NCBI GenBank assembly: GCA_025738555.1
Contig: JAOVFP010000012.1
Coordinates: 1,302,001-1,366,000 of the forward strand
Reading direction: 5' to 3'
Source of the DNA: Cyathus striatus
Taxonomy: Eukaryota > Basidiomycota > Agaricomycetes > Agaricales > Nidulariaceae
Length of the DNA: 64,000 bases
Shown here in pieces: positions 1 through 64,000 of this stretch. Below the pieces are notes generated by a model. That model saw only the letters and a program-made list of their open reading frames with translations. It had not been told where the DNA came from and did no database searches. The position numbers were made by a program, and so were the translations under genes. The first letter of the stretch is position 1. Each line of letters opens with the position of its first letter.

Positions 1-128
1 ATAGACGAGCACGTCGCGACGACCAGAATAGGTGATGGTTGTCTACAGTGACTGCGTTCTATAAACTCACTACGCGACAGAATTGTGAAGTTGCAATACT
101 ATGATTCAAGACATGCCAACCTGGGGGG

Positions 129-135
129 TATATAA
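129..135 (+). promoter_or_regulatory. TATA box of GST copy 1
   Basis: TATATAA lies 75 bases upstream of the ATG at 210. The same box occurs at 8313-8319 before copy 5. On the minus strand it occurs at 2097-2103 and 10296-10302, about 52 bases before copies 2 and 6. The conserved position across copies supports it as a core promoter. Confidence 0.6.
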
Positions 136-209
136 ACGCTACGATGATGAGCAGCAATGAAAGACAACAAGAAATATCTTCTTAGTACTACTCGATTACA
201 CAGTAAACA

Positions 210-995
210 ATGCTCACTTTCTACGACATTCCATCCAAAGTCCCAGGCCAAGCTTGGTCTCCGACTAACTGGAAAGTCAGGTATTAACTTTGCTATAAAT
301 CTCCATCTGACATTTTACTGAACGCACCTATCAGATTCGTTCTTAACTACAAAAAGCTCGAATACAAGACAGAATGGATCGAATACCCAGATATCGAGGC
401 ATTCTGCAAGGAACATGGTATCCCGCCCACTGCTAGCAAGCCTGACGGTACCGGATACTACACCCTCCCAGCCATCCACGACGACAAGACGGGTATCTAT
501 ATGGCCGATACCTTCCCCATCACTCAGTACCTCGACAAGACGTACCCCGACACTCCAGCTGTCGTCCCAGCCGGCACCGAAGCTATCGTAAAAGAAATCA
601 TCGATACCAACTTCCCCAAGCTTCATCCTCTTATTATGTTCGCGTTCTACGAGATGACTCAGATCACCAACCCTATCAGCGGGGAATACTTTGAACGTAC
701 TCGCTCCGGGTTCTTCGGCAAGCCAGTGAAAGACATTGTTCCCACTGATGAAGCCAAAGTTCAGACTTTGGAACTGATCAAGAATAATCTTGGAGAAATC
801 AATGCGTTGTATAAAGGGAAGTATATTATGGGTGATAATCCGACTTTGCCTGATTTCGTATTCGCTGCTACGTTCTTGGGCGTGAAGATTTTGCTTGGAG
901 AAGAGAGTGATGTTTGGATGGAGGTTGCGAAGTTTCAGGGAGGGAAGTGGGCTGGGCTTTTGGATGATTTGAAGGCTTATCAGGGTGTTATTTAA
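210..995 (+). CDS. Glutathione S-transferase, copy 1 (intact)
   Basis: Two exons, 210-280 and 335-995, with a 54-bp GT-AG intron, encode 243 residues. The N-terminal part (MLTFYDIPSK...) with LPAIHDD and the Q-Y-L-D-K-T-Y-P helix is a thioredoxin-like GST domain. The C-terminal half is helical and carries the G-K-Y-I-M-G-D-N-P-T-L-P-D-F motif, the usual N-capping segment of GST C-domains. It resembles the basidiomycete GSTFuA/etherase-like class, from which I infer glutathione-dependent detoxification or ligninolytic-product handling in the cytosol. The class assignment is from memory of family motifs. The start is chosen because the ATG follows a TATA box and opens the domain exactly at its conserved first strand. 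It lies tail to tail with copy 2, 252 bases away. Confidence 0.85.
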
Positions 996-1247
996 GCCCG
1001 ACGGTCAATCAGCGGTCGTCTCTAAAATCAGTTTGGAATGCTTGTGATTGATTAGAGCTTTATGGACTCCATTTGAATGTTATTGGTCGTCATACCTTTT
1101 AACTTGAGTGTCTCAGTCTTCAAGTTTAGACTGGTATCGACATCAATGCTGGCACATGAAGTATAATAGGGGAGGAGCCACAGGGTACGACTTCGCCGCC
1201 CACAGCAGCCTCAGGAATGCTTCTCTACTGGTATTTAAGCCGGTACT

Positions 1248-2045
1248 TTAGACCACAGCTTGATATGGTTTCATGTCTTCCAACAACCTAGCCCAGCGAC
1301 CTCCCTGCCAACTTGAAACCTCCTTCCACTCGTGACTATCATCCCCGTACACAAGCTTTACACCTAGTAACCAAGCCGAAATAGCAAAATCTGTATATGT
1401 CGGACTATCCCCCATAATGAATTTCTTTCCTCCGTTCTTGTCGTACGATTTCTTTATGTCCTCCATCCCAGTTTTGACTGTCTCCAAAGCCTGAACGCGA
1501 GCCTCGCCTTTCGGAGCAATTTCTTGAAGCGATTTATTACTGTTAACGTAGGCAGGCCTGGTTTCGTTAAAGTACACGGAGCTAACCGGGTTCAGGATGG
1601 TGGTAATTTGAAGAAACAAGACAATCATATATGGTCTCCATTTAGAAAAGTATGAGTCGATGAAGGCTTGCATCAATGCCTCTGTTCCAGCTGGAACGAC
1701 GACAGGAGTGTCCGGATATGTCTTGTCGAGATACTGAGCGATTGGGACTGAATCTGCTAGGTAAACTCCCGTTGTGTCGTCGTGAATAGCGGGGAGGGTG
1801 TATAATGGGCTGCCATCTGGTTTTTTTCCTGTCGGCGCAATTCCGTGCTTCTTGGAGAACGCTTCAATATCTGGATATTCGACCCACTCTGTTTTGTGGG
1901 GAAGTTGCTTGTACTTGAGTATTAATCTAAGAAAACGATCGGCAATGATTTCAATATCGTTTGCGGAAGCGTACCTTATCCTCCAATTAACCGGAGACCA
2001 AGCAATACCAGGTAGTTTGGAGGGGACATCGAAAAAAGTGATCAT
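1248..2045 (-). CDS. Glutathione S-transferase, copy 2 (intact)
   Basis: Read without splicing this is 265 residues. Comparison with copy 1 shows 16 extra residues exactly where copy 1 has its intron. The segment 1927-1974 is a 48-bp GT-AG intron whose length is a multiple of three and has no stop, so it is invisible as an ORF break. The spliced product is 249 residues. Domain order is as in copy 1: ITFFDVPSK start, LPAIHDD, Q-Y-L-D-K-T-Y-P and F-I-M-G-D-S-P-T. It is clearly diverged from copy 1, so the pair is two subfamilies, not a recent inverted duplicate. Its ATG lies about 52 bases after a TATATAA box on the minus strand. Confidence 0.85.
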   Translation of the reverse strand: MITFFDVPSKLPGIAWSPVNWRIRYASANDIEIIADRFLRLILKYKQLPHKTEWVEYPDIEAFSKKHGIAPTGKKPDGSPLYTLPAIHDDTTGVYLADSVPIAQYLDKTYPDTPVVVPAGTEALMQAFIDSYFSKWRPYMIVLFLQITTILNPVSSVYFNETRPAYVNSNKSLQEIAPKGEARVQALETVKTGMEDIKKSYDKNGGKKFIMGDSPTYTDFAISAWLLGVKLVYGDDSHEWKEVSSWQGGRWARLLEDMKPYQAVV

Positions 2046-2535
2046 GTTTTGTTGCGTTGGAATTTTGCTGAAGTCGCTGATGCATAAACATCGAAGTTAT
2101 ATATGTTCGCCACTTCCCGCTTTCGACTAAATCATGTCTGGGTTTTGGGGCAGCGATCTTTGTAACGAGCTTCATAAGCAGCTATTCCAATAAATGAATT
2201 ACAGATGGCTTACAGATCAAAATTGCTTAGGCGAGAAGCAACAGCGATGTGTGTACGGAAGGAGAATGATCTGCCAGTAATACCGTTACTAAGAATAGCA
2301 TCCCCCAATGATTATAAGCAAGCAGCGTCTGGTAACTGCTAGAAAATCAGTAGCTTACTAAAGGATAAGAGTAAAATTAGTAAAATATCTGCCAGTATTG
2401 ACCAAAATATCCTACACGACAGGCTCAGAGAGAACGAGAACAACAATGCCGGATTAAGGTGATGCAAAAGAGTCAAGTTGATGTTATGAAATGCCGCTTC
2501 TGAAATAAATATTAAGTTCCAATGCTGTTCGAGAT

Positions 2536-3474
2536 ACAGTCGAACTTGTAATAGTTTATACCTGTATGAAGCCATAATCAGCTAAGTATAACTCATAGAT
2601 TTTTTCGTCCACCGAATTGGTAGACGGGGAGAATGGCTTGTAACCCATACTATCGCCAATACTCTACAACCCATGGAATTTTCCACAGTTCGTAACCCAT
2701 ACTTACACCCTGAAAAGGAAATATCGTGCACCCGGTCCGCTCCTGCAGGGTCAAGCAAGCTCTTACAGCCTACAGGTTACTGTGACAGCAATATTTTAAA
2801 ACTTTTCTCCTTTTCTCATTTTTACTTTACTTGACTTTGGATAGGCATAGTGGTTTCCATAGCCCGATATTTATTCTTCACTGCATCTTAGTGTCCTATA
2901 AATTAAAGTGCACCACTCTTTTACCATTGACTACCTCAAATATGAAAGCACCTCTAGACATAAATTTGAAGGCTGGAATAGTGGAGAATAAGCGGCACAT
3001 TAAGAAGCACATGTGTCTTGGTCATATCGAAAGATCTCAGAACAGGACGAAGCCTGGCTTGACCACGATGGAGGCAACACGAAACGACATCGATGGACAA
3101 TCCAAAGACAATCAGTGCCAGAGAATACGTCGGACTATGAAACGGGTGTAGAATTATATTATCTATTCAAATGTCACAATGATATGCCTCCACATATGCT
3201 TTTAGATATGTTACTATTCCTATTATGTATTCTACTGACAATGTGCTACTGGTTGTTTTATGTATTTAAGTAGTTTACAATGTACCGTAAATACTTATCC
3301 ATTTGCCTCTGGCTTTCTCCCCTTGCGTGCTTTGAGGCCAAATGTAATGTCGTCGTCGTCGTCGATGCGTCGTTTATTTCAAAAACGGGAGCTATCACAT
3401 CTCATCTCGCAGCAGAAATCATTGGTGAAAAAACTCGAAGGCTGGTTCAAGCAGGACCTTGCGAGTTTTGCACA
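2536..3474. other. Intergenic stretch, no supported gene
   Basis: This sits between the duplicated downstream block of GST pair 1 and the truncated GST copy 3. The homology shared by the three GST units ends near 2535. A short CGT run (GTC repeats) lies near 3345-3365. I see no recognisable coding pattern; an open frame running into copy 3 from 3280 has no domain I know. Confidence 0.4.
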
Positions 3475-3840
3475 CTTATTATGTTCGCGTTCTATGAGAT
3501 GACTCAGATCACCAACCCTGTCAGCGGGGAGTACTTTGAACGTACTCGCTCTGGATTCTTCGGCAAGCCAGTGGAAGACATCGTTCCCACTGGTGAAGCC
3601 AAAGTCCAGATTTTGGAACTGATCAAGAATAATCTTGGAGAAATCAATGCGTTATATAAGGGGAAGTATATTATGGGGGATTATCTGACTTTGCCGGATT
3701 TCGTATTCGCTGCTACGCTCTTGGGAGTGAAGATTTTGCTTGGAGAAGAGAGTGATGTTTGGATGGAGGTTGCGAAGTTTCAGGGAGGGGAATGGGCTGG
3801 GCTTTTGGATGATTTGAAGGCTTACCAGGGTGTTGTTTAA
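3475..3840 (+). pseudogene. GST copy 3, 5'-truncated (C-terminal domain only)
   Basis: Homology to copies 1 and 5 begins abruptly at CTTATTATGTTCGCG and runs to the stop codon. It covers only the helical C-terminal domain (M-F-A-F-Y-E-M-T... to Y-Q-G-V-V). The N-terminal thioredoxin-like half, the first exon and the TATA box are gone; unrelated sequence abuts the break. The frame is open from 3280, so a chimeric transcript is possible, but glutathione binding would be lost. I call it a relic. Confidence 0.8.
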
Positions 3841-4111
3841 GCCCGACGGTCGACCGGTGGTGATCGCCTCTTAAACTGATTTGGAATGCTTGTTGCCACG
3901 ATTGATTAGGGCTTTATGGACTCCATTTGAATGGTATTAGTCGTTATACCTCTTTACCTGAGCGTCTTAGTCTTTCTTTAAGTTTAGGTTGGCAGCAACA
4001 CCAATATTGGCACATGAAGTAGAATCTGAATAAGATAAGAGTCGTAGAATACGACTTTGCCGCTCATATCAGTCTCAGGAACGCTTCTCTACTAGTATTT
4101 AAGCCGGTACT

Positions 4112-4908
4112 TTAGAACACAACTTGATACGGTTTCATGTCTTCCAACAACCTAGCCCAGCGACCTCCCTGCCAACTTGAGACCTCCTTCCACTCGTGAC
4201 TATCCTCCCCGTACACAAGCTTTACACCTAATAAGAAAGCCGAAATAGCAAAGTCCGTAAATGTCGGACTATCCCCCATAATGAATTTCTTTCCTCCGTT
4301 CTTGTCGTACGATTTCTTTATGTCCTCCATCCCAGTTTTGACTGTCTCCAAAGCTTGAACGCGCGCCTCGCCTTTCGGAGCAATTTCTTGAAGCGATTTA
4401 TTACTATTAAAGTAGGCAGGCCTGGTTTCGTTAAAGTACACGGAGCTAACCGGGTTCAGGATGGTGGCAATCTGAAGATAGAAGATAACCATATATGGTC
4501 CCCATTTAGAAATGTATGAGTCGAGGAAGGCTTGCATCAATGCCTCTGTTCCAGCTGGAACGACGACAGGAGTGTCCGGATATGTCTTGTCGAGATACTG
4601 AGCGATTGGGACTGAATCTGCTAGGTAAACTCCTGTGGTATCGTCGTAAATAGCGGGGAGGGTGTATAATGGGCTGCCATCTGGTTTTTTCCTGTCGGCG
4701 CAATTCCGTGCTTCTTGGAGAACGCCTCGATGTCTGGATACTCAACCCACTCTGTTTTGTGGGGAAGTTGCTTGTAGTTAAGTATTAATCTAAGAAAACG
4801 ATCAGCAATAATTTCAATATCGTTTGCGGAAGCGTACATTATCCTCCAATTAACCGGAGACCAGACAATACCAGGTAGCTTGGAGGGGACATCGAAAAAA
4901 GTAATCAT
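4112..4908 (-). pseudogene. GST copy 4, frameshifted
   Basis: Same subfamily as copies 2 and 6. The run of T at 4685-4690 has six bases where copies 2 and 6 have seven. This shifts the frame after the G-I-A-P-T-G-K segment, and the downstream frame is otherwise open to a normal stop. The 48-bp intron is at 4790-4837. The codon across the intron changes from Arg to Ile. Either a real pseudogene or a homopolymer sequencing error. Confidence 0.75.
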
Positions 4909-5299
4909 GTTTTGTTGCGTTGGAATTTTGCTGAAGTCGCTGGTGCATCAACATCGAAGCTATATATGTTCGCCACTTCCCGCTTTCGACTAAATCATGT
5001 CTGGGGTTTGGGGCAGCGATCTTTGTAACGAGCTTCATAAGCAGCTATTCCAACAAATGAATTACAGATGGCTTACAGATCAAAATTGCTTAGGCGAGAA
5101 GCAACAGCGATGTGTGTACGGAAGGAGAATGATCTGCCAGTAATACCGTTACTAAAAATAGCATCCTCCAGTGATTATAAGCAAGCACTGAGCAGCCTCT
5201 GGTAACTAGCGCGTAGAAATTCAGTAGCCGACTAAAGGATGAGAGCGAAATTAGTAAAATATCTGCCAGTATTAACTTGATTCCTACATGTCATACTCA

Positions 5300-6339
5300 G
5301 AGAGAACGAGGACAAAGATGCTGTTTACAGTTAGGTGGTGTAACTAGAACGTCGATGTTATGAAATGCCGCTTCGGAAATGCTCAAAGTATGCCGCCCAG
5401 TATCCAATGTTCCTGCCCCAGTATTTGTAGCTTGAAGTAGACAGTGACAGCTACCCCAGCTGGGGTCAGTGCTGCAATTCTCCCGCCCCAGGTTTGAATT
5501 TGAAGTTATTTTGGGGCTCCAGCGCAATTACAAATTCAACTTGTTCACGTGAGAGCATGAATTTCTCACCATCAGATTCAACGCAAATTCAACGTCCAAA
5601 CCTCCGCTTTACCTCTGTCGGAGCTGCTTCTTCTAAGCCCCTATAGAGTCAAGTTCCAACTTCAAGTTTCGGCCTGTTCTTGTTTTATTCTCTTGCTTCG
5701 AATATTATTTTCTGTCAGCAATAAATCTTGTGACGCACAACTGATCTGCCAGTAATACCGCTACTAAAAATAGCATCCTCCAATGATTATTAGCAAGCAG
5801 TGTCTGGTAACTGCTAGAAAGTCAGTAGCTTACTAAAGGATGAGAGTAAAATTAGTAAAATATCTACAAGTATTGACCAAAATATCCTACACGACAGGCT
5901 CAGAGAGAACGAGAACAACAATGCTGGATTAAGGTGATGCAAAAGAATCAAGTTGATGTTATGAAATGCCGCTTCTGAAATAAATATTAAGTTCCAACGC
6001 TGTTCGAGGTATTTGGTTACGAAGACGTTGAAGTCGAAGACACTGTTGGTTCCTATGGAACGTAGTGCTATTGGACTTAAAAATTAGGCATTTGAATTTT
6101 GGACTTTGGTTCTGATGTTCTGTCGTTTCGTTTTTGGTTTCGTTGTTCTTTTTTCTATATACATATATGGGATTAGATCTGGACTGTTGATATGATAATT
6201 AGTTGCCACTACGTATATGCCTGATATATTTATTGAAGCTGCTGAAGATTACTTGGCATTTAATTGACTTCTGATCCTTAAGGCAGGTTTGGTGTAAGTA
6301 TCGTAAAGCAGGAATTCGAAACGGTACATACGCGACACG
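5300..6339. repeat. Duplicated flanking block of the GST units
   Basis: The block downstream of the minus-strand GSTs recurs three times (about 2046-2535, 4909-5300 and 10245-10770). A further partial copy lies at about 5740-6005, starting near GATCTGCCAGTAATACCG. A second shared stretch with the Q-rich motif CCCAGCTGG is at about 5400-5700 and 10780-11130. No gene is recognised. The pattern shows tandem segmental duplication of whole two-gene units. Confidence 0.65.
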
Positions 6340-7418
6340 TAGTCCGGAGGCCGTCCCGTCTATCGCCGATCTCACGCTGGCGTCACATGACTGGCGTGGG
6401 GGTATCTCGTCGATAGACGGTCCGGTAAAATTGGTCAAGTTTGAAACAGGCGTCCCTTACGTGCGTGCGACTTCCCTCGCTCGCTCCTTCAATATGCCTG
6501 TTCATCCCTTGTTCCCTCCGTTCTCTATACAATGTGACCTCCTCTAACATCGAAGAATACCCTCAAGTGTCTATTTACACCAAGAAGATCAATGAAAGCA
6601 CCTCATCCGGATTCCGACTCCCTAACGAGTCCACCACGCTGCACTGCAGTACAAGCAGTCTCACAGAAGCTGTCCTCCCCTTTACTCCCCCTTCCCCTAC
6701 GCAAACCCGAGCCCATTTCAAGAAATACTAGCTATGGAAAGATTAGACGACCCCCATGGGCCATATCAAGACAATTTCAAATTGTATACTGCATGCAGTA
6801 TAGTAGAGATCTTTTATTATGTTGTACAATCCATGATACAGGACTTAGATAGGCCGTCCAAACACTGTCTTAAATAAATATAAAATATTCTTCCTAACCA
6901 AACTTCAAAGATTACCAAGCGGTACGAGATTTGGTCCCAGTTTGCTTGGTATGTAATTCAGCATCACTAGAAGTAAGCAGTGCAAATTGTCAGTCCCTAG
7001 CTGACTTAAACTCAACTACTGAACGCACCTGAGGTTTTCCAAAGACTCTTCCTCAACTAATAGACCCTTTTCACGGTTCCCTAAACCCTCCATCTGCTAG
7101 AAATTCTAGGATTGATTGATATTTCTGCGGTTATGCTGATCTCGTTACGCTGATTGATGTGCTTTCGTTGGTCTTCTTGGTGTTTGAGGGCATTCTTCGA
7201 AGTTTGGAAAAGCCAACGGGCATAGAGAACGGAGGGGACAAGGGGAGGAGCGAGTATATTGAGGGAGCGAGCGAGGGAAGTGGGCGCGTCGCACGCGCGT
7301 AAGGGACGCCTGTTTCAAACTTGACCAATTTTACCGGACCGTCTATCGACGAGATACCCCCACGCCAGTCATGTGACGCTAGCGTGATCTCGTTTTAGAC
7401 GGTTCGGCTTCCGGACTA
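6340..7418. mobile_element. Non-autonomous long-TIR element, MULE-like, 9-bp TSD
   Basis: The ends TAGTCCGGAGGCCG and CGGCTTCCGGACTA are inverted. The arms stay similar for roughly 250-290 bases (6340-6610 against 7130-7418), including TCACGCTGGCGTCACATGAC and GACGCCTGTTTCAAACTTGA. The flanks 6331-6339 and 7419-7427 are both CGCGACACG. Long TIRs with a 9-bp target duplication are the hallmark of Mutator-like elements. The 1079-bp body has no transposase, so it would need one in trans. Confidence 0.8.
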
Positions 7419-7427
7419 CGCGACACG

Positions 7428-8312
7428 CGGTCGTATCACGTCATCTCGTAATGTGTACACGTGACCACTATCTACTGCCATCGAAATTTTAAAACCAACT
7501 TTAGTAACGGCCTGGGTTCTCAACTTGATTTCTTACCAAACTCTTTCGACATCGTGCCCACGGAAACACAAGTACCCATAGATATGCCCATCAAATACCC
7601 ATGTGAGAATCTTCGATTGGTAACCGTTGTAATCGAACCGTTTCTCCTCGGCAGGTTCTCAACAATTCCGATTTACAAACTCTTTCCGAGCCATCATGCC
7701 CTCACCTTATGGCATCTTTTTACAACCTATGTAGATGCTCTCTGAAGTCCTGTATATGATCACTTTAAACCTGAAATGGTGCAAAGGTACTTCAAGTTCA
7801 GAGACTGCGTACCAAGAATCCAGTTGGAATAGTCAAAACAGACTCGAGTCAAACTGCAGATGCACAACTTCCTCTCAATACCTCTACATTGGAAACATTT
7901 CAATCATTCAATTCAACGCTTGGCTCGAGGCTCTTCAAACCGCGGACCGTGGAAGGAAACGAACTGCCGCCGGTCATTGTAACATGGTCTGACTCTATGG
8001 GTTTGGTGACTTTACGTTTCTCAGTGATCATGAGCGAAACAAGAGAGCGTTGTAAATACTGGCCACTGTGAAATAAAAACAAAGGAAGGTCTTGGTCTCT
8101 CGTGCTGACGTTCTTCTAGGAGCTGCGAAGAGCAGCACACACCACTTCAAGCTGTGGACCGCGGTTGGCTATTGCTGCGTACGCAATAGATGAGCACGTC
8201 GGGACGACCAGCGTAGGTGATGGTTGTCTACAGTGACTGCGTTCTGTAAGCTCACTACGTGACGTGGTTGTAAAGTTGCAATACTATTTGCAAGACATGC
8301 TAGCCTGGGAGG
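7428..8312. other. Intergenic stretch upstream of GST copy 5
   Basis: Open frames of 60-95 codons occur here but none has a domain or splice pattern I recognise. From about 8180 the sequence matches the first 130 bases of the window, so this is the start of the third GST unit. Confidence 0.4.
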
Positions 8313-8396
8313 TATATAATTACTACGGTGACGAGCAATGAAAGACATTGACAATAAGAAATATCTTCTTAGTACCACTCGAATACACACTAAACA

Positions 8397-9175
8397 ATGC
8401 TTACCTTCTACGACATTCCGTCCAAAGTACCAGGCCAAGCTTGGTCTCCGACTAACTGGAAAGTCAGGTATTAACTTTGCTTTAATTCCTCACAACTTAC
8501 TGAGTGCACTTTTAGATTTGTTCCTAACTACAAAAGCTCGAATACAAGGCCGAATGGATCGAATACCCAGATATCGAGGCATTCTGCAAGGAACACGGTA
8601 TCCCGCCCACCGCTAGCAAGCCTGACGGTACCGGATACTATACCCTCCCAGCCATCCACGATGTCAAGACGGGTATTTACATGGCCGATACGTTCCCCAT
8701 CGTTCAGTACCTCGACAAGACGTACCCTGACGCTCCAGCTATCGTCCCAGCCGGCACCGAAGCTATCGTAAAAGAAATCATCGACACCAACTTCCCCAAG
8801 CTTCATCCTCTTATTATGTTCGCGTTCTACGAGATGACTCAGATCACCAACCCTGTCAGCGGGGATTACTTTGAACGTACTCGCTCTGGATTCTTTGGCA
8901 AGCCAATGAAAGACATCATTCCCACTGGTGGAGCCAAAGTCCAGATTTTGGAACCGATCAAGAATAATCTTGGAGAAATCAATGCGTTGTATAAAGGGAA
9001 GTACATTATGGGCGATAATCCGACTTTGCCTGATTTCGTATTCGCCGCTACGTTGTTGGGAGTAAAAATTTTGCTTGGAGAAGGGAGTAATGTTTGGATG
9101 GAGGTTGCGAAGTTTCAGGGAGGGAAATGGGCTGGGCTTTTGGATGATTTGAAGGCTTATCAGGGTGTTGTTTAA
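8397..9175 (+). pseudogene. GST copy 5, frameshifted
   Basis: Near-identical to copy 1, with the same exon layout (8397-8467, intron 8468-8515, then 8516 onward) and TATA box. The A run at 8532-8535 has four bases where copy 1 has five, so the frame is lost about nine codons after the splice junction. Downstream the original frame is open to the normal stop. Either a young pseudogene or a base-call error. Confidence 0.75.
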
Positions 9176-9446
9176 GTCCGACGGTCAACCGGTGGTGATC
9201 GTTTCGTAAACTGATTTGGAATGCTTGTTGCCATGATTGATTAGGGCTTTATGGACTCCATTTGAATGGTATTAGTCGTTATACCTCTTTACCTGAGCGT
9301 CTTAGTCTTTCTTTAAGTTTAGGTTGGCAGCAACACCAATATTGGCACATGAAGTAGAATCTGAATAAGATAAGAGTCGTAGAATACGACTTTGCCGCTC
9401 ATATCAGTCTCAGGAACGCTCCTCTACTAGTATTTAAGCCGGTACT

Positions 9447-10244
9447 TTAGAACACAGCTTGATACGGTCCCATGTCTTCTAACAACTTAGCCCAGCGACC
9501 TCCCTGCCAACTTGAAACCTCCTTCCACTCGTGACTATCCTCCTCATACACAAGCTTTACACCTAATAAGAAAGCCGAAATAGCAAAGTCCGTAAATGTC
9601 GGACTATCCCCCATAATGAATTTCTTCCCTCCGTTCTTGTCGTACGATTTCTTTATGTCCTCCATCCCAGTTTTGACCGCCTCCAAAGCTTGAACGCGCG
9701 CCTCGCCTTTCGGAGCAATTTCTTGAAGCGATTTTTTACTATTAAAGTAGGCAGGCCTGGTTTCGTTGAAGTACACGGAACTAACCGGGTTCATGATGGT
9801 GGTAATTTGAAGAACGGAGATAGGCATATACGGCCCCCATTTAGAAAAGTATAAATCAAGGAAGGCTTGCATCAATGCCTCTGTTCCAGCTGGAACGACG
9901 ACAGGAGTTTCCGGATATGTCTTGTCGAGATACTGAGCGATTGGGACTGAGTCTGCTAGGTAAACTCCCGTAGTGTCGTCGTAAATGGCGGGGAGGGTAT
10001 ATAATGGGCTGCCATCTGGTTTTTTTCCTGTCGGCGCAATTCCGTGCTTCTTGGAGAACGCTTCAATATCTGGATATTCAACCCACTCTGTTTTGTGGGG
10101 AAGTTGCTTGTAGTTGAGTAGTAATCTACAAAAATGATCAGCAATGATTTCAATATCGTTTGCGGAAGCGTACCGTATCCTCCAATTAACCGGAGACCAA
10201 GCAATACCAGGTAGTTTGGAGGGGACATCGAAAAAAGTGATCAT
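9447..10244 (-). CDS. Glutathione S-transferase, copy 6 (intact)
   Basis: Same subfamily as copy 2: 249 residues after removing the 48-bp in-frame intron at 10126-10173 (265 if retained). It has the ITFFDVPSK start, LPAIYDD, Q-Y-L-D-K-T-Y-P and F-I-M-G-D-S-P-T. It is the intact partner of frameshifted copy 5, tail to tail, 270 bases apart. TATATAA lies 52 bases upstream on its strand. Cytosolic glutathione conjugation or thiol transfer is inferred from the family. Confidence 0.85.
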   Translation of the reverse strand: MITFFDVPSKLPGIAWSPVNWRIRYASANDIEIIADHFCRLLLNYKQLPHKTEWVEYPDIEAFSKKHGIAPTGKKPDGSPLYTLPAIYDDTTGVYLADSVPIAQYLDKTYPETPVVVPAGTEALMQAFLDLYFSKWGPYMPISVLQITTIMNPVSSVYFNETRPAYFNSKKSLQEIAPKGEARVQALEAVKTGMEDIKKSYDKNGGKKFIMGDSPTFTDFAISAFLLGVKLVYEEDSHEWKEVSSWQGGRWAKLLEDMGPYQAVF

Positions 10245-11354
10245 GTTTTGTTGCGTTGGAATTTTGCTGAAGTCGCTGATGCATCAGCATCGAAGTTATA
10301 TATGTTTACAATTGGCTCCGCCTGTCAATTAATATCAAGTCTCGGGTTTTGGGGTAGCGATCTTTCAGTACTGAGCTTCATAGGCTGAGATAAGCAGCCT
10401 GTAGTAGGGTCATACAATCCGACAAATGGCTGACAGATGGCTGACAGATCAAAAATTCTTAGGCGAGAGGCAACGGCGAGGTAGTGGCGATGCGTGTACG
10501 GAAGGAAAATAACCCTCCAGTAGTACTCTCAGGCTCGGGTCCATTACTTAAAATAGCATCCTCCAATGATTATAAGCAAGCAGAGCAGCCTCTGGCAATT
10601 AACGCGTAGAAAGTCAGTAGCTGACTAAGGGATGAGGGCGAAATTAGTAAAGTAGCTGTCAGTATTAACTTGATTCCTACGTGTCATGCTCAGAGAGAAC
10701 GAGGACAAAGATGCCGTTTACAGTAAGGTGATGCAACTAGGACGTCCATGTTATGATGTGCCGCTTCGGAAATGTTTAAAGTATGCCGCCCAGTATCCAA
10801 TGTTCCTGCCCCAGTATTTTGTAGCTTGAAGTAGACAGTGTGACAGCTACCCCAGCTGGCGCCAGTGTTGCAATTCTCCCGCCCCAGGTTTGAATTTGAA
10901 GTTATTTTGGGGTGGGCTGCAATGCAATTACAAATTCAACTTGTTCACATGGGAGCATGAATTTTTCACCATCAGATTCAACGCAAATTCAACGTCCAAA
11001 CCTCCGGTTTACCTCTGTCGGAGCTGCTTCTAAGTCCCTATAGAGTCAAGTTCCAACTTCGGGTATCGGCCTGTTCTTGTTTTATTCTCTTGCTTCGAAC
11101 ATTATTCTCTGTCAGCGGCCAATCTTGTGACGCACAACTTTCAAATGGCTAAGTATCTCTCTTTTCACTGCTCACCGCCAGATCACCTCCGAAGTATAGG
11201 AGAAAGATAAAATATGTGACACGCAACAGATTACATAGCATCTAGTCAATAAGCAATTGTTATTACCGGACATATTTCACACTGTAAGTTCAATTGTGTT
11301 CACCAACTACACAGTAACTTCCCTGTCATTTAGTGAGAGTCCCAGATAATTTTC

Positions 11355-12686
11355 TCAATCCAACAGCCCTACGAGTCGTCTTGCAAAAGGAATGAGCAAA
11401 TTTCTCGACTTTCTCAGCAACCCCGTCGTAACCCAGCTTCCGAACGACCAGCCACCAAGAAGACCGATATACGATGAGCCGCCATTCTATTCCGTGCCAT
11501 TAATATTTTGTTCACCTTAAGTTAAATTTCATGGTTGGAACGCACCTTCCCGTTGGTAAGCACAAGAATCTCATAACTCCCTCTATACTCTCTGAACCCT
11601 TTATCTATCCCTTCAAGAAAACACGAGATGTTGTTTGCGACGATAGCAGCTTGGTCGTGCACCTTTCCCGCCTGTTTCTGCTCAGGATAGTTGATGATAT
11701 CTCCTAGTGCGAATATGTCCCGGTGGTCTGAGAGCTGGAGGTGCGGAGTGACGCGTACGTGACCTGAAGATGTGAGTGTTTTGGGATCGAGAAGGTGGAG
11801 GATTCGTGTGTTAGGCTGGGAGCCGTTGCATTGAATCTATTTAGCTGTTGACTACCGATGCATAGGAAGGAAGAACGACAGACATACGACAAGGTCAGCA
11901 GTCACCTCCTTTCCACTTCTGCATGTAACACTTGTCTTGGTAAAGCTTTCAACTACGTCTCCTAGCATGAACCCCACCCCTCGGGCACGAAGATCACTTT
12001 CAACCATATCCCGAAACTTGGCTGGGTATGTGCTATTTAACATTTTATGGCCGGCATGGATGATTGTTATTTCAGTTTCCTACAGTCTACTAGTTTGTCA
12101 ACGTATGATACATGGGTATTAATACATACTGGATATGCATCCTTTACCTCCCCAGCGTACTCTGCTTTCTTTAGTCAACATCCTCACCAAAACTGGATTA
12201 CGCACCAATAGCAACAGCACCCCCGCCAACCAAAACTATCCTTCTCGCTGTTTTTACTGCTTCCCTCCGTTCTCGAATCTGTGTCTCCATCTCCTCGAGT
12301 GTATTTCCGAACGAAAACGGACCCTGCCGTATAGATCCCATAGCAAGCACTAAAACATCAAAACATATTTCTTCCCCAGTCTTCAATACTACCTTCCCTC
12401 CCACTTCCATATCTTCATTCTTTCGAATAGAACAAACTTCACCCACAACAACCTTTCCCATTCCCTCTTTGAACATCTTATCATAAGGTAAATACGCTCT
12501 CCCCTCAATCTCCGAGTCGTACTTTGTCACGATGCGTACCATAGCGGGGTACCATATCGAGAACGGCCGCGTGTTGATTAGGACCACAGTATACTTTTCG
12601 GGGTTAAGCTGAGAGGAGAGGCGTTTAGAGAGTGAGATCCCGGCGTGTCCGCCTCCAAGAATTAGGATTGTTTTCCTTTGGGCCAT
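11355..12686 (-). CDS. AIF-like FAD/NAD(P)H oxidoreductase
   Basis: Five exons read on the minus strand: 12206-12686, 12130-12161 (32 nt), 11888-12079, 11546-11836 and 11355-11486. They join in frame to 375 residues, the usual length for AIFM2/FSP1-type proteins. Seen: an N-terminal Rossmann loop (ILILGGGHAGISL, residues about 7-19), a central second dinucleotide loop (IVLVGGGAVAIEYAGE), the C-terminal FAD-binding ALGDIINYPEQKQ, then Y-I-G-L-L-G-G-W-S-F-G-S-W. This order is that of pyridine-nucleotide disulfide oxidoreductases of the AIF-like group. Inferred role: a flavoprotein passing electrons from NAD(P)H to a quinone or similar acceptor at a membrane. The GAE codons fall exactly on the first splice junction, which supports the model. 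No paralog in the window. Confidence 0.85.
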
Positions 12687-12807
12687 GTTGGGGGAGGGGG
12701 GTGGGTGCGAATGTGGATGATATACTATCGGGGGCCTCGGTTTGTAGTATCTAGTTGTTATATGTATGCATAGTAGAGATCTCGGCTACTCATCCGTGGC
12801 GCTTATT

Positions 12808-13190
12808 AGGGGAAATCAAACTTGCCCTCTTGGCAAAACGAAATGATTGATGGTCGAAACAAAACAACTTCCCACGGAAACAAAAGAGAGGACACGACGT
12901 CGTTTCGAGGCGATCTTGTTACGAGCGTTCTTAGTCGATATTGTGTCGGAGCTTGAAGTTGAAGTAAGCGACTGCTTGGCTCACCCGGACTCGGAGGTGC
13001 ACGCGTGAACTCCTTGACTCACTCGGAATCAACCCCAATCCCAGATAGAACTCCGCCAGAGCCATCAGTCATTTGTTTCGATACGATGTGGGGGTGTCAA
13101 ACCCCGGTCGGAACAAAACGAAGTTCCCACGCAACAAAAAAACTGCTTGGCACAACAAAACAGCCAAAACAGCCAAGTTTGATTTCCCCT
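12808..13190. mobile_element. 383-bp MITE with perfect 17-bp TIR and 3-bp TSD
   Basis: The ends AGGGGAAATCAAACTTG and CAAGTTTGATTTCCCCT are exact inverted copies. The flanks are ATT (12805-12807 and 13191-13193). The tandem-duplicated promoter region of the next MYND gene keeps the uninterrupted site at 15781-15800 (GGCGCTTATTGAAAGTAGTG), which proves insertion. A 3-bp TSD fits PIF/Harbinger- or CACTA-derived MITEs. No coding capacity. Confidence 0.85.
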
Positions 13191-13476
13191 ATTGAAAGTA
13201 CTTAGTATAAACTTTACATAAGATGAAGTCCATCGACATCGAGTTGGCTCTCTTTGGCTTGGATTCAAACTTATAGTCGCCGGTGTCCCGTTTACGTGGC
13301 CAATGATTAATGATTAACGAGTAATGATTCGTTGGCACTTGAAATTTTTTAAGTTGACAGTGCCAGCTGCTACATCGCCACTGGAAGTGGTCTGAGGTTC
13401 TTCCTTCCACTCTACCTCGTTCGTACATATGGTGCTACTCTTCTGCAAAAGTTTACTGACCTATAATGATAGAAAA

Positions 13477-15280
13477 ATGTTGTTGAACGAAAGTTTCGAA
13501 GCTTCACTCAGGGGGTCGCTTGTTCCCCGTGACCCGATGAATGTTTCGGTAGAAGAAGAGGCGAACGTACTGGACGTGATAGCAGCTCTTCGCAGGCTTT
13601 CAGATTATGTAGCTCACTACGAACTATACGAACACGTTACGCCTCTCAGATCGAATGATCTGAACAGATATTGGAAGGCCGGTCTTTTCAAGTGGTTTAC
13701 ATTCCTTTTCGACTACTACCATCCGGCACCAAATTCTAGCTACCCGTCTCGTTGGGAGGCTATCAGTTATGTGTCTTGCGTCTTCGCATATTCCATCAAC
13801 GAAAATACCCGACTTGTTTCATCCACTGCTGGAACTGCTCAATTCGCTACTCGTCTTTGGCTCACAACGGACTATGATTATGAGCGATCCCAATACTCAG
13901 TTTATTGTGGATGGTGGGCTCCATTCATAATGATTTTCGTCGACGGAACCGCCGGCGACATCAGCTTTCAGAAGAAAATCTACGATACAGAGGGTGTAAA
14001 GGGGAATGTTGATGCCATCGTATATTTAATACTGAAGCGCCTTAACTCCGGTACGGAAATAGAAAACTGTAGCCACCAGCAGTATTGCCACTTGGTGCGG
14101 ATGCTCTTCAATTTCGGTGCACTCAAACCATCTTCCGGATGGGTATACGTAAATCGCCTAGTTCGTATCACAACGCCAATACTCGATTCCATGGTGACTA
14201 ATACTCACCAATCTGACACTGTTGAGATTGACATTCTCGACGCTTGCCTACAGTACTTCAGTATCTTGTCTCTTTTACTGGACTCTGCTAATTCCATCGA
14301 GGCTGTGTGCGATTCCATCCGTTCTGGATTGATCACTAGTTTCCTCCATTTCAGCTCTCACCTTGACTCGTTGACAGAATACGACGATGAACATACAAGG
14401 TCTATGCAGAAGCCTATGATTGACCACACAATCCAAATCATTACCAAAACTCTTCCCAAATATATGGTGTATAGCTCGGTGCTATCGGCCTTGAAAAGTG
14501 TCATTACTTCAAATCAAATTCCTCAGACCATGATCGCACAGCAATGGCACACGTTCCTTCGTAGCCTGAACGGCAAGGTCAAGTATACGGAAAGTGATAT
14601 TCCCCGCCTTTCTTTCTGTGATAACGTGAAGGTTAGATCTCTGGATATGAATTTCTAAACAACTAATGGAATTACTTTTACTTTTATTAATAAAGCACGA
14701 TGCACGTTCTAATCCACAGGCAACTCTTCGGTGTTCTGGTTGCAAATCGGCGTGGTATTGCTCCGAGAAGTGTCAAAGAGAGAACTGGGTGGATACTCAT
14801 TATTATGTCTGTCATGCCTCACGTAAGTGTGTCGTTTGTGCTCTCGATCTACTACCTATCCAGTCTGACTCTACAGGTTCAGAAAAGTTGAATGATGTTT
14901 TTACACTTCGCAAACGAGATCAAAAATCTGCTTGCCGTTTCGCGATCCTGCATGTAAAAACGCATTGGGAAGATATTAAAGATATGGCTGACAAGGAATA
15001 TACAGGAATACCATTGTCGCGGTTGACTATTGTTATCAACTATATTGCAAACCCACATAAATTATATATCGAGGAGCAGAATCGCGCTGCTATGATTGCC
15101 GCGAAATATATTCCCAATGCAACAGTTATTCAATGCCATATTCCTCTTGGTAACCGCGAAGCAGTAATTACAATGGCAGGTGATGTTGACGATGCTGATC
15201 ATGTTGACGGCAAGGCTTGGATCACAGGGACGTCGTATACAACATATATACTAAAGGGTGCTAGTTCACATCAAAAGTAA
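13477..15280 (+). CDS. MYND-type zinc finger protein, copy 1
   Basis: Exons run to 14631, then 14696-14822 and 14877-15280, joined in frame to 561 residues from ATG 13477. An upstream in-frame ATG at 13429 is not conserved in copy 2, so I prefer 13477, which starts the conserved segment (M-L-L-N...SLVPRDPMN). The first 380 residues are alpha-helical with no known domain. The zinc finger spans the first intron: CDNVK-H, then CSGC, YC-SEKC and H-YYV-C. The usual fourth residue position (C-x4-C) is C-x4-H here. A C-terminal region of about 140 residues follows (LRKRDQK...VIQCHIPLG). MYND fingers normally mediate protein-protein contact; the target is unknown. Confidence 0.8.
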
Positions 15281-15419
15281 TTAGTGATTTACATCTGTAG
15301 TACATTCCCAATTGCGCCTAATATAAAACTTCAATTTTACGCATATAACTTGAAAGCAGTGAGTCTAAGCATCCATTCAAAAATCTGCCAGTACACGACA
15401 CCGAAAGTAAATCATTAGA

Positions 15420-15740
15420 CCCCCATCTAAACCCCATAGACAAACCGCACATTATCCTCTACAACCTTCATAACCCTCTCTGCATCCAAGCCCGCCCCCG
15501 CAGTATCGGCAACAAACTTCGCGGACCACAGGACCGTTCCTGTATGACGCAGCGGTAGCTTTTTGCCTTTGAGCTCGGGGAACTGGTCGTACAGGTTCGC
15601 GAGGGCTATGTAGGGCGTGTCTGTTTCTAGGAGAATGAGAAGAGGTGCATCTGGTGAAAAGGAGACTATGTTTTTGATTACTTGTATAGCATTGGCGTTT
15701 GTTGCGTGTTATTACACCTACGGGAAGAGGGACTCGGAAA
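15420..15740 (-). pseudogene. Truncated copy of the TatD gene 3' end
   Basis: Closely matches 17995-18300, the last exon of the TatD nuclease gene. It includes the segment for the L-L-E-T-D-A-P-Y region, which is decayed here. Only the 3' end is present, cut near the start of that exon. It marks the edge of the tandem duplication that copied the MYND gene with its neighbour's tail. Confidence 0.75.
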
Positions 15741-16049
15741 GTGATTCACATAGTAGTCTCGGCTACCCATCTGTCACGGTGGCGCTTATTGAAAGTAGTG
15801 AAAACCGTACATAAGACGAGGTCCACCGGCGTCAGGTCGGCTCTCTTTGGCTTAGATTGAGAATAGTCGCCGGTGTTCACGTTAATGTGGCCAATGATTA
15901 ATGATTCGTTGGCACTTAAAATTTTTTAGTTGGCAGTGCCAGCTGCCACATTGCCACTGGAAGCGGTCTGAAGTTCTTCCCGCCATTCTACCTCGTTCGT
16001 ACATGTGCCAGTTCTCTGCAAATGTTTACTGACCTATAATGATAGAAAA
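15741..16049. repeat. Duplicated MYND upstream region, empty MITE site
   Basis: Matches 12770-12807 plus 13191-13476 once the 383-bp MITE is removed. The pre-insertion ATT is at 15788-15790. Presumed to contain the MYND promoter; no clear TATA box seen. Confidence 0.7.
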
Positions 16050-17817
16050 ATGCTGTTGAACAAAAGTTACGAAGCTTCACTCAGAGGGTCGCTTGTTCCC
16101 CGTGACCCGATGAATATTTCGGTGGAAGACGAGGCAAACGTACTGGACGTGATAGCAGCTCTTCGCAAGCTTTCAGAAAATGTAGCTCAATACCAACAAT
16201 ACGACACTGTTCAGCCTCTCAGATCATTTGATATGAACAGATATTGGAGAGCTGGTCTTTTCATGTGGTTTACATTCCTCTTCGACTACTACCATCCGGC
16301 ACCAAATTCTAGCTACCCGTCTCGTTGGGAGACTATCAGTTATGTGTCTTGTGTCTTCACACATTTCATCAAGCAAAATACCCGACTTGTTTCATCTACT
16401 GCTGGAACTGCCCAATTCGCTGCTCGTCTTTGGCTCATAACGGACTATGACTATGAGCGCTCTCAATACTCAGTTTATTGTGGATGGTGGGCTCCATTCA
16501 TAATGATCTTCGAGGGAACCGACGATACCAGCTTTCAGAAGAAAATCCACGACACAGAGGCTGTAAAAGGGTATGACATGATAGATTTAATCCTGAAGCG
16601 CCTTAAATCCAGTATGGAAATAGAGAACTGTAGCCCCCAACAGTATTGCCACTTGGTGCGAATTCTCTTCAATTTCCGAGCAGTCAAACCAGCATCCGGA
16701 TTGGTATACGTAAATCGCCTAGCTAGTGCCATAACGCCAATCCTCAATTCCATGGTGATTAGTACTTACCAATCTGACACTGTTGAGATTAACATTCTCG
16801 ACGCTTGCCTACAGCACTTCAGTACCTTGTGCGTTGTACTGGAATCCGGTAATTCCATCGAGGCTGTGTGCAAGTCCATTCGTGCTGGGCTGATCACTAG
16901 TTTCATCCGCTTCAGTCCTCACCTCAAATTATTGATGGAGTACGATGATGAACGTGCAAGGATGATGCGCTGGAAGCCTATGATTGAACGCACAATCCAA
17001 ATTATTACCAAAGCTCTTCCAAAATATATGGTGTATAGCTCAGTGCTATCGGCCTTGAAGAATGTCATTACTATTTCAAATCAAATTCCTCAGACCATGG
17101 TCACAGAGCAATGGCACACGTTCCTTCATGGTCTGAACAGCAAGTTAGAATATACGGAAAGTGACATTCCCCGTCTTTCTTTTTGTGATAACGTGAAGGT
17201 TAGATCTCTTGATATGAATATTTTTAAACAGTTAATGAAATTACTTTGACTTTTATAAAGCACGATGCACATTCTAATCCAAAGGCAATTTTTCGGTGTT
17301 CTGGTTGCAAATCAGCATGGTACTGCTCTGAGAAGTGTCAAAGAGAGAACTGGGTGGATGTTCATCGTGATATCTGTCATGACTCACGTGAGTGTTTCGT
17401 TGTGCTCTCGATCTACTACCTATCCTGTCTGAGTCTACAGGTCCAGAAAAGTTAAATGATGTTGCAACACTTCGCAAACGAGATCAAAAATCTGCTTGCC
17501 GTTTCGCAATCCTGCATGTAAAAACGCAATGGGAAACTATCGAAGCTATGGTTGACAAGGACTATCCAGGAATACCATCGTCGCAGTTGACTATTGTTGT
17601 CGACTACATTGCGAATCCACGCAAATTATATATCGAAAAGCAGAACCGTGCAGCTATGACTGCTGCAAAATATATCCCCAATGTGACAGTTATACAATGC
17701 TATGTTTCTCTTGGTAATTGCGTAGGAGTAATTACAATGGCAGGCGATATTGACGATGCTGACCATGTTGACGGCAAGGCTTGGATCACCGGGAGTCCGG
17801 GACGTCTTAACATATAA
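16050..17817 (+). CDS. MYND-type zinc finger protein, copy 2
   Basis: Tandem duplicate of copy 1 with identical architecture: exons 16050-17198, 17261-17387 (127 nt) and 17441-17817, joined in frame to 550 residues. The finger reads CDNVK-H, CSGC, YC-SEKC, H-RDI-C. The codon at 16005 is GTG, not ATG, which argues for the start at 16050. Substitutions against copy 1 are scattered and do not break the frame, so both copies look maintained. The C-terminal domain is shorter, ending in GSPGRLNI. Confidence 0.8.
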
Positions 17818-18000
17818 CATAGTTAGTTCGCATCAAAAATAATTAGCGACTTACCTCTCCAGTACATTCCAACTGCGCCTAATATAAAAATTCCATTTTA
17901 GGCATGCAACTGAAATAGCAACGCGAATCTATGCATCCATTCAAAAATCTAGGTATGCACGCCAGGACACGACAATAAAGCAAATCAAATGAACCCCCCT

Positions 18001-19274
18001 CTAAACCCCATAGACGAACCGTGCATTCTCCTCTGCAACCTTCATAACCCTCTCCGCATCCCAGCCCTCCCCAGCAGCATCTGCAACAAACTTCGCCGTC
18101 CACGGGACCATCCCTGTATGACACAACGGTAGCTTTTTGCCTTTGAGCTCGGGGAGCTGGTCATACAGGTTCGCGGGGACCATGTAGGGTGCGTCCGTTT
18201 CTAGGAGAATGCGAAGAGGTGCGTCCGGTGAAGAGGAGACGATGTCTTTGATCACTTGTACGGTATTGGCGTTTGTTGCGTATGTTATAACGCCTACAGG
18301 AAAGGGTGAGAGGGGGAAGAGGAGAAGCGAGAAGAAAATAAACCTGTGATTCCGATGTATAGGTTTGGAAAGTGGTCTAGTAGTCTTTGTGCGAACTCTG
18401 GTGTATCGGTGAAACAATGTATATGAATCTATCCCATTTGTTAGCAATGCACCCGATCATCGAGCGATGAACAGACCTTATGTTCCTTCGGCACCTCTTC
18501 TTTCAGAATCGCCTCGGTATCCTCATCTGCTTCACGAGTGTGTATCGTGAGTGTCTTTCCTAGTTTCACGGCGTGGCGGAGCTGACGACGGAAAACGTCA
18601 CGTTGGATTTCGCGAGCGGAAAAGTCGTAGTGGTAGTCGAGCCCCATTTCGCCCCATGAGACGCAGCGCGGGTGTTTTATTGCTTCTAGAATGTCAGTTT
18701 CAACTTCATCGGTGTATTTGCTTGCGTCGTGACTGATCCTCGTGAGCGGTAGACGAGGAGAAGAAGGTATCAAAGAACTCACGGATGTACACCTAGATCA
18801 CTTGTTAGTTAGTGCCTTTCCGTGCTAATAAGTGATAGAAAGAGATATACCAATGGCAAACCAATACTCAACGCCACCCCATTTCTCCTTCTCCCCAGCA
18901 GAATCAGCAAATTCCCGCCACAACTTCTGCACCGGCGCCTCACACCATACATCTACAATAGCCTTCACGTCCCGTCCTTCATACATCCCTCTGATGAAAT
19001 CATACACATCTGTGTGCTTCCCCGCTTTATATCTCGTCTGGTAGAAGTTGAAAGTAGACGCAAGATGGGTGTGGGTGTCGATTATCCCGTGGGTCGTTGG
19101 TGGGGTCGGTAGGAGAAGGTACGACTCGTCGGGTGTGTTGGATTTCTTTTTTCCCATTGTGATGGGGGTTGTTGAGAATGTTTTAGTTTTGGATTGAAAG
19201 AGGGGGGTATTGGAAGAGGTTATATGGTGACTGAGGCGGAGGAGGCGATGAGATGGTCTGAGGAGATGGGACAT
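18001..19274 (-). CDS. TatD-type metal-dependent deoxyribonuclease
   Basis: Five exons: 18851-19274, 18783-18792 (10 nt), 18477-18732, 18344-18428 and 18001-18293. Frame is kept throughout, giving 355 residues from Met 19274. An in-frame upstream Met at 19397 would give 396, and Met in T-M-G-K-K-K would give about 317. Catalytic signatures are complete: IIDTHTHL (H-x-H metal site), GVHPHDAS, GEMGLDYHYDF, IHTREADED, HIHCFTDTPE and LLETDAPYM. The family is a TIM-barrel nuclease of DNA repair or degradation. The stretch R-L-L-R-L-S-H-H...T-F-S-T-T-P before MGKKK could be a mitochondrial presequence (inference). The 10-nt exon encodes most of G-V-H-P, part of the conserved motif. Confidence 0.88.
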
Positions 19275-19397
19275 GTAATGACTGAGCCACGGTGGGAGGC
19301 GAAGCGCGGATTCGGAAGCGGAGATTACGGTACCGCGGGAGTTGCCGGCCCGTCTCAGTCCAGTCATGTTCAACGAATAGGAAACGGTAATAAACAA

Positions 19398-21562
19398 AAC
19401 TTACTCTGGCTCTTGTAGATTATCATCTTTACATAGATTAGGGTCTAAGCAGCATGATTGTGCTTATATTTGAGCGTAAATTCCACCATGAACACCTTGT
19501 AAAACTCATATAAAGATAAGTATGTTAGTGTGTACCGGAACCGCATGCTTCGTATTTTCAACTTTGTGCTTAGGCGACCAACGTCCTGATGGAACGCCAC
19601 GCCCCTTCACGATAGCTTACGTAATCAACCAATATTACGTGGGAACCAAATGGGAGTGCGGGAAATACCAAGAAGAAACCATCAATTATCTGCTGTAAAA
19701 GTGAAGGTGGCACAAATAAATATGTTATACTACGCTGTATTAACGGAAAATGATAGAAAACAAGAGTACAGCAGTTTAACGGTGAGATTAAGGCTTAAAC
19801 AAGGCTTATAGTGCTGAAACACTACTAAAACAAATCCCTCCAAATTTCAGAAGAAAATCGCATGAGAACATACCTAAAACTTTCTATTCTCATATATACA
19901 TGTACTATACGTCATAATTTTATATCTAAATAATTTAAGTGCTGAGCGCTGAGCGTTGAATACAAGCTGAATATCGTGTTTCTCCTCTCCAGGCTCCCCG
20001 CACCAGCCAATCCAAATAGTAGCAAATAATGTCATGTGGTATTTGAGACCGATCAACATACCTCAGTTTCCCAGGGATCGCGCTGTGCTCTTTGTCTTCC
20101 TCCACCACATGTGTCGTCACTCTCTCGCATGAAGACACATTCCGCAACGACAGATTTATTTAAGTTAAGTGTTTATCTCGAATGTCGGCCTTCCTCTCAT
20201 TTGATGACAGAAAGAGAATGAAACCCCCCAACCTACTGCCAGGCCGATCATCGATACGCGCGCATTCAACGCTAAGCGGAACCACTCTCTCGTCTCAGCG
20301 CCCTTCCTCAACTGCATGAACGCTCAGCCAATAGTGAGGTTTGAAGGGTGGTAGTCGGTACAGGGTGGGTTGGGATGGTTGGAGTTGTAGGGGTTTTGGC
20401 TTACTGATAAGTGGGGACGAGGTGATAACTTGAAGGTAGGGACATGGTAGTGGGATCGACGTGTGGGTGGGTGTAGGTTGAGGTCAGATGATGTGGTGCA
20501 CCGCATATGTGCCGGATGGTGGTAGAGGTGTCATGAACGGAAGGAAATGAGGGACAAAGGAGAGTTGCAAGATAATATGGATAAGTTTGTAGGATGGATG
20601 AATCGTTGGTAGGGGCCTGTAATTATGGTAGCGCGTATTTACATGTACATACTTATAAAATCTAATAGTATATAATTATGTATATTATATGCACTTATAT
20701 CTATCCCCCCCAGCCCCTTGAAGGATGTGGTGTCTCGATTCTCGAATATCTGCAATTTATTCCACCATTAAGGTATGTACTACTTACTGTAAAAGTACTT
20801 CAGTTGATAAGATGGACGAGAGTTGAAACATTGACGGGACAATGGACCCATCACATGGTGAGAGTGAGACGTCGCTTAGCCTTGAGCCGAAAGAGGGAGG
20901 CATACGGTTTAGGAACACCGTAGTATGTGTGCAACACCGATTCCCGAGGTTGTCGGCCGCCACTGGAAAACGATAGAAGCTCTTTCCATTTGTTTTAGTT
21001 TACTTTGTTACTTTTATCTTCATTAAACAAAGGTTTGAAGAGTATCTCCCTCCTGTATTCCCAGAAATATTCGATATTTCAATTATCTTAATACTAAAAC
21101 AAAAGACTTATAAGTACTCTGGCGGCGGTATCGTAACTTTACCACTGGTAATTATAAATCCATCTGAGATGCTTTATAATAACGTATGGTGTATTGTTTG
21201 GTGTATGTTCTACAACATTCATCACCATACCGTCTAAGTAAAATACTCAAACAGTTGAGATGAATCACCTTCTATCTAGCTTTCACCAGCCCCACCGCCG
21301 GTATAAATTACTACTTTCCGTTGTTGTTATTATGAATAACGACTCGGTATAAGGATTTACAATGCCTAAGACATTCCATTGTAAAGTATACTAGCTCTAC
21401 TAGCGGCCTTATGACTTGTCTAATATGTAAAAACAAACACGGTTGCTTCGACCCCGGCGAGAAACATCGCCATACTGGTAGTGTCTAGACAAAGACATTA
21501 CAACACAATCGGAAAGTTTGTAGCGGAGCCTTATTGGAGTCGCACCTTTTCCGAATGTGAGG
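19398..21562. other. Long intergenic region, no supported gene
   Basis: About 2.1 kb of AT-rich DNA with short random frames only. I found no splice-consistent model, tRNA-like fold, or inverted-repeat ends. A G/T-rich stretch around 20340-20470 on the plus strand yields a pyrimidine-rich minus frame that I regard as compositional. Confidence 0.4.
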
Positions 21563-21570
21563 TATATAAA
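21563..21570 (+). promoter_or_regulatory. TATA box
   Basis: TATATAAA, 116 bases before the ATG at 21686, followed by a pyrimidine-rich leader (TACCTTTTTTTCAGTCCC). It supports a transcript start here. Confidence 0.5.
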
Positions 21571-21685
21571 GCTCTCCATCTCCAATACCTTTTTTTCAGT
21601 CCCTCGTCAAACCTCGCAATTTATACCGAGGCATAATATTCTCCTGCCTACTCCACTCTATTTACATCTTTTGCTATCAACCATA

Positions 21686-22229
21686 ATGCTCCCTCAGGCT
21701 ACCGCTCGTACGGCACTTCGAGTTGGGCGACTTACTACATCGCCACTGGCAACGTCACCTACTCGCTCGATGATGAGGGGGGCTAGCGGAGCAAGAGAAC
21801 AGGCTCTTGCTAGGACATCTTCCACCCAGCTGTCCCTACAGATTAGGCCGCTTAGAGGTCAGGCTCCTCAACAATGGTCACCGCCGCCTGCCCCAACTCT
21901 AAGGTCCATGTTATCAAGAGCGCAAGGAGACGGTGGTGCAAACTTGAAGAACGGGACAGAATTAGAACCGTGTCGTGGAGGTGTCGTTGACGATCTGGAA
22001 TTGCAGATTGTCAATTTCACTGTAAGTTCTTTGTAGCATTCTCTTTAAATTATAGACTTATTAAATAATATGGCAGGCATGTGAGGCACTTTGTGCATGC
22101 CAAAACCTGAAGCACTCATTACTCTTTCGGGATGTACCATTTTCGGATGGCGATTTGAGCCGCAGACTCGACGAAAAGCCGCTCGAGCTTATATTGCTCG
22201 CAACAAGAACAAGAATTTCATGGGTATGA
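21686..22229 (+). CDS. Hypothetical protein, two exons
   Basis: Exon 21686-22021 then 22077-22229, with a 55-bp GT-AG intron, gives 162 residues. The N terminus (MLPQATARTALRVGRL...) is rich in Ala, Arg, Thr and Ser and lacks acidic residues, which resembles a mitochondrial presequence. The second exon carries ACEALCACQNLKHSL with closely spaced cysteines. I recognise no domain. The TATA box upstream and the ATG context support transcription; the second exon's frame is the weak point. Confidence 0.35.
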
Positions 22230-22846
22230 GGAATGGAAAGAGCTGGCCATGGATTCTGGACAGCACATTGTCCGCCATGTCAAATGGTGACAGCTTTGTA
22301 TACCTGTGCTGTTCCAGTGACATTTTATACACTGTAATGCTTCTTAGTAGCTACTCAATAACATTCATTCTTCCGAATAAATTAACGTGTTCCCGACCCG
22401 CCACAACAACCAACAATCATGCTTGTAAAATGTCATAGTAGTACTGGTCTGCACTGTACAAAGCAGCATGTTATTCTGCGAATATAAAGAATGTATAAGA
22501 GATTTTTGAATTATTGTTCCACTTATGAACTGGAAGATTCAATGCTACCCATGAATATGTATCGCTTTTATGTTACAATTCCGTAGATACTTGTGACGGA
22601 ACTACACATTCAGTTCCGAGATCGAAGGTAAGTATTACGGAAATTGCCGGCGGTCAAATCGGAACTCGGGCCCGCAACTGATGTTACGCTATGACGTCGC
22701 TCGGTATACGGAATTCATTCAACTCAACCTTCCATGATGCTTGGTTGCTCTTAATTTCCTTCGATTCTCATTCCTATCCAGTAAAACTGAAACGTATGAT
22801 TACAAGACTCAGAGCATAAATATATGTAGATAGGTGCATGTATACT

Positions 22847-24687
22847 CTATTCTATTGTTAATACTGAATCTGGAGGCAGGGATCTGATTTGGGAAAGGGG
22901 CACGGAGAATGCTACAATTTCTGGCGCCCCACTAACCCAACACATCGTTTCTAATTCTTCAATGTCACCAACTGTAGTGATTGTTAACCTGTAGAGACCA
23001 AGAGAAATATGGCATTGGATAACCGTCACTGGATATGGGATATAACGAGTAGCATTCCCAGCAGCGAATCCCCTCTTCACAAGTCGCACTTCGTGGGGAT
23101 GTCTAGTAAATTCGAACAAGATGGTCAGGTCCCATAAGGTTTTTTCAGGATGTTCTCTTTGAGCCCTCTCCTTGATCGATTCCCACTGCTTTATTGCGCT
23201 CATAATAGCGAAACGACAAACAGAAATGTGATCTCGTTTGCGAAGAGTGTTATGAGGTATCAAAGCATCCTTCAACTCGCCTAAGCCAGAAATGTCAAAT
23301 CAGGCATACAGCACATCGAGAGTAAAACTGTCTTGTACCGGCTGTATGACACGCGCGACGGTGGAGGTCAGCCCAATCCTCCATTTGACACTCCTTCGAG
23401 CAGTACCGAGCCTTTTTGCAGCCTGAGCATCGAAAAACGGTGTTGGGAATAAAATGCAAATTGTGCTAGAAGTAAGCTATCAGTGGATTTACTATTTACA
23501 TGATCAACCGATCTTACCTTTGGGTTATCACATAAAAAAAGTCGGGGGAGGTTAGTCTGGTCTAGAAATCTCAAATTGCTATCGAGTAAGCGATGAAAAT
23601 TCTCCCATTCTTGGGCGACTATCGTCTGAGGCATATGGGCCTCTGATGTATCTTTTAAGTCTTCTTGTATCGCTGATAGCACTGAGCTAAAAACCATATA
23701 CTTGGGAATGGTTGTGGTAATAAGCTTGGTTACAGTGCTGATCGTAGATTCGAAAGTTCCATGTTTACGAACCATGCTGTTCGACATCCACATGTCGAAG
23801 TAATAGCTATAAGGAACGAATGCGGCGAGGAGTCCTGAGCGAATGGCAATGTTTGCAGCTTCTATGGAATCGGCTCTTGATAGAATTAATTCAAGGAGGT
23901 TGAAGTACTGCAGACAAGCATCGAGAGTAGGGTATGTAACATCTTGCGCGTGGAAAAAGTCAAACACTATGAATTTTACTGTTGAGGCCAAGACACGGAC
24001 GATGCGGTTTACAGGCACTTCGACAGATGGTTCAAATATTTTGAAATGGCTGAGAACGCCGGTCAACTTGGTATACGGCAGAAAGATGAGGTGCTCTATC
24101 TCTTTACTGGATTCTATTCGCGCCAGAATCAAGCTTATCATAGCACGCCTGTTGACGTCCTCAATGTCATACATTTCCTGTAGAAGACGTGGGTCCAACT
24201 TCGATCTGCAGAAGAGCCCAAAAAACGGGGCCCACCACCCACAATAGAAGGAATACTTGGAACGCTCATAGTCATAATCTTTCACGAGCCAAAGACGGGT
24301 GGCCAACTGAGCAGTTCCAACGGTAGACGAGACAAGATCGTAGTCTTCCTTGATGAAGTATGTGAAGACACATGAAACATAGCTGATAACATCCCATCGA
24401 GTGGGTAAGTGGGAATCGGTAGGAGGATGATAGTAGTTGAAGAGAAATGTAAACCATGAGAATAGACCGGCTTTCCAATATTTGTTAAGTTCTGATGTTT
24501 TGAGAGGCCGTTCCTTCCTTTCTAGTATGTGTCCTGCCATATATTCTGCAAGAGTTCGGAGATCTGCTATTGCATACAGCACGTTGGCTTCATCTTCCTC
24601 CGAAATGTCGGTCGGGTCAAAAGGAACAAGCGAGCTTTTTAATGTTGAAGGTTTGATTTTATTCGACATCATCTGCATAGTATTCAT
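22847..24687 (-). CDS. MYND-type zinc finger protein, copy 3
   Basis: Exons 23518-24687, 23339-23465 (127 nt, the same length as in copies 1 and 2) and 22847-23280 join to 576 residues. The finger reads CDNPK-H, CSGC, YC-SKEC, H-RRA-C. It is clearly diverged from copies 1 and 2 but keeps their landmarks SLVPFDP, YVSCVF, YCGWWAPF and LRKRD. An alternative start uses an upstream exon ending ATGCCCGTG and an acceptor just before Met-Met-Ser. It lies opposite in orientation, about 4.5 kb from copies 1 and 2. Function unknown beyond the inferred protein-binding MYND role. Confidence 0.8.
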
Positions 24688-25233
24688 TTTAAATCAGCAT
24701 TATTTCGTTAAGAAAATTGACTTACCACGGGCATAATGGGCGGAGAGAAAACTTAGTAACAAGGGGGTACCGTAAACAAGCCACTCGGTAAAGCATGTAT
24801 TTATTCCTATTTGGAAGCAGCATTTGAAAATTGAAAAATTGTTTTCGCTGACAAGATGAAAGAGTACTTATGACGTACGCTCCTATATTTCCAATAAATA
24901 CATTTCAGCAAGCCTTCAAAGGTCTAGGGAATGAGTATGAAAGAGGAGCAGTAAAAGTGGTGAGCAACTATCGCTAGTAAGTAGTAAGTAGATCAGGACG
25001 AAGCTCTACGGTTTAATGTCATTATGTAAGTATTTGAACTCCGAATATCCGCTGAGTTACTTGATACGGACATTGCCGAAAGCCTGCTGTTTGTCTAACT
25101 CTACGACTATGTCATTGTCAACTATGTAAACCATGACTACGACTCAGACATATCTACTACTTGCTTCAAACCTTCACAAATCTGAACCCATCGACCACAC
25201 CCCCATATAATCCATATCTCATCTCGAACTCAT

Positions 25234-25746
25234 ATGATGGGTTCCGGCAACCAGGACATTGAACATCATTCAACCCTCTGCCCTTATCCTGCCTGGCTCT
25301 TATCTTTACGACTGTGCGTGTCTATCTTCTCGAATTTTATCATGTTCTAATTATAAACTGCATAGCTTTCCTCTGGTATTGATGAATGGTCTACGGGGAG
25401 CCGAAAGCTTCTGTCGTTTGTAGAGAAGGTTGTTGAGTCAAAGTACAGAGCTCATCTTAAAGATCTCGAGGCCTGGAGTAGCCTAAGCCCCCGGATTACC
25501 AAGAAAATTCGCCAATTTTTTTCTGAATCTGCACGGTACGAGTTTCTTCATTCCTTAAGCAGTTACATGGCGTACTAACAATAGATTTAATGTTACAGAC
25601 GAAGCACAGGGGTGGTGGATGACAGACAGGAAGTGCCTCACCTCGTTGGTGACTTAGTTGAGCAGGCTCAGCGGGAGTTAGAGGGGAGGACAGGAGAAAG
25701 TGATATCGAGGATGTATCTGATTCAGAGCCCAAGACGGATAAATAG
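25234..25746 (+). CDS. Small hypothetical protein with acidic tail
   Basis: Best model: 25234-25317, 25366-25535 and 25599-25746, 133 residues. The second exon (LLSFVEKVVESKYRAHLKDLEAW...KKIRQFFSESAR) is helical and basic. The last ends E-S-D-I-E-D-V-S-D-S-E-P. The second intron has a classic branch site TACTAAC at 25573-25579. The first intron needs a weak GTGTCT donor, so the start is uncertain. No known domain. Confidence 0.4.
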
Positions 25747-26479
25747 AGGACTGCGAGAGCTTGTATTGTGTAGTGCTCAGTGCTCTAATGAAATATTCAT
25801 TTCTGTATGCTCAATAATGTCAGTCCGATGATTCATTATCTAGTGTACAGGTGCGGTACAACGTGGCCATCATAGTCAATGTAGACGAATATATTACATC
25901 ATTTACGTTGCAATCGCTGGGCTTACATAGCATATGGAGACGTCATGTGAAGTGACATAAAGATTACCTGTCGTCTATATGATCGATCTATCATACACTT
26001 GGCGGCGGCTACACTGATCTATATATCGGGGACTTGTCTAGACGAATATGCCTACTACCCAGTCTATGTACACCTATATGAACATACGGTTTCCCCCTGG
26101 TGATCCCGAGTAATTTCTAACGAGGCCAGAGGAACCGTTCTACTAGTAGTGACGAGATGCTCGTTACGCCTCCTCTGTCATTCTCATCCAATCCAAAGGA
26201 CCTCTGCTACATCAATGCCATAGCACACTTTCGCCGAAGTATAGGTATAATCCTCTAGTGAAACCCGCCTGAATCCAGATATAATTCAATTTCATTTCGG
26301 AAAGTTGTTTAAATGATAGTTGTACTGCTGCGACACTCAGGACCGCAGTCTAGTGTAACTGCCCGCGAAATACGAAAGGAACGTCGTCAAGTAACGTAGA
26401 GGCACTCAGACAATGATCGAGTCGGACATTAACAGCGCACAGTAAGCATGATACACTACCTTTATCTTAAACTACAATA
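25747..26479. other. Intergenic, nothing recognised
   Basis: No gene, repeat ends or RNA fold identified between the small gene and the LINE insertion site. Confidence 0.35.
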
Positions 26480-26803
26480 AGTATTCTAACTTGGGTGCCT
26501 GGACACATGGGTGTCCCAGGAAACGAGCATGCTGACAATGAAGCAAAACTCGCCATCACTGAAGGATCCAGCGCGTCAGATCTCCTCCCCCGCTGCCTAC
26601 ATAACCCACTCCCAGCCAACAAATCGGCACTACGTGCACACCACCACTCCCAGCTCACTTGTCTTATCTCAGCGGCATGGAAAGCTTCCCCCCGCTTCCA
26701 TCGCATCAACCGCATTCTTCCACAGCGACACCTCAATCGATTCCGTCGACTGTTCTTCACGCTACCCCGCAAACTTTCCACGGTACTTTCGTACCTCATC
26801 TCG

Positions 26804-27917
26804 TATGACGCTCCAATGTGTCATTTATTCGCCGTACTTCTAGTTCGGTTTGCCGTACTTAACCGTTGCCGTACTCACAATATCTACTTATTTTTCCGTA
26901 TTTTCAGTACATATCTATACATCTACTATATATTACATATAAATATATCCTACTACTGTAGGTATGTCTCTCACAATGACCGTTTTGACGACTTTCTGAG
27001 GCCTCGGAAATATCCGTTATGATTCCCACGCTCTTCTGAGCGTCGTGCCGTATATCTAACTTCAATCTACTGTACCATTAAGCATCACAGAAATTCATTT
27101 AAGCTTTTATTTCATTGCTACATACCGCATTAACAGATAAATTATACTACAAAGGTTTATTATACAGTACTTCTGGATGTTATCTCATATATATATGTAC
27201 CTGCACACTGCTCATCAAAGTATGACCATGTCCAGATACTAGTACTACCTTACATATCTTCAAGCTATTTTGCATGATTCAGCTTGGTATTTCTTGAACT
27301 CAGATGAGCTAAGATACATTTTTGGTACCTGTGATTTAACACAGGACATTGTCTGTTTGACCTAATTAAATTTGAAGCTAAGATATTTGATAGCCACCTA
27401 CATTACTCTAACTTTTTTATGTTATACCTCTTCCACACCACTTTTATATAACATACACATCTTTCTTAATGTATCAATAGCAAAGTTAAACATGCCTTTT
27501 GGTGAGCAGTGTCACTACAGGTACTTAAATATTGGATATAACATCGAGAACCACCATATAAAAAACATTTTCAGTCTCAATTATCAGCTAATAGAATGTA
27601 CAACAGTAAAAGAAGAGCTTAAATAAATTTATGTAATGCCTAATAGGACAGTAGATTGAAGTTAGATGTACGGCACGACGCTCAGAAGAGCGTGGGAATC
27701 ATAACGGATATTTCCGAGGCCTCAGAAAGTCGTCAAAACGGTCATTGCGAGAGACATACCTACAGTAGTAGGATATATTTATGTGTAGAATATAGTAAAC
27801 GTATAGATATGTACTGAAAATACAGAAAAATAAGTAGATATTGTGAGTACGGCAGCGGTTAAGTACGGCAAACCGAACTAGAGGTACGGCGAATAAATGA
27901 CACATTGGAGCGTCATA
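26804..27917. mobile_element. Inverted-repeat element inside the LINE (1.1 kb)
   Basis: Ends TATGACGCTCCAATGTG and CACATTGGAGCGTCATA, with arms of about 275 bases (26804-27080 against 27640-27917). The arms carry repeated GCCGTACTT units and a GACCGTTTTGACGACTTTCT block. AT-rich core with no transposase. No clean target duplication found. Foldback or MULE-like. Confidence 0.75.
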
Positions 27918-27932
27918 CATTGGAGCGTCATA

Positions 27933-29069
27933 TCCATTAATTAATTCACCGTACTTAAAACCTGTGCCGTACTTCGGTTGCCGTAAATAAGTGTCGCCGT
28001 AATCGCAGAATTGCCTTATTCTTCAATATTTTATATACATATGTATTCTACATGGTTATGTTATGTATTTATATATTATAACGTCTTCTAAATTGACCGT
28101 TTCGACGACTTTTTGCAGCTTCGGAAATCTCCGTACAAGGTTCCCACGCCTTCTCGAGGATGGAGCGTCATGTTTATTAATAAATTCGCCGTGCTTACAG
28201 TTCGGTTCACCACAATTAAGTGTCACTGTAATCTTATAATCTGCGCATTTTTCAATATTTCCATCATAAATACATTCTTCTATTTTATAATATATGTTGG
28301 TATGTAAATCTACTGCATATATGTCTGTAAAATTGACTGTTTCGACGACTTTCTAAGGATGCGGAAATTACCGTTTTAATTCCCACGCTCTTCTGACCAT
28401 CGTGCCGTACATCCAACTTCATTCAACTGTAATGTTAGGGATAATAGAGCTTTGTTCATGCTCTTATTTCAATTTTGTACATTTTATTAATAGATATCTG
28501 ACACTAAAAGGTTTATATTGTCTTATCTCAAGCACCTGTACACTACTCATCAAAGTAAGACCATGTCCAAACACCTTCAAGCTATATTGTATGCTCAGCT
28601 TCTCAATACACTAATTTATTGCTATCAATAAATTAAGAAAGATGATGCAGAAGAGGTATAACATAGCATAAAAATTGGAGCATTGTAGGTGCTATCAAAT
28701 GCCTTAGTGTATCTCAGTTCATGCCTGTAAGTAAATAGCATTTAATATAATAATTACATGTTATATAGTTCATACAGAAGTATTATGTTACATATTGTAA
28801 TATATTAGTGAGAACGAAGTCATAATGACGTACCTTTCTCATCCTTGGGAAGGCGTGGGAACCTTGTACGGAGATTTCCGAAGCTGCAAAAAGTCGTCGA
28901 AACGGTCAATTTAGAAGACGTTATAATATATAAATACATAACATAACCATGTAGAATACATATGTATATAAAATATTGAAGAATAAGGCAATTCTGCGAT
29001 TATGGCGACACTTATTTATGGCAACCGAAGTACGGCACAGGTTTTAAGTACGGTGAATTAATTAATGGA
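27933..29069. mobile_element. Second, related inverted-repeat element (1.1 kb)
   Basis: Ends TCCATTAATTAATTCACC and GGTGAATTAATTAATGGA, with arms of about 220 bases. Identical 12-base flanks TGGAGCGTCATA lie at 27921-27932 and 29070-29081. The core matches the core of the neighbouring element (for example ACTCATCAAAGTA and GACCATGTCCA). The left side holds a second arm-like block at 28157-28400 with the same GCCGT and GACGACTTTCT motifs. It is a composite with one arm present twice. Confidence 0.7.
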
Positions 29070-29769
29070 TGGAGCGTCATATCATAGATCAAACGGAGTG
29101 TCATACCATACTGGCCGACCCCAAACGTATTGCCGCGCTCTTCCGCTACATCAACGATACTGCATAGGCTCAACAAAGCCCGTCAGCAGAATCACGTGGT
29201 TCTTACCATATGAAGACATATGGAAACCGGCGTCGATTCCTATGAGTGGATAATCTTGGTACGAGACTACGATACTGCACGCTTCCACCGCACGCTGGGA
29301 CTCCTGCCAGAATGGGACCTACCAGATAACTAGCCTTGCCACAACCCACTGCAATAGCCGCCTCAACGCAATACCTCGCACCTTAACGCCCTTTTTACTC
29401 TCTCATCGTAGATTAGCTGGATAGCTTTACCCAGGCACGCCCCCCTCGCAGGAGCTCGCCTATCCCACCTCTGGACTTTATGTCCTGAGCCAACTATACC
29501 TCAGTATTTACACTTTATATCTCAGACTATACAAACATACCACAAAATTAGATACTTAGACTTAGCGTAGTCGTGACATCTGGTTTTCCACAACCGACTA
29601 ATAAACTAGGATTAAAAAAAAAAAAAAAAAAGTATTCTAACTTCAATACTTACTTTAGTGTTCAAATCAAGTTCAAATGATGTAAGTATATAAATGCACT
29701 AAAGTACTAAGGAAGATATCAACTAACATGATCTGATTAGTGTATGCCCTTATTTTTTTCCACCTGTTG

Positions 29770-30595
29770 GTATGTTATATATGACTTTCCGGTAATCCAC
29801 CTACTGTTGTAATTATCCCCTTGTAAATACCAAGAGGAACATGGCATTGAATTACTGTTAAATTGGGAATATATCTGGCAGCAACCATAGCAGCGTGGTT
29901 CCTCACTGCAACATGAATTCTATGAGGATTTCTGGTATAGTCAAAAATAATTGTTAACTGTGACAATGGTTTTCCAGGATGTTCTTTACGAGCCATATCT
30001 TCGATATCTTTCCACTGCGTTTTGACATTTATGATAGCGAATCGGCAAGCAGATTTGTGATCTTGTTTTCACAGAGTAGAATGTCTTGCATTAACTTTCA
30101 AAACATCTAAGTCAGGAACGTCAAGTTATGGCAGAACAAATGGTTCAGTAGTTGCTTACGGATATTACAACACAAGGTACGATGTAAACTTGTCTAGTCC
30201 TTCATTTGACACTTTTCTGAGCAATACCAGGCAGAGTTACAACTAGGGCATTGCATAATTGTCTCGGGATTTGAATATATATCATGCTTGAAAATAATAG
30301 TAGAGGTTCGGAAAAATATTCACAAAAGACATTGCCTTACCTTTAGGTTGTCGCAAAAAGTTAAATGGGGAACGTGATGGAACACAACTTGCAACTTGTT
30401 GTAGAGTGAACTATGGAAGTCATTCCAATCCTTACCAACCATAGTTTCAGACATGTGATGATCGAAAACATTGTTCAAGTAGGCATCCCGTAAGGCCAAT
30501 AGCACAGAGCTATATACCATATACCTCGGAATAGTTGCAGTGATAATATTTGTTGCTCGGTCGATGATAAATTTTAAGCCGTCTGTGTCCCTGGG
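29770..30595 (-). pseudogene. MYND protein, copy 4, decayed
   Basis: Matches copies 1-3 in three blocks: a C-terminal piece (29775-29996, LTIIFDYTRNPHRI...VIQCHVPLG), a finger exon at about 30180-30292 and the end of the helical region (30320-30560, IPRYMVYSSVL...LTFCDNLK). The finger is recognisable (CDNLK-H, CPSC, YC-SEKC) but Trp is replaced by TAG before the last His-Cys pair. The upstream two thirds are absent: the gene stops where the element at 30596 begins. Confidence 0.8.
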
Positions 30596-31327
30596 TGACT
30601 TCCCGCAGGGTTTAGAAACGCAGATTATTTTCTAAACATTAAGCGAGTGGCACTCGGCTAATCTAGGTCTGCATTTCTAACCATAGCACATTTTCCCTTA
30701 GACGTTCAATGTCGTTTCTAAATCCCATAAGCGCTTTAGTAATCTTATCACATGTTTATCTTTTCCTCTATTCACAACGATATTGCTTTCTATCTGTCTT
30801 TTTATGACTGAATCTCTCAGAAACTCTGTAAAGTAAACAGTACATATGTGCATGCTATTCTGATGTAGCCTTTTCTTTGATATAAGTGCTGTTCCCTCCC
30901 ATAGTGAAGAACTTCAATGGCACTGTGGACCGATTTTCTCAAAAATAAGTATGTAATGATATATTTTTTCACAAAGAATCACTGTGGTGAATAAGTATAC
31001 GAAATAACATGACATAGAGACTACTACATCGCCAATTATACTGTGACTATGTCATACGAGGGGAGGGAGAGCACCGTATCAGTAGTACGAATCTTGAGAT
31101 GATACGTCCCTGCAGGGATTTTGACGTCGGAGATCAAAAATGCGTTTACAGGAGGGCGTTTAGAACTAGAAGAGGGGGGGGGGGGCCTCTTCCAGATTAT
31201 TATCTAGAAAGGGATCAGTTTTGAGATCAGCTGTCAAAGTGAGCCGATTTGGACAATGGCATCACGGCCAATCTCGCTTACGACGTTTAGAAATTTAATC
31301 TAGGTTTCTAAACACTGCGGGAAGTCA
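30596..31327. mobile_element. 732-bp TIR element cutting the MYND relic
   Basis: The ends TGACTTCCCGCAGGG and the inverted CTGCGGGAAGTCA continue inward for about 55 bases with few mismatches (TTTAGAAAC, ATTAAGCGAG). No ORF. A G-run lies at about 31175-31188. No convincing target duplication in the flanks, so exact ends are uncertain. Confidence 0.65.
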
Positions 31328-33030
31328 TCCCCTATCGGTGTTTTTCAGAAACTATGGAAAGTCTAACGACCACGCTCAAACACATCAATTAAAATTGAGC
31401 TCCGGTGCCCGGCACCGCGGCTTCTCGGTAAGATATTATAATCTCGGTTTCAGAATTTCACTTAAGCGAGATTGAGCGCTTATTAACTGAAGCATGGTCG
31501 TCCGGTACGGTGGCAACTACGTTATAACTATGTGTCCTCAAGAATGTATTTAGTTTGTTACAGTAAGTAGAATAATATGCATATAAGTATGAGCTCCTAT
31601 ATAAGTATTTGTAGACTATATGAACCGAGATACAACACGATGCTCATATTAAGTGCATAGAATTCTTGTTACAAAATCACTTGGTAGCAGCATGATAGAA
31701 GCATCACATAGTTGATCATAGTCTTCAGGGATTGTCAATGGATTAAAAGAGTTGGAAGCTGAGAGTTTTTGAGAGTAGGGTGCAAGAGAAACAATACATA
31801 TTACAATTATAATGTAAACAGTAGGGATTGGAAGTCGGGCTAAGATAAGGATCGAACTTGGGACCTGCTAAATTGTAAGTGAGCTACATATATCCTACCA
31901 TATTATTAGTACTACTGTATTAGAGGTGTGACCGTATGTGTATCCATACGTAGACCAGGCATATTTTATAGGGAGTTACTTTACCGGGCTTTGTATTAGA
32001 AACTACAGTACTGATTTTTCTAAATTTATTTGTTGTATTTTCTATAAACAGAGAGTGACGGTGTCTTGTTATTCGACTGCTCGAGACTAATAAAAGCTTG
32101 TGGTAATTAAAGTACAAGGTATATAAGTATACTTACAAAAACGCAGCTGAACCTTTAAAACAAGCTGATGTATACATATTAATAACTATGTATGGTACAA
32201 CTATTATACAGTTACTGTGCATCTGAATGAGTGCAATAGTCTACTATCCGGAGTCAGAGTGGACAAGTAGGTATATGATAAGTTAAAAAATAATTACTTG
32301 GTTGTCATCGTGTATATGTCAAAGGTGGATTACTGTGGTGAAGTTGTAGTTGGATTGGATGTGTGAAAGCATTTGTATACTCCCTCATCTCGCAAATTTA
32401 GGGGCCACCTCACTGTGAATTTGGGAAAGTTCCCAATCGTTACGCTCGCAACTAAGCAAGCCCGAGTCACTGTTCAATGCAAAACATTCAATTTATTTCA
32501 ATGAATGATAGGAAACTCATTGCAATATTCGATGATGAAGCAACTATTTCGACTACTTATTCTAGAGCACTGTGTTTCCTTGCAATATCTCACACTGAAT
32601 CCTTGTCACTTGGCAGGCTGTCTTATATGGATGAACATAAGATGGACTGAAATATAATATAAGCTCCTCTGCTCGTATCGATATAAACTATACTGTATGA
32701 ATCCGATCAGTTGGGCAGCCCTCTTAGTGCGTGACAGCCCCAACTGGGGAGACAATTCGGCACTTCAGGATTTATGTCGTGACCGAGAGAAATTTTCGGC
32801 ATAATTGGGTTTTTTAGCGTGACATATGTCAAATTCTACGAAGAGCGGTAGCTAAACAGTAATTGTGTTGTAGGTAGCAGGAAATTTAATGGTAGAGGCC
32901 GTAGTTCGATCCTCCATGAAGTAGTTTTTTTAATACATACTAGCTAGTTAGATACCTACTTTCGTATTTCTTACTTCACATTCACTAGCGCATGGCATTT
33001 ATTATTGCCGGTTCCGTCGCTTGTTGTGAT
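31328..33030. other. Intergenic; two degenerate tRNA-like B boxes
   Basis: Mostly AT-rich with no gene. Two RNA polymerase III B-box-like strings occur: AGTTCGATCC at 32903-32912 on the plus strand and AAGTTCGATCC on the minus strand near 31850. Each follows a TAGCT A-box-like string. Neither folds into a proper cloverleaf by eye. Possibly SINE remnants. Confidence 0.25.
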
Positions 33031-33037
33031 CGACGAC

Positions 33038-33110
33038 GACAACACATCAATTGCCAACGACAACACATCAATTGACAACGACAGCGCATCAATTGACACT
33101 GACAACACAT
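33038..33110. repeat. 21-bp tandem repeat before the Ulp1 gene
   Basis: About three and a half units of CGACAACACATCAATTGACAA with small changes, ending 30 bases before the ATG at 33142. The minus frame reads as a repeated Ser-Ile-Asp-Val-Leu motif; I take this as non-coding. Confidence 0.7.
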
Positions 33111-33141
33111 TTCTCTCGAGCATACCACTCAATTCACTATC

Positions 33142-34299
33142 ATGGTGAATCAACACCATGCATTCTTTATTCCAAGTACTGCACGCTCTTTTCTACTACC
33201 CAACCCAGCGACACCTGTACTTGATTTCCTCGACTTTCAGCTACCAAGTGTTCGCACCAACAGCACACTTCACGAAACCATGGCATTAAACTCTCTCAGC
33301 TTTGAGCCTGCTAGCATTGAAGATTTAGAAAGCATCCGCCGCATACCTATTCCTACGTCTAGCCATGGTGTGCTAAACCACATGAAATCGGAGTATGCGC
33401 ACATGGAAGGAAAACCTTTATCAGTCAGGGTCGCGGGAGAAGGGAAAGACAATGTACGCTTGCCTATGTGGATTATTACGTTCTGGATAGAGGTTCTTGA
33501 CATACACTTTACATATCGGGTACCATGGAACAAAGCTGTAAAGTCCTTGGAGGTTCGGAGATATGGAGGAAAGATGAATCGGTTGGTTGATGAAGTTCAA
33601 GATGAATTACAATGCTTACCGTGGAGTGGAGGTATCAAAGGCTTCGCATACCCCGAGCCACTTGTCAGTCTCGCTACATTTGCCAGTAGAGACTGGCTGT
33701 CAGGCGCACAGGAGGATCAAATGGTTGAACTTCTTGAACGAGAAGTTCGACACCACCTCCCTTCGGATCACATTGAGCTACCGAGTAGCTCCTTTAAACT
33801 CCTGCTGCTGAAGGCATATAATGATCGCATGTCATACAGTACAGGAAGAGTGCACCAGTACATGCGAAATCTTGGGCAATGTCTTGCAACAGGAAAGCTG
33901 GGGTCGTTGGGATTCATTGCAAATGTGAATGGAAACCACTGGGTTTCAGTGGTCGTTGACTTTACGCTGAACAAACTCTTCTATGGTGATTCTATGAATG
34001 GGGACTTCGATACCGAGCTTTTATCAGCACTATTATGGTGGACAAAGCAGCATACCAGTTCGAAGTTTCTGAAAGGGGAGCTAAGGATAACGACGCAGCA
34101 GCAAGATGATCAACATTCGTGTGGGCTTCTTGCCACGAATGCTCTTGCGCACCACTATCTCCCAGAGCTGTTCCCACTGATAGACTCAAATAAAACGGAT
34201 GCAGCTCGACTTCGAATGCTAATAAAAGTGATAAAGCGGCATTTTGACGTTGTAAGTAATACAGATTTCAACTACAAGTATCAGAAAGCTTACCATTAA
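33142..34299 (+). CDS. Ulp1-type (C48) cysteine protease, transposon-linked
   Basis: Single exon, 385 residues. The catalytic triad of the Ulp1/SENP fold is present and in order: His-266 (NGNHWVSVVVDF), Asp-283 (FYGDSM), a Gln in Q-Q-D-D-Q, and Cys-327 (HSCGLLATNAL). The N-terminal 150 residues are not recognised. In Agaricomycetes free-standing Ulp1 domains are often carried by DNA transposons (established for several superfamilies), and a transposase-like gene starts 52 bases downstream on the same strand. The protease could remove SUMO-like modifiers from the transposase or host factors (inference). The frame is intact, in contrast to its neighbour. Confidence 0.8.
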   Translation: MVNQHHAFFIPSTARSFLLPNPATPVLDFLDFQLPSVRTNSTLHETMALNSLSFEPASIEDLESIRRIPIPTSSHGVLNHMKSEYAHMEGKPLSVRVAGEGKDNVRLPMWIITFWIEVLDIHFTYRVPWNKAVKSLEVRRYGGKMNRLVDEVQDELQCLPWSGGIKGFAYPEPLVSLATFASRDWLSGAQEDQMVELLEREVRHHLPSDHIELPSSSFKLLLLKAYNDRMSYSTGRVHQYMRNLGQCLATGKLGSLGFIANVNGNHWVSVVVDFTLNKLFYGDSMNGDFDTELLSALLWWTKQHTSSKFLKGELRITTQQQDDQHSCGLLATNALAHHYLPELFPLIDSNKTDAARLRMLIKVIKRHFDVVSNTDFNYKYQKAYH

Positions 34300-35159
34300 A
34301 TAGACGTTTGAAACTGAAGCAATTAACTACCCCTTCTCATTCACACCTGACATGGTTACGCAGCCAGATGAAGGAGCATCAGAGACATCAGCATGGACTG
34401 ATGGAACGGCATCAGAAGATGACACCGAATCTATTGTAACAATGTCCAGTGCCGCCATCCCAGCAAGTGAATACTCAGCTTGGTCGTCAAGTTCATCATT
34501 TGCATTTGCAAAAACCCATCCTCCCACACCGCCTCCAGATGAAAAAGACTCCAGTGACGATTATTTACCGGAAGATGTACCAGAAAGAGTGTCATTGGTG
34601 AAACGCTCAGTGCCAGGTAGTGACATTGAATCTAGCGATGTTGAACCCAAGTCCAAATGTCTACGCATCGTGTCAGCAATCTCCAGTGCTATCAAATGAA
34701 GCATTGATGCAAAACCTAAAGGGCTTATGAAGTACTTTACAAAGTGTACGCCAGAGGAGAATCACGCACAGGTTGAGCGCGAGAAGATTAAGATTAAGCA
34801 AGATTGTGATGAACAGGCTGAGATTGAGAAAGCAAGACAGGACAAACGTGTTGAGCGAAGGCGTATGCTGGAGCGTGAGCGACAGCGAAAGCATCGGGAG
34901 AAGACTCGTGCTGTTAAGGTGGAACAGGGTACGCACTCACCTGGTGGGTCTAGAAAGGTATGAAATTGATTGACATCTGTAAACTCGTGTGAAAGCTCAC
35001 CTAATTATAGCATGATCTCGAATTCAATGACTGGAAGGATGGAAATACAGAGGGGTGTCAGCCAAATTTATCATTTAACAGCAGTGTTATATGATATGAG
35101 ATATCATATAAGGACTATGACTTATGAGTGAGGCATATTATAAGTAGTATACAGGTTAC

Positions 35160-35760
35160 TCATAAAAACTCATTACTTGTTTCCTATTGTTATTGTAATA
35201 CTAGTGTGTGTACTCATAAGTATTCATTACTTTATGCTTCCTATTATTATTGTAATACTAATATGTGTACTCATAAGTACTCATTACTTTATGTTTTCTA
35301 TTGTTATTTTAATACTAGCATGTGTACTCATAAGTACTCATTACTTTATGATTCCTATTATTATTGTAATACTAGTGTGTGTACTCATAAGTACTCATTA
35401 CTTTATGATTCCTATTATTATTGTAATACTAATATGTGTACTCATAAGTATTCATTACTTTATGTTTTCTATTGTTATTTTAATACTAGCATGTGTACTC
35501 ATAAGTACTCATTACTTTATGATTCCTATTATTATTGTAATACTAGTATGTGTACTCATAAGTACTCATTACTTTATAATTCCTATTGTTATTGTAATAC
35601 TAGTATATGTACTCATAAGTACTCATTACTTTATGTTTTCTATTATTACTGTAATGCTTCCTATTATTATTTTAATAGTATTATGTGTACTCATAAGTGC
35701 TCATTACTTCATGCTTCCTATTATTATTCTAATAGAATTATGTACGCTTTTCAAGTGTGT
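35160..35760. repeat. 57-bp satellite, left arm
   Basis: About ten units of 57 bases, each containing GTACTCATAAGTACTCATTA, CTTTATG, CCTATTATTATTGTAATACT. Because 57 is a multiple of three, long frames stay open and translate as a 19-residue repeat (ISTHYFMIPIIIVILVCVL-like or Cys/Tyr-rich in the next frame). These are not genes. Confidence 0.9.
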
Positions 35761-36370
35761 CACATCTGTCACAATTTTCCCATGCGTTACGTTAGTCACA
35801 CATATTCCCGCGCCTCATGTTTATCCCGCGCATCGCATTTGTCACATACTTCACGCGCATCACGTTCGTCACACATATTCCCGCGCTTCATATTTGTCAC
35901 ATACTTCATGTGCGTCACGTTCGTCACATATATTCCCACGCATCACATTTGTCACATTCTTCCCGCCCGTCACGTTTGTCACGCATATTCCCGCACATCA
36001 CATTCATCACACATTTCCCATGTGTCACATTTGTCACAATTTTCACGTGCGTCACGTCTGTCACGATTCTCCCACACTACATATATATCACACCTGTCAC
36101 GCTTTCATGCGCGTCACGCGTCACGTTTGTCACGCTCTTTATAAGCGTTACGCTTTTATGAATGCCACACATCTCACATCTATTTGTCACGCTTTTCATG
36201 CTCATCACAGTGCATTTGTCATGCTTTGTATGCACGTCATGCATCACATAAGTCACATCTGTTTCTTATGATTTGCACATGCATCATAGTCATCATGTCT
36301 TTGAGGCTTTCATCTTGCTTTCACACACATCATAAGTGTTACTTATGTCACATCTTTAAGATTTATAACA
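35760..36370. repeat. GTCAC-rich irregular repeat, left arm
   Basis: Degenerate units of roughly 24-48 bases built on TTTGTCACA, CGCGCATCACG and CATATTCCCGCGC. The inverted counterpart is at about 37540-38180 in the right arm. It is subterminal in the element and could bind a transposase (inference). Confidence 0.75.
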
Positions 36371-37440
36371 CATTTCAAGCACATTGTGCTTGCATGTGTA
36401 TCATGATTGTGACATGTTGATGGGGTTCCAACAGGTCTATAATGAAAAATGTTCTGTACATTTCATATCCAAGGAATCAGAGCACTCAGTGATGCCACAT
36501 TTAACCCATATCTCACTACTTAGCTGGGTAATTCAGCCTCTTGCATTGACAAGTCAGTCATTGATTCAGACCCTGTATGACAATACTGCACATGACTATA
36601 GAAAAATGATAGTAAGTTTTTTTTAGGCAAGAAAGGAGAAAAGACAAAGTAGTCCTTCTGAAAAGAGAACAAGAAGAAAAGAAGGTGATGATGTAGTTGA
36701 CACTAAACTAAAGAATAGAAAAGCAAGTAATGATCACTGAGCAAGAAAGTGATGAGAAGTACAGGAGGAGGTTTCATATGTATGAATGGATACTAATACT
36801 AAAAGAACTATATAACATAATCAGAGATGTGAAACACATGACAGTGTAGAAGTGTCACATAATCATATAGAGTAAGCATATGACTTAAAAATGTGTGTTG
36901 GAGATATAAGAATAACCAATGGTTAATGCAAGAATCATGATCATTTAATGGCTGAGACATATGAGTTTGATGTGATGTGGAATCACATATACCAACCATT
37001 CTTTCAGATTTGTTATCCATATGTAATTCTTTCAGTATATGTCCTTTTCTGTTCAGTTGTTAAATATTTCCAAAATATTCATTTCTATCATAATGATCTC
37101 ATCATCTCTCATATCCAGACTAACCATTATAGTTTTTACTTTGTCATTTAATTACATCTCTAATTCTGATTATTAAACATCATATCATCCCATTTCCAAA
37201 TTTCTCATGCTCTGTCAGTGTGGGTAGTAAGCCTTCAACTACATATACACTCTACATTTTTCATTCTAGTTTCTTATTACTACCACACTTCTATAACTTT
37301 CTAATTGTTATTTTCTGTGTTACAATCTCCAATTCTACAAGTACATATCATTTCATCTGCATATATAATTCACTCTACTATTAAATACTTACTCCACTCT
37401 CATGACAACTTGAATAGTGGTAGAGACAGAAAAATCTGAT
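36371..37440. other. Core of the 4.2-kb element
   Basis: AT-rich spacer between the two arms. Short frames only (largest about 80 codons), no transposase motif and no splice-consistent model. The spliced-looking AAG-rich stretch 36625-36740 has no recognisable product. Confidence 0.5.
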
Positions 37441-37699
37441 GGGATTGGAAAGCATTGTATTTGTGAAAAAGTTGCAATGCACTTGAAAAATGTGACATGC
37501 ATGAAAAAGACATATGTAACATATGTGAAAAGTGTGACATGCATGCAGATTGTCACGCTGTGACGCGCCTCAAAGACGTGACACGTGTGACGAGTGTGAA
37601 AAGCGTGACAAATAGATGTGAGATGTGTGACATGCATAAAAGCGTAACGCTCATAAAAAACGTGACAAACGTGACGCGTGACGCGCATGCAAAGCATAA

Positions 37700-37834
37700 C
37701 AAACGCGCTAAAGCGTGACAAACGCGCTAAAGCGTGACAAACGCGCTAAAGCGTGACAAACGCGCTAAAGCGTGACAAACGCGCTAAAGCGTGACAAACG
37801 CGCTAAAGCGTGACAAACGCGCTAAAGCGTGACA
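37700..37834. repeat. 19-bp tandem repeat, right arm only
   Basis: Seven copies of CGCGCTAAAGCGTGACAAA. The unit holds the near-palindrome CGCTAAAGCG. The left arm has no such array at the mirror position (about 36090-36160), so it expanded after the two arms formed. Confidence 0.9.
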
Positions 37835-38169
37835 GGTGTGATATATATGTAGTGTGGGAGAATCGTGACAGACGTGACGCACGTGAAAATTGTGACAAAT
37901 GTGACACGTGGGAAACGTGTGATGAATGTGATGCGCGGGAATATGCGTGACAAACGTGACGGGCGGGAAGAATGTGACAAATGTGATGCGTGGGAATATA
38001 TGTGACGAACGTGACGCACGTGAAGTATGTGACAAATATGAAGCGCGGGAATATGTGTGACGAACGTGATGCGCGTGAAGTATGTGACAAATGCGATGCG
38101 CGGGAAAAACATGAGGCGCGGGAATATGTGTGACTAACGTAACGCATGGGAAAATTGTGACAGATGTGA

Positions 38170-39110
38170 CACACTTGAAAAGCGTACATAATTCTATTAG
38201 AATAATAATAGGAAGCATGAAGTAATGAGCACTTATGAGTACACATAATACTATTAAAATAATAATAGGAAGCATTACAGTAATAATAGAAAACATAAAG
38301 TAATGAGTACTTATGAGTACATATACTAGTATTACAATAACAATAGGAATTATAAAGTAATGAGTACTTATGAGTACACATACTAGTATTACAATAATAA
38401 TAGGAATCATAAAGTAATGAGTACTTATGAGTACACATGCTAGTATTAAAATAACAATAGAAAACATAAAGTAATGAGTACTTATGAGTACACATGCTAG
38501 TATTAAAATAACAATAGAAAACATAAAGTAATGAATACTTATGAGTACACATATTAGTATTACAATAATAATAGGAATCATAAAGTAATGAGTACTTATG
38601 AGTACACACACTAGTATTACAATAATAATAGGAATCATAAAGTAATGAGTACTTATGAGTACACATGCTAGTATTAAAATAGCAATAGAAAACATAAAGT
38701 AATGAATACTTATGAGTACACATATTAGTATTACAATAATAATAGGAATCATAAAGTAATGAGTACTTATGAGTACACACACTAGTATTACAATAATAAT
38801 AGGAATCATAAAGTAATGAGTACTTATGAGTACACATGCTAGTATTAAAATAACAATAGAAAACATATAGTAATGAGTACTTATGAGTACACATATTAGT
38901 ATTACAATAATAATAGAAACCATAAAGTAATGAGTACTTATGAGTACACACACTAGTATTACAATAATAATAGAAATCATAAATTAATGAGTACTTATGA
39001 GTACACATAGTAGCATTACAATAATAATAGGAAGCATAAAGTAATGAGTACTTATGAGTAGACATAATACAATTGTAATAATAGTAGAAGCATAAAGTAA
39101 TGAGTACTTA
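38170..39110. repeat. 57-bp satellite, right arm
   Basis: About sixteen units, the reverse complement of the left-arm satellite. Higher-order order of unit variants (TTCCTATT, TTTTCTATTG and the CTAGTGTG/CTAATATG junctions) repeats in blocks, consistent with expansion by unequal exchange. The open frames on the minus strand (37784-39065) come from the 3n period. Confidence 0.9.
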
Positions 39111-39615
39111 TGAATAGCCTGTATATACATATAGTATATGCCTCACTCATAAAACTCAGACCTTATATGATATCCCATATCATATAAGGCCTATGATAAA
39201 TGAGAAATTTGGCTGACACTTATGAAATACAAAACGCACTAAAATTCCTGAATATTCACGACCAATGCGGGAAGCTAATGAGCGGATACGACAGAAGAAC
39301 AAACAATATGGTCCCAAGCGCACCAAGGAGTACATGCATGCCAAATATACGAATTGGCATACTCCTCTTCTATGGGTACATATTGATCGTGTAGCTCATT
39401 CTCCTGCAATTGGCTATAAAATGAGTGCAACAGCAATTGTTAATGAGCTAAAGAAACAAAATAGGGAACTCTTTAATGGTCTCAATCGCAACACTGTGGA
39501 ACGTTGGATTGACCAAAGTGGTCACCGCCCATGCTGGTCAAAGAACGCTCTGCTTCAGGCTGAAAACGGTAACTTTCAAGGATATCTTAATGGGGGCGAC
39601 GTGGAGCACTGGTGA

Positions 39616-40564
39616 GAACTTAGCTACATATTAATTAAATCATTGTTACTTACGTTGAACACAGGCTGCCTATCCTGACACCTCAGACAGGACCAAATCG
39701 GATCAGGGTAAATATGGTACAACCCGATGTAGTTAACAATTAGAATATGTACAAAAATATGTCATTTGACCGATTCATGTTCATATTTAGAAAATGATTA
39801 TGAATCGGGCGCGTATCAAATCCATGAGCATTATTGAGAATATAACAATAAGACATATGTAGAATATCATACAAAAATCGGTTACCATACCGATGTATGA
39901 ACAAATCCTGAATCGGGGCACACATTTGCCCCTAGATCCTATCCAAATACTGATTCTAAGTGTGTCTCGTGTCCCTATCTTATCACATATTCTGAATTTG
40001 CCCTTGAAACAGATCCCGAATTGGATCTTTTATCATATCCTCACTCCGATTTAGAATGTAAACAAAAATATGTCGCTCGCCCCGATTCATGTACAGATTG
40101 TAAATATGACAATTAGAAATATTGATTACCCACTCACAGGGCCACTCACGGGCCACTCACATCCGCTCACCAGACCACTCATGACCACTCACTACCACTC
40201 ACTACCCACTCCATTCCCACCTGGTTCCCCGCTCCATTCCTACCCTACTTGTCAAAGGCTCTAATAAAATCGTGTGATGGCGTATATTGTGGGGGTAATC
40301 GCATGCAGTAAACGACGTAGTGTACAGATTTAAATACAAAATATATAGTACATAAAAGGGATAGCATAGTGGCATAAAATAAAATGGAGAATATACGTGA
40401 AACATATAGTGGCGCGAGCAGGGATCATTGAGACATTTGAATATAGATGTCTCTGGTATTCCAACACTACTCCTTGCTAATTATCCCACTCGAGATCCTG
40501 CAAAACGAACAGCCCTAGCTTTCTTCAAGCCAGCGCCAACTTCCTTTGTAGTTGTAGTTGACTT
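39616..40564. other. Intergenic; CACTCA-rich simple repeat
   Basis: 40120-40250 is a degenerate CCACTCA/ACCACTCACT repeat. The rest is AT-rich with no gene or element ends that I can support. The missing catalytic half of the transposase would be expected here and is not found. Confidence 0.45.
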
Positions 40565-41127
40565 TCAGCAACCTTTCCTGTGATTCCGCAGTATAATCTT
40601 GATGATATCAAGTGTAATCCAGTTATTATCATATTTGAGCAGATCGGGATACTGGTTAGCGGCCTTTAAAATATGTCAATAAACTAGATACAGTTAATGT
40701 GACGAACATTAAATACATACTTTCTCGCAAACGGTAGTGAGCTTGCTTTGTTCCTGAGTCGCGTATGTGTGACTGAAGTCCAACACCTCCTTCGCAATTA
40801 CTGAGATGCGGGTCTGAAAACCATGCCCACTAAGTAAGAATTCGCAATTTAAAAGATTTAAAAGCGATGTATTACCTCCATATCACTAAGTTGCTCCAGG
40901 CTACACTGTACATGGTCGACTAGTTTGTACGTTTTTCCTGCTTCGCCTTTCGGTTTTGGAATCAGTACCACCACGGAGCTGGTCTCAGATTCGCCATCCT
41001 CATCTAGTGGGTAGCAAGTCCTGAGGGAGCATGGCGGTGGGGTAAGCAAACGTTCTGGTGAGAACTGCATACGAAGCGTCGATGGAGAGAAACGACGCAA
41101 AACACAATAGTTTCTGGATGGAGGCAT
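40565..41127 (-). CDS. Small basidiomycete-type protein of unknown function
   Basis: Exons 40876-41127, 40721-40813 and 40565-40663, all phase 0, give 147 residues. The N-terminal half is Ser/Pro-rich. The C-terminal part ends A-A-N-Q-Y-P-D-L-L-K-Y-D-N-N-W and a basic tail. That pattern (hydrophobic helix, Y-P-x-L, Y-x-x-x-W, D-x-I) I know from an expanded family of short basidiomycete hypothetical proteins. A broken relative is at 49532. No function assigned; possibly transposon-borne. Confidence 0.55.
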
Positions 41128-41340
41128 TTTGGGTCTTCTCCATGCCAATACATCATATACTTATACCTACGAAACAATAAAAAGTTAGTTACAGGGAAGG
41201 AAACATGTACATACAACTCATACAAAAACAATATCTCTACTGAAAGGTGTTGATGTAGCATGGCAAGACAATAGATATTGGAATCAGCAAGCGCTAATCA
41301 GTCAAGAAGGAAACAATACATATGTTAGTGCACTAATACA

Positions 41341-42911
41341 CTATACAGCGCTGTAACTAAGGAAGGAAGTTAAAAAGAATAACGACATAAACCCAACTAC
41401 GATAATTGTAAAAAATACTACTACATCTACATACCCCGAAACGTAAAGACAAAGCATACAAATGATCAGGATACCACCAAGGCCATAACTGATTGGAAGC
41501 ATTTTCAGCGGAGTTCTTTTGAAATCTAGCATTGGTTCAGGAGAACAAACTGTGCTAGTGCCCGATGTGTCCGTACTCAAGTCGGTGCTGGTACTTGAAG
41601 TCCATACCTTAATTTCGATATTGCCGTTATCTGACATTCCAGTCGCAATGACACACTGCTTTTCAGAACTGAATACCTATTATATAGTTAGCATTAACAT
41701 CGCTAGTATTTAGAAACTTTGCAAACCTCGGTTATTTGTACTAGCGTTTCAACTAGCAAAGTATTTAGATTTCTTCGTTCTCATGTGTATAACATGAATT
41801 ACTTACCGTAGCCATGGGGCAATAGTGCAACCAAGGTTCCCAAGCGTTGATCATATACACGTACTGAACCATCATCACTACCAACAACTACCAGTTCACC
41901 TTCCAGGGCAGATGAGATGACAAGGGACACATTTGAGCAGATAGCATGCTTTAACGACCTAAGTGGCTGTACAGGCGGAATGGCATATATGTCAACGCCA
42001 TCTTGAAGATTAGAGACTAGTAGAGTACGATTATCTGTGCCAATGATGGCATGTCCACTGTAACAACATATCAGGCGGAGCAGTTAACTATAAGGCGAGA
42101 GAGAGACTGACATTCTGGTACAGATCTCATGAAACCATCGCATTTTCCAAGGACTCAGCTGATAGCAAAAGCTACAACCACATGTAAAAACTTCAAGGAT
42201 AAAAGCATGATGGTGGGGCTTACATCTCACGAGATTCCAAATAGCAGAGAATTAATTCCGCCCCATTCTGCGTAAACATGACACTCCTAGCCGTGTGGGG
42301 GCGAGGGGTAGACTCTATGTACAGAGAAGCTTGACCTAAGAGATTCAGTGAGCGCAATATGAAACCTAGAGGACAAATAACATACCTGGGAAAACCAAGT
42401 TCCACACTTTGAGAGAGCCTGCCCCAAGCGAAGCGAGGCGACTATGAAACGGATCAAACTTCAGGTCTTCCAAAGGGCCATCATGCGCAGATATCGCCAA
42501 CACATGCTCATAACCATCTCCGGTTTTACTTTCCTGATATCCTCGGATTACACTGCTACCTGTTCCGAAATATAGTATCATGGAACCTGTTTCTGCGAAA
42601 TGTGCCCAGCAAACAGTTGTAACTTCACCAATGACAGACGCTTCCCAAAGTTTTTCGCCTGTCGTTAACTCCCATACTACCATAAGTCCATCATCACCTA
42701 ATAGTATATTTTAAACATGCGTATAAATAATTTGGAGGGCTTGCCGCTCACCACCGCTTGCAAGTTTAGAGCCATCCTGGTTTATCTTTAAGTCGTTGAT
42801 CGCTCTCGAATGTTGGTTGAGCATATATTTTAAGTCGAACTGAAAAAATGCAATTAGCAATAGTTAACCCAAAGATACCAAAGTACGTGCAGTAAGAGTA
42901 GCTGGCTTCAT
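41341..42911 (-). CDS. WD40-repeat protein with C-terminal membrane segments (copy A)
   Basis: Eight exons: 42879-42911, 42752-42839, 42386-42697, 42224-42335, 42112-42171, 41807-42057, 41727-41752 (26 nt) and 41341-41676. They join in frame to 405 residues. WD-like blades: DGSKLASGGDDGLMVVWEL near the N terminus, then LASLGAGSLKVWNL, then VVGSDDGSVRVYD near residue 270 and I-E-I-K-V-W near 310. The last 80 residues hold two hydrophobic stretches (LGGILIICMLCLYV and VVVFFTIIVVGFMSLFFL). So: a beta-propeller anchored by a C-terminal membrane hairpin, facing the cytosol (inference). Exon lengths 88, 112 and 60 are identical in copy B. Confidence 0.8.
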
Positions 42912-43496
42912 GTTGGAAGGTGATCTAATAGAGCTGGTGTCAGAAACGAGTACGGCGTTGATGTATTCTCTGCGTTATTGTTTCGCTGACTAGTTTCCTC
43001 TTATCCCCGCTCATTCCCCGCTCGGCGAAAGCTTACCCGCACCATAGTATTCATAATCTTGTTAGTCTAGTGGAGTTGGAAGCATCATACAGATAAAAGA
43101 AAGGAACTTGCCTAACATCTTGTTGTACAAAGACTTTTGTTCCATTGCTACCATCCTACTACGCACACTGGCGCGATCGGGTATAATACAATTGCAGGTG
43201 GAGCATTTGACAGGCATTCCATTCCGTCTCCGAACGCCACCATTTTCCGCATCATTTTCAAAATCCGACGAAGAATAACCAGGCCAACATACCTCCGAAT
43301 TGAACGTACATGAAGAAATATCGACTGAGTAGGAGATTTCAGCTTGTTGTAAATTACTGACGGGATTCAGGTTATTGTGGACTTTATGCCCATTCAAAAC
43401 ATGTACTCAGGCTCTATAAAACGAGACTCGTTTAAGGTCTGTATAATCGTTACATATATCATCTTCAGTTTAACTTCACTATCAACTTTTACGGCG
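42912..43496. other. Intergenic with an uncertain minus-strand frame
   Basis: Divergent promoter region between the WD40 gene and the F-box gene. A minus frame at 43062-43397 contains V-K-C-S-T-C-N-C-I-I-P and could be a small zinc-binding exon with a GC donor, but I cannot connect it to another exon. Confidence 0.3.
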
Positions 43497-45305
43497 ATGG
43501 CCAATCTCAGAAATGTCTTCTCTCTGGGCTGCAACTTGGTGAGTATTAACAAATTTCTTGACCGTAATTATGTTCTAAGCGTTTAATATGCAGGAATTGA
43601 CGTCAGTTGCACGTGTATTTACACGGGCTTTTGCTAAGAGCCTCAGAGCAACTAGCACTGCATGCAAACGTGGTTCCCAAGAAATTGATGATCCTTTGCC
43701 AGAATACGAAGGAATTAGAAAGCGGCGTAAACTGGTACGTTTAACTAAATGGTACTTATGAAATAATGTTACTGAATAGAATTGAAATTGAACATAGGCG
43801 ACCGTCAAAAACCAACGCATAAAGGCTCAGCAGGACTCCTTCCCAATCCTAAAGCTTCCAGTGGAACTAGTAGACCTGATAATTACTCAGGTTGATGAGG
43901 GCGACATCTTGCAGTTACTCCACGCCAATCGTTACCTGCGCTATGCAGCGTTGGAGGTCTTTCTTAGAACACAACAGGTATTAAAAACTGATTGCATTGG
44001 ATGGGCCATAATAGCCTTAACAGGGGACGTCCATCCGGCTGCGATTCATCTCCTAGAACATATATCGACACGCTCTAGACGCTACAGAGTACTTGTCAGC
44101 TTAGGTTGTATCAGGGAGTACTACGAAGGGCTTAGTACGTTCCTGAGCAAGGCTTTAGGAGTGCAGGAACTCGCTATCACTCATCATTGCAAAAACAAGG
44201 ACGACGATACTTTCCTTGCAGAGCCGTGCATTATTGGATCTATTGCTGTCATCCTGGCGAGTCTCCCCCCTTCTTGTATGTGCGTTGGGTTCGACAGCAC
44301 AGGTGCTCCTCAAGTCACCAGCGTAACTGTATCGTCATTGCCATGTCTGCCGCAGATCCCTTATGAAAGGATTAGAGATAATATCACTGCTAGGCTCCAG
44401 AACCTCCGTATATCGACCCACATCTTCGGTAACAAAAGCATGATCAACTTGCTGTCGATACTTTTAAGTGGGCCGTCTCTAAATTTCTTGAGTATCAGGG
44501 GGAGTAGTGGAAAGGATATTGAGCCAGTCCTACTTTGCGGGTCTATGTCAAACCTTAGGACGCTCCTGATTACATGCGACGAACCATTCACGTTTGGGTC
44601 CCGCTCTACGTCTCCGTTGTCCCAGCTACAACGATTATGGATATGCAGTATACGGCGTGAGAGTCGGTCGGTCAGTAAAGGGTCCATCAGGATACCGAAG
44701 AATGTTACCGACATAACATGCACTGAGGACTTCAAGCTGACCAATATCTCGTCCCAACTGAAGGCGGTTCAGCTTCGATTAACAGATGGCTTTCCAAACC
44801 CATATACCCACGAATTCTGCAAGTCAATGGCGAACATCACCTCCCCTCTTCAACATTCTCACCGGCTCGGCACTGACGCCAGCATCAATATCGTACTTCC
44901 CTACTCACTCGACGAACATATAAAAGCGGACATACCATGCCAATGCTCTATTCCGGATGTGAATGCCATACGCAAATGCCAAAATCTGGAGATCAACCAT
45001 CAGTATTCAGAGCTATTGTATTATGTGCGTTGTCTTACCTTATTACTGCCTTTTTTCTAACGAGTTGCGATCAGGATTACTACACAAAGTTGCTCGAGAG
45101 TGCTTCAAAGCTACAGAAACTAACCATACACCCTCCTTATGGGAGTAGTACACAGTTCACAGACAGCAAAGAGGGTATGCAAACCTTCATCGCAACACTT
45201 CGTACATACTGTCCCGACCTTGAATCAGTTAGTTGCTCTCCCAACATATGGAAACGCCAACCGGGGGGAGAGTTCATAAGGCTAACTATTGAAGATTTAT
45301 ATTAA
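43497..45305 (+). CDS. F-box domain protein
   Basis: Exons 43497-43538, 43594-43734, 43798-45024 and 45075-45305 join in frame to 546 residues. A basic linker (IRKRRKL) precedes the F-box core L-P-V-E-L-V-D-L-I-I-T-Q at about residue 80, followed by L-L-H-A-N-R-Y-L-R-Y-A-A. The remainder has leucine-rich, LRR-like stretches (LQNLRIST, LSNLRTLLITCD, LQKLTIHPP), the common basidiomycete arrangement. Role by family: substrate adaptor in an SCF ubiquitin ligase. The substrate is unknown. The last intron (45025-45074) is required: unspliced reading stops at 45060 in mid repeat. Confidence 0.8.
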
Positions 45306-45456
45306 ACAGCTTGACTAGGGCACTTGCAGCTTGTTTTATATACAGCGAACAATAGTATTTATTACCTTACCAATAGGATCTGCGAATAAAGTTTCTAAAG
45401 AATGTACTAAAAGTCCTATAACAAATTTTCGCAAGTTAGGATAAGTCATCTTTAAG

Positions 45457-48400
45457 CTAACGTACACATACTTGAATAAACGGCTTCAAGGCCAGAACTC
45501 CATCGCTCCACTTGCGTTTAATAGCAGGGTAAATTTGGGTTTTGTTAGAAATTATGTGAACACGATCGTCCAGTAAATCCTTCCAAAGACCTACACCAAA
45601 CTCTTTGAAGTTGTTGAATGCACTTGCTACATCTGCTCGCCCACTGTAGGGGTGAACTGCGAAATGAACCTGCGGTTGACAGGCTACAACAAATATAGTT
45701 CGAATCACCGCTGGAATTAGTTGCGAAGAGTCTGGGTCCCTGTAGAATATGATACTATTCCTTGCCGTGTTATGTTTTGACGATAATTGATGTCCGCTGA
45801 CTGTGTAACGATCGTACTGGGTCACTATAGCAGAATTACCTCCCAAACCCGCTGCTTCAGCAACATCAGCGTCAAGCTTGATCCGCTTTCCACCTACGGG
45901 TTGACGTACGTCGTCCGCCAAGAATTGCATATCACTTATTAGAGTCCCCGATTGAATATCGGGAAAGCAGTCTTCAATGATTTTGCTGCTCTGTTTGAGA
46001 ATTTCAGGACACCCTGGGCACTGTAAGAATACCCGAAGTTCTGATGCAGCACAGAAAGCTCTCAGCATAGATGCTTCCAGCTCTTCTAGAAGGGCCTTTA
46101 GTATGGATTCTACATGATTGATGATCAGGACAAACCAAATTTGAAGTTAATGTTCTTCTTCTGCAGGTTACCGATTACCCGTTCAAACGGAAACATCCAC
46201 CAGCCATGAATAGGCCCAAACAAGTGTAATTGTTCTGCCAGGTGAACTGCATTATGATGTATAGGATGGAGATCGACGTCGGGCCTCAGCTCTCGAATTG
46301 AGTGAAGATACGCTAACATAAACTTCTTGTATTCCAGGTCATGATGACCAGGTTTTACTCGGTGAGAGGTAGCATATCTGATAGCGGTAGCAAGAAGCAA
46401 TGTGCTTTCCAGTGCCATTTGTTTCTTTCCACCCATTAATGATTTGCCAGTTTCACTGTCCCACATCTTCGCCAATGAAACAGTCAAGTCGAAGTCAATA
46501 CACGTTCGCCATTGATCGGCTTTCAATTTACCATGAGAAGGTGAACCAAAGTTCGCTGGTGGACCTGCCTGCCAACTTGGACGGATGGTGTGTAAAATGT
46601 CTTCTTGGATACGTTTCAAGTCATCGTGATCGAGAAGAGGGATGCTAGAGTGTGCATCAACAGTGGCCAACTCATTGATATCAATCTCAATACCAGCCAG
46701 CTCGCTGATGACTCCATGCGCTGCTGGGCGGGCTTCATCACCCCCTCCAGACCTTGAGCTGTCAAGCTTTTGACTAATCAATGATGGTGAATCGTTTCGA
46801 AAGGAATGACTTACAAGCACATTAACATAATTCTGCTTCTTAACTCGCCGACCCATATGTTTGAGCCTGCCTAAGACACCAAAATGCTGGCAGAGTGATC
46901 GCAATACCAGTATAGACAATCTACGCAGGCTAGACGATGTCGGCTGGGATGACATCACCTGTAGCCCTTTCTGAATAGCCTTTGCTGTAGGCTCCTCCAC
47001 CTCCGGCTTCTCATTAAGTTCCAGGTTTTCATCCCAATTCATACCTATGACGACGCGAAAATGATGTTTTACGAGACCTAGATAAAAGTTGTGCATCCCA
47101 TCAACAACCGTATACTTCGTCGGGTCCCAATATTCAAGCCGAAGAAGCTCAGACCAACGAATCCCGTTCTTTTTGAAGAGCTGATCTCTTTGGGATTTAC
47201 TAGCGGCATCTCGCCAGGCCATCGCGGCTTTAAGATGTTCTTCATAGGTAACTGGCATCCAGCCAACTGACGAGCAGTTAATATTGTTGATATCCTGCTT
47301 CCTGAGATGGCACAATGAACAAAAGATCGTCGCAGAATGGGACACGCATCCTGTCAGCTTGCGAGAACCCGGTAAATCACATACTGCGGGAACAATGGCC
47401 TCCCAACCACAAATCCCATTAGGATGTTGATGTGTGCGACTATACCAAGTACCCTTATGATAGCTCTGGTGGAAAACATCTATAAGTGGAGCAAGATATG
47501 GATTCAGGCCATCTAAAGATGGTTGGCGAGGTCCCAGTATCAACCCGGTGAGATATATATTCTCTGGTCGATAACGCATGCTTGCAGGTAAGCTAAGACA
47601 TACAAGCGCCAATGACCCCACTGACGCCGACTTTCCTGCGGCTTTGTTGTGATACGGATTGAAGGCATCATAGCTGATGCTCCAGAGTGTACGTAGTTCC
47701 TCATTAGAGTCAACAAAAACTTTCCCATCTGCATCAGTGAACTGGCGAATTGCTGCTGCCTGATTAATATCTCGAAAGCCATCATGGGTCAAGGCTTGTC
47801 TGGTCCGCCTAATCAATTCCTCGACACCGGGGCACGTGTACAGTGCGCCCACGAAGGCCGTGAAGTCTTGCATAACATATGGCCGTGCCAGAACCACAAT
47901 AGTCACACCGTTCGAACAGCGTGTTTCGTTAAGCGCACTCCACACGGCTTTGCATTAGCAAAGCGTTTGAACGTACAGTGAAGCGGGTAGGCATCCTTTA
48001 CACCCGGGGGATAAATTGAAGCACAAGATGGGCAGGTGGCATAGGTTGTCGTTTTGGGTTCCAAATCGAACATTTTCCTCGCTGTCCGCAGGTCGTCCGG
48101 TATTGATCCCAGGAGCAGTGTCTGATCAGTCGAGGTAGCGGCACTCAGCAGAAGCTTGGCCATTCGGAGGATGAAGTTGCAAGTAGGGCGTGCAGCATTC
48201 GCAAAAACACTAACGGCGACCGTAAGGAAAAGGCAAACTGCCAGAGCTGGATGGCTGAGGCGTAGGGGGTGGTCAAAGTGAACATCTGTTGAACGAGTTA
48301 TTTATCGCACTATCCCCAGTACTAAGCTACTTACCAGTGTCATAGGATTTCCCGTAGGGAAAGGCCAAATTACTCCAGCGTTCTACGCGCTTTTGAATAT

Positions 48401-48926
48401 CTGCTAGTAGCGAGTCCGCATCCGTATGCACTGAACTTTTGAACAATTCGTTTGCACCATCTCCAGAGGTCGGGACAAGACGAACCCGAGCTATAAGATC
48501 TAGCAGCCAGGACTCTTGGCTCAAGAGATAAGCATGAGCCTGACTCCTAACGGGAAATCTGGCGGCTTCATCCTGCATAGCTGGATTCCGTGTTCCGTTT
48601 TCAAGCCATTCTTGAAAGACTGCATGAATACTGTCGCGACAAAGCGTTAGACTATTATCACACTCCAGTAAGCGCTGGAACATCAGTTGCACATCTATCT
48701 CATAGGGAGAAGGTTGGGGAATCGAAGGCGGAGGTATGTCCTGGGGAGAACATGGGCCAGCTTCAGCAAGAGTAAGCGAAAACACTCGATCTTCAATGCC
48801 TCGAAGATCGTCTTCAGCGTTATTTTCGCTCACATGCGTGATAAGGTCCAATTCGGTCATTGTGACCCCGTTGCATTTCTTGCAATAGCAGATCGCTAGT
48901 TTCTTCTCCTTCTTTGGATGGGGCAT
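45457..48926 (-). pseudogene. Tnp2/CACTA-type transposase, frameshifted
   Basis: Reads from 48926: an N-terminal zinc-finger-like C-Y-C-K-K-C (48335-48926), intron to 48286, then a second exon with ATCPSCASIYPPG, a frame break near 47905 where the two frames overlap, and the core (46136-47940). The core has I-L-G-P-R-Q-P-S-L, VCDLPGSRKLTG, F-C-S-L-C-H-L-R and EYWDPTKYTVVDGMHNFYLG, all characteristic of Tnp2-related transposases of Agaricomycetes. A 50-bp intron (46086-46135) leads to the last exon (A-F-C-A-A-S-E-L-R...). One frameshift is the only visible lesion. CACTA ends were not located. Confidence 0.75.
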
Positions 48927-49079
48927 ATTCCTCTTCGAAGAGCGATTAGTATATAGGTAGAAGCAGTGGCTGGGAACATACCTGAAACTTGATATAATAC
49001 TGGAGATGCAGCAGCGATACAGCTTTTAAAGTCAGTGAGACATGATACTTGATATATATAGAATAAAGGACATACTGAC

Positions 49080-49531
49080 ATGACAACTTCTGGTTTAACC
49101 GATTGAATCGGACCAACGAAGGCGCTTATAAAACAAGACCACCATTGCTCACGATAAGCGGAACAAGGTAGGACACAAGTCCGGATGAAGGAATACCTAT
49201 AATGTTAATATATAAGTCAGAACACGAAGAACGATGTCACAGCAATGAATTCCATGCCTTTACATCTGAGCTTGCGTCGAACCTTTACACTAGATACATT
49301 ACCTGAACCTCGGCACACCCTTACCCTATGCAAAGAGTGGCCACTTGAAGTCCAATCCCATCGACAACAACCACTTCAAGATCAGTCACTTCATGACAGA
49401 AAGTTGGTCTCTAAGCCATGAGGTGAATTGGGTTGACCAGGGAGGGGTGGGTATTCACTACATTCAATTTTGGGCTGGGACAAAAATCAGTATAAAAATG
49501 TGCAGGTAATAATTATTTACGCTCACCCAAA
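49080..49531. other. Intergenic, nothing recognised
   Basis: No gene and no element end that I can support; CACTACATTC at about 49457 has no inverted partner near 45.3 kb. Confidence 0.35.
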
Positions 49532-49800
49532 ATGGCTTTAACACCACAATAGCAGTTCGTGAAGGATTGTGTTTCTGAGCACTTGATCAAGGGTCAGCCA
49601 TTCAAGAAACAGCCGAAGGAGAAGATTGACCTCGTTATTGACTTGGTAAGGGTTTCTGTACTCTTTAGTTTCAGTACTTGTCTAATGTTAATATGTAGAT
49701 GAATCAAAAATTTCCTGTACTACTAGATTATGAAAAGAACTGGGCAGCCATTGACTTTATATATGGATGTACTAAGAATTGTTCGAGGCAGCGAAAATGA
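49532..49800 (+). pseudogene. Relic of the short basidiomycete family (as at 40565)
   Basis: Exon 49532-49645, intron, exon 49699-49800. It keeps the family landmarks F-P-V-L-L-D-Y-E-K-N-W-A-A-I-D-F and a basic end (R-Q-R-K), but has an in-frame TAG at 49550, six codons after the ATG. Short and probably dead. Confidence 0.55.
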
Positions 49801-49806
49801 CCTCGA

Positions 49807-49930
49807 GTCCATTATACGAAGACAATGTCCATGTTATTCTACGACGATATCTACAGTCAATACAGTCCATTATACGAAGACAGTGTCCATGTTATATAAC
49901 CACGACGATATCTACAGTCAATACAGTCAT
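49807..49930. repeat. Tandem duplication, about 60-bp unit, two copies
   Basis: GTCCATTATACGAAGACA followed by TGTCCATGTTAT and ACGACGATATCTACAGTCAA occurs twice in a row. Confidence 0.8.
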
Positions 49931-50082
49931 AACCACTACATATATACAGCGAATGTAGGCTATAAAGCTGTCCCTATAGGTATATATGAAATTGAAGTCC
50001 TACCGTATCAACTTTGGATCAGCCATTACTTCTTCAGCACAGACTGTAGAAACAAACAAATGATCATCAGACTTAGAAACAC

Positions 50083-53000
50083 TTAAGTACGAAAGTAACA
50101 TACCGTATCGGGCAGATCTTCGACAGGACCGGCCTCAACGGCAGCTTTTTGTCCCGTACTAAGGGATTTGTACCAAGTTGTATCATAGAAATTGATTGGA
50201 AGTCTCTGAACACATATTTGCTCTGGTGACGGTTCGTTTGTCTCAGATGGAGGAGACTTAGATGAAGCTCCATTGTACTCCCTGACACAATGAACATTTC
50301 CGCCTCCCTTTCTTAGTCCAGTGCCGTATGCCTCCACGTCCCGGAACAACAAAGAAATACTATCATTAAGCCAGGCTTTCTTCTTTCGACAAACAACTTT
50401 GTTTTGGGTACTTGTACCTTCAACTTCGGTTTCGTCTGAGCTCATCCCCATAGCTCCCAATGCATTGTGGACGCATTCGACACCCCTCCAAAACTGATGG
50501 TTTTCAGCGTTATTGGTCAGGCGAGCCGAAACGACTTTCCCTCTGCATTTCCACGTCTGAAAGTGCATTCAGTATGTGAAAGTAATATGAAGTTAAACTA
50601 TACACATACCCCTTCCCGACGAGTAAACCTACGATTCCTTGCTTTCTCTTCAGCTTCAGCGATAGCTAACTCAGACTTCTTTATGGGATCGATACTTCGC
50701 TGTAACCGCCTGTACTTTAGAGCACTCCATTGTAGTCTTTCACTGATCTTCTTCGCCAGCTTCGCCATTGTCTCTTCTCCCTTAGGAACACAGAAATTGA
50801 CTTGACCATTCAGCACAATCTGGTAATCCAAGGCAAGGAGCCGAATCATCTCCCTGTTCCACTCAGAAGTGAAGGGCACCATCCAATTCAATTTTGGCGA
50901 TGCTGCATTTAGAGTCAGCTTGCAGTCCCTGAACTGTTCGAGTTCTTCTGCAGATGGACAGACAAATTCCGAAGCGTGAGTGTACCACAGCCTTTTTGTC
51001 TCGTTCAGGTAGGTGCGGAGATGTTGCTACGAAAAGGTTAACCTATGTGTCGAAGAATAGAGACATGAACATATGTCAAACATCCAATCATCTTCTTCCT
51101 TTTTCTTACACTTTCTTGAGGAAGGGACTAGGATACTGTTATCGCCTTGGACATTGTTCTCGGTTTCATCCCCGCTATCCATGGGGTCATCCACATCCTC
51201 TGAAGGAGAGGATGCTCGACCTTTGCCTTTGCCTTTGCCTTTGCCTTGGGGACTTTCAGTGGAGCGTATTTCTGAAATAATCTCTCGGATGGATACGTCG
51301 ACCGAAGTCATCACACATCGCGTAACTATTGTTAACTAACAACATTAGTACGAGGTGCACTACTATATAAGAAGACCTCACCTGTTTGGGAGAAAGATAG
51401 ACATTGAGAGCAGGACCAGCCGGCTGCTGTGGGGCGGGAGGTGGGCCGTTCTGCTGGTGGATGTTGGGAGCAGGACCAGCCAGCTGCTGTGGGGAGGGAG
51501 GTGAGCCATCCTGCTGGTGGACGTTGGGAGCAGGACCAGCTGGCTGTTGAGGGGCGGGAAGTGGGCCATCCTGTTGGTGGATGTTGGGAGCAGGGCCAGC
51601 TGACTGCTGAGAGTGAGAGGTAGTAGGTGGGCTGTCCTGCTGAGCGTGATTGGGAGCAGGGTTGGCCGGCTGCTGAAGGGCGGGAGGTAGGCCATCCTGC
51701 TGAATGTGGTTGAGGGCAGGATCAGCTGGTTGCTGAGGTGGACCGTCCAGCTGGTGGAGAGGAGCACCAGCTAGCTGCGATGGGATGGGAGGCTGACTGT
51801 TCTGATGATGAGCATCGACCTCCATCGTTTCCTGCTGATGGGGGATAGGAGTCGGATTGGCCTGTTGCTGTACGATGGAAGGCTGGTTAATCTGCAGGTG
51901 ATCTACCGCCATGCTGGAAGAGGAATCTTGTTGAGGCGTAACTAGCTCATTGGGCATGATGGGCTGTTGAGAGCTGGACGACAAATGGTTGACATTATCG
52001 ACCTGCATTGAGATAATACAGTCCGGTGGAGGACTCTCACAAAAGGCTCCTGGGATGGAAGGAGGTGAAGGTGGAGCAATAGTGCTACCATGCGCTGCCG
52101 CTCCAGGTAGCAGCGATGGATGTGCCGCCATTGGTGGAATAGGCGGGGGTAGTGCTGGGGGTGGACGAACAATGCTCCCCAGAGAGGACTGGAAGAGAGC
52201 CGATGTTCCAGGCAGCAGAGGTGGATGCGCCACCACTGGTGGAATAGGTGGGGGTAATGCTGGGGGTGGATGAACAATGCTCCCCAGAGAGGACTGGGGG
52301 CGAGCCGACACGACAGGCAGCAGAGACAGATGTGCCACCACTGCTGGAATAGGCGGGGGTAATGCTGGGGGTGGACGAACAATGCTCCCCAGAGACGATT
52401 GGGGGCGAGCTGACGTTCCAGGCAGCAGAGACAGATGCAAGACCAATGCCGTTGACGTAGGCGCAGAGGGCATCGAGTGTTGAGGGGGTGGACCAGATGC
52501 AGCGAGTACGGGGCCCTACAGTTATATTGAATAAGGGCATGCTGAAAAGATTAAATGGTACATACCAGCACACCCGCTTCAGATGGCTGGGCAGGATTGC
52601 CGCCAAAAAATGCAGCTGAAGTTCCTGGAAGCAGAGATGGCGGAAGCAATGCACGCGTCGGCATGCTCGATGTTATCAAGCTAGGTGCAGGGGATAGTGA
52701 TTGGTGTGAAGGCGGTCCAGATGCACCAAGTCCGGGGCCCTATAATTGTATTCAGTGATCAATATCAAGACAGTAAGGACGGTATACATGCCTGTGGATT
52801 ACGGAGCGCGCCTTGCGCAACCTCCGCCTGTCCTGGTGCTAGTTCATTGGGCGGCGATGGTTCTTGTTCCACTCAAAAGCAAGTATAATGCTGGCTTGTA
52901 ATATTAGTCTAAAAGGCGGGAGTAAGAGTTCGTTTAATTTATAGCGTATGACTTAGATGTACCTGCTCGACGACCGATTGTGTCCTGCCATGTAGCCTTG

Positions 53001-53340
53001 GTGGAACAGGCTGATATGGATGGCTGGGATCTATGGGAGGGCCTGCACCAGTAATCTAAAAAACTGGGTGTAAGAATACATATAATGGGAGTGTATGACT
53101 GGACGTACTTGCTCACCGGCGAGTCTCATCTTGCCCTGCAGCCTTGGTGGAACGGGACGGTACGGATGGCCAGCATCTACGGGAGGACCTGCAGCAGTAA
53201 TCTGAAGAGTAAATGTAAGAATTCATACAGCGGTCGTTTATGACTTGACGTACCTGCTCGGCTGCTCTTGTCCTACTCCTGTGCCTTGTTTGAATAGGAT
53301 CGGGAAGGCTGCCCCCAGGAGGGCGTTCATCATTCGACAT
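50083..53340 (-). CDS. Large proline-rich repeat protein, transposon-linked
   Basis: First ATG at 53340. Exons 53254-53340, then two 93-nt exons (53109-53201 and 52963-53055) that encode variants of the same 31 residues (I-T-x-A-G-P-P...H-P-Y...P-V-P-P-R-L). Then come one unclear exon, 52566-52739, 51382-52515 and further exons to 50083. The middle is built of 35-residue (L-G-S-I-V-R-P-P-P-A-L-P-P-P) and 20-residue (Q-Q-P-A-G-P-A-P-N) repeats. The C-terminal third is charged (KGKGKGKGKG, coiled coil E-A-E-E-K-A-R-N-R-R) and ends with the block W-R-G-V...A-M-G-M-S-S-D-E-T. I know that block from proteins next to agaricomycete transposons. Two junctions (near 52800 and 51060) are not resolved, so it may be broken. 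Function unknown. Confidence 0.5.
51205..51250. repeat. 6-bp repeat encoding Lys-Gly
   Basis: Run of CTTTGC units, read on the minus strand as alternating Gly-Lys inside the proline-rich protein. Confidence 0.8.
51413..51725. repeat. 60-bp coding minisatellite
   Basis: About five units containing GGAGCAGGACCAGC and GGCTGCTG. Each encodes 20 residues (Q-Q-P-A-G-P-A-P-N-x-H-Q-Q-D-G-x-P-x-x-P) on the minus strand. Frame is kept in every unit. Confidence 0.85.
52085..52440. repeat. 105-bp coding minisatellite
   Basis: Three full units and a partial one with GGCGGGGGTA, GCTGGGGGTGGA and ACAATGCTCCCCAGAGA, encoding 35 residues each in the same minus-strand protein. Confidence 0.85.
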
Positions 53341-53385
53341 CTTTGAGTGAGTAGCATGGCCTGCCGACGACGCATTAAATAACAC

Positions 53386-53560
53386 CTGGTTATTGTGTTA
53401 GTATATACTATTACACCAGTAGAACAGATTAGCATACCCATATAATACCGTATCCAGGGAATACAATAGGACCTAATTATTCTGTTAGTATACTAGTACG
53501 CCAGTGAGACACAATGACATACTTACATTATAAGAATACCGTATCCAGGATACACAATAA
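53386..53560. repeat. Imperfect tandem duplication of about 85 bp
   Basis: ATACCGTATCCAGG, ACACAATA, TATTCTGTTAGTATA and CCAGTAGA/CCAGTGAGA recur in order twice, upstream of the proline-rich gene start. Confidence 0.65.
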
Positions 53561-54542
53561 CAGAGGGCGAGCGAGCGGGGGTAATACTAATAGAGGTTAG
53601 TACTATCAGATCGGGGACGATACTTGAGCGGGGAGCGAGTGGGGAACTGTTCCTTACAATACTAATGGCGCTCATTCATGCTGAAAACCTTGTATTGGTA
53701 TACATTTTATTCTATCTACCTATAATACTACGTTATCTACAATACTACGTTATCTACTCTGAATACTAGTAAACTACTGTAGCTACGGGGAACATGGTGG
53801 TACGAAAGGAAGAGAGAAAAAAAGTTGCTTTGTGATAGGGCCCAGCTGGAGGGCAGGTCGTTGTGGACGCGGAGATAGTGCCGGCGTTTAGGGCTGGTCA
53901 CGGCAACCCACGGCAACCTGCCCTTCAGTTGGGTCGTACCGCAAAGCAAGTGCCGCATCATGTGGATGCTTTCCCTCTCTCTCTTTCTTACTCTCATGTT
54001 CCCGTAGATACAATACATAGATAGTAATTAATATTCGTGTAGCTATAGTAGATATGTATAAAGTAGGACTAGTTGGACTGAAAGAAAGAAACAAATAAAA
54101 GAAAAAATGGATACGAGGTGGAAGTGCAACAAGGGTATGGACTAGGCTTAATGGATTAACTGAGTGGGGACTGAGTGGGGCTGTTCGGATGGGGACTACG
54201 CCGGTAGATACGCTGGAGATTGGAATAATGAAACCAAGCGCCCCTTGGCACAAATCGTTATTATTCAAGGCCATCGCGAAGAATGGAAACGAAGAATAAC
54301 AAAAATTCACTTACGGGTGTATCCTTGCTGTCAATGACGAAGAAATGAAGATACTTCAGATGAGTCGATTATTTTATTAGCATATGCCTGTCTGACGAAC
54401 TAATTGTCTATCTATTGTACAGTCTACAATTCGACAAATTTTTGTCTATCATACAATTGAGTACCTCCACAAGTATGCAGCCGCCCTTTCTATAAGAATA
54501 TCTTCCCTCACTCCGGTGGGAAGTATCTCGTTATTCATAGCC
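53561..54542. other. Intergenic between divergent genes
   Basis: GC-skewed stretches (GAGCGGGGAGCGAGTGGGG) and CTGAGTGGGGACTGAGTGGGG near 54160-54180; a similar CTGAGCGGGG motif recurs at 56315. The string TGCCCTTCAGTTGGG (53918) resembles 56366-56380. Minus frames here have no recognised product. Confidence 0.35.
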
Positions 54543-56200
54543 ATGTCGATTCAAGCTGATTTACCAAAGGTATGTGTAATCGTAACTTTCGTGTCTCGGA
54601 ACTAACGAAATGTACAGTTCACCACGATCCATACCCTTCTTTACCACGAAAAGCCCATCAACGTCCTCAAATTGTGTCCAGATTCATCGAAGTTGTTAAG
54701 TGGAGGTAGGATTGTCTCCTTATGTTTTAAATAAATATAGACTTAATGATGTACTACTAGCTGAAGACGGTACATTTGTCATTTGGGATACGTCTAGCGG
54801 AGTAATTCTCCAGACTGTTAGCCTAGTATTCCATGGTCCTGTATCCGCCGCAGTTTGGATGCCAGAACTTGAAGGCATGTGTTCGAGGTTTGCTGTAGGG
54901 TTTGCAGACGGCTCCATCATGGTATTTCACTATGAAACCACCAAGGTAACTCTCCCTTAGTTTCTTTTTTTCGTTTGTTCATTTTTTCTTTAGTTCGTCT
55001 GCAAAAGTGTTACAGAGGCGCATGAACATCGCGTGGAGGAGATTACATTTGACAAGAGTGGCCAACGTCTTGCTAGTATTGGAACCGGCTGTTTGGTGGT
55101 GTGGTCAGTCAACTCTGGAGGTACGACATTTTGAATACCTTTGTTTCTTGACACTTACGAAAATTATAGGCGACCTCGAAGAGTACGCAAGGACGCCATC
55201 TCAAAACCACATCATCCGTAGCGTCTCCTTCCATGACGATGGAAAACAGATTTTCTTTTCAGTGCTCGAAACGCACGAGCTGTGAGTGTTGCTCCCCATT
55301 TGCAATAATAGCTGATCTCACCTTCATCAGGATTAATTACCAAGTTGATCCTTGGACTCCTCAGTGGAATCGTCGTCTGAGGTCTCGCATGTATGTTTCA
55401 CTTTCTAATTATTCACGACGTTTACTTATACAGGACAAGTGGCCATGCTATTGTCTCTAGCAAGAAGGAGATCCATGTTTCGAATTTATTCAATGGCGTC
55501 GACACATACTCGCTCCCGCCTTCTAAACCAATCAAAACTTACGAACACCCAATTTCCCGCAATTTCCCCATGCAACTTGCTTGCGCACTGGATGGTTCTC
55601 TCGTGATTGTTGGTAGTGATGACGGATCTCCTCGTGTATTTTCACATTTCGGGAGTATGCAGTCGTGTTTGCCACACGAAAGCAACGCTCTGACCCAGGT
55701 TGTTGAGGTAATTCTCCTTCTTTCGGAACTATAGCATTGGTTAACATCCTTTAACATAATTCAAGGCTGTCTCTATCGGTTCAAGGTGTATTGTAGCCAC
55801 AGGCTCCTCGGAAAACAACGATCGCAAGTCACCTTATCCCATTAAACTATGGGATTCAACGCCCGTCGTAAGTACATATCTTGATCTTATATATCCCATC
55901 CATCTCATATCCCACAAGAACACTGTTACACCTAAAGATCCTTCTGAAAAGGATGTCGTTGCGATTTCGAAATCGAAATCACTTACCTATACACAGGTAA
56001 TTGTAATAATAGTTGCTGTTCTGTTTTTCCAAGGACTTCAAGCACTATTGTTAACCAACGCTATTGGAGGATGGGTTGAGGTGCTCCGTTCTTCCGTAAT
56101 GGCATTTACACAGCCAGCTCTCAACACAACCAGCTCTCAAGACAACTCTTCTGTGATAACAATGCTTACACCGCCAGCTCTCAACACATCCAGCTCTTGA
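54543..56200 (+). CDS. WD40-repeat protein with C-terminal membrane segment (copy B)
   Basis: Eight exons: 54543-54569, 54618-54705, 54761-54945, 54994-55120, 55170-55281, 55331-55390, 55434-55707 and 55766-56200. All join in frame to 435 residues. Blades: S-G-A-E-D-G-T-F-V-I-W-D, V-G-F-A-D-G-S-I-M-V-F, I-G-T-G-C-L-V-V-W, V-G-S-D-D-G-S-P-R-V-F and P-I-K-L-W-D. A single hydrophobic helix (VIVIIVAVLFFQGLQALLL) lies near residue 375, followed by a Ser/Thr-rich tail with N-T-S-S. Paralog of copy A with shared exon lengths 88, 112 and 60. It lacks the intron that gives copy A its 26-nt exon, but splits A's third exon in two. Membrane-anchored propeller; partner unknown. Confidence 0.82.
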
Positions 56201-56521
56201 TTTTCGTAGATGCACACTTACATACATCATAACGGACTATGTATAACACAGGTTAGCCTATAGTACTATGAACTCTGAGTTCTCTAGCAGCACTCCCTAT
56301 TCGAGGGAGTGGGGACTGAGCGGGGAAGGCGGAAATTTCACGTGACCGTTGATGCCTTGATGCCTGCCCTTAAGTTGGGACCTATGATAAAAGGAACCAT
56401 AGACGCGTTGTTGAAGATTCTTTCCTCCTCGTCACGTAGATACTGTAGTTACATAGTAGTAGCAATACAATACGTTACTAAATACAATACCTTACAACAC
56501 CTACCGATACAGATTCATACA

Positions 56522-58687
56522 ATGTCCCAAGATAACTGTGCTCAGAATCAGGACGGCTCGCTGAAGGACGCATCACAGATTCAATGGTTTAACGACGTAG
56601 ACGATGAAATACCGCTCTCGCAGCCCGGACCATCGAAGAGCAATTTGAAGGTAAAAACATACGTATTTATTAATTTAACAATACTGAGCACTGTCCGTAC
56701 AGCCTAGTAAAACGAAAAGAGCAAGGTTGGCGGTAAGACCCTATGCTATTAACACAATGAAACTATATTAACATCTGCTTCAAAAGTCATTTTTAGATTT
56801 AGAAGCTGAAGTAGCCTCTGGCTCGGAGGAAGAAGACCCTATTGATTCAGATGGTATGTAAGGGCTTTAAGAAATAGTTGTTATTACTAACTATACCTCT
56901 CCTATAGATGATTTTATTAACGATTTCACGGACGACGAAGATAATAACATTGATCGTCCCCGTTTGTCGTTAACACAGGCCATTGAAGCCGAACATGGTT
57001 TCATTGACCATCTGAACAACAAATATGTTGAAAAGTCAAGGCGCGTAGGTAACCATTCAGGGCACGATGGTGATCCCATGTTTTCGACCCATAAGCACGG
57101 TATCGCTCGTAGTGGTATAACACCTCAAGATTGGCCAATGTTTGACATCCCGGTTAAGGTCAGTAGTAGGCTGTATAAGAAACCCACGGAACCAGCTCTT
57201 ACTAGCCTTCTGTAGGAAGGATCCGAGGAAATAATAGTCCATATGCTCACAACTCAAGCTGGTCCTAAGCACATTCGCAGCGCGTTCGCGTCAGCTATGA
57301 TTCCAGGTCATGTTTATGTTGAAGGACACAACCTAGAGGATGTTAAAAAGTGTGTGGCTATCTATAGCCAAGCTTTCTCCAATAGGATTCGTCGGACGCC
57401 TACTACGTGCTGGAATTCCTGCACAAAACTAGCGTCAACTTACATTCCTACCCAGTATTCTTGGGTGAGGCTCAAAGGGGATTACCGCTATGACCTAGCA
57501 TTTGTAACTAATGTTTGCGACCGCTCATTTCGAATCGACGTCGTCCACTTTCCTAGAATCCTCTACGAAAAGGCCTCGAAAAAGCGAGCCGCAGGATCTT
57601 CAAAGTCGAAGATTATGCCTCTGCCACATTGCGAGCCATTCAACGTCGACCGCGCCCGAGAGATAAGCCCAGGCGAACTTTTAGTTCAATATGAAGACGC
57701 GGAGAAGAAGGTTATCAAAGGATACATATTTCAAAATTCGCAGTATACCTTGGATGGATTTATCGTGCGTAGGAAACTCAATACTGATGACTACTACCAG
57801 GTTGACGCTATGCCGACAATAAATGAATTACGATCCTTTGAGAAATGTAGGCAGATTCCTGCAGATGTCATGGAACTCTCCCGACGCGCCTCACTATCAT
57901 CAAATATAAAGATAGGTGATCAAGTAAAGATTACGCTGGAAGGAGGAAAAGATTATCTAGCATTCGTGGAAGATATTGAAGGAGAAAATGCGTCACTGAA
58001 TCTTGTTGAGTTTCTGACGCAGATGTTTTCACAATCCCTGGAACTTCTTCAGAAGTTCTTTAAGGTCGGCGATGGTGTTAGGGCTAAATCTGGGGAGCAC
58101 AAAGGAAGAGTTGGGATGGTAACAACCGTTGAATGTAATGGAAAGATTGGCGACGAGACCATTACCTTTGTCGCCTTTCCATTAGGCGAGGTCAGTATTT
58201 TTACTATCGCGGATTCGTTTCATTCTAACAAGTTAAATAGGCTAGTCACCTGCGAATTCGCTCGTCAGACCTAGACCACTGTAGCGAAGTGCAATGAAGT
58301 ACCACTTTTCGGTGGCCAGACGGAAAAAGTGATTTGCCCGTAAATAGTGCTGCCTCCTATGGTTCTGAGGCCTACCAGATGCGAGTGGATCCTTATCGGT
58401 ACCAGTATGGGAAATACGCCTGGGTAAGGTGTGGTCCACTCAAAGGAACTCGTGGGATCCTGAAGAGCGTTAGCGCGAGCAATGTTGTGCAACTTGAGGT
58501 CCCGGAACGCCTAATGTTTTCGAGGGATCTTCTGGAGTTTCCTATGAAGGACCTGTATATTCCAGGGTATTTGTACAGTATAATATTTCTCTCTTTAAAT
58601 AAAGAAATAGGGCCGGCAAGCAGCAAAGCCCACTACCACCTATTCCAATTATCTAAATATCTAATCTTTACACTATTTAATTCATGA
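56522..58687 (+). pseudogene. SPT5-like NGN/KOW protein, one in-frame stop
   Basis: Exons 56522-56650, 56703-56732, 56787-56853, 56908-57158, 57216-58190 and 58241-58687. An acidic N-terminal segment (ASGSEEEDPIDSDDD) leads to an NGN-like domain (I-V-H-M-L-T-T-Q...R-S-A-F...H-V-Y-V-E-G). KOW-type motifs follow: KIGDQVKITLEGG, VGDGVRAKSGEHKGRVGMV and YAWVRCGPLKGTRGILKSV. This is the order of elongation factor SPT5, but the protein is much shorter (502 residues to the stop) and lacks the C-terminal repeats. TGA at 58295-58297 interrupts the last exon 54 bases in, while the frame stays open for 130 more codons with a third KOW. Such SPT5-like genes are multicopy in Agaricomycetes. It could still yield a 502-residue product. 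Confidence 0.65.
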
Positions 58688-58965
58688 ATGGTGCAACTCA
58701 TTAAAATTGATAGAGGTGTAAGAGTTGAACGTTGATGGATAATACCTGAAACCATGTTACTAGTAAAATACATTTTCTTATGTGTTGTATGGTATGGTAT
58801 GTAAGTAAGTAGTAGTGGTTTTCTATGCTCAGCCTGCTGTCTGGTCATCCTTTCTGGTCGACTGTTTTCCCTAGCTTGGCTTAACCAGTATGATAGAAAT
58901 GCTACATGCTTCCGGGATCACTACTGTTAGTATGATATTCAACCTCTACTTGTTTAAGCCAACAC

Positions 58966-60031
58966 TGTAGAGCAGGCGTTCCGCCTGCATGGTGGAATCG
59001 ACACATTAGCGAGTTCTGTGGACGCGTCGAAGTCATGTGATCTACAACGTAATTGAAGCTCGAATGCACATCCAGTCTTTCAGTACCCACCATCGCTACA
59101 ATTCTCACTTCTCCTCATATCACACTGTCAATCCCTTCACATTTTACATACAAATCCTTCTCTCTATCCCCTTGAAACACTCATCTTTTGCTATCACATT
59201 CTTGGCTTCAAGAAGTTTTATTCGCTCTTTTAGGTATAATTTTCTACTATTTTTCATATGTAAACAGTGTATCTAGGTCTCGAATAATTTAGTGAACTTC
59301 ACCCCACTTCTCCACCTCATTCTCAGCCTCTCGTTTCGTCTTTACTCGTCATCTCTATCGTTCTTCATCGTTCTTTTCTCTCTCTGCAAAACTCACTCTC
59401 CTTAACACACCCCAGAACTTCGTCTCGAAGTTCTGATCCTTATTGCGTCATCGTTCCTCTCATTTATGTCGCTAACTCTCTGTAGAGGTGGAAGGTGCGT
59501 TGATACCTAAACAAAGAAATTAGTAAGCGAGTCGGTGAACATCCGTTCAACCTTGGGTGTTCTAAGGTGTCGAGAAGGGAGGGTGAATTCAACTTCATTG
59601 GGGTGAGGTAGATACATGGTATTTAAAGAAAACTAAAATAAAGAGAGTACTTAATAAGGAATAGTTGAATAAAGCGGAAATTAATAGTGTTGAGATTGTA
59701 GATTGTTGAAAGAAAAAGGAAGAGTTTGAAACATAAAGCATACCAATGAATTGAAAGAAAATTTATAAAATAGAAACTTGAGGAGAGGGACGACACGGAC
59801 ACTGGTAGGGTGAACTGTGGTATTTAGCGGAGCTTGGTAGTGCGCAGTACCGATGATCTTGAGTAATTGCGGTGTTGCAGGCGATGTGGGAGTGTCGGCG
59901 TTGGAGGGAATCAGTGGGAGAGAGAGAGCACGTGAATGCGAACCAACGCGTCGACATGCGCATCACTTGATTACGTAATAGAAATTGTAATATCTTGATT
60001 TTTGTAGTGCAGGCGAAACGCCTGCTCTACA
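58966..60031. mobile_element. 1.07-kb inverted-repeat element with hairpin ends
   Basis: The ends TGTAGAGCAGGCGTTCCGCC and the inverted GGCGAAACGCCTGCTCTACA match except one base. Each end is itself a palindrome: GCAGGCG, three bases, CGCCTGC. The inside has no long frame; 59080-59420 is pyrimidine-rich. No target duplication is visible, so the outer limits are approximate. Confidence 0.65.
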
Positions 60032-60205
60032 TCCGGCGGGAACTTCAAATATTGACTTCCTAGTCAATCCGATAATGGCAAAAATAAACGGCTATAAAAT
60101 AAAACTGGGGAAAAAAGTCAGAATGTGCAAAAGTCGAAATTTAACACAATGAAATGAGTGAATTGGATGAAAAGGTGAAGAATGAAGAAAATATTAATGT
60201 TCCAG

Positions 60206-61787
60206 TTAGCATACTGCAGTGAGAGCTCTGAATTTTGACGAGAGCAAAGGGGGAGGGTGGGGAGAGATAATAGGGGGACAAAATGGTGGTCCAGTATGCG
60301 AGGAGAGAAACCAGCACGGAACAAGAGATTGAAATGCTGTAAAAAGCCAAGTGTGCAACATTGCCTGAGATGAAATCCTAAATGGATAGGAGTTGGTATA
60401 CCGGTTATAGAGCGTGCACGACAGTATGAAATGAGTATCTTGCCCAGTAAACAGAATTTTCGAGGCATCTGGAAATTTGACAGAACCGTGGCAAAGATGA
60501 AGTGTGGAGGGGGCAGAGATATTAATAGCCTTGAGGCGCTCATTTCGGTTGACATTGACATCGGCTGACAGCATGGAAAGCGAAGTGCAGGGACGCGAAG
60601 GGAAGGGAATAAGTGAGTGTGGCGGGTGCGTGGTAGGGGGAATAGGCAAATCTTCGAATTCTTTCGACGTTTTGCTGGATAATTCATGTGCAACTTGAGA
60701 ACGCGCGGGCGATAGGGTAACGGCAATGAAATTGTTAGTTTCCTTAAAATATTTCTTGCAATTTGAGACTTCTAGTGGTGATGTATCAATGCGCAGCTGT
60801 GTAACTTCTTCATATTCATTTGAGGCTTTGGACTGAGTTGATGACGACGAGATAAAAACTGTAGACAGAGTGTTGGGAGGAGAATCAGCTGAGATATAAT
60901 TATGATTGAAAGCATAAGATTTAACGGAGATTGGATAGGTAGGGAGGGGAGGACTTTTGATATTGGTATGACAAGGGGTTTCAATCAGCTCTTTATGTGA
61001 GATAGCGGCAGTGCTGACAATGGCTTCAAGTCTGGACGCATTGGTGAGATCTTCATATTGTCGACATATATCCAGTGAGTGGGCTGGGAGTTCGTGCTGA
61101 GAGAGAGTCACAGGGGAATTGCATTCGCAGTCTGACTGTGGTGGGGGAGGTACCAATTCGATCTGAGAATGAGTTTGCGCGCAAGATGTAATGGCATCTT
61201 CAGCTTCAATCAAGCCTAAGTCATCTTTGAGTATGTCGTGAGAGTTCGTCTGATTTGCGAGATCTTCATTTCCGATAACTCCGTTTTTGGCTTCAGGCGA
61301 GGGAATATGAGTGGGAGGGGGAACCAAAATGACAGGTGTCGGCACGATAGGTACTTTGGTGGCCACAGGGTCGATCCAGCTATAAACATGCGAACGCGAA
61401 GGGGGGACAGTGGCAAACTTGTTTGTCGAGATAGAAGGATTGGAAATGAATGTAGGCGGCGCACACGTTTTTGACGAAGTCACTGGAGCTGGGGCAGGAG
61501 GACAGATAGCCGGCATGCACATTTTGTGCCAACTATCAATGCACTCACACAAATTGTTGCTGAGGAGATAGCATGTAACCGGTTGACCATTAGGAAGAAA
61601 GATTCGATTATTTGAGTCGCGCACACAGAGATTATGCTGTATATAATTGAATAAAATACCACAATTTTGAACTGTATGTGTCATACCTGAACAGAACTTG
61701 CATATTTGAGGATGGCCAGAGGGTGGAGGGGAACTAGACATAAAAGCACGAGGATGACTTGAAGTTGCCAATGCATTGTGTACCCGT
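60206..61787 (-). CDS. Retrotransposon Gag-like protein, 3' part
   Basis: Open from the insertion border to a stop at 60206, more than 525 residues. A CCHC zinc knuckle (CKFCSGMTHTVQNC) lies near the start. It is followed by the segment N-R-I-F-L-P-N-G-Q-P-V and a W-H, which is the usual arrangement after the knuckle in agaricomycete Ty3-type Gag proteins. The rest is Pro/Ser/Thr-rich. There is no ATG at the apparent start (TTG); the real N terminus lies beyond the 2186-bp insertion, and the frame is open again at 63990-64000. No protease or reverse transcriptase follows, so this is a partial or non-autonomous element. Confidence 0.65.
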
Positions 61788-61977
61788 ACCTGAGGAGGAC
61801 CCTGGATAATGCCGGTTAAGGTTAGATACTAAAATAGCGTTTTTTGGGCAGTTATAGGGGGACGAAATTTAGTCAATTTTTCTCTGATTATAGGGGGATG
61901 GCATATCTAAGCTCCAAAATTTCGATTTTATAGGGGGACAGAGTATCTAACCTATATAACAGGTTCTAATCAACTAT

Positions 61978-62387
61978 TTAAGAGTCTGAATTGTTTTGAC
62001 GCATCATAAGATGTTTTACTGCAATCTGAGCAAGGTCTCTTTGCTCAAATATCCCTACGTAGATCTCAGTAAATAAATTAGTGTGCATCTCGATGATAGA
62101 ATCATTTTGTGGAACAAGTTTGACTAAAGATGCTGGAATTTCACAGAGAAATGCACCGGCTGGTACATGAACAAATTGCGGCAGACCAAGGTGTGCTGTG
62201 GAACCAAATATACCATGGAAATATCGACCTTGTTCAAATGTGTCCAATATCCCAATGCTTCAAAGGGGACTAAGATCCTTTCGTCCAGAGTGCCTTCGAC
62301 TTCGATAGATACCTTTCTGTCAAGTATAGCTTGCCCAGATACAGTATTCAGCTCGCTCACATACCTCGCAGCAGGAACCGGCAACAT
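61978..62387 (-). pseudogene. Unknown ORF in the 2186-bp element, frameshifted
   Basis: Two overlapping frames (62124-62387 and 61978-62247) look like one gene broken near 62235-62250. The first has GQAILDRKVSIEVEGTLDE; the second has GRYFHGIFGSTAHLGLPQFV and ends M-M-R-Q-N-N-S-D-S. I recognise no family. Confidence 0.4.
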
Positions 62388-62948
62388 TGTTATAGGTATC
62401 CTATAGTATAGAGATATTCTACCTTACATGTCTACTAGTTTCACTCTGTAGTATACAAATACTACTACTTCACCAATCAGAACCTTCTCACTACTTCTAT
62501 AATCCTATACTAGCCTGTAGAATAGCGTAGAACTACCTAGAGTACATTAGAACACTCTGGAACACTAGGATAACACGTATAAGTAGGACTACATAGGATA
62601 CTCAAAATATTATCTTTTTACTTTCACACCCTTTACCTCAGTTCGAAGATTTGATACTTAGAATATAGTATTAAAGGTACTGCAGTAGCTACCTAAAATA
62701 CTATTAACGTACTGAGTTTGCTCTATGTTAAACCACTCGTTTACCTTGAGACCGTCACTGACTCACTCTGGCACTCTCGGAGATAAGAACACTACTTATC
62801 TCCATCAGTAAGCGCATACTAAGTCTTCAATCAAGTCTTGAGATCGACTCGTTTCCGACCACATCGACAACTCAACACCCCGTAACACAGGTATATTCCA
62901 TACTCTATTTCATTACTGACTACGTATATTCATAGGAATACACCAATA

Positions 62949-63498
62949 CTATAGCTGAGCTATAACAAACATGCTAAGAATCAAAATCGAGTGAGAGGCC
63001 GATTCCGATAAGAATTGTTCAGTGGGTGGTTTAAAGTGATATGAATTCGAAGCAGGAGGTAATGATACCCTCACAAGGTTTAGCAGAGAAATTGTCGTAG
63101 CAGGAACCAATGTAGCATTTGAAGAGTCAGATAGTGTGGTACATCGAATGAGCTCGTCTGACACAATATCTGGGACATTTTTATAGAGTTTCCCTGCTCC
63201 GATCCACTCTTTGAGTGTAACGTCGATGCTACACACACCTAACATAATCCTGTTGCAGATAGAGTGGTTAGAATGTTGTATAATAGGAGAGACAATGATC
63301 ACGAAAAACATTACCAGAATAGTAGAAAACACTTAATTTGAGAACTTGGTGAAGCAAAATTTTCATTCTAGCTACACTGGTTATATGCAAGAGCAAGACC
63401 AAATTCCAAAAGATAAGAGAACGCTGAAACATGTGCAAAAGGCGGTGAATAGTTGAAAAACCCCACTGAGAGATAGGGTTGAAAGAGAAATATATCAT
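62949..63498 (-). CDS. Unknown two-exon gene in the 2186-bp element
   Basis: Exon 63498 to about 63317, intron with acceptor TATGTTAG, then to 62949, about 155 residues. The first exon is hydrophobic (Y-F-S-F...L-I-F-W-N-L-V-L-L-L-H). The second has S-I-D-V-T-L-K-E-W-I-G-A-G-K-L-Y and ends in another hydrophobic stretch. No known domain; coding status rests on frame continuity across the intron. Confidence 0.35.
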
Positions 63499-64000
63499 TA
63501 GAGCTATGTAGTTTCAAGACTATTCGAGTTAGGCTTGAGGCAATGTTGATGAAACAAGTTTCTCCATTGTAGTTGGTGATGAGAGGCTGTGGGGATAGAG
63601 GGAGTGGTCAACAAATTGGAGTAGATTGATGCAAATACATATTAAAAAATGTGAATATGCGCAAATGTCAGTGGTTTTGGCTGCCACCCTGAGTCTTGGA
63701 TTACGATGAGCACAGTGAATTTGCATTGGATGCCCGGTGCTGGTGAATGTTGAACCAGGGAACATGGAGACTTGGGAGTGATGCTGTGCTGTAACAGGGG
63801 GACATGTATCTAACCTGCCAGGCATGATGTGACTACTAGGGGGATGGCAAATCCAACCTCATGGGAAAAAAAAAGTTCTCAGTAGGGGGACACCTGCCAA
63901 ACTGTATCCAACCTTTCAGGATTTTCTAGCTGTTTATAGGAGGACCTGTATCTAAGCTTAGGTGGCATTATCCAGGGTCCTACCTGAGGGAAGTTAGCAG

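Follow-up and report, generated by a model that had tools for sequence, protein, structure and literature searches.

A non-autonomous foldback-type element with satellite arms in Cyathus striatus, attributed with good probability to the KDZ transposon lineage

Foldback-type arms are already known from Mutator-like and P-type elements. In Tetris, a foldback element of Drosophila virilis, the 220-bp repeats also make free satellite arrays, and an autonomous partner was not found (PMC4079207). Among transposons with KDZ (Kyakuja-Dileera-Zisupton) transposases, 7-bp target duplications are reported for Kyakuja elements, among them the Laccaria bicolor families of Kojima (2025); published Kyakuja elements are said to have CA..TG ends and no inverted repeats (PMC12730594). 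The element analyzed here lies in a 64,000-nt window of Cyathus striatus (GCA_025738555.1, contig JAOVFP010000012.1, positions 1,302,001-1,366,000, forward strand), and all coordinates are positions within this window.

Insertion site and host gene

Positions 35050-39224 (+ strand; 4,175 bp) are a mobile element, delimited by ends shared with a family, a 7-bp target duplication and an empty site. The two copies of the duplication, AAATACA, occupy 35043-35049 and 39225-39231 (+ strand). A preliminary description of this locus reported an 8-bp direct repeat, GAAATACA, which is indeed present at 35042-35049 and 39224-39231; the target duplication is nevertheless 7 bp, and the eighth matching base is a coincidence, G35042 belonging to the host and G39224 being the final base of the element. 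The joined flanks align to two insert-free relatives of the host gene, L090 (81% over 199 bp) and L091 (72% over 194 bp). The reading frame does continue from 35049 to 39232 across the element, but it is not the independent evidence for the borders that it was taken to be, since cutting at any point within the direct repeat yields the same join, and “in frame” overstates an insertion with no special property. Long inverted arrays are difficult to assemble, and the exact repeat-unit counts in the element are as given by the assembly. An assembly artefact at 35-39 kb is nevertheless extremely improbable: chance or assembly error is excluded as the origin of the element because other copies, at many loci, have their own exact duplications and because the empty site exists.

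Alignment through the empty site to both relatives places host-gene coding sequence at 35013-35049 on the left (+ strand; start set by eye at a likely intron end) and at 39232-39615 on the right (+ strand). An upstream frame resembling an Ulp1 protease (33103-34299, + strand) probably belongs to the host transposon; it scores 15.5 in the window, below the Pfam cut-off of 20.7, whereas L091 has the protease above the cut-off together with a DDE_1 hit that is weak (16.5 bits against a cut-off of 22). In L090, the piece covering the DDE region had no Pfam match. When the host-gene piece served as query in a protein search, no relative was retrieved at an E value of 0.001. As first described, the insertion lies in what is probably a transposase gene.

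Arms, satellites and conserved words

Long inverted repeats composed of tandem repeats surround a non-coding middle, an organization that is foldback-type, by which architecture is meant and not common descent. A G-type end, GAGGGGTGTCAGCC (35050-35063, + strand), opens the element and a C-type end, CATAAGTGTCAGCC (39211-39224, − strand), closes it. Each arm stacks two arrays, a 57-bp array and a GTCAC-rich zone, as the preliminary description had it. The 57-bp array spans 35157-35655 on the left (+ strand; 8.8 copies, with TACTCATAAGTACTCATTA in every unit) and 38274-39113 on the right (− strand; 14.8 copies). The inner zones, with borders drawn by hand, carry TCAC at 9-bp steps at 35741-36440 (+ strand; 33 TCAC versus 1 GTGA) and at 37501-38190 (− strand; 42 TCAC versus 1 GTGA in arm orientation), and the right arm alone contains a 19-bp array (37691-37834, + strand; 7.6 copies, 98% alike). 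The core (36441-37500, + strand) is common to many copies. It had been described as non-coding in an inverted-repeat element, rightly so: a scan of six reading frames within the element gave no Pfam match up to an E value of 0.1, and Rfam at the gathering threshold gave no match in the window. With no coding core, and no KDZ transposase, found in it, the element is considered non-autonomous.

Over 17 elements, the arrays comprise 2 to 21 57-mers per arm and 0 to 25 of the 19-bp units, often in numbers that differ between an element's two arms, which supports the earlier proposal that satellites grow inside the transposon. Such highly variable and unequal arrays also speak for arms that are neutral satellite, grown by unequal exchange and slippage, in which shared TCAT and TCAC words are left over from common descent. 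The satellites vary among subfamilies yet share TCATA-N5-TCATT in the outer zone, about once per 57 to 69 bp, and TCAC at 9-bp steps in the inner zone. Four satellites were identical at 10 of 16 positions, shuffled sets reaching at most 8 (300 sets), but two of the four units are related and align well, so that these are not four independent cases, a point in favor of neutrality, as is the conservation of the 59-bp unit at further islands besides the site. Against neutrality, the site belongs to the most conserved parts of the unit (ranks 3/57, 2/58 and 5/65 for low variability), TCAC at 9-bp steps is biased to one strand in all ten arms examined, from five elements, and binding sites have a precedent in the Galileo repeats (PMC3688188). 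Divergence in 205 57-mer units was 0.011 in the site columns versus 0.110. Neutral growth is a serious contender, if one falling well short of an even chance. Because different satellites share TCATA-N5-TCATT and the 9-bp TCAC, their sequences suggest that the arrays are candidates for binding by a transposase.

The family and its likely autonomous partner

The search for further copies revealed a large family, with 329 exact 16-bp matches to a single end type across the 107-Mb genome and none to a reversed-pattern control. End structure is polar, with GAGGGG (G) or CATAAG (C) followed by GTGTCAGCC, common to both. An exact 7-bp duplication flanks 27 of 56 end pairs and a match at 6 of 7 bases flanks 7 more, compared with an expectation at 7 bp of 0.0 from mismatched end pairs; exact duplications of 4, 5, 6, 8, 9 or 10 bp occur in 0 of the 56. 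Duplications (6 to 7 of 7 bases) accompany 34 of 48 unlike-ended pairs and 0 of 8 like-ended pairs. Swapped duplications, which would be a trace of ectopic recombination, gave no signal, with 2 near-matches in 44 free flanks versus 1.9 expected. General homogenization between the two arms of one element was rejected, as the opposite arm of the same element is seldom the best match (3/48 in the 57-mer zone, 7/47 at arm positions 130-1400 and 7/49 in the subterminal region). Among arms of other elements, the best match shares the end polarity of the query arm in 39/48, 35/47 and 41/49 cases, respectively. Arms were typed by the 57-mer zone, since inner-zone typing was ambiguous.

The same genome contains giant elements of 16 to 40 kb with the family ends and KDZ transposase sequence inside, and the transposase-bearing relative suggested for the element thus has a counterpart. 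In three giants both 48-bp ends, G type and C type, are identical to those of the window element (48/48), with exact 7-bp duplications. Among seven giants with both ends read, the duplication is exact in five, matches at 6 of 7 bases in one and is lacking in one; the 57-bp array adjoins the G end in two. The giants were read at their ends, plus 851 bp in one, so that a continuous KDZ gene between their arms is putative. They are likely the autonomous partner of the window element and probably move it.

Nested insertions are common in the family, and the giants may contain some. One other element contains a nested insertion that carries KDZ-associated domains and shows a duplication of 8 bp. 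Nested elements with CxC5/CxC6, with a helicase and DUF6589, or of Tc5-like type were rejected as partners because they interrupt an arm or the core.

The frequency of nesting, including the KDZ-associated case, and the occurrence of 7-bp duplications in Galileo and fungal hAT7 would accord with KDZ genes being nested passengers of giants moved by another transposase, of hAT or P type. This is unlikely given the constant position and direction of the KDZ sequences: at least 9 of 91 KDZ loci sit 2.8 to 4.6 kb inside a G end among the ends listed, and 9/9 read toward it, whereas random placement gave a mean of 0.27 and a maximum of 2 in 500. Counting against the KDZ assignment, 80 of the remainder have no nearby end among the ends listed and at least 2 lie inside a C end instead. 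A second argument against passengers is that ends and transposase diverge in parallel. KDZ identity to the first giant drops stepwise with end subfamily (93 to 100%, 87% and 71%), with the exception of one first-subfamily locus at 84%, and among the eight KDZ matches closest to the first giant, itself counted, 7 are inside family ends.

The element is best explained, with considerable confidence, as a non-autonomous foldback-type member of the KDZ DNA transposon lineage whose arms are candidate binding-site ladders. The transposase of the giants would pair one GAGGGG end with one CATAAG end, cut at the paired ends and insert with a 7-bp stagger. The arms would form ladders of oriented putative sites, TCATA-N5-TCATT outside and 9-bp TCAC inside, and satellite units could multiply and shrink while the putative site is retained. 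More tentatively, and with somewhat less than an even chance in our estimation, a KDZ lineage with polar ends may recognize satellite DNA, its arms being evolvable ladders of oriented half-sites in which entire satellites give way to others from one subfamily to the next and selection keeps TCATA-N5-TCATT, with its repeats one helical turn apart, and the 9-bp TCAC. If so, the birth of satellites inside the transposon would follow incidentally from selection on the number of binding sites. Hundreds of ends in several subfamilies with different satellites, each compared satellite offering a conserved candidate site, provide natural material for asking why satellite arms arise.

Comparison with known systems

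Kyakuja elements resemble the present case in the KDZ transposase of the likely partner, the 7-bp duplication and one end starting with CA. The window element was not assigned to them because it has GA..TG termini, one end being GAGGGG, and inverted repeats of >1 kb. The 8-bp duplications of the Zisupton and Dileera lineages are absent here (0/56 exact at 8 bp), and a Tet_JBP search of the genome gave 0 matches, which is uninformative because its control also matched nowhere. Cryptococcus KDZ1 to KDZ3 are also large KDZ elements with inverted repeats, but these measure 139 to 241 bp, and the duplications are 8 bp (KDZ1) or 4 to 8 bp (KDZ2 and KDZ3) (PMC12810828).

Satellite-filled arms, first regarded as unusual for such an element, are known in Foldback-type elements such as Galileo and Tetris (PMC4079207, PMC3573991). 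Most foldback elements seem to be of the Foldback/Rehavkus Mutator type (MULE), and the arm architecture is alike (PMC4079207); a MULE is nevertheless very improbable here, as the duplication is 7 bp, and a MULE partner was rejected, PF10551 having 0 matches in the genome at an E value of 0.001 with a control positive in 3 of 14 genomes. By itself, the 7-bp duplication would also be compatible with the P superfamily. Its Drosophila member Galileo has, in the available parts of its descriptions, tandem repeats within foldback-like arms, 7-bp duplications, some copies without a matching duplication and transposase-binding sites in its repeats; it differs in its P-type THAP transposase, and those parts do not mention polar ends or two-zone arms (PMC3573991, PMC3688188). 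Tetris shares outer flanking, tandem-repeat and inner domains around a non-coding middle, whereas its duplications are 8 to 10 bp and its repeats measure 220 bp (PMC4079207). Unlike Tetris, which lacks a known partner, the window element has a likely partner in the same genome, recognized through identical ends. The occurrence of this architecture with KDZ as a third transposase group, with that likely partner in the same genome, supports a convergent origin of satellite arms.

Window insertion and host gene

The window (C12:1302001-1366000; C denotes contigs) is part of a 107-Mb assembly of 24 contigs, and the insertion at window positions 35050-39224 is a mobile element with a 7-bp duplication, polar ends, and ends common to much larger elements carrying KDZ transposase sequence (giants). 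As the preliminary description stated, the reading frame is continuous across the insertion, each arm stacks two arrays, and the middle is non-coding. The direct repeat is also present, but the target duplication within it is 7 bp (AAATACA) rather than 8 bp: agreement of the eighth base is fortuitous, because the element has G as its last base and a G also precedes the duplication on its left. The frame, formerly considered an independent fix of the border, adds no independent information on its position. The empty site is shown by two uninterrupted relatives of the host gene, with which the joined flanks align without a break: L090 (81% over 199 bp) and, with greater divergence, L091 (72% over 194 bp).

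The host-gene piece has nine genome matches, own locus counted. The earlier designation of the host as a transposase gene is likely but no firmer, since DDE_1 in L091 is weak (16.5 bits versus a cut-off of 22) and Ulp1 in the window is sub-threshold. Ulp1 protease reaches 24 bits in L091 (cut-off 20.7), and no domain match was obtained with the equivalent L090 piece. The window copy has an in-frame stop at 34697-34699, where L091 is open, and may therefore have decayed separately from the insertion. CCACTCAC-rich tandem repeats lie right of the host gene, among the window arrays at 40130-40211, 51404-51738, and 52102-52431, and arrays of 60-bp and 105-bp units lie further along.

Element ends and target duplications

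A genome search revealed many further copies with the same ends. The 15-mer GTGTCAGCCAAATTT occurs at 273 places with ≤1 mismatch and CATAAGTGTCAGCCAA has 329 exact matches (reversed controls, 0 each), while GGGGTGTCAGCCAA has 131 matches (control, 1). Two end types exist: GAGGGG (G end; variants include GAGGCG, GAGGTG, and GAGTGG) and CATAAG (C end). Ends were paired in correct orientation at a distance of ≤13.4 kb, and flanks were available for 56 pairs, which come from among the matches listed and are hence fewer than all pairs. Target duplications of 7 bp are exact in 27 of the 56 and match at six of seven bases in 7, with mismatch in 22; exact duplications 4-6 or 8-10 bp long are absent from the 56. 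All 34 pairs with a duplication (exact or 6/7) have one G and one C end, giving 34/48 unlike-ended versus 0/8 like-ended pairs (4 GG and 4 CC; Fisher P = 0.0002), or 27/48 versus 0/8 for exact duplications alone (P = 0.005). Some like-ended pairs may be wrong pairings or recombination products, and it is therefore only by inference that each element needs unlike ends. The elements at C6:335106-339023 and C19:124673-128431 represent a single insertion, flanks included, that occurs on two contigs in opposite orientation as part of a duplicated segment.

Two elements on C6 contain nested insertions. That at 3908510 holds a 6,078-bp element (locus L013 from 1660 into L014; joined coordinates 1660-7737) with inverted ends CAGGCTCC (89/90 bases alike), a probable duplication of 8-9 bp (TATATTTCC), and a DEAD-type helicase and DUF6589 gene; the helicase is presumably RecQ-like, and the element possibly represents a separate transposon group. 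The core of the element at 3543741 contains an insertion of ~7.4 kb (L011/L012; joined coordinates 5898-13277) with an 8-bp duplication (TCTCATAT), unlike the family's 7 bp, and KDZ-associated CxC5/CxC6 domains. KDZ, CxC5/CxC6, and DUF6589 domains are typical of mushroom-forming fungi, and their presence here indicates a basidiomycete.

KDZ giants as the likely partner

A probable relative with a transposase and matching ends, as envisaged previously, exists in the form of giants that contain KDZ sequence and share ends with the window element. The KDZ domain has 159 genome matches; 91 loci, among the matches listed and with weaker pieces of one locus dropped, were compared with 143 G and 165 C ends among the matches listed in four lists, with CATAAGTGTCAGCCAA places among those listed reaching only contig 4. 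Nine of the 91 loci sit 2.8-4.6 kb inside a listed G end, without exception reading in the direction of that end (random placement: mean, 0.27; maximum, 2 in 500); one of them is also inside a second G end, at a distance of 5.7 kb and facing away. Two further loci read toward a C end from positions 2.5 and 3.2 kb inside it. On the outer side, within 9 kb, the control gave one locus for G ends and five for C ends.

The giants are known from both ends, and the first additionally over 851 bp. C7:4354239-4380580 (the first giant), C7:4982510-5022562, and C21:436056-452342 have exact 7-bp duplications and match both window ends at 48/48 bases. The remaining four match at 21-41/48 bases; among these, the 7-bp duplication is exact in C10:650773-668737 and C3:1980708-1998016, matches at 6/7 bases in C8:1201850-1218388, and is absent from C3:2024640-2041956. 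When 80 KDZ matches were ordered by identity to the first giant, seven of the best 8 (query counted) were inside listed ends, at 87-100% identity, the exception being C3:4462587 (92%). Identity is 84% for the locus inside C8:1201850 (89% for a small second piece), 71% for the two C3 giants, which have a different end subfamily, and ≤77% for other matches among the 80. KDZ identity thus falls with end subfamily, indicating that ends and transposase diverged together, which is not expected from chance nested insertion. The giants may contain nested insertions. Three frames of the 851 bp match the KDZ model, one below cut-off, a split reflecting either introns or damage. The 30-bp flanks at C3:1980708 (L092) and C3:2041956 (L095) are mutual reverse complements, implying inverted duplication or rearrangement there.

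Arm satellites, turnover, and precedents

The outer arm zone consists of a 57-bp satellite in the window's subfamily and of 58- to 59-, 65-, and 69-bp units in others. Four units, two of them related, share TCATA-N5-TCATT with 10/16 positions identical (≤8 in 300 shuffled sets). Among 205 57-mers (61 array rows), divergence is 0.011 in site columns versus 0.110 elsewhere (rank 3 of 57). In a second alignment, made without cutting units at the site, the values are 0.035 versus 0.116 (57-mer), 0.032 versus 0.131 (58-59-mer), and 0.022 versus 0.060 (65-mer; ~8 units). TCAC in the inner zone is mostly one-stranded, with 25-43 TCAC versus 1-3 GTGA in 9 of 10 arms (five elements) and 12 versus 3 in the tenth; in all 10 arms, spacings of 9, 18, and 27 are more frequent than in any of 100 shuffles, by a narrow margin in the tenth (4 versus 3). 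In both C7 giants the 57-bp array adjoins the G end, with 8 matches extending 1.3 kb inward in one and 6 matches extending 1.1 kb in the other.

Across 17 elements, arms contain 2-21 57-mers and 0-25 copies of a 19-bp unit, of which the window element has seven in its right arm and none in its left. In eight elements the G-arm satellite is of subtype II and that of the C arm of subtype I; one further element is typed in its G arm alone, as subtype II, and one GG element has one arm of each subtype. Subtype I occupies the G arm in the window element, C2_5914, and C5_1998. The G arm of the window element is a mosaic, in that the stretches compared have different nearest arms: another G end (subterminal part), the C arm of another element (57-mer zone), and its own C arm (the longer stretch 130-1400). 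Among elements taken by availability, with like-ended and unclear ones left out, the core faces one way with respect to the ends in 17 and the opposite way in 11 (two being one duplicated locus); inversion between arms or core exchange would explain this.

By established DNA-transposon biology, KDZ transposase would mobilize window-type elements in trans, and the satellite arrays may serve as putative transposase-binding sites, for which the Galileo long repeats, reported to contain such sites (PMC3688188), are a precedent. Duplications are reported to be 7 bp for Kyakuja and 8 bp for Zisupton and the Dileera family described (PMC12730594), and Cryptococcus KDZ elements to have inverted repeats of 139-241 bp (PMC12810828). 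None of the open-licence papers listed in literature searches concerned satellite-armed or foldback KDZ elements, nor was a comparable arrangement found in passages of PMC9297572 or PMC3411680. Tetris (PMC4079207) and Galileo (PMC3573991) are architectural precedents for satellite arms.
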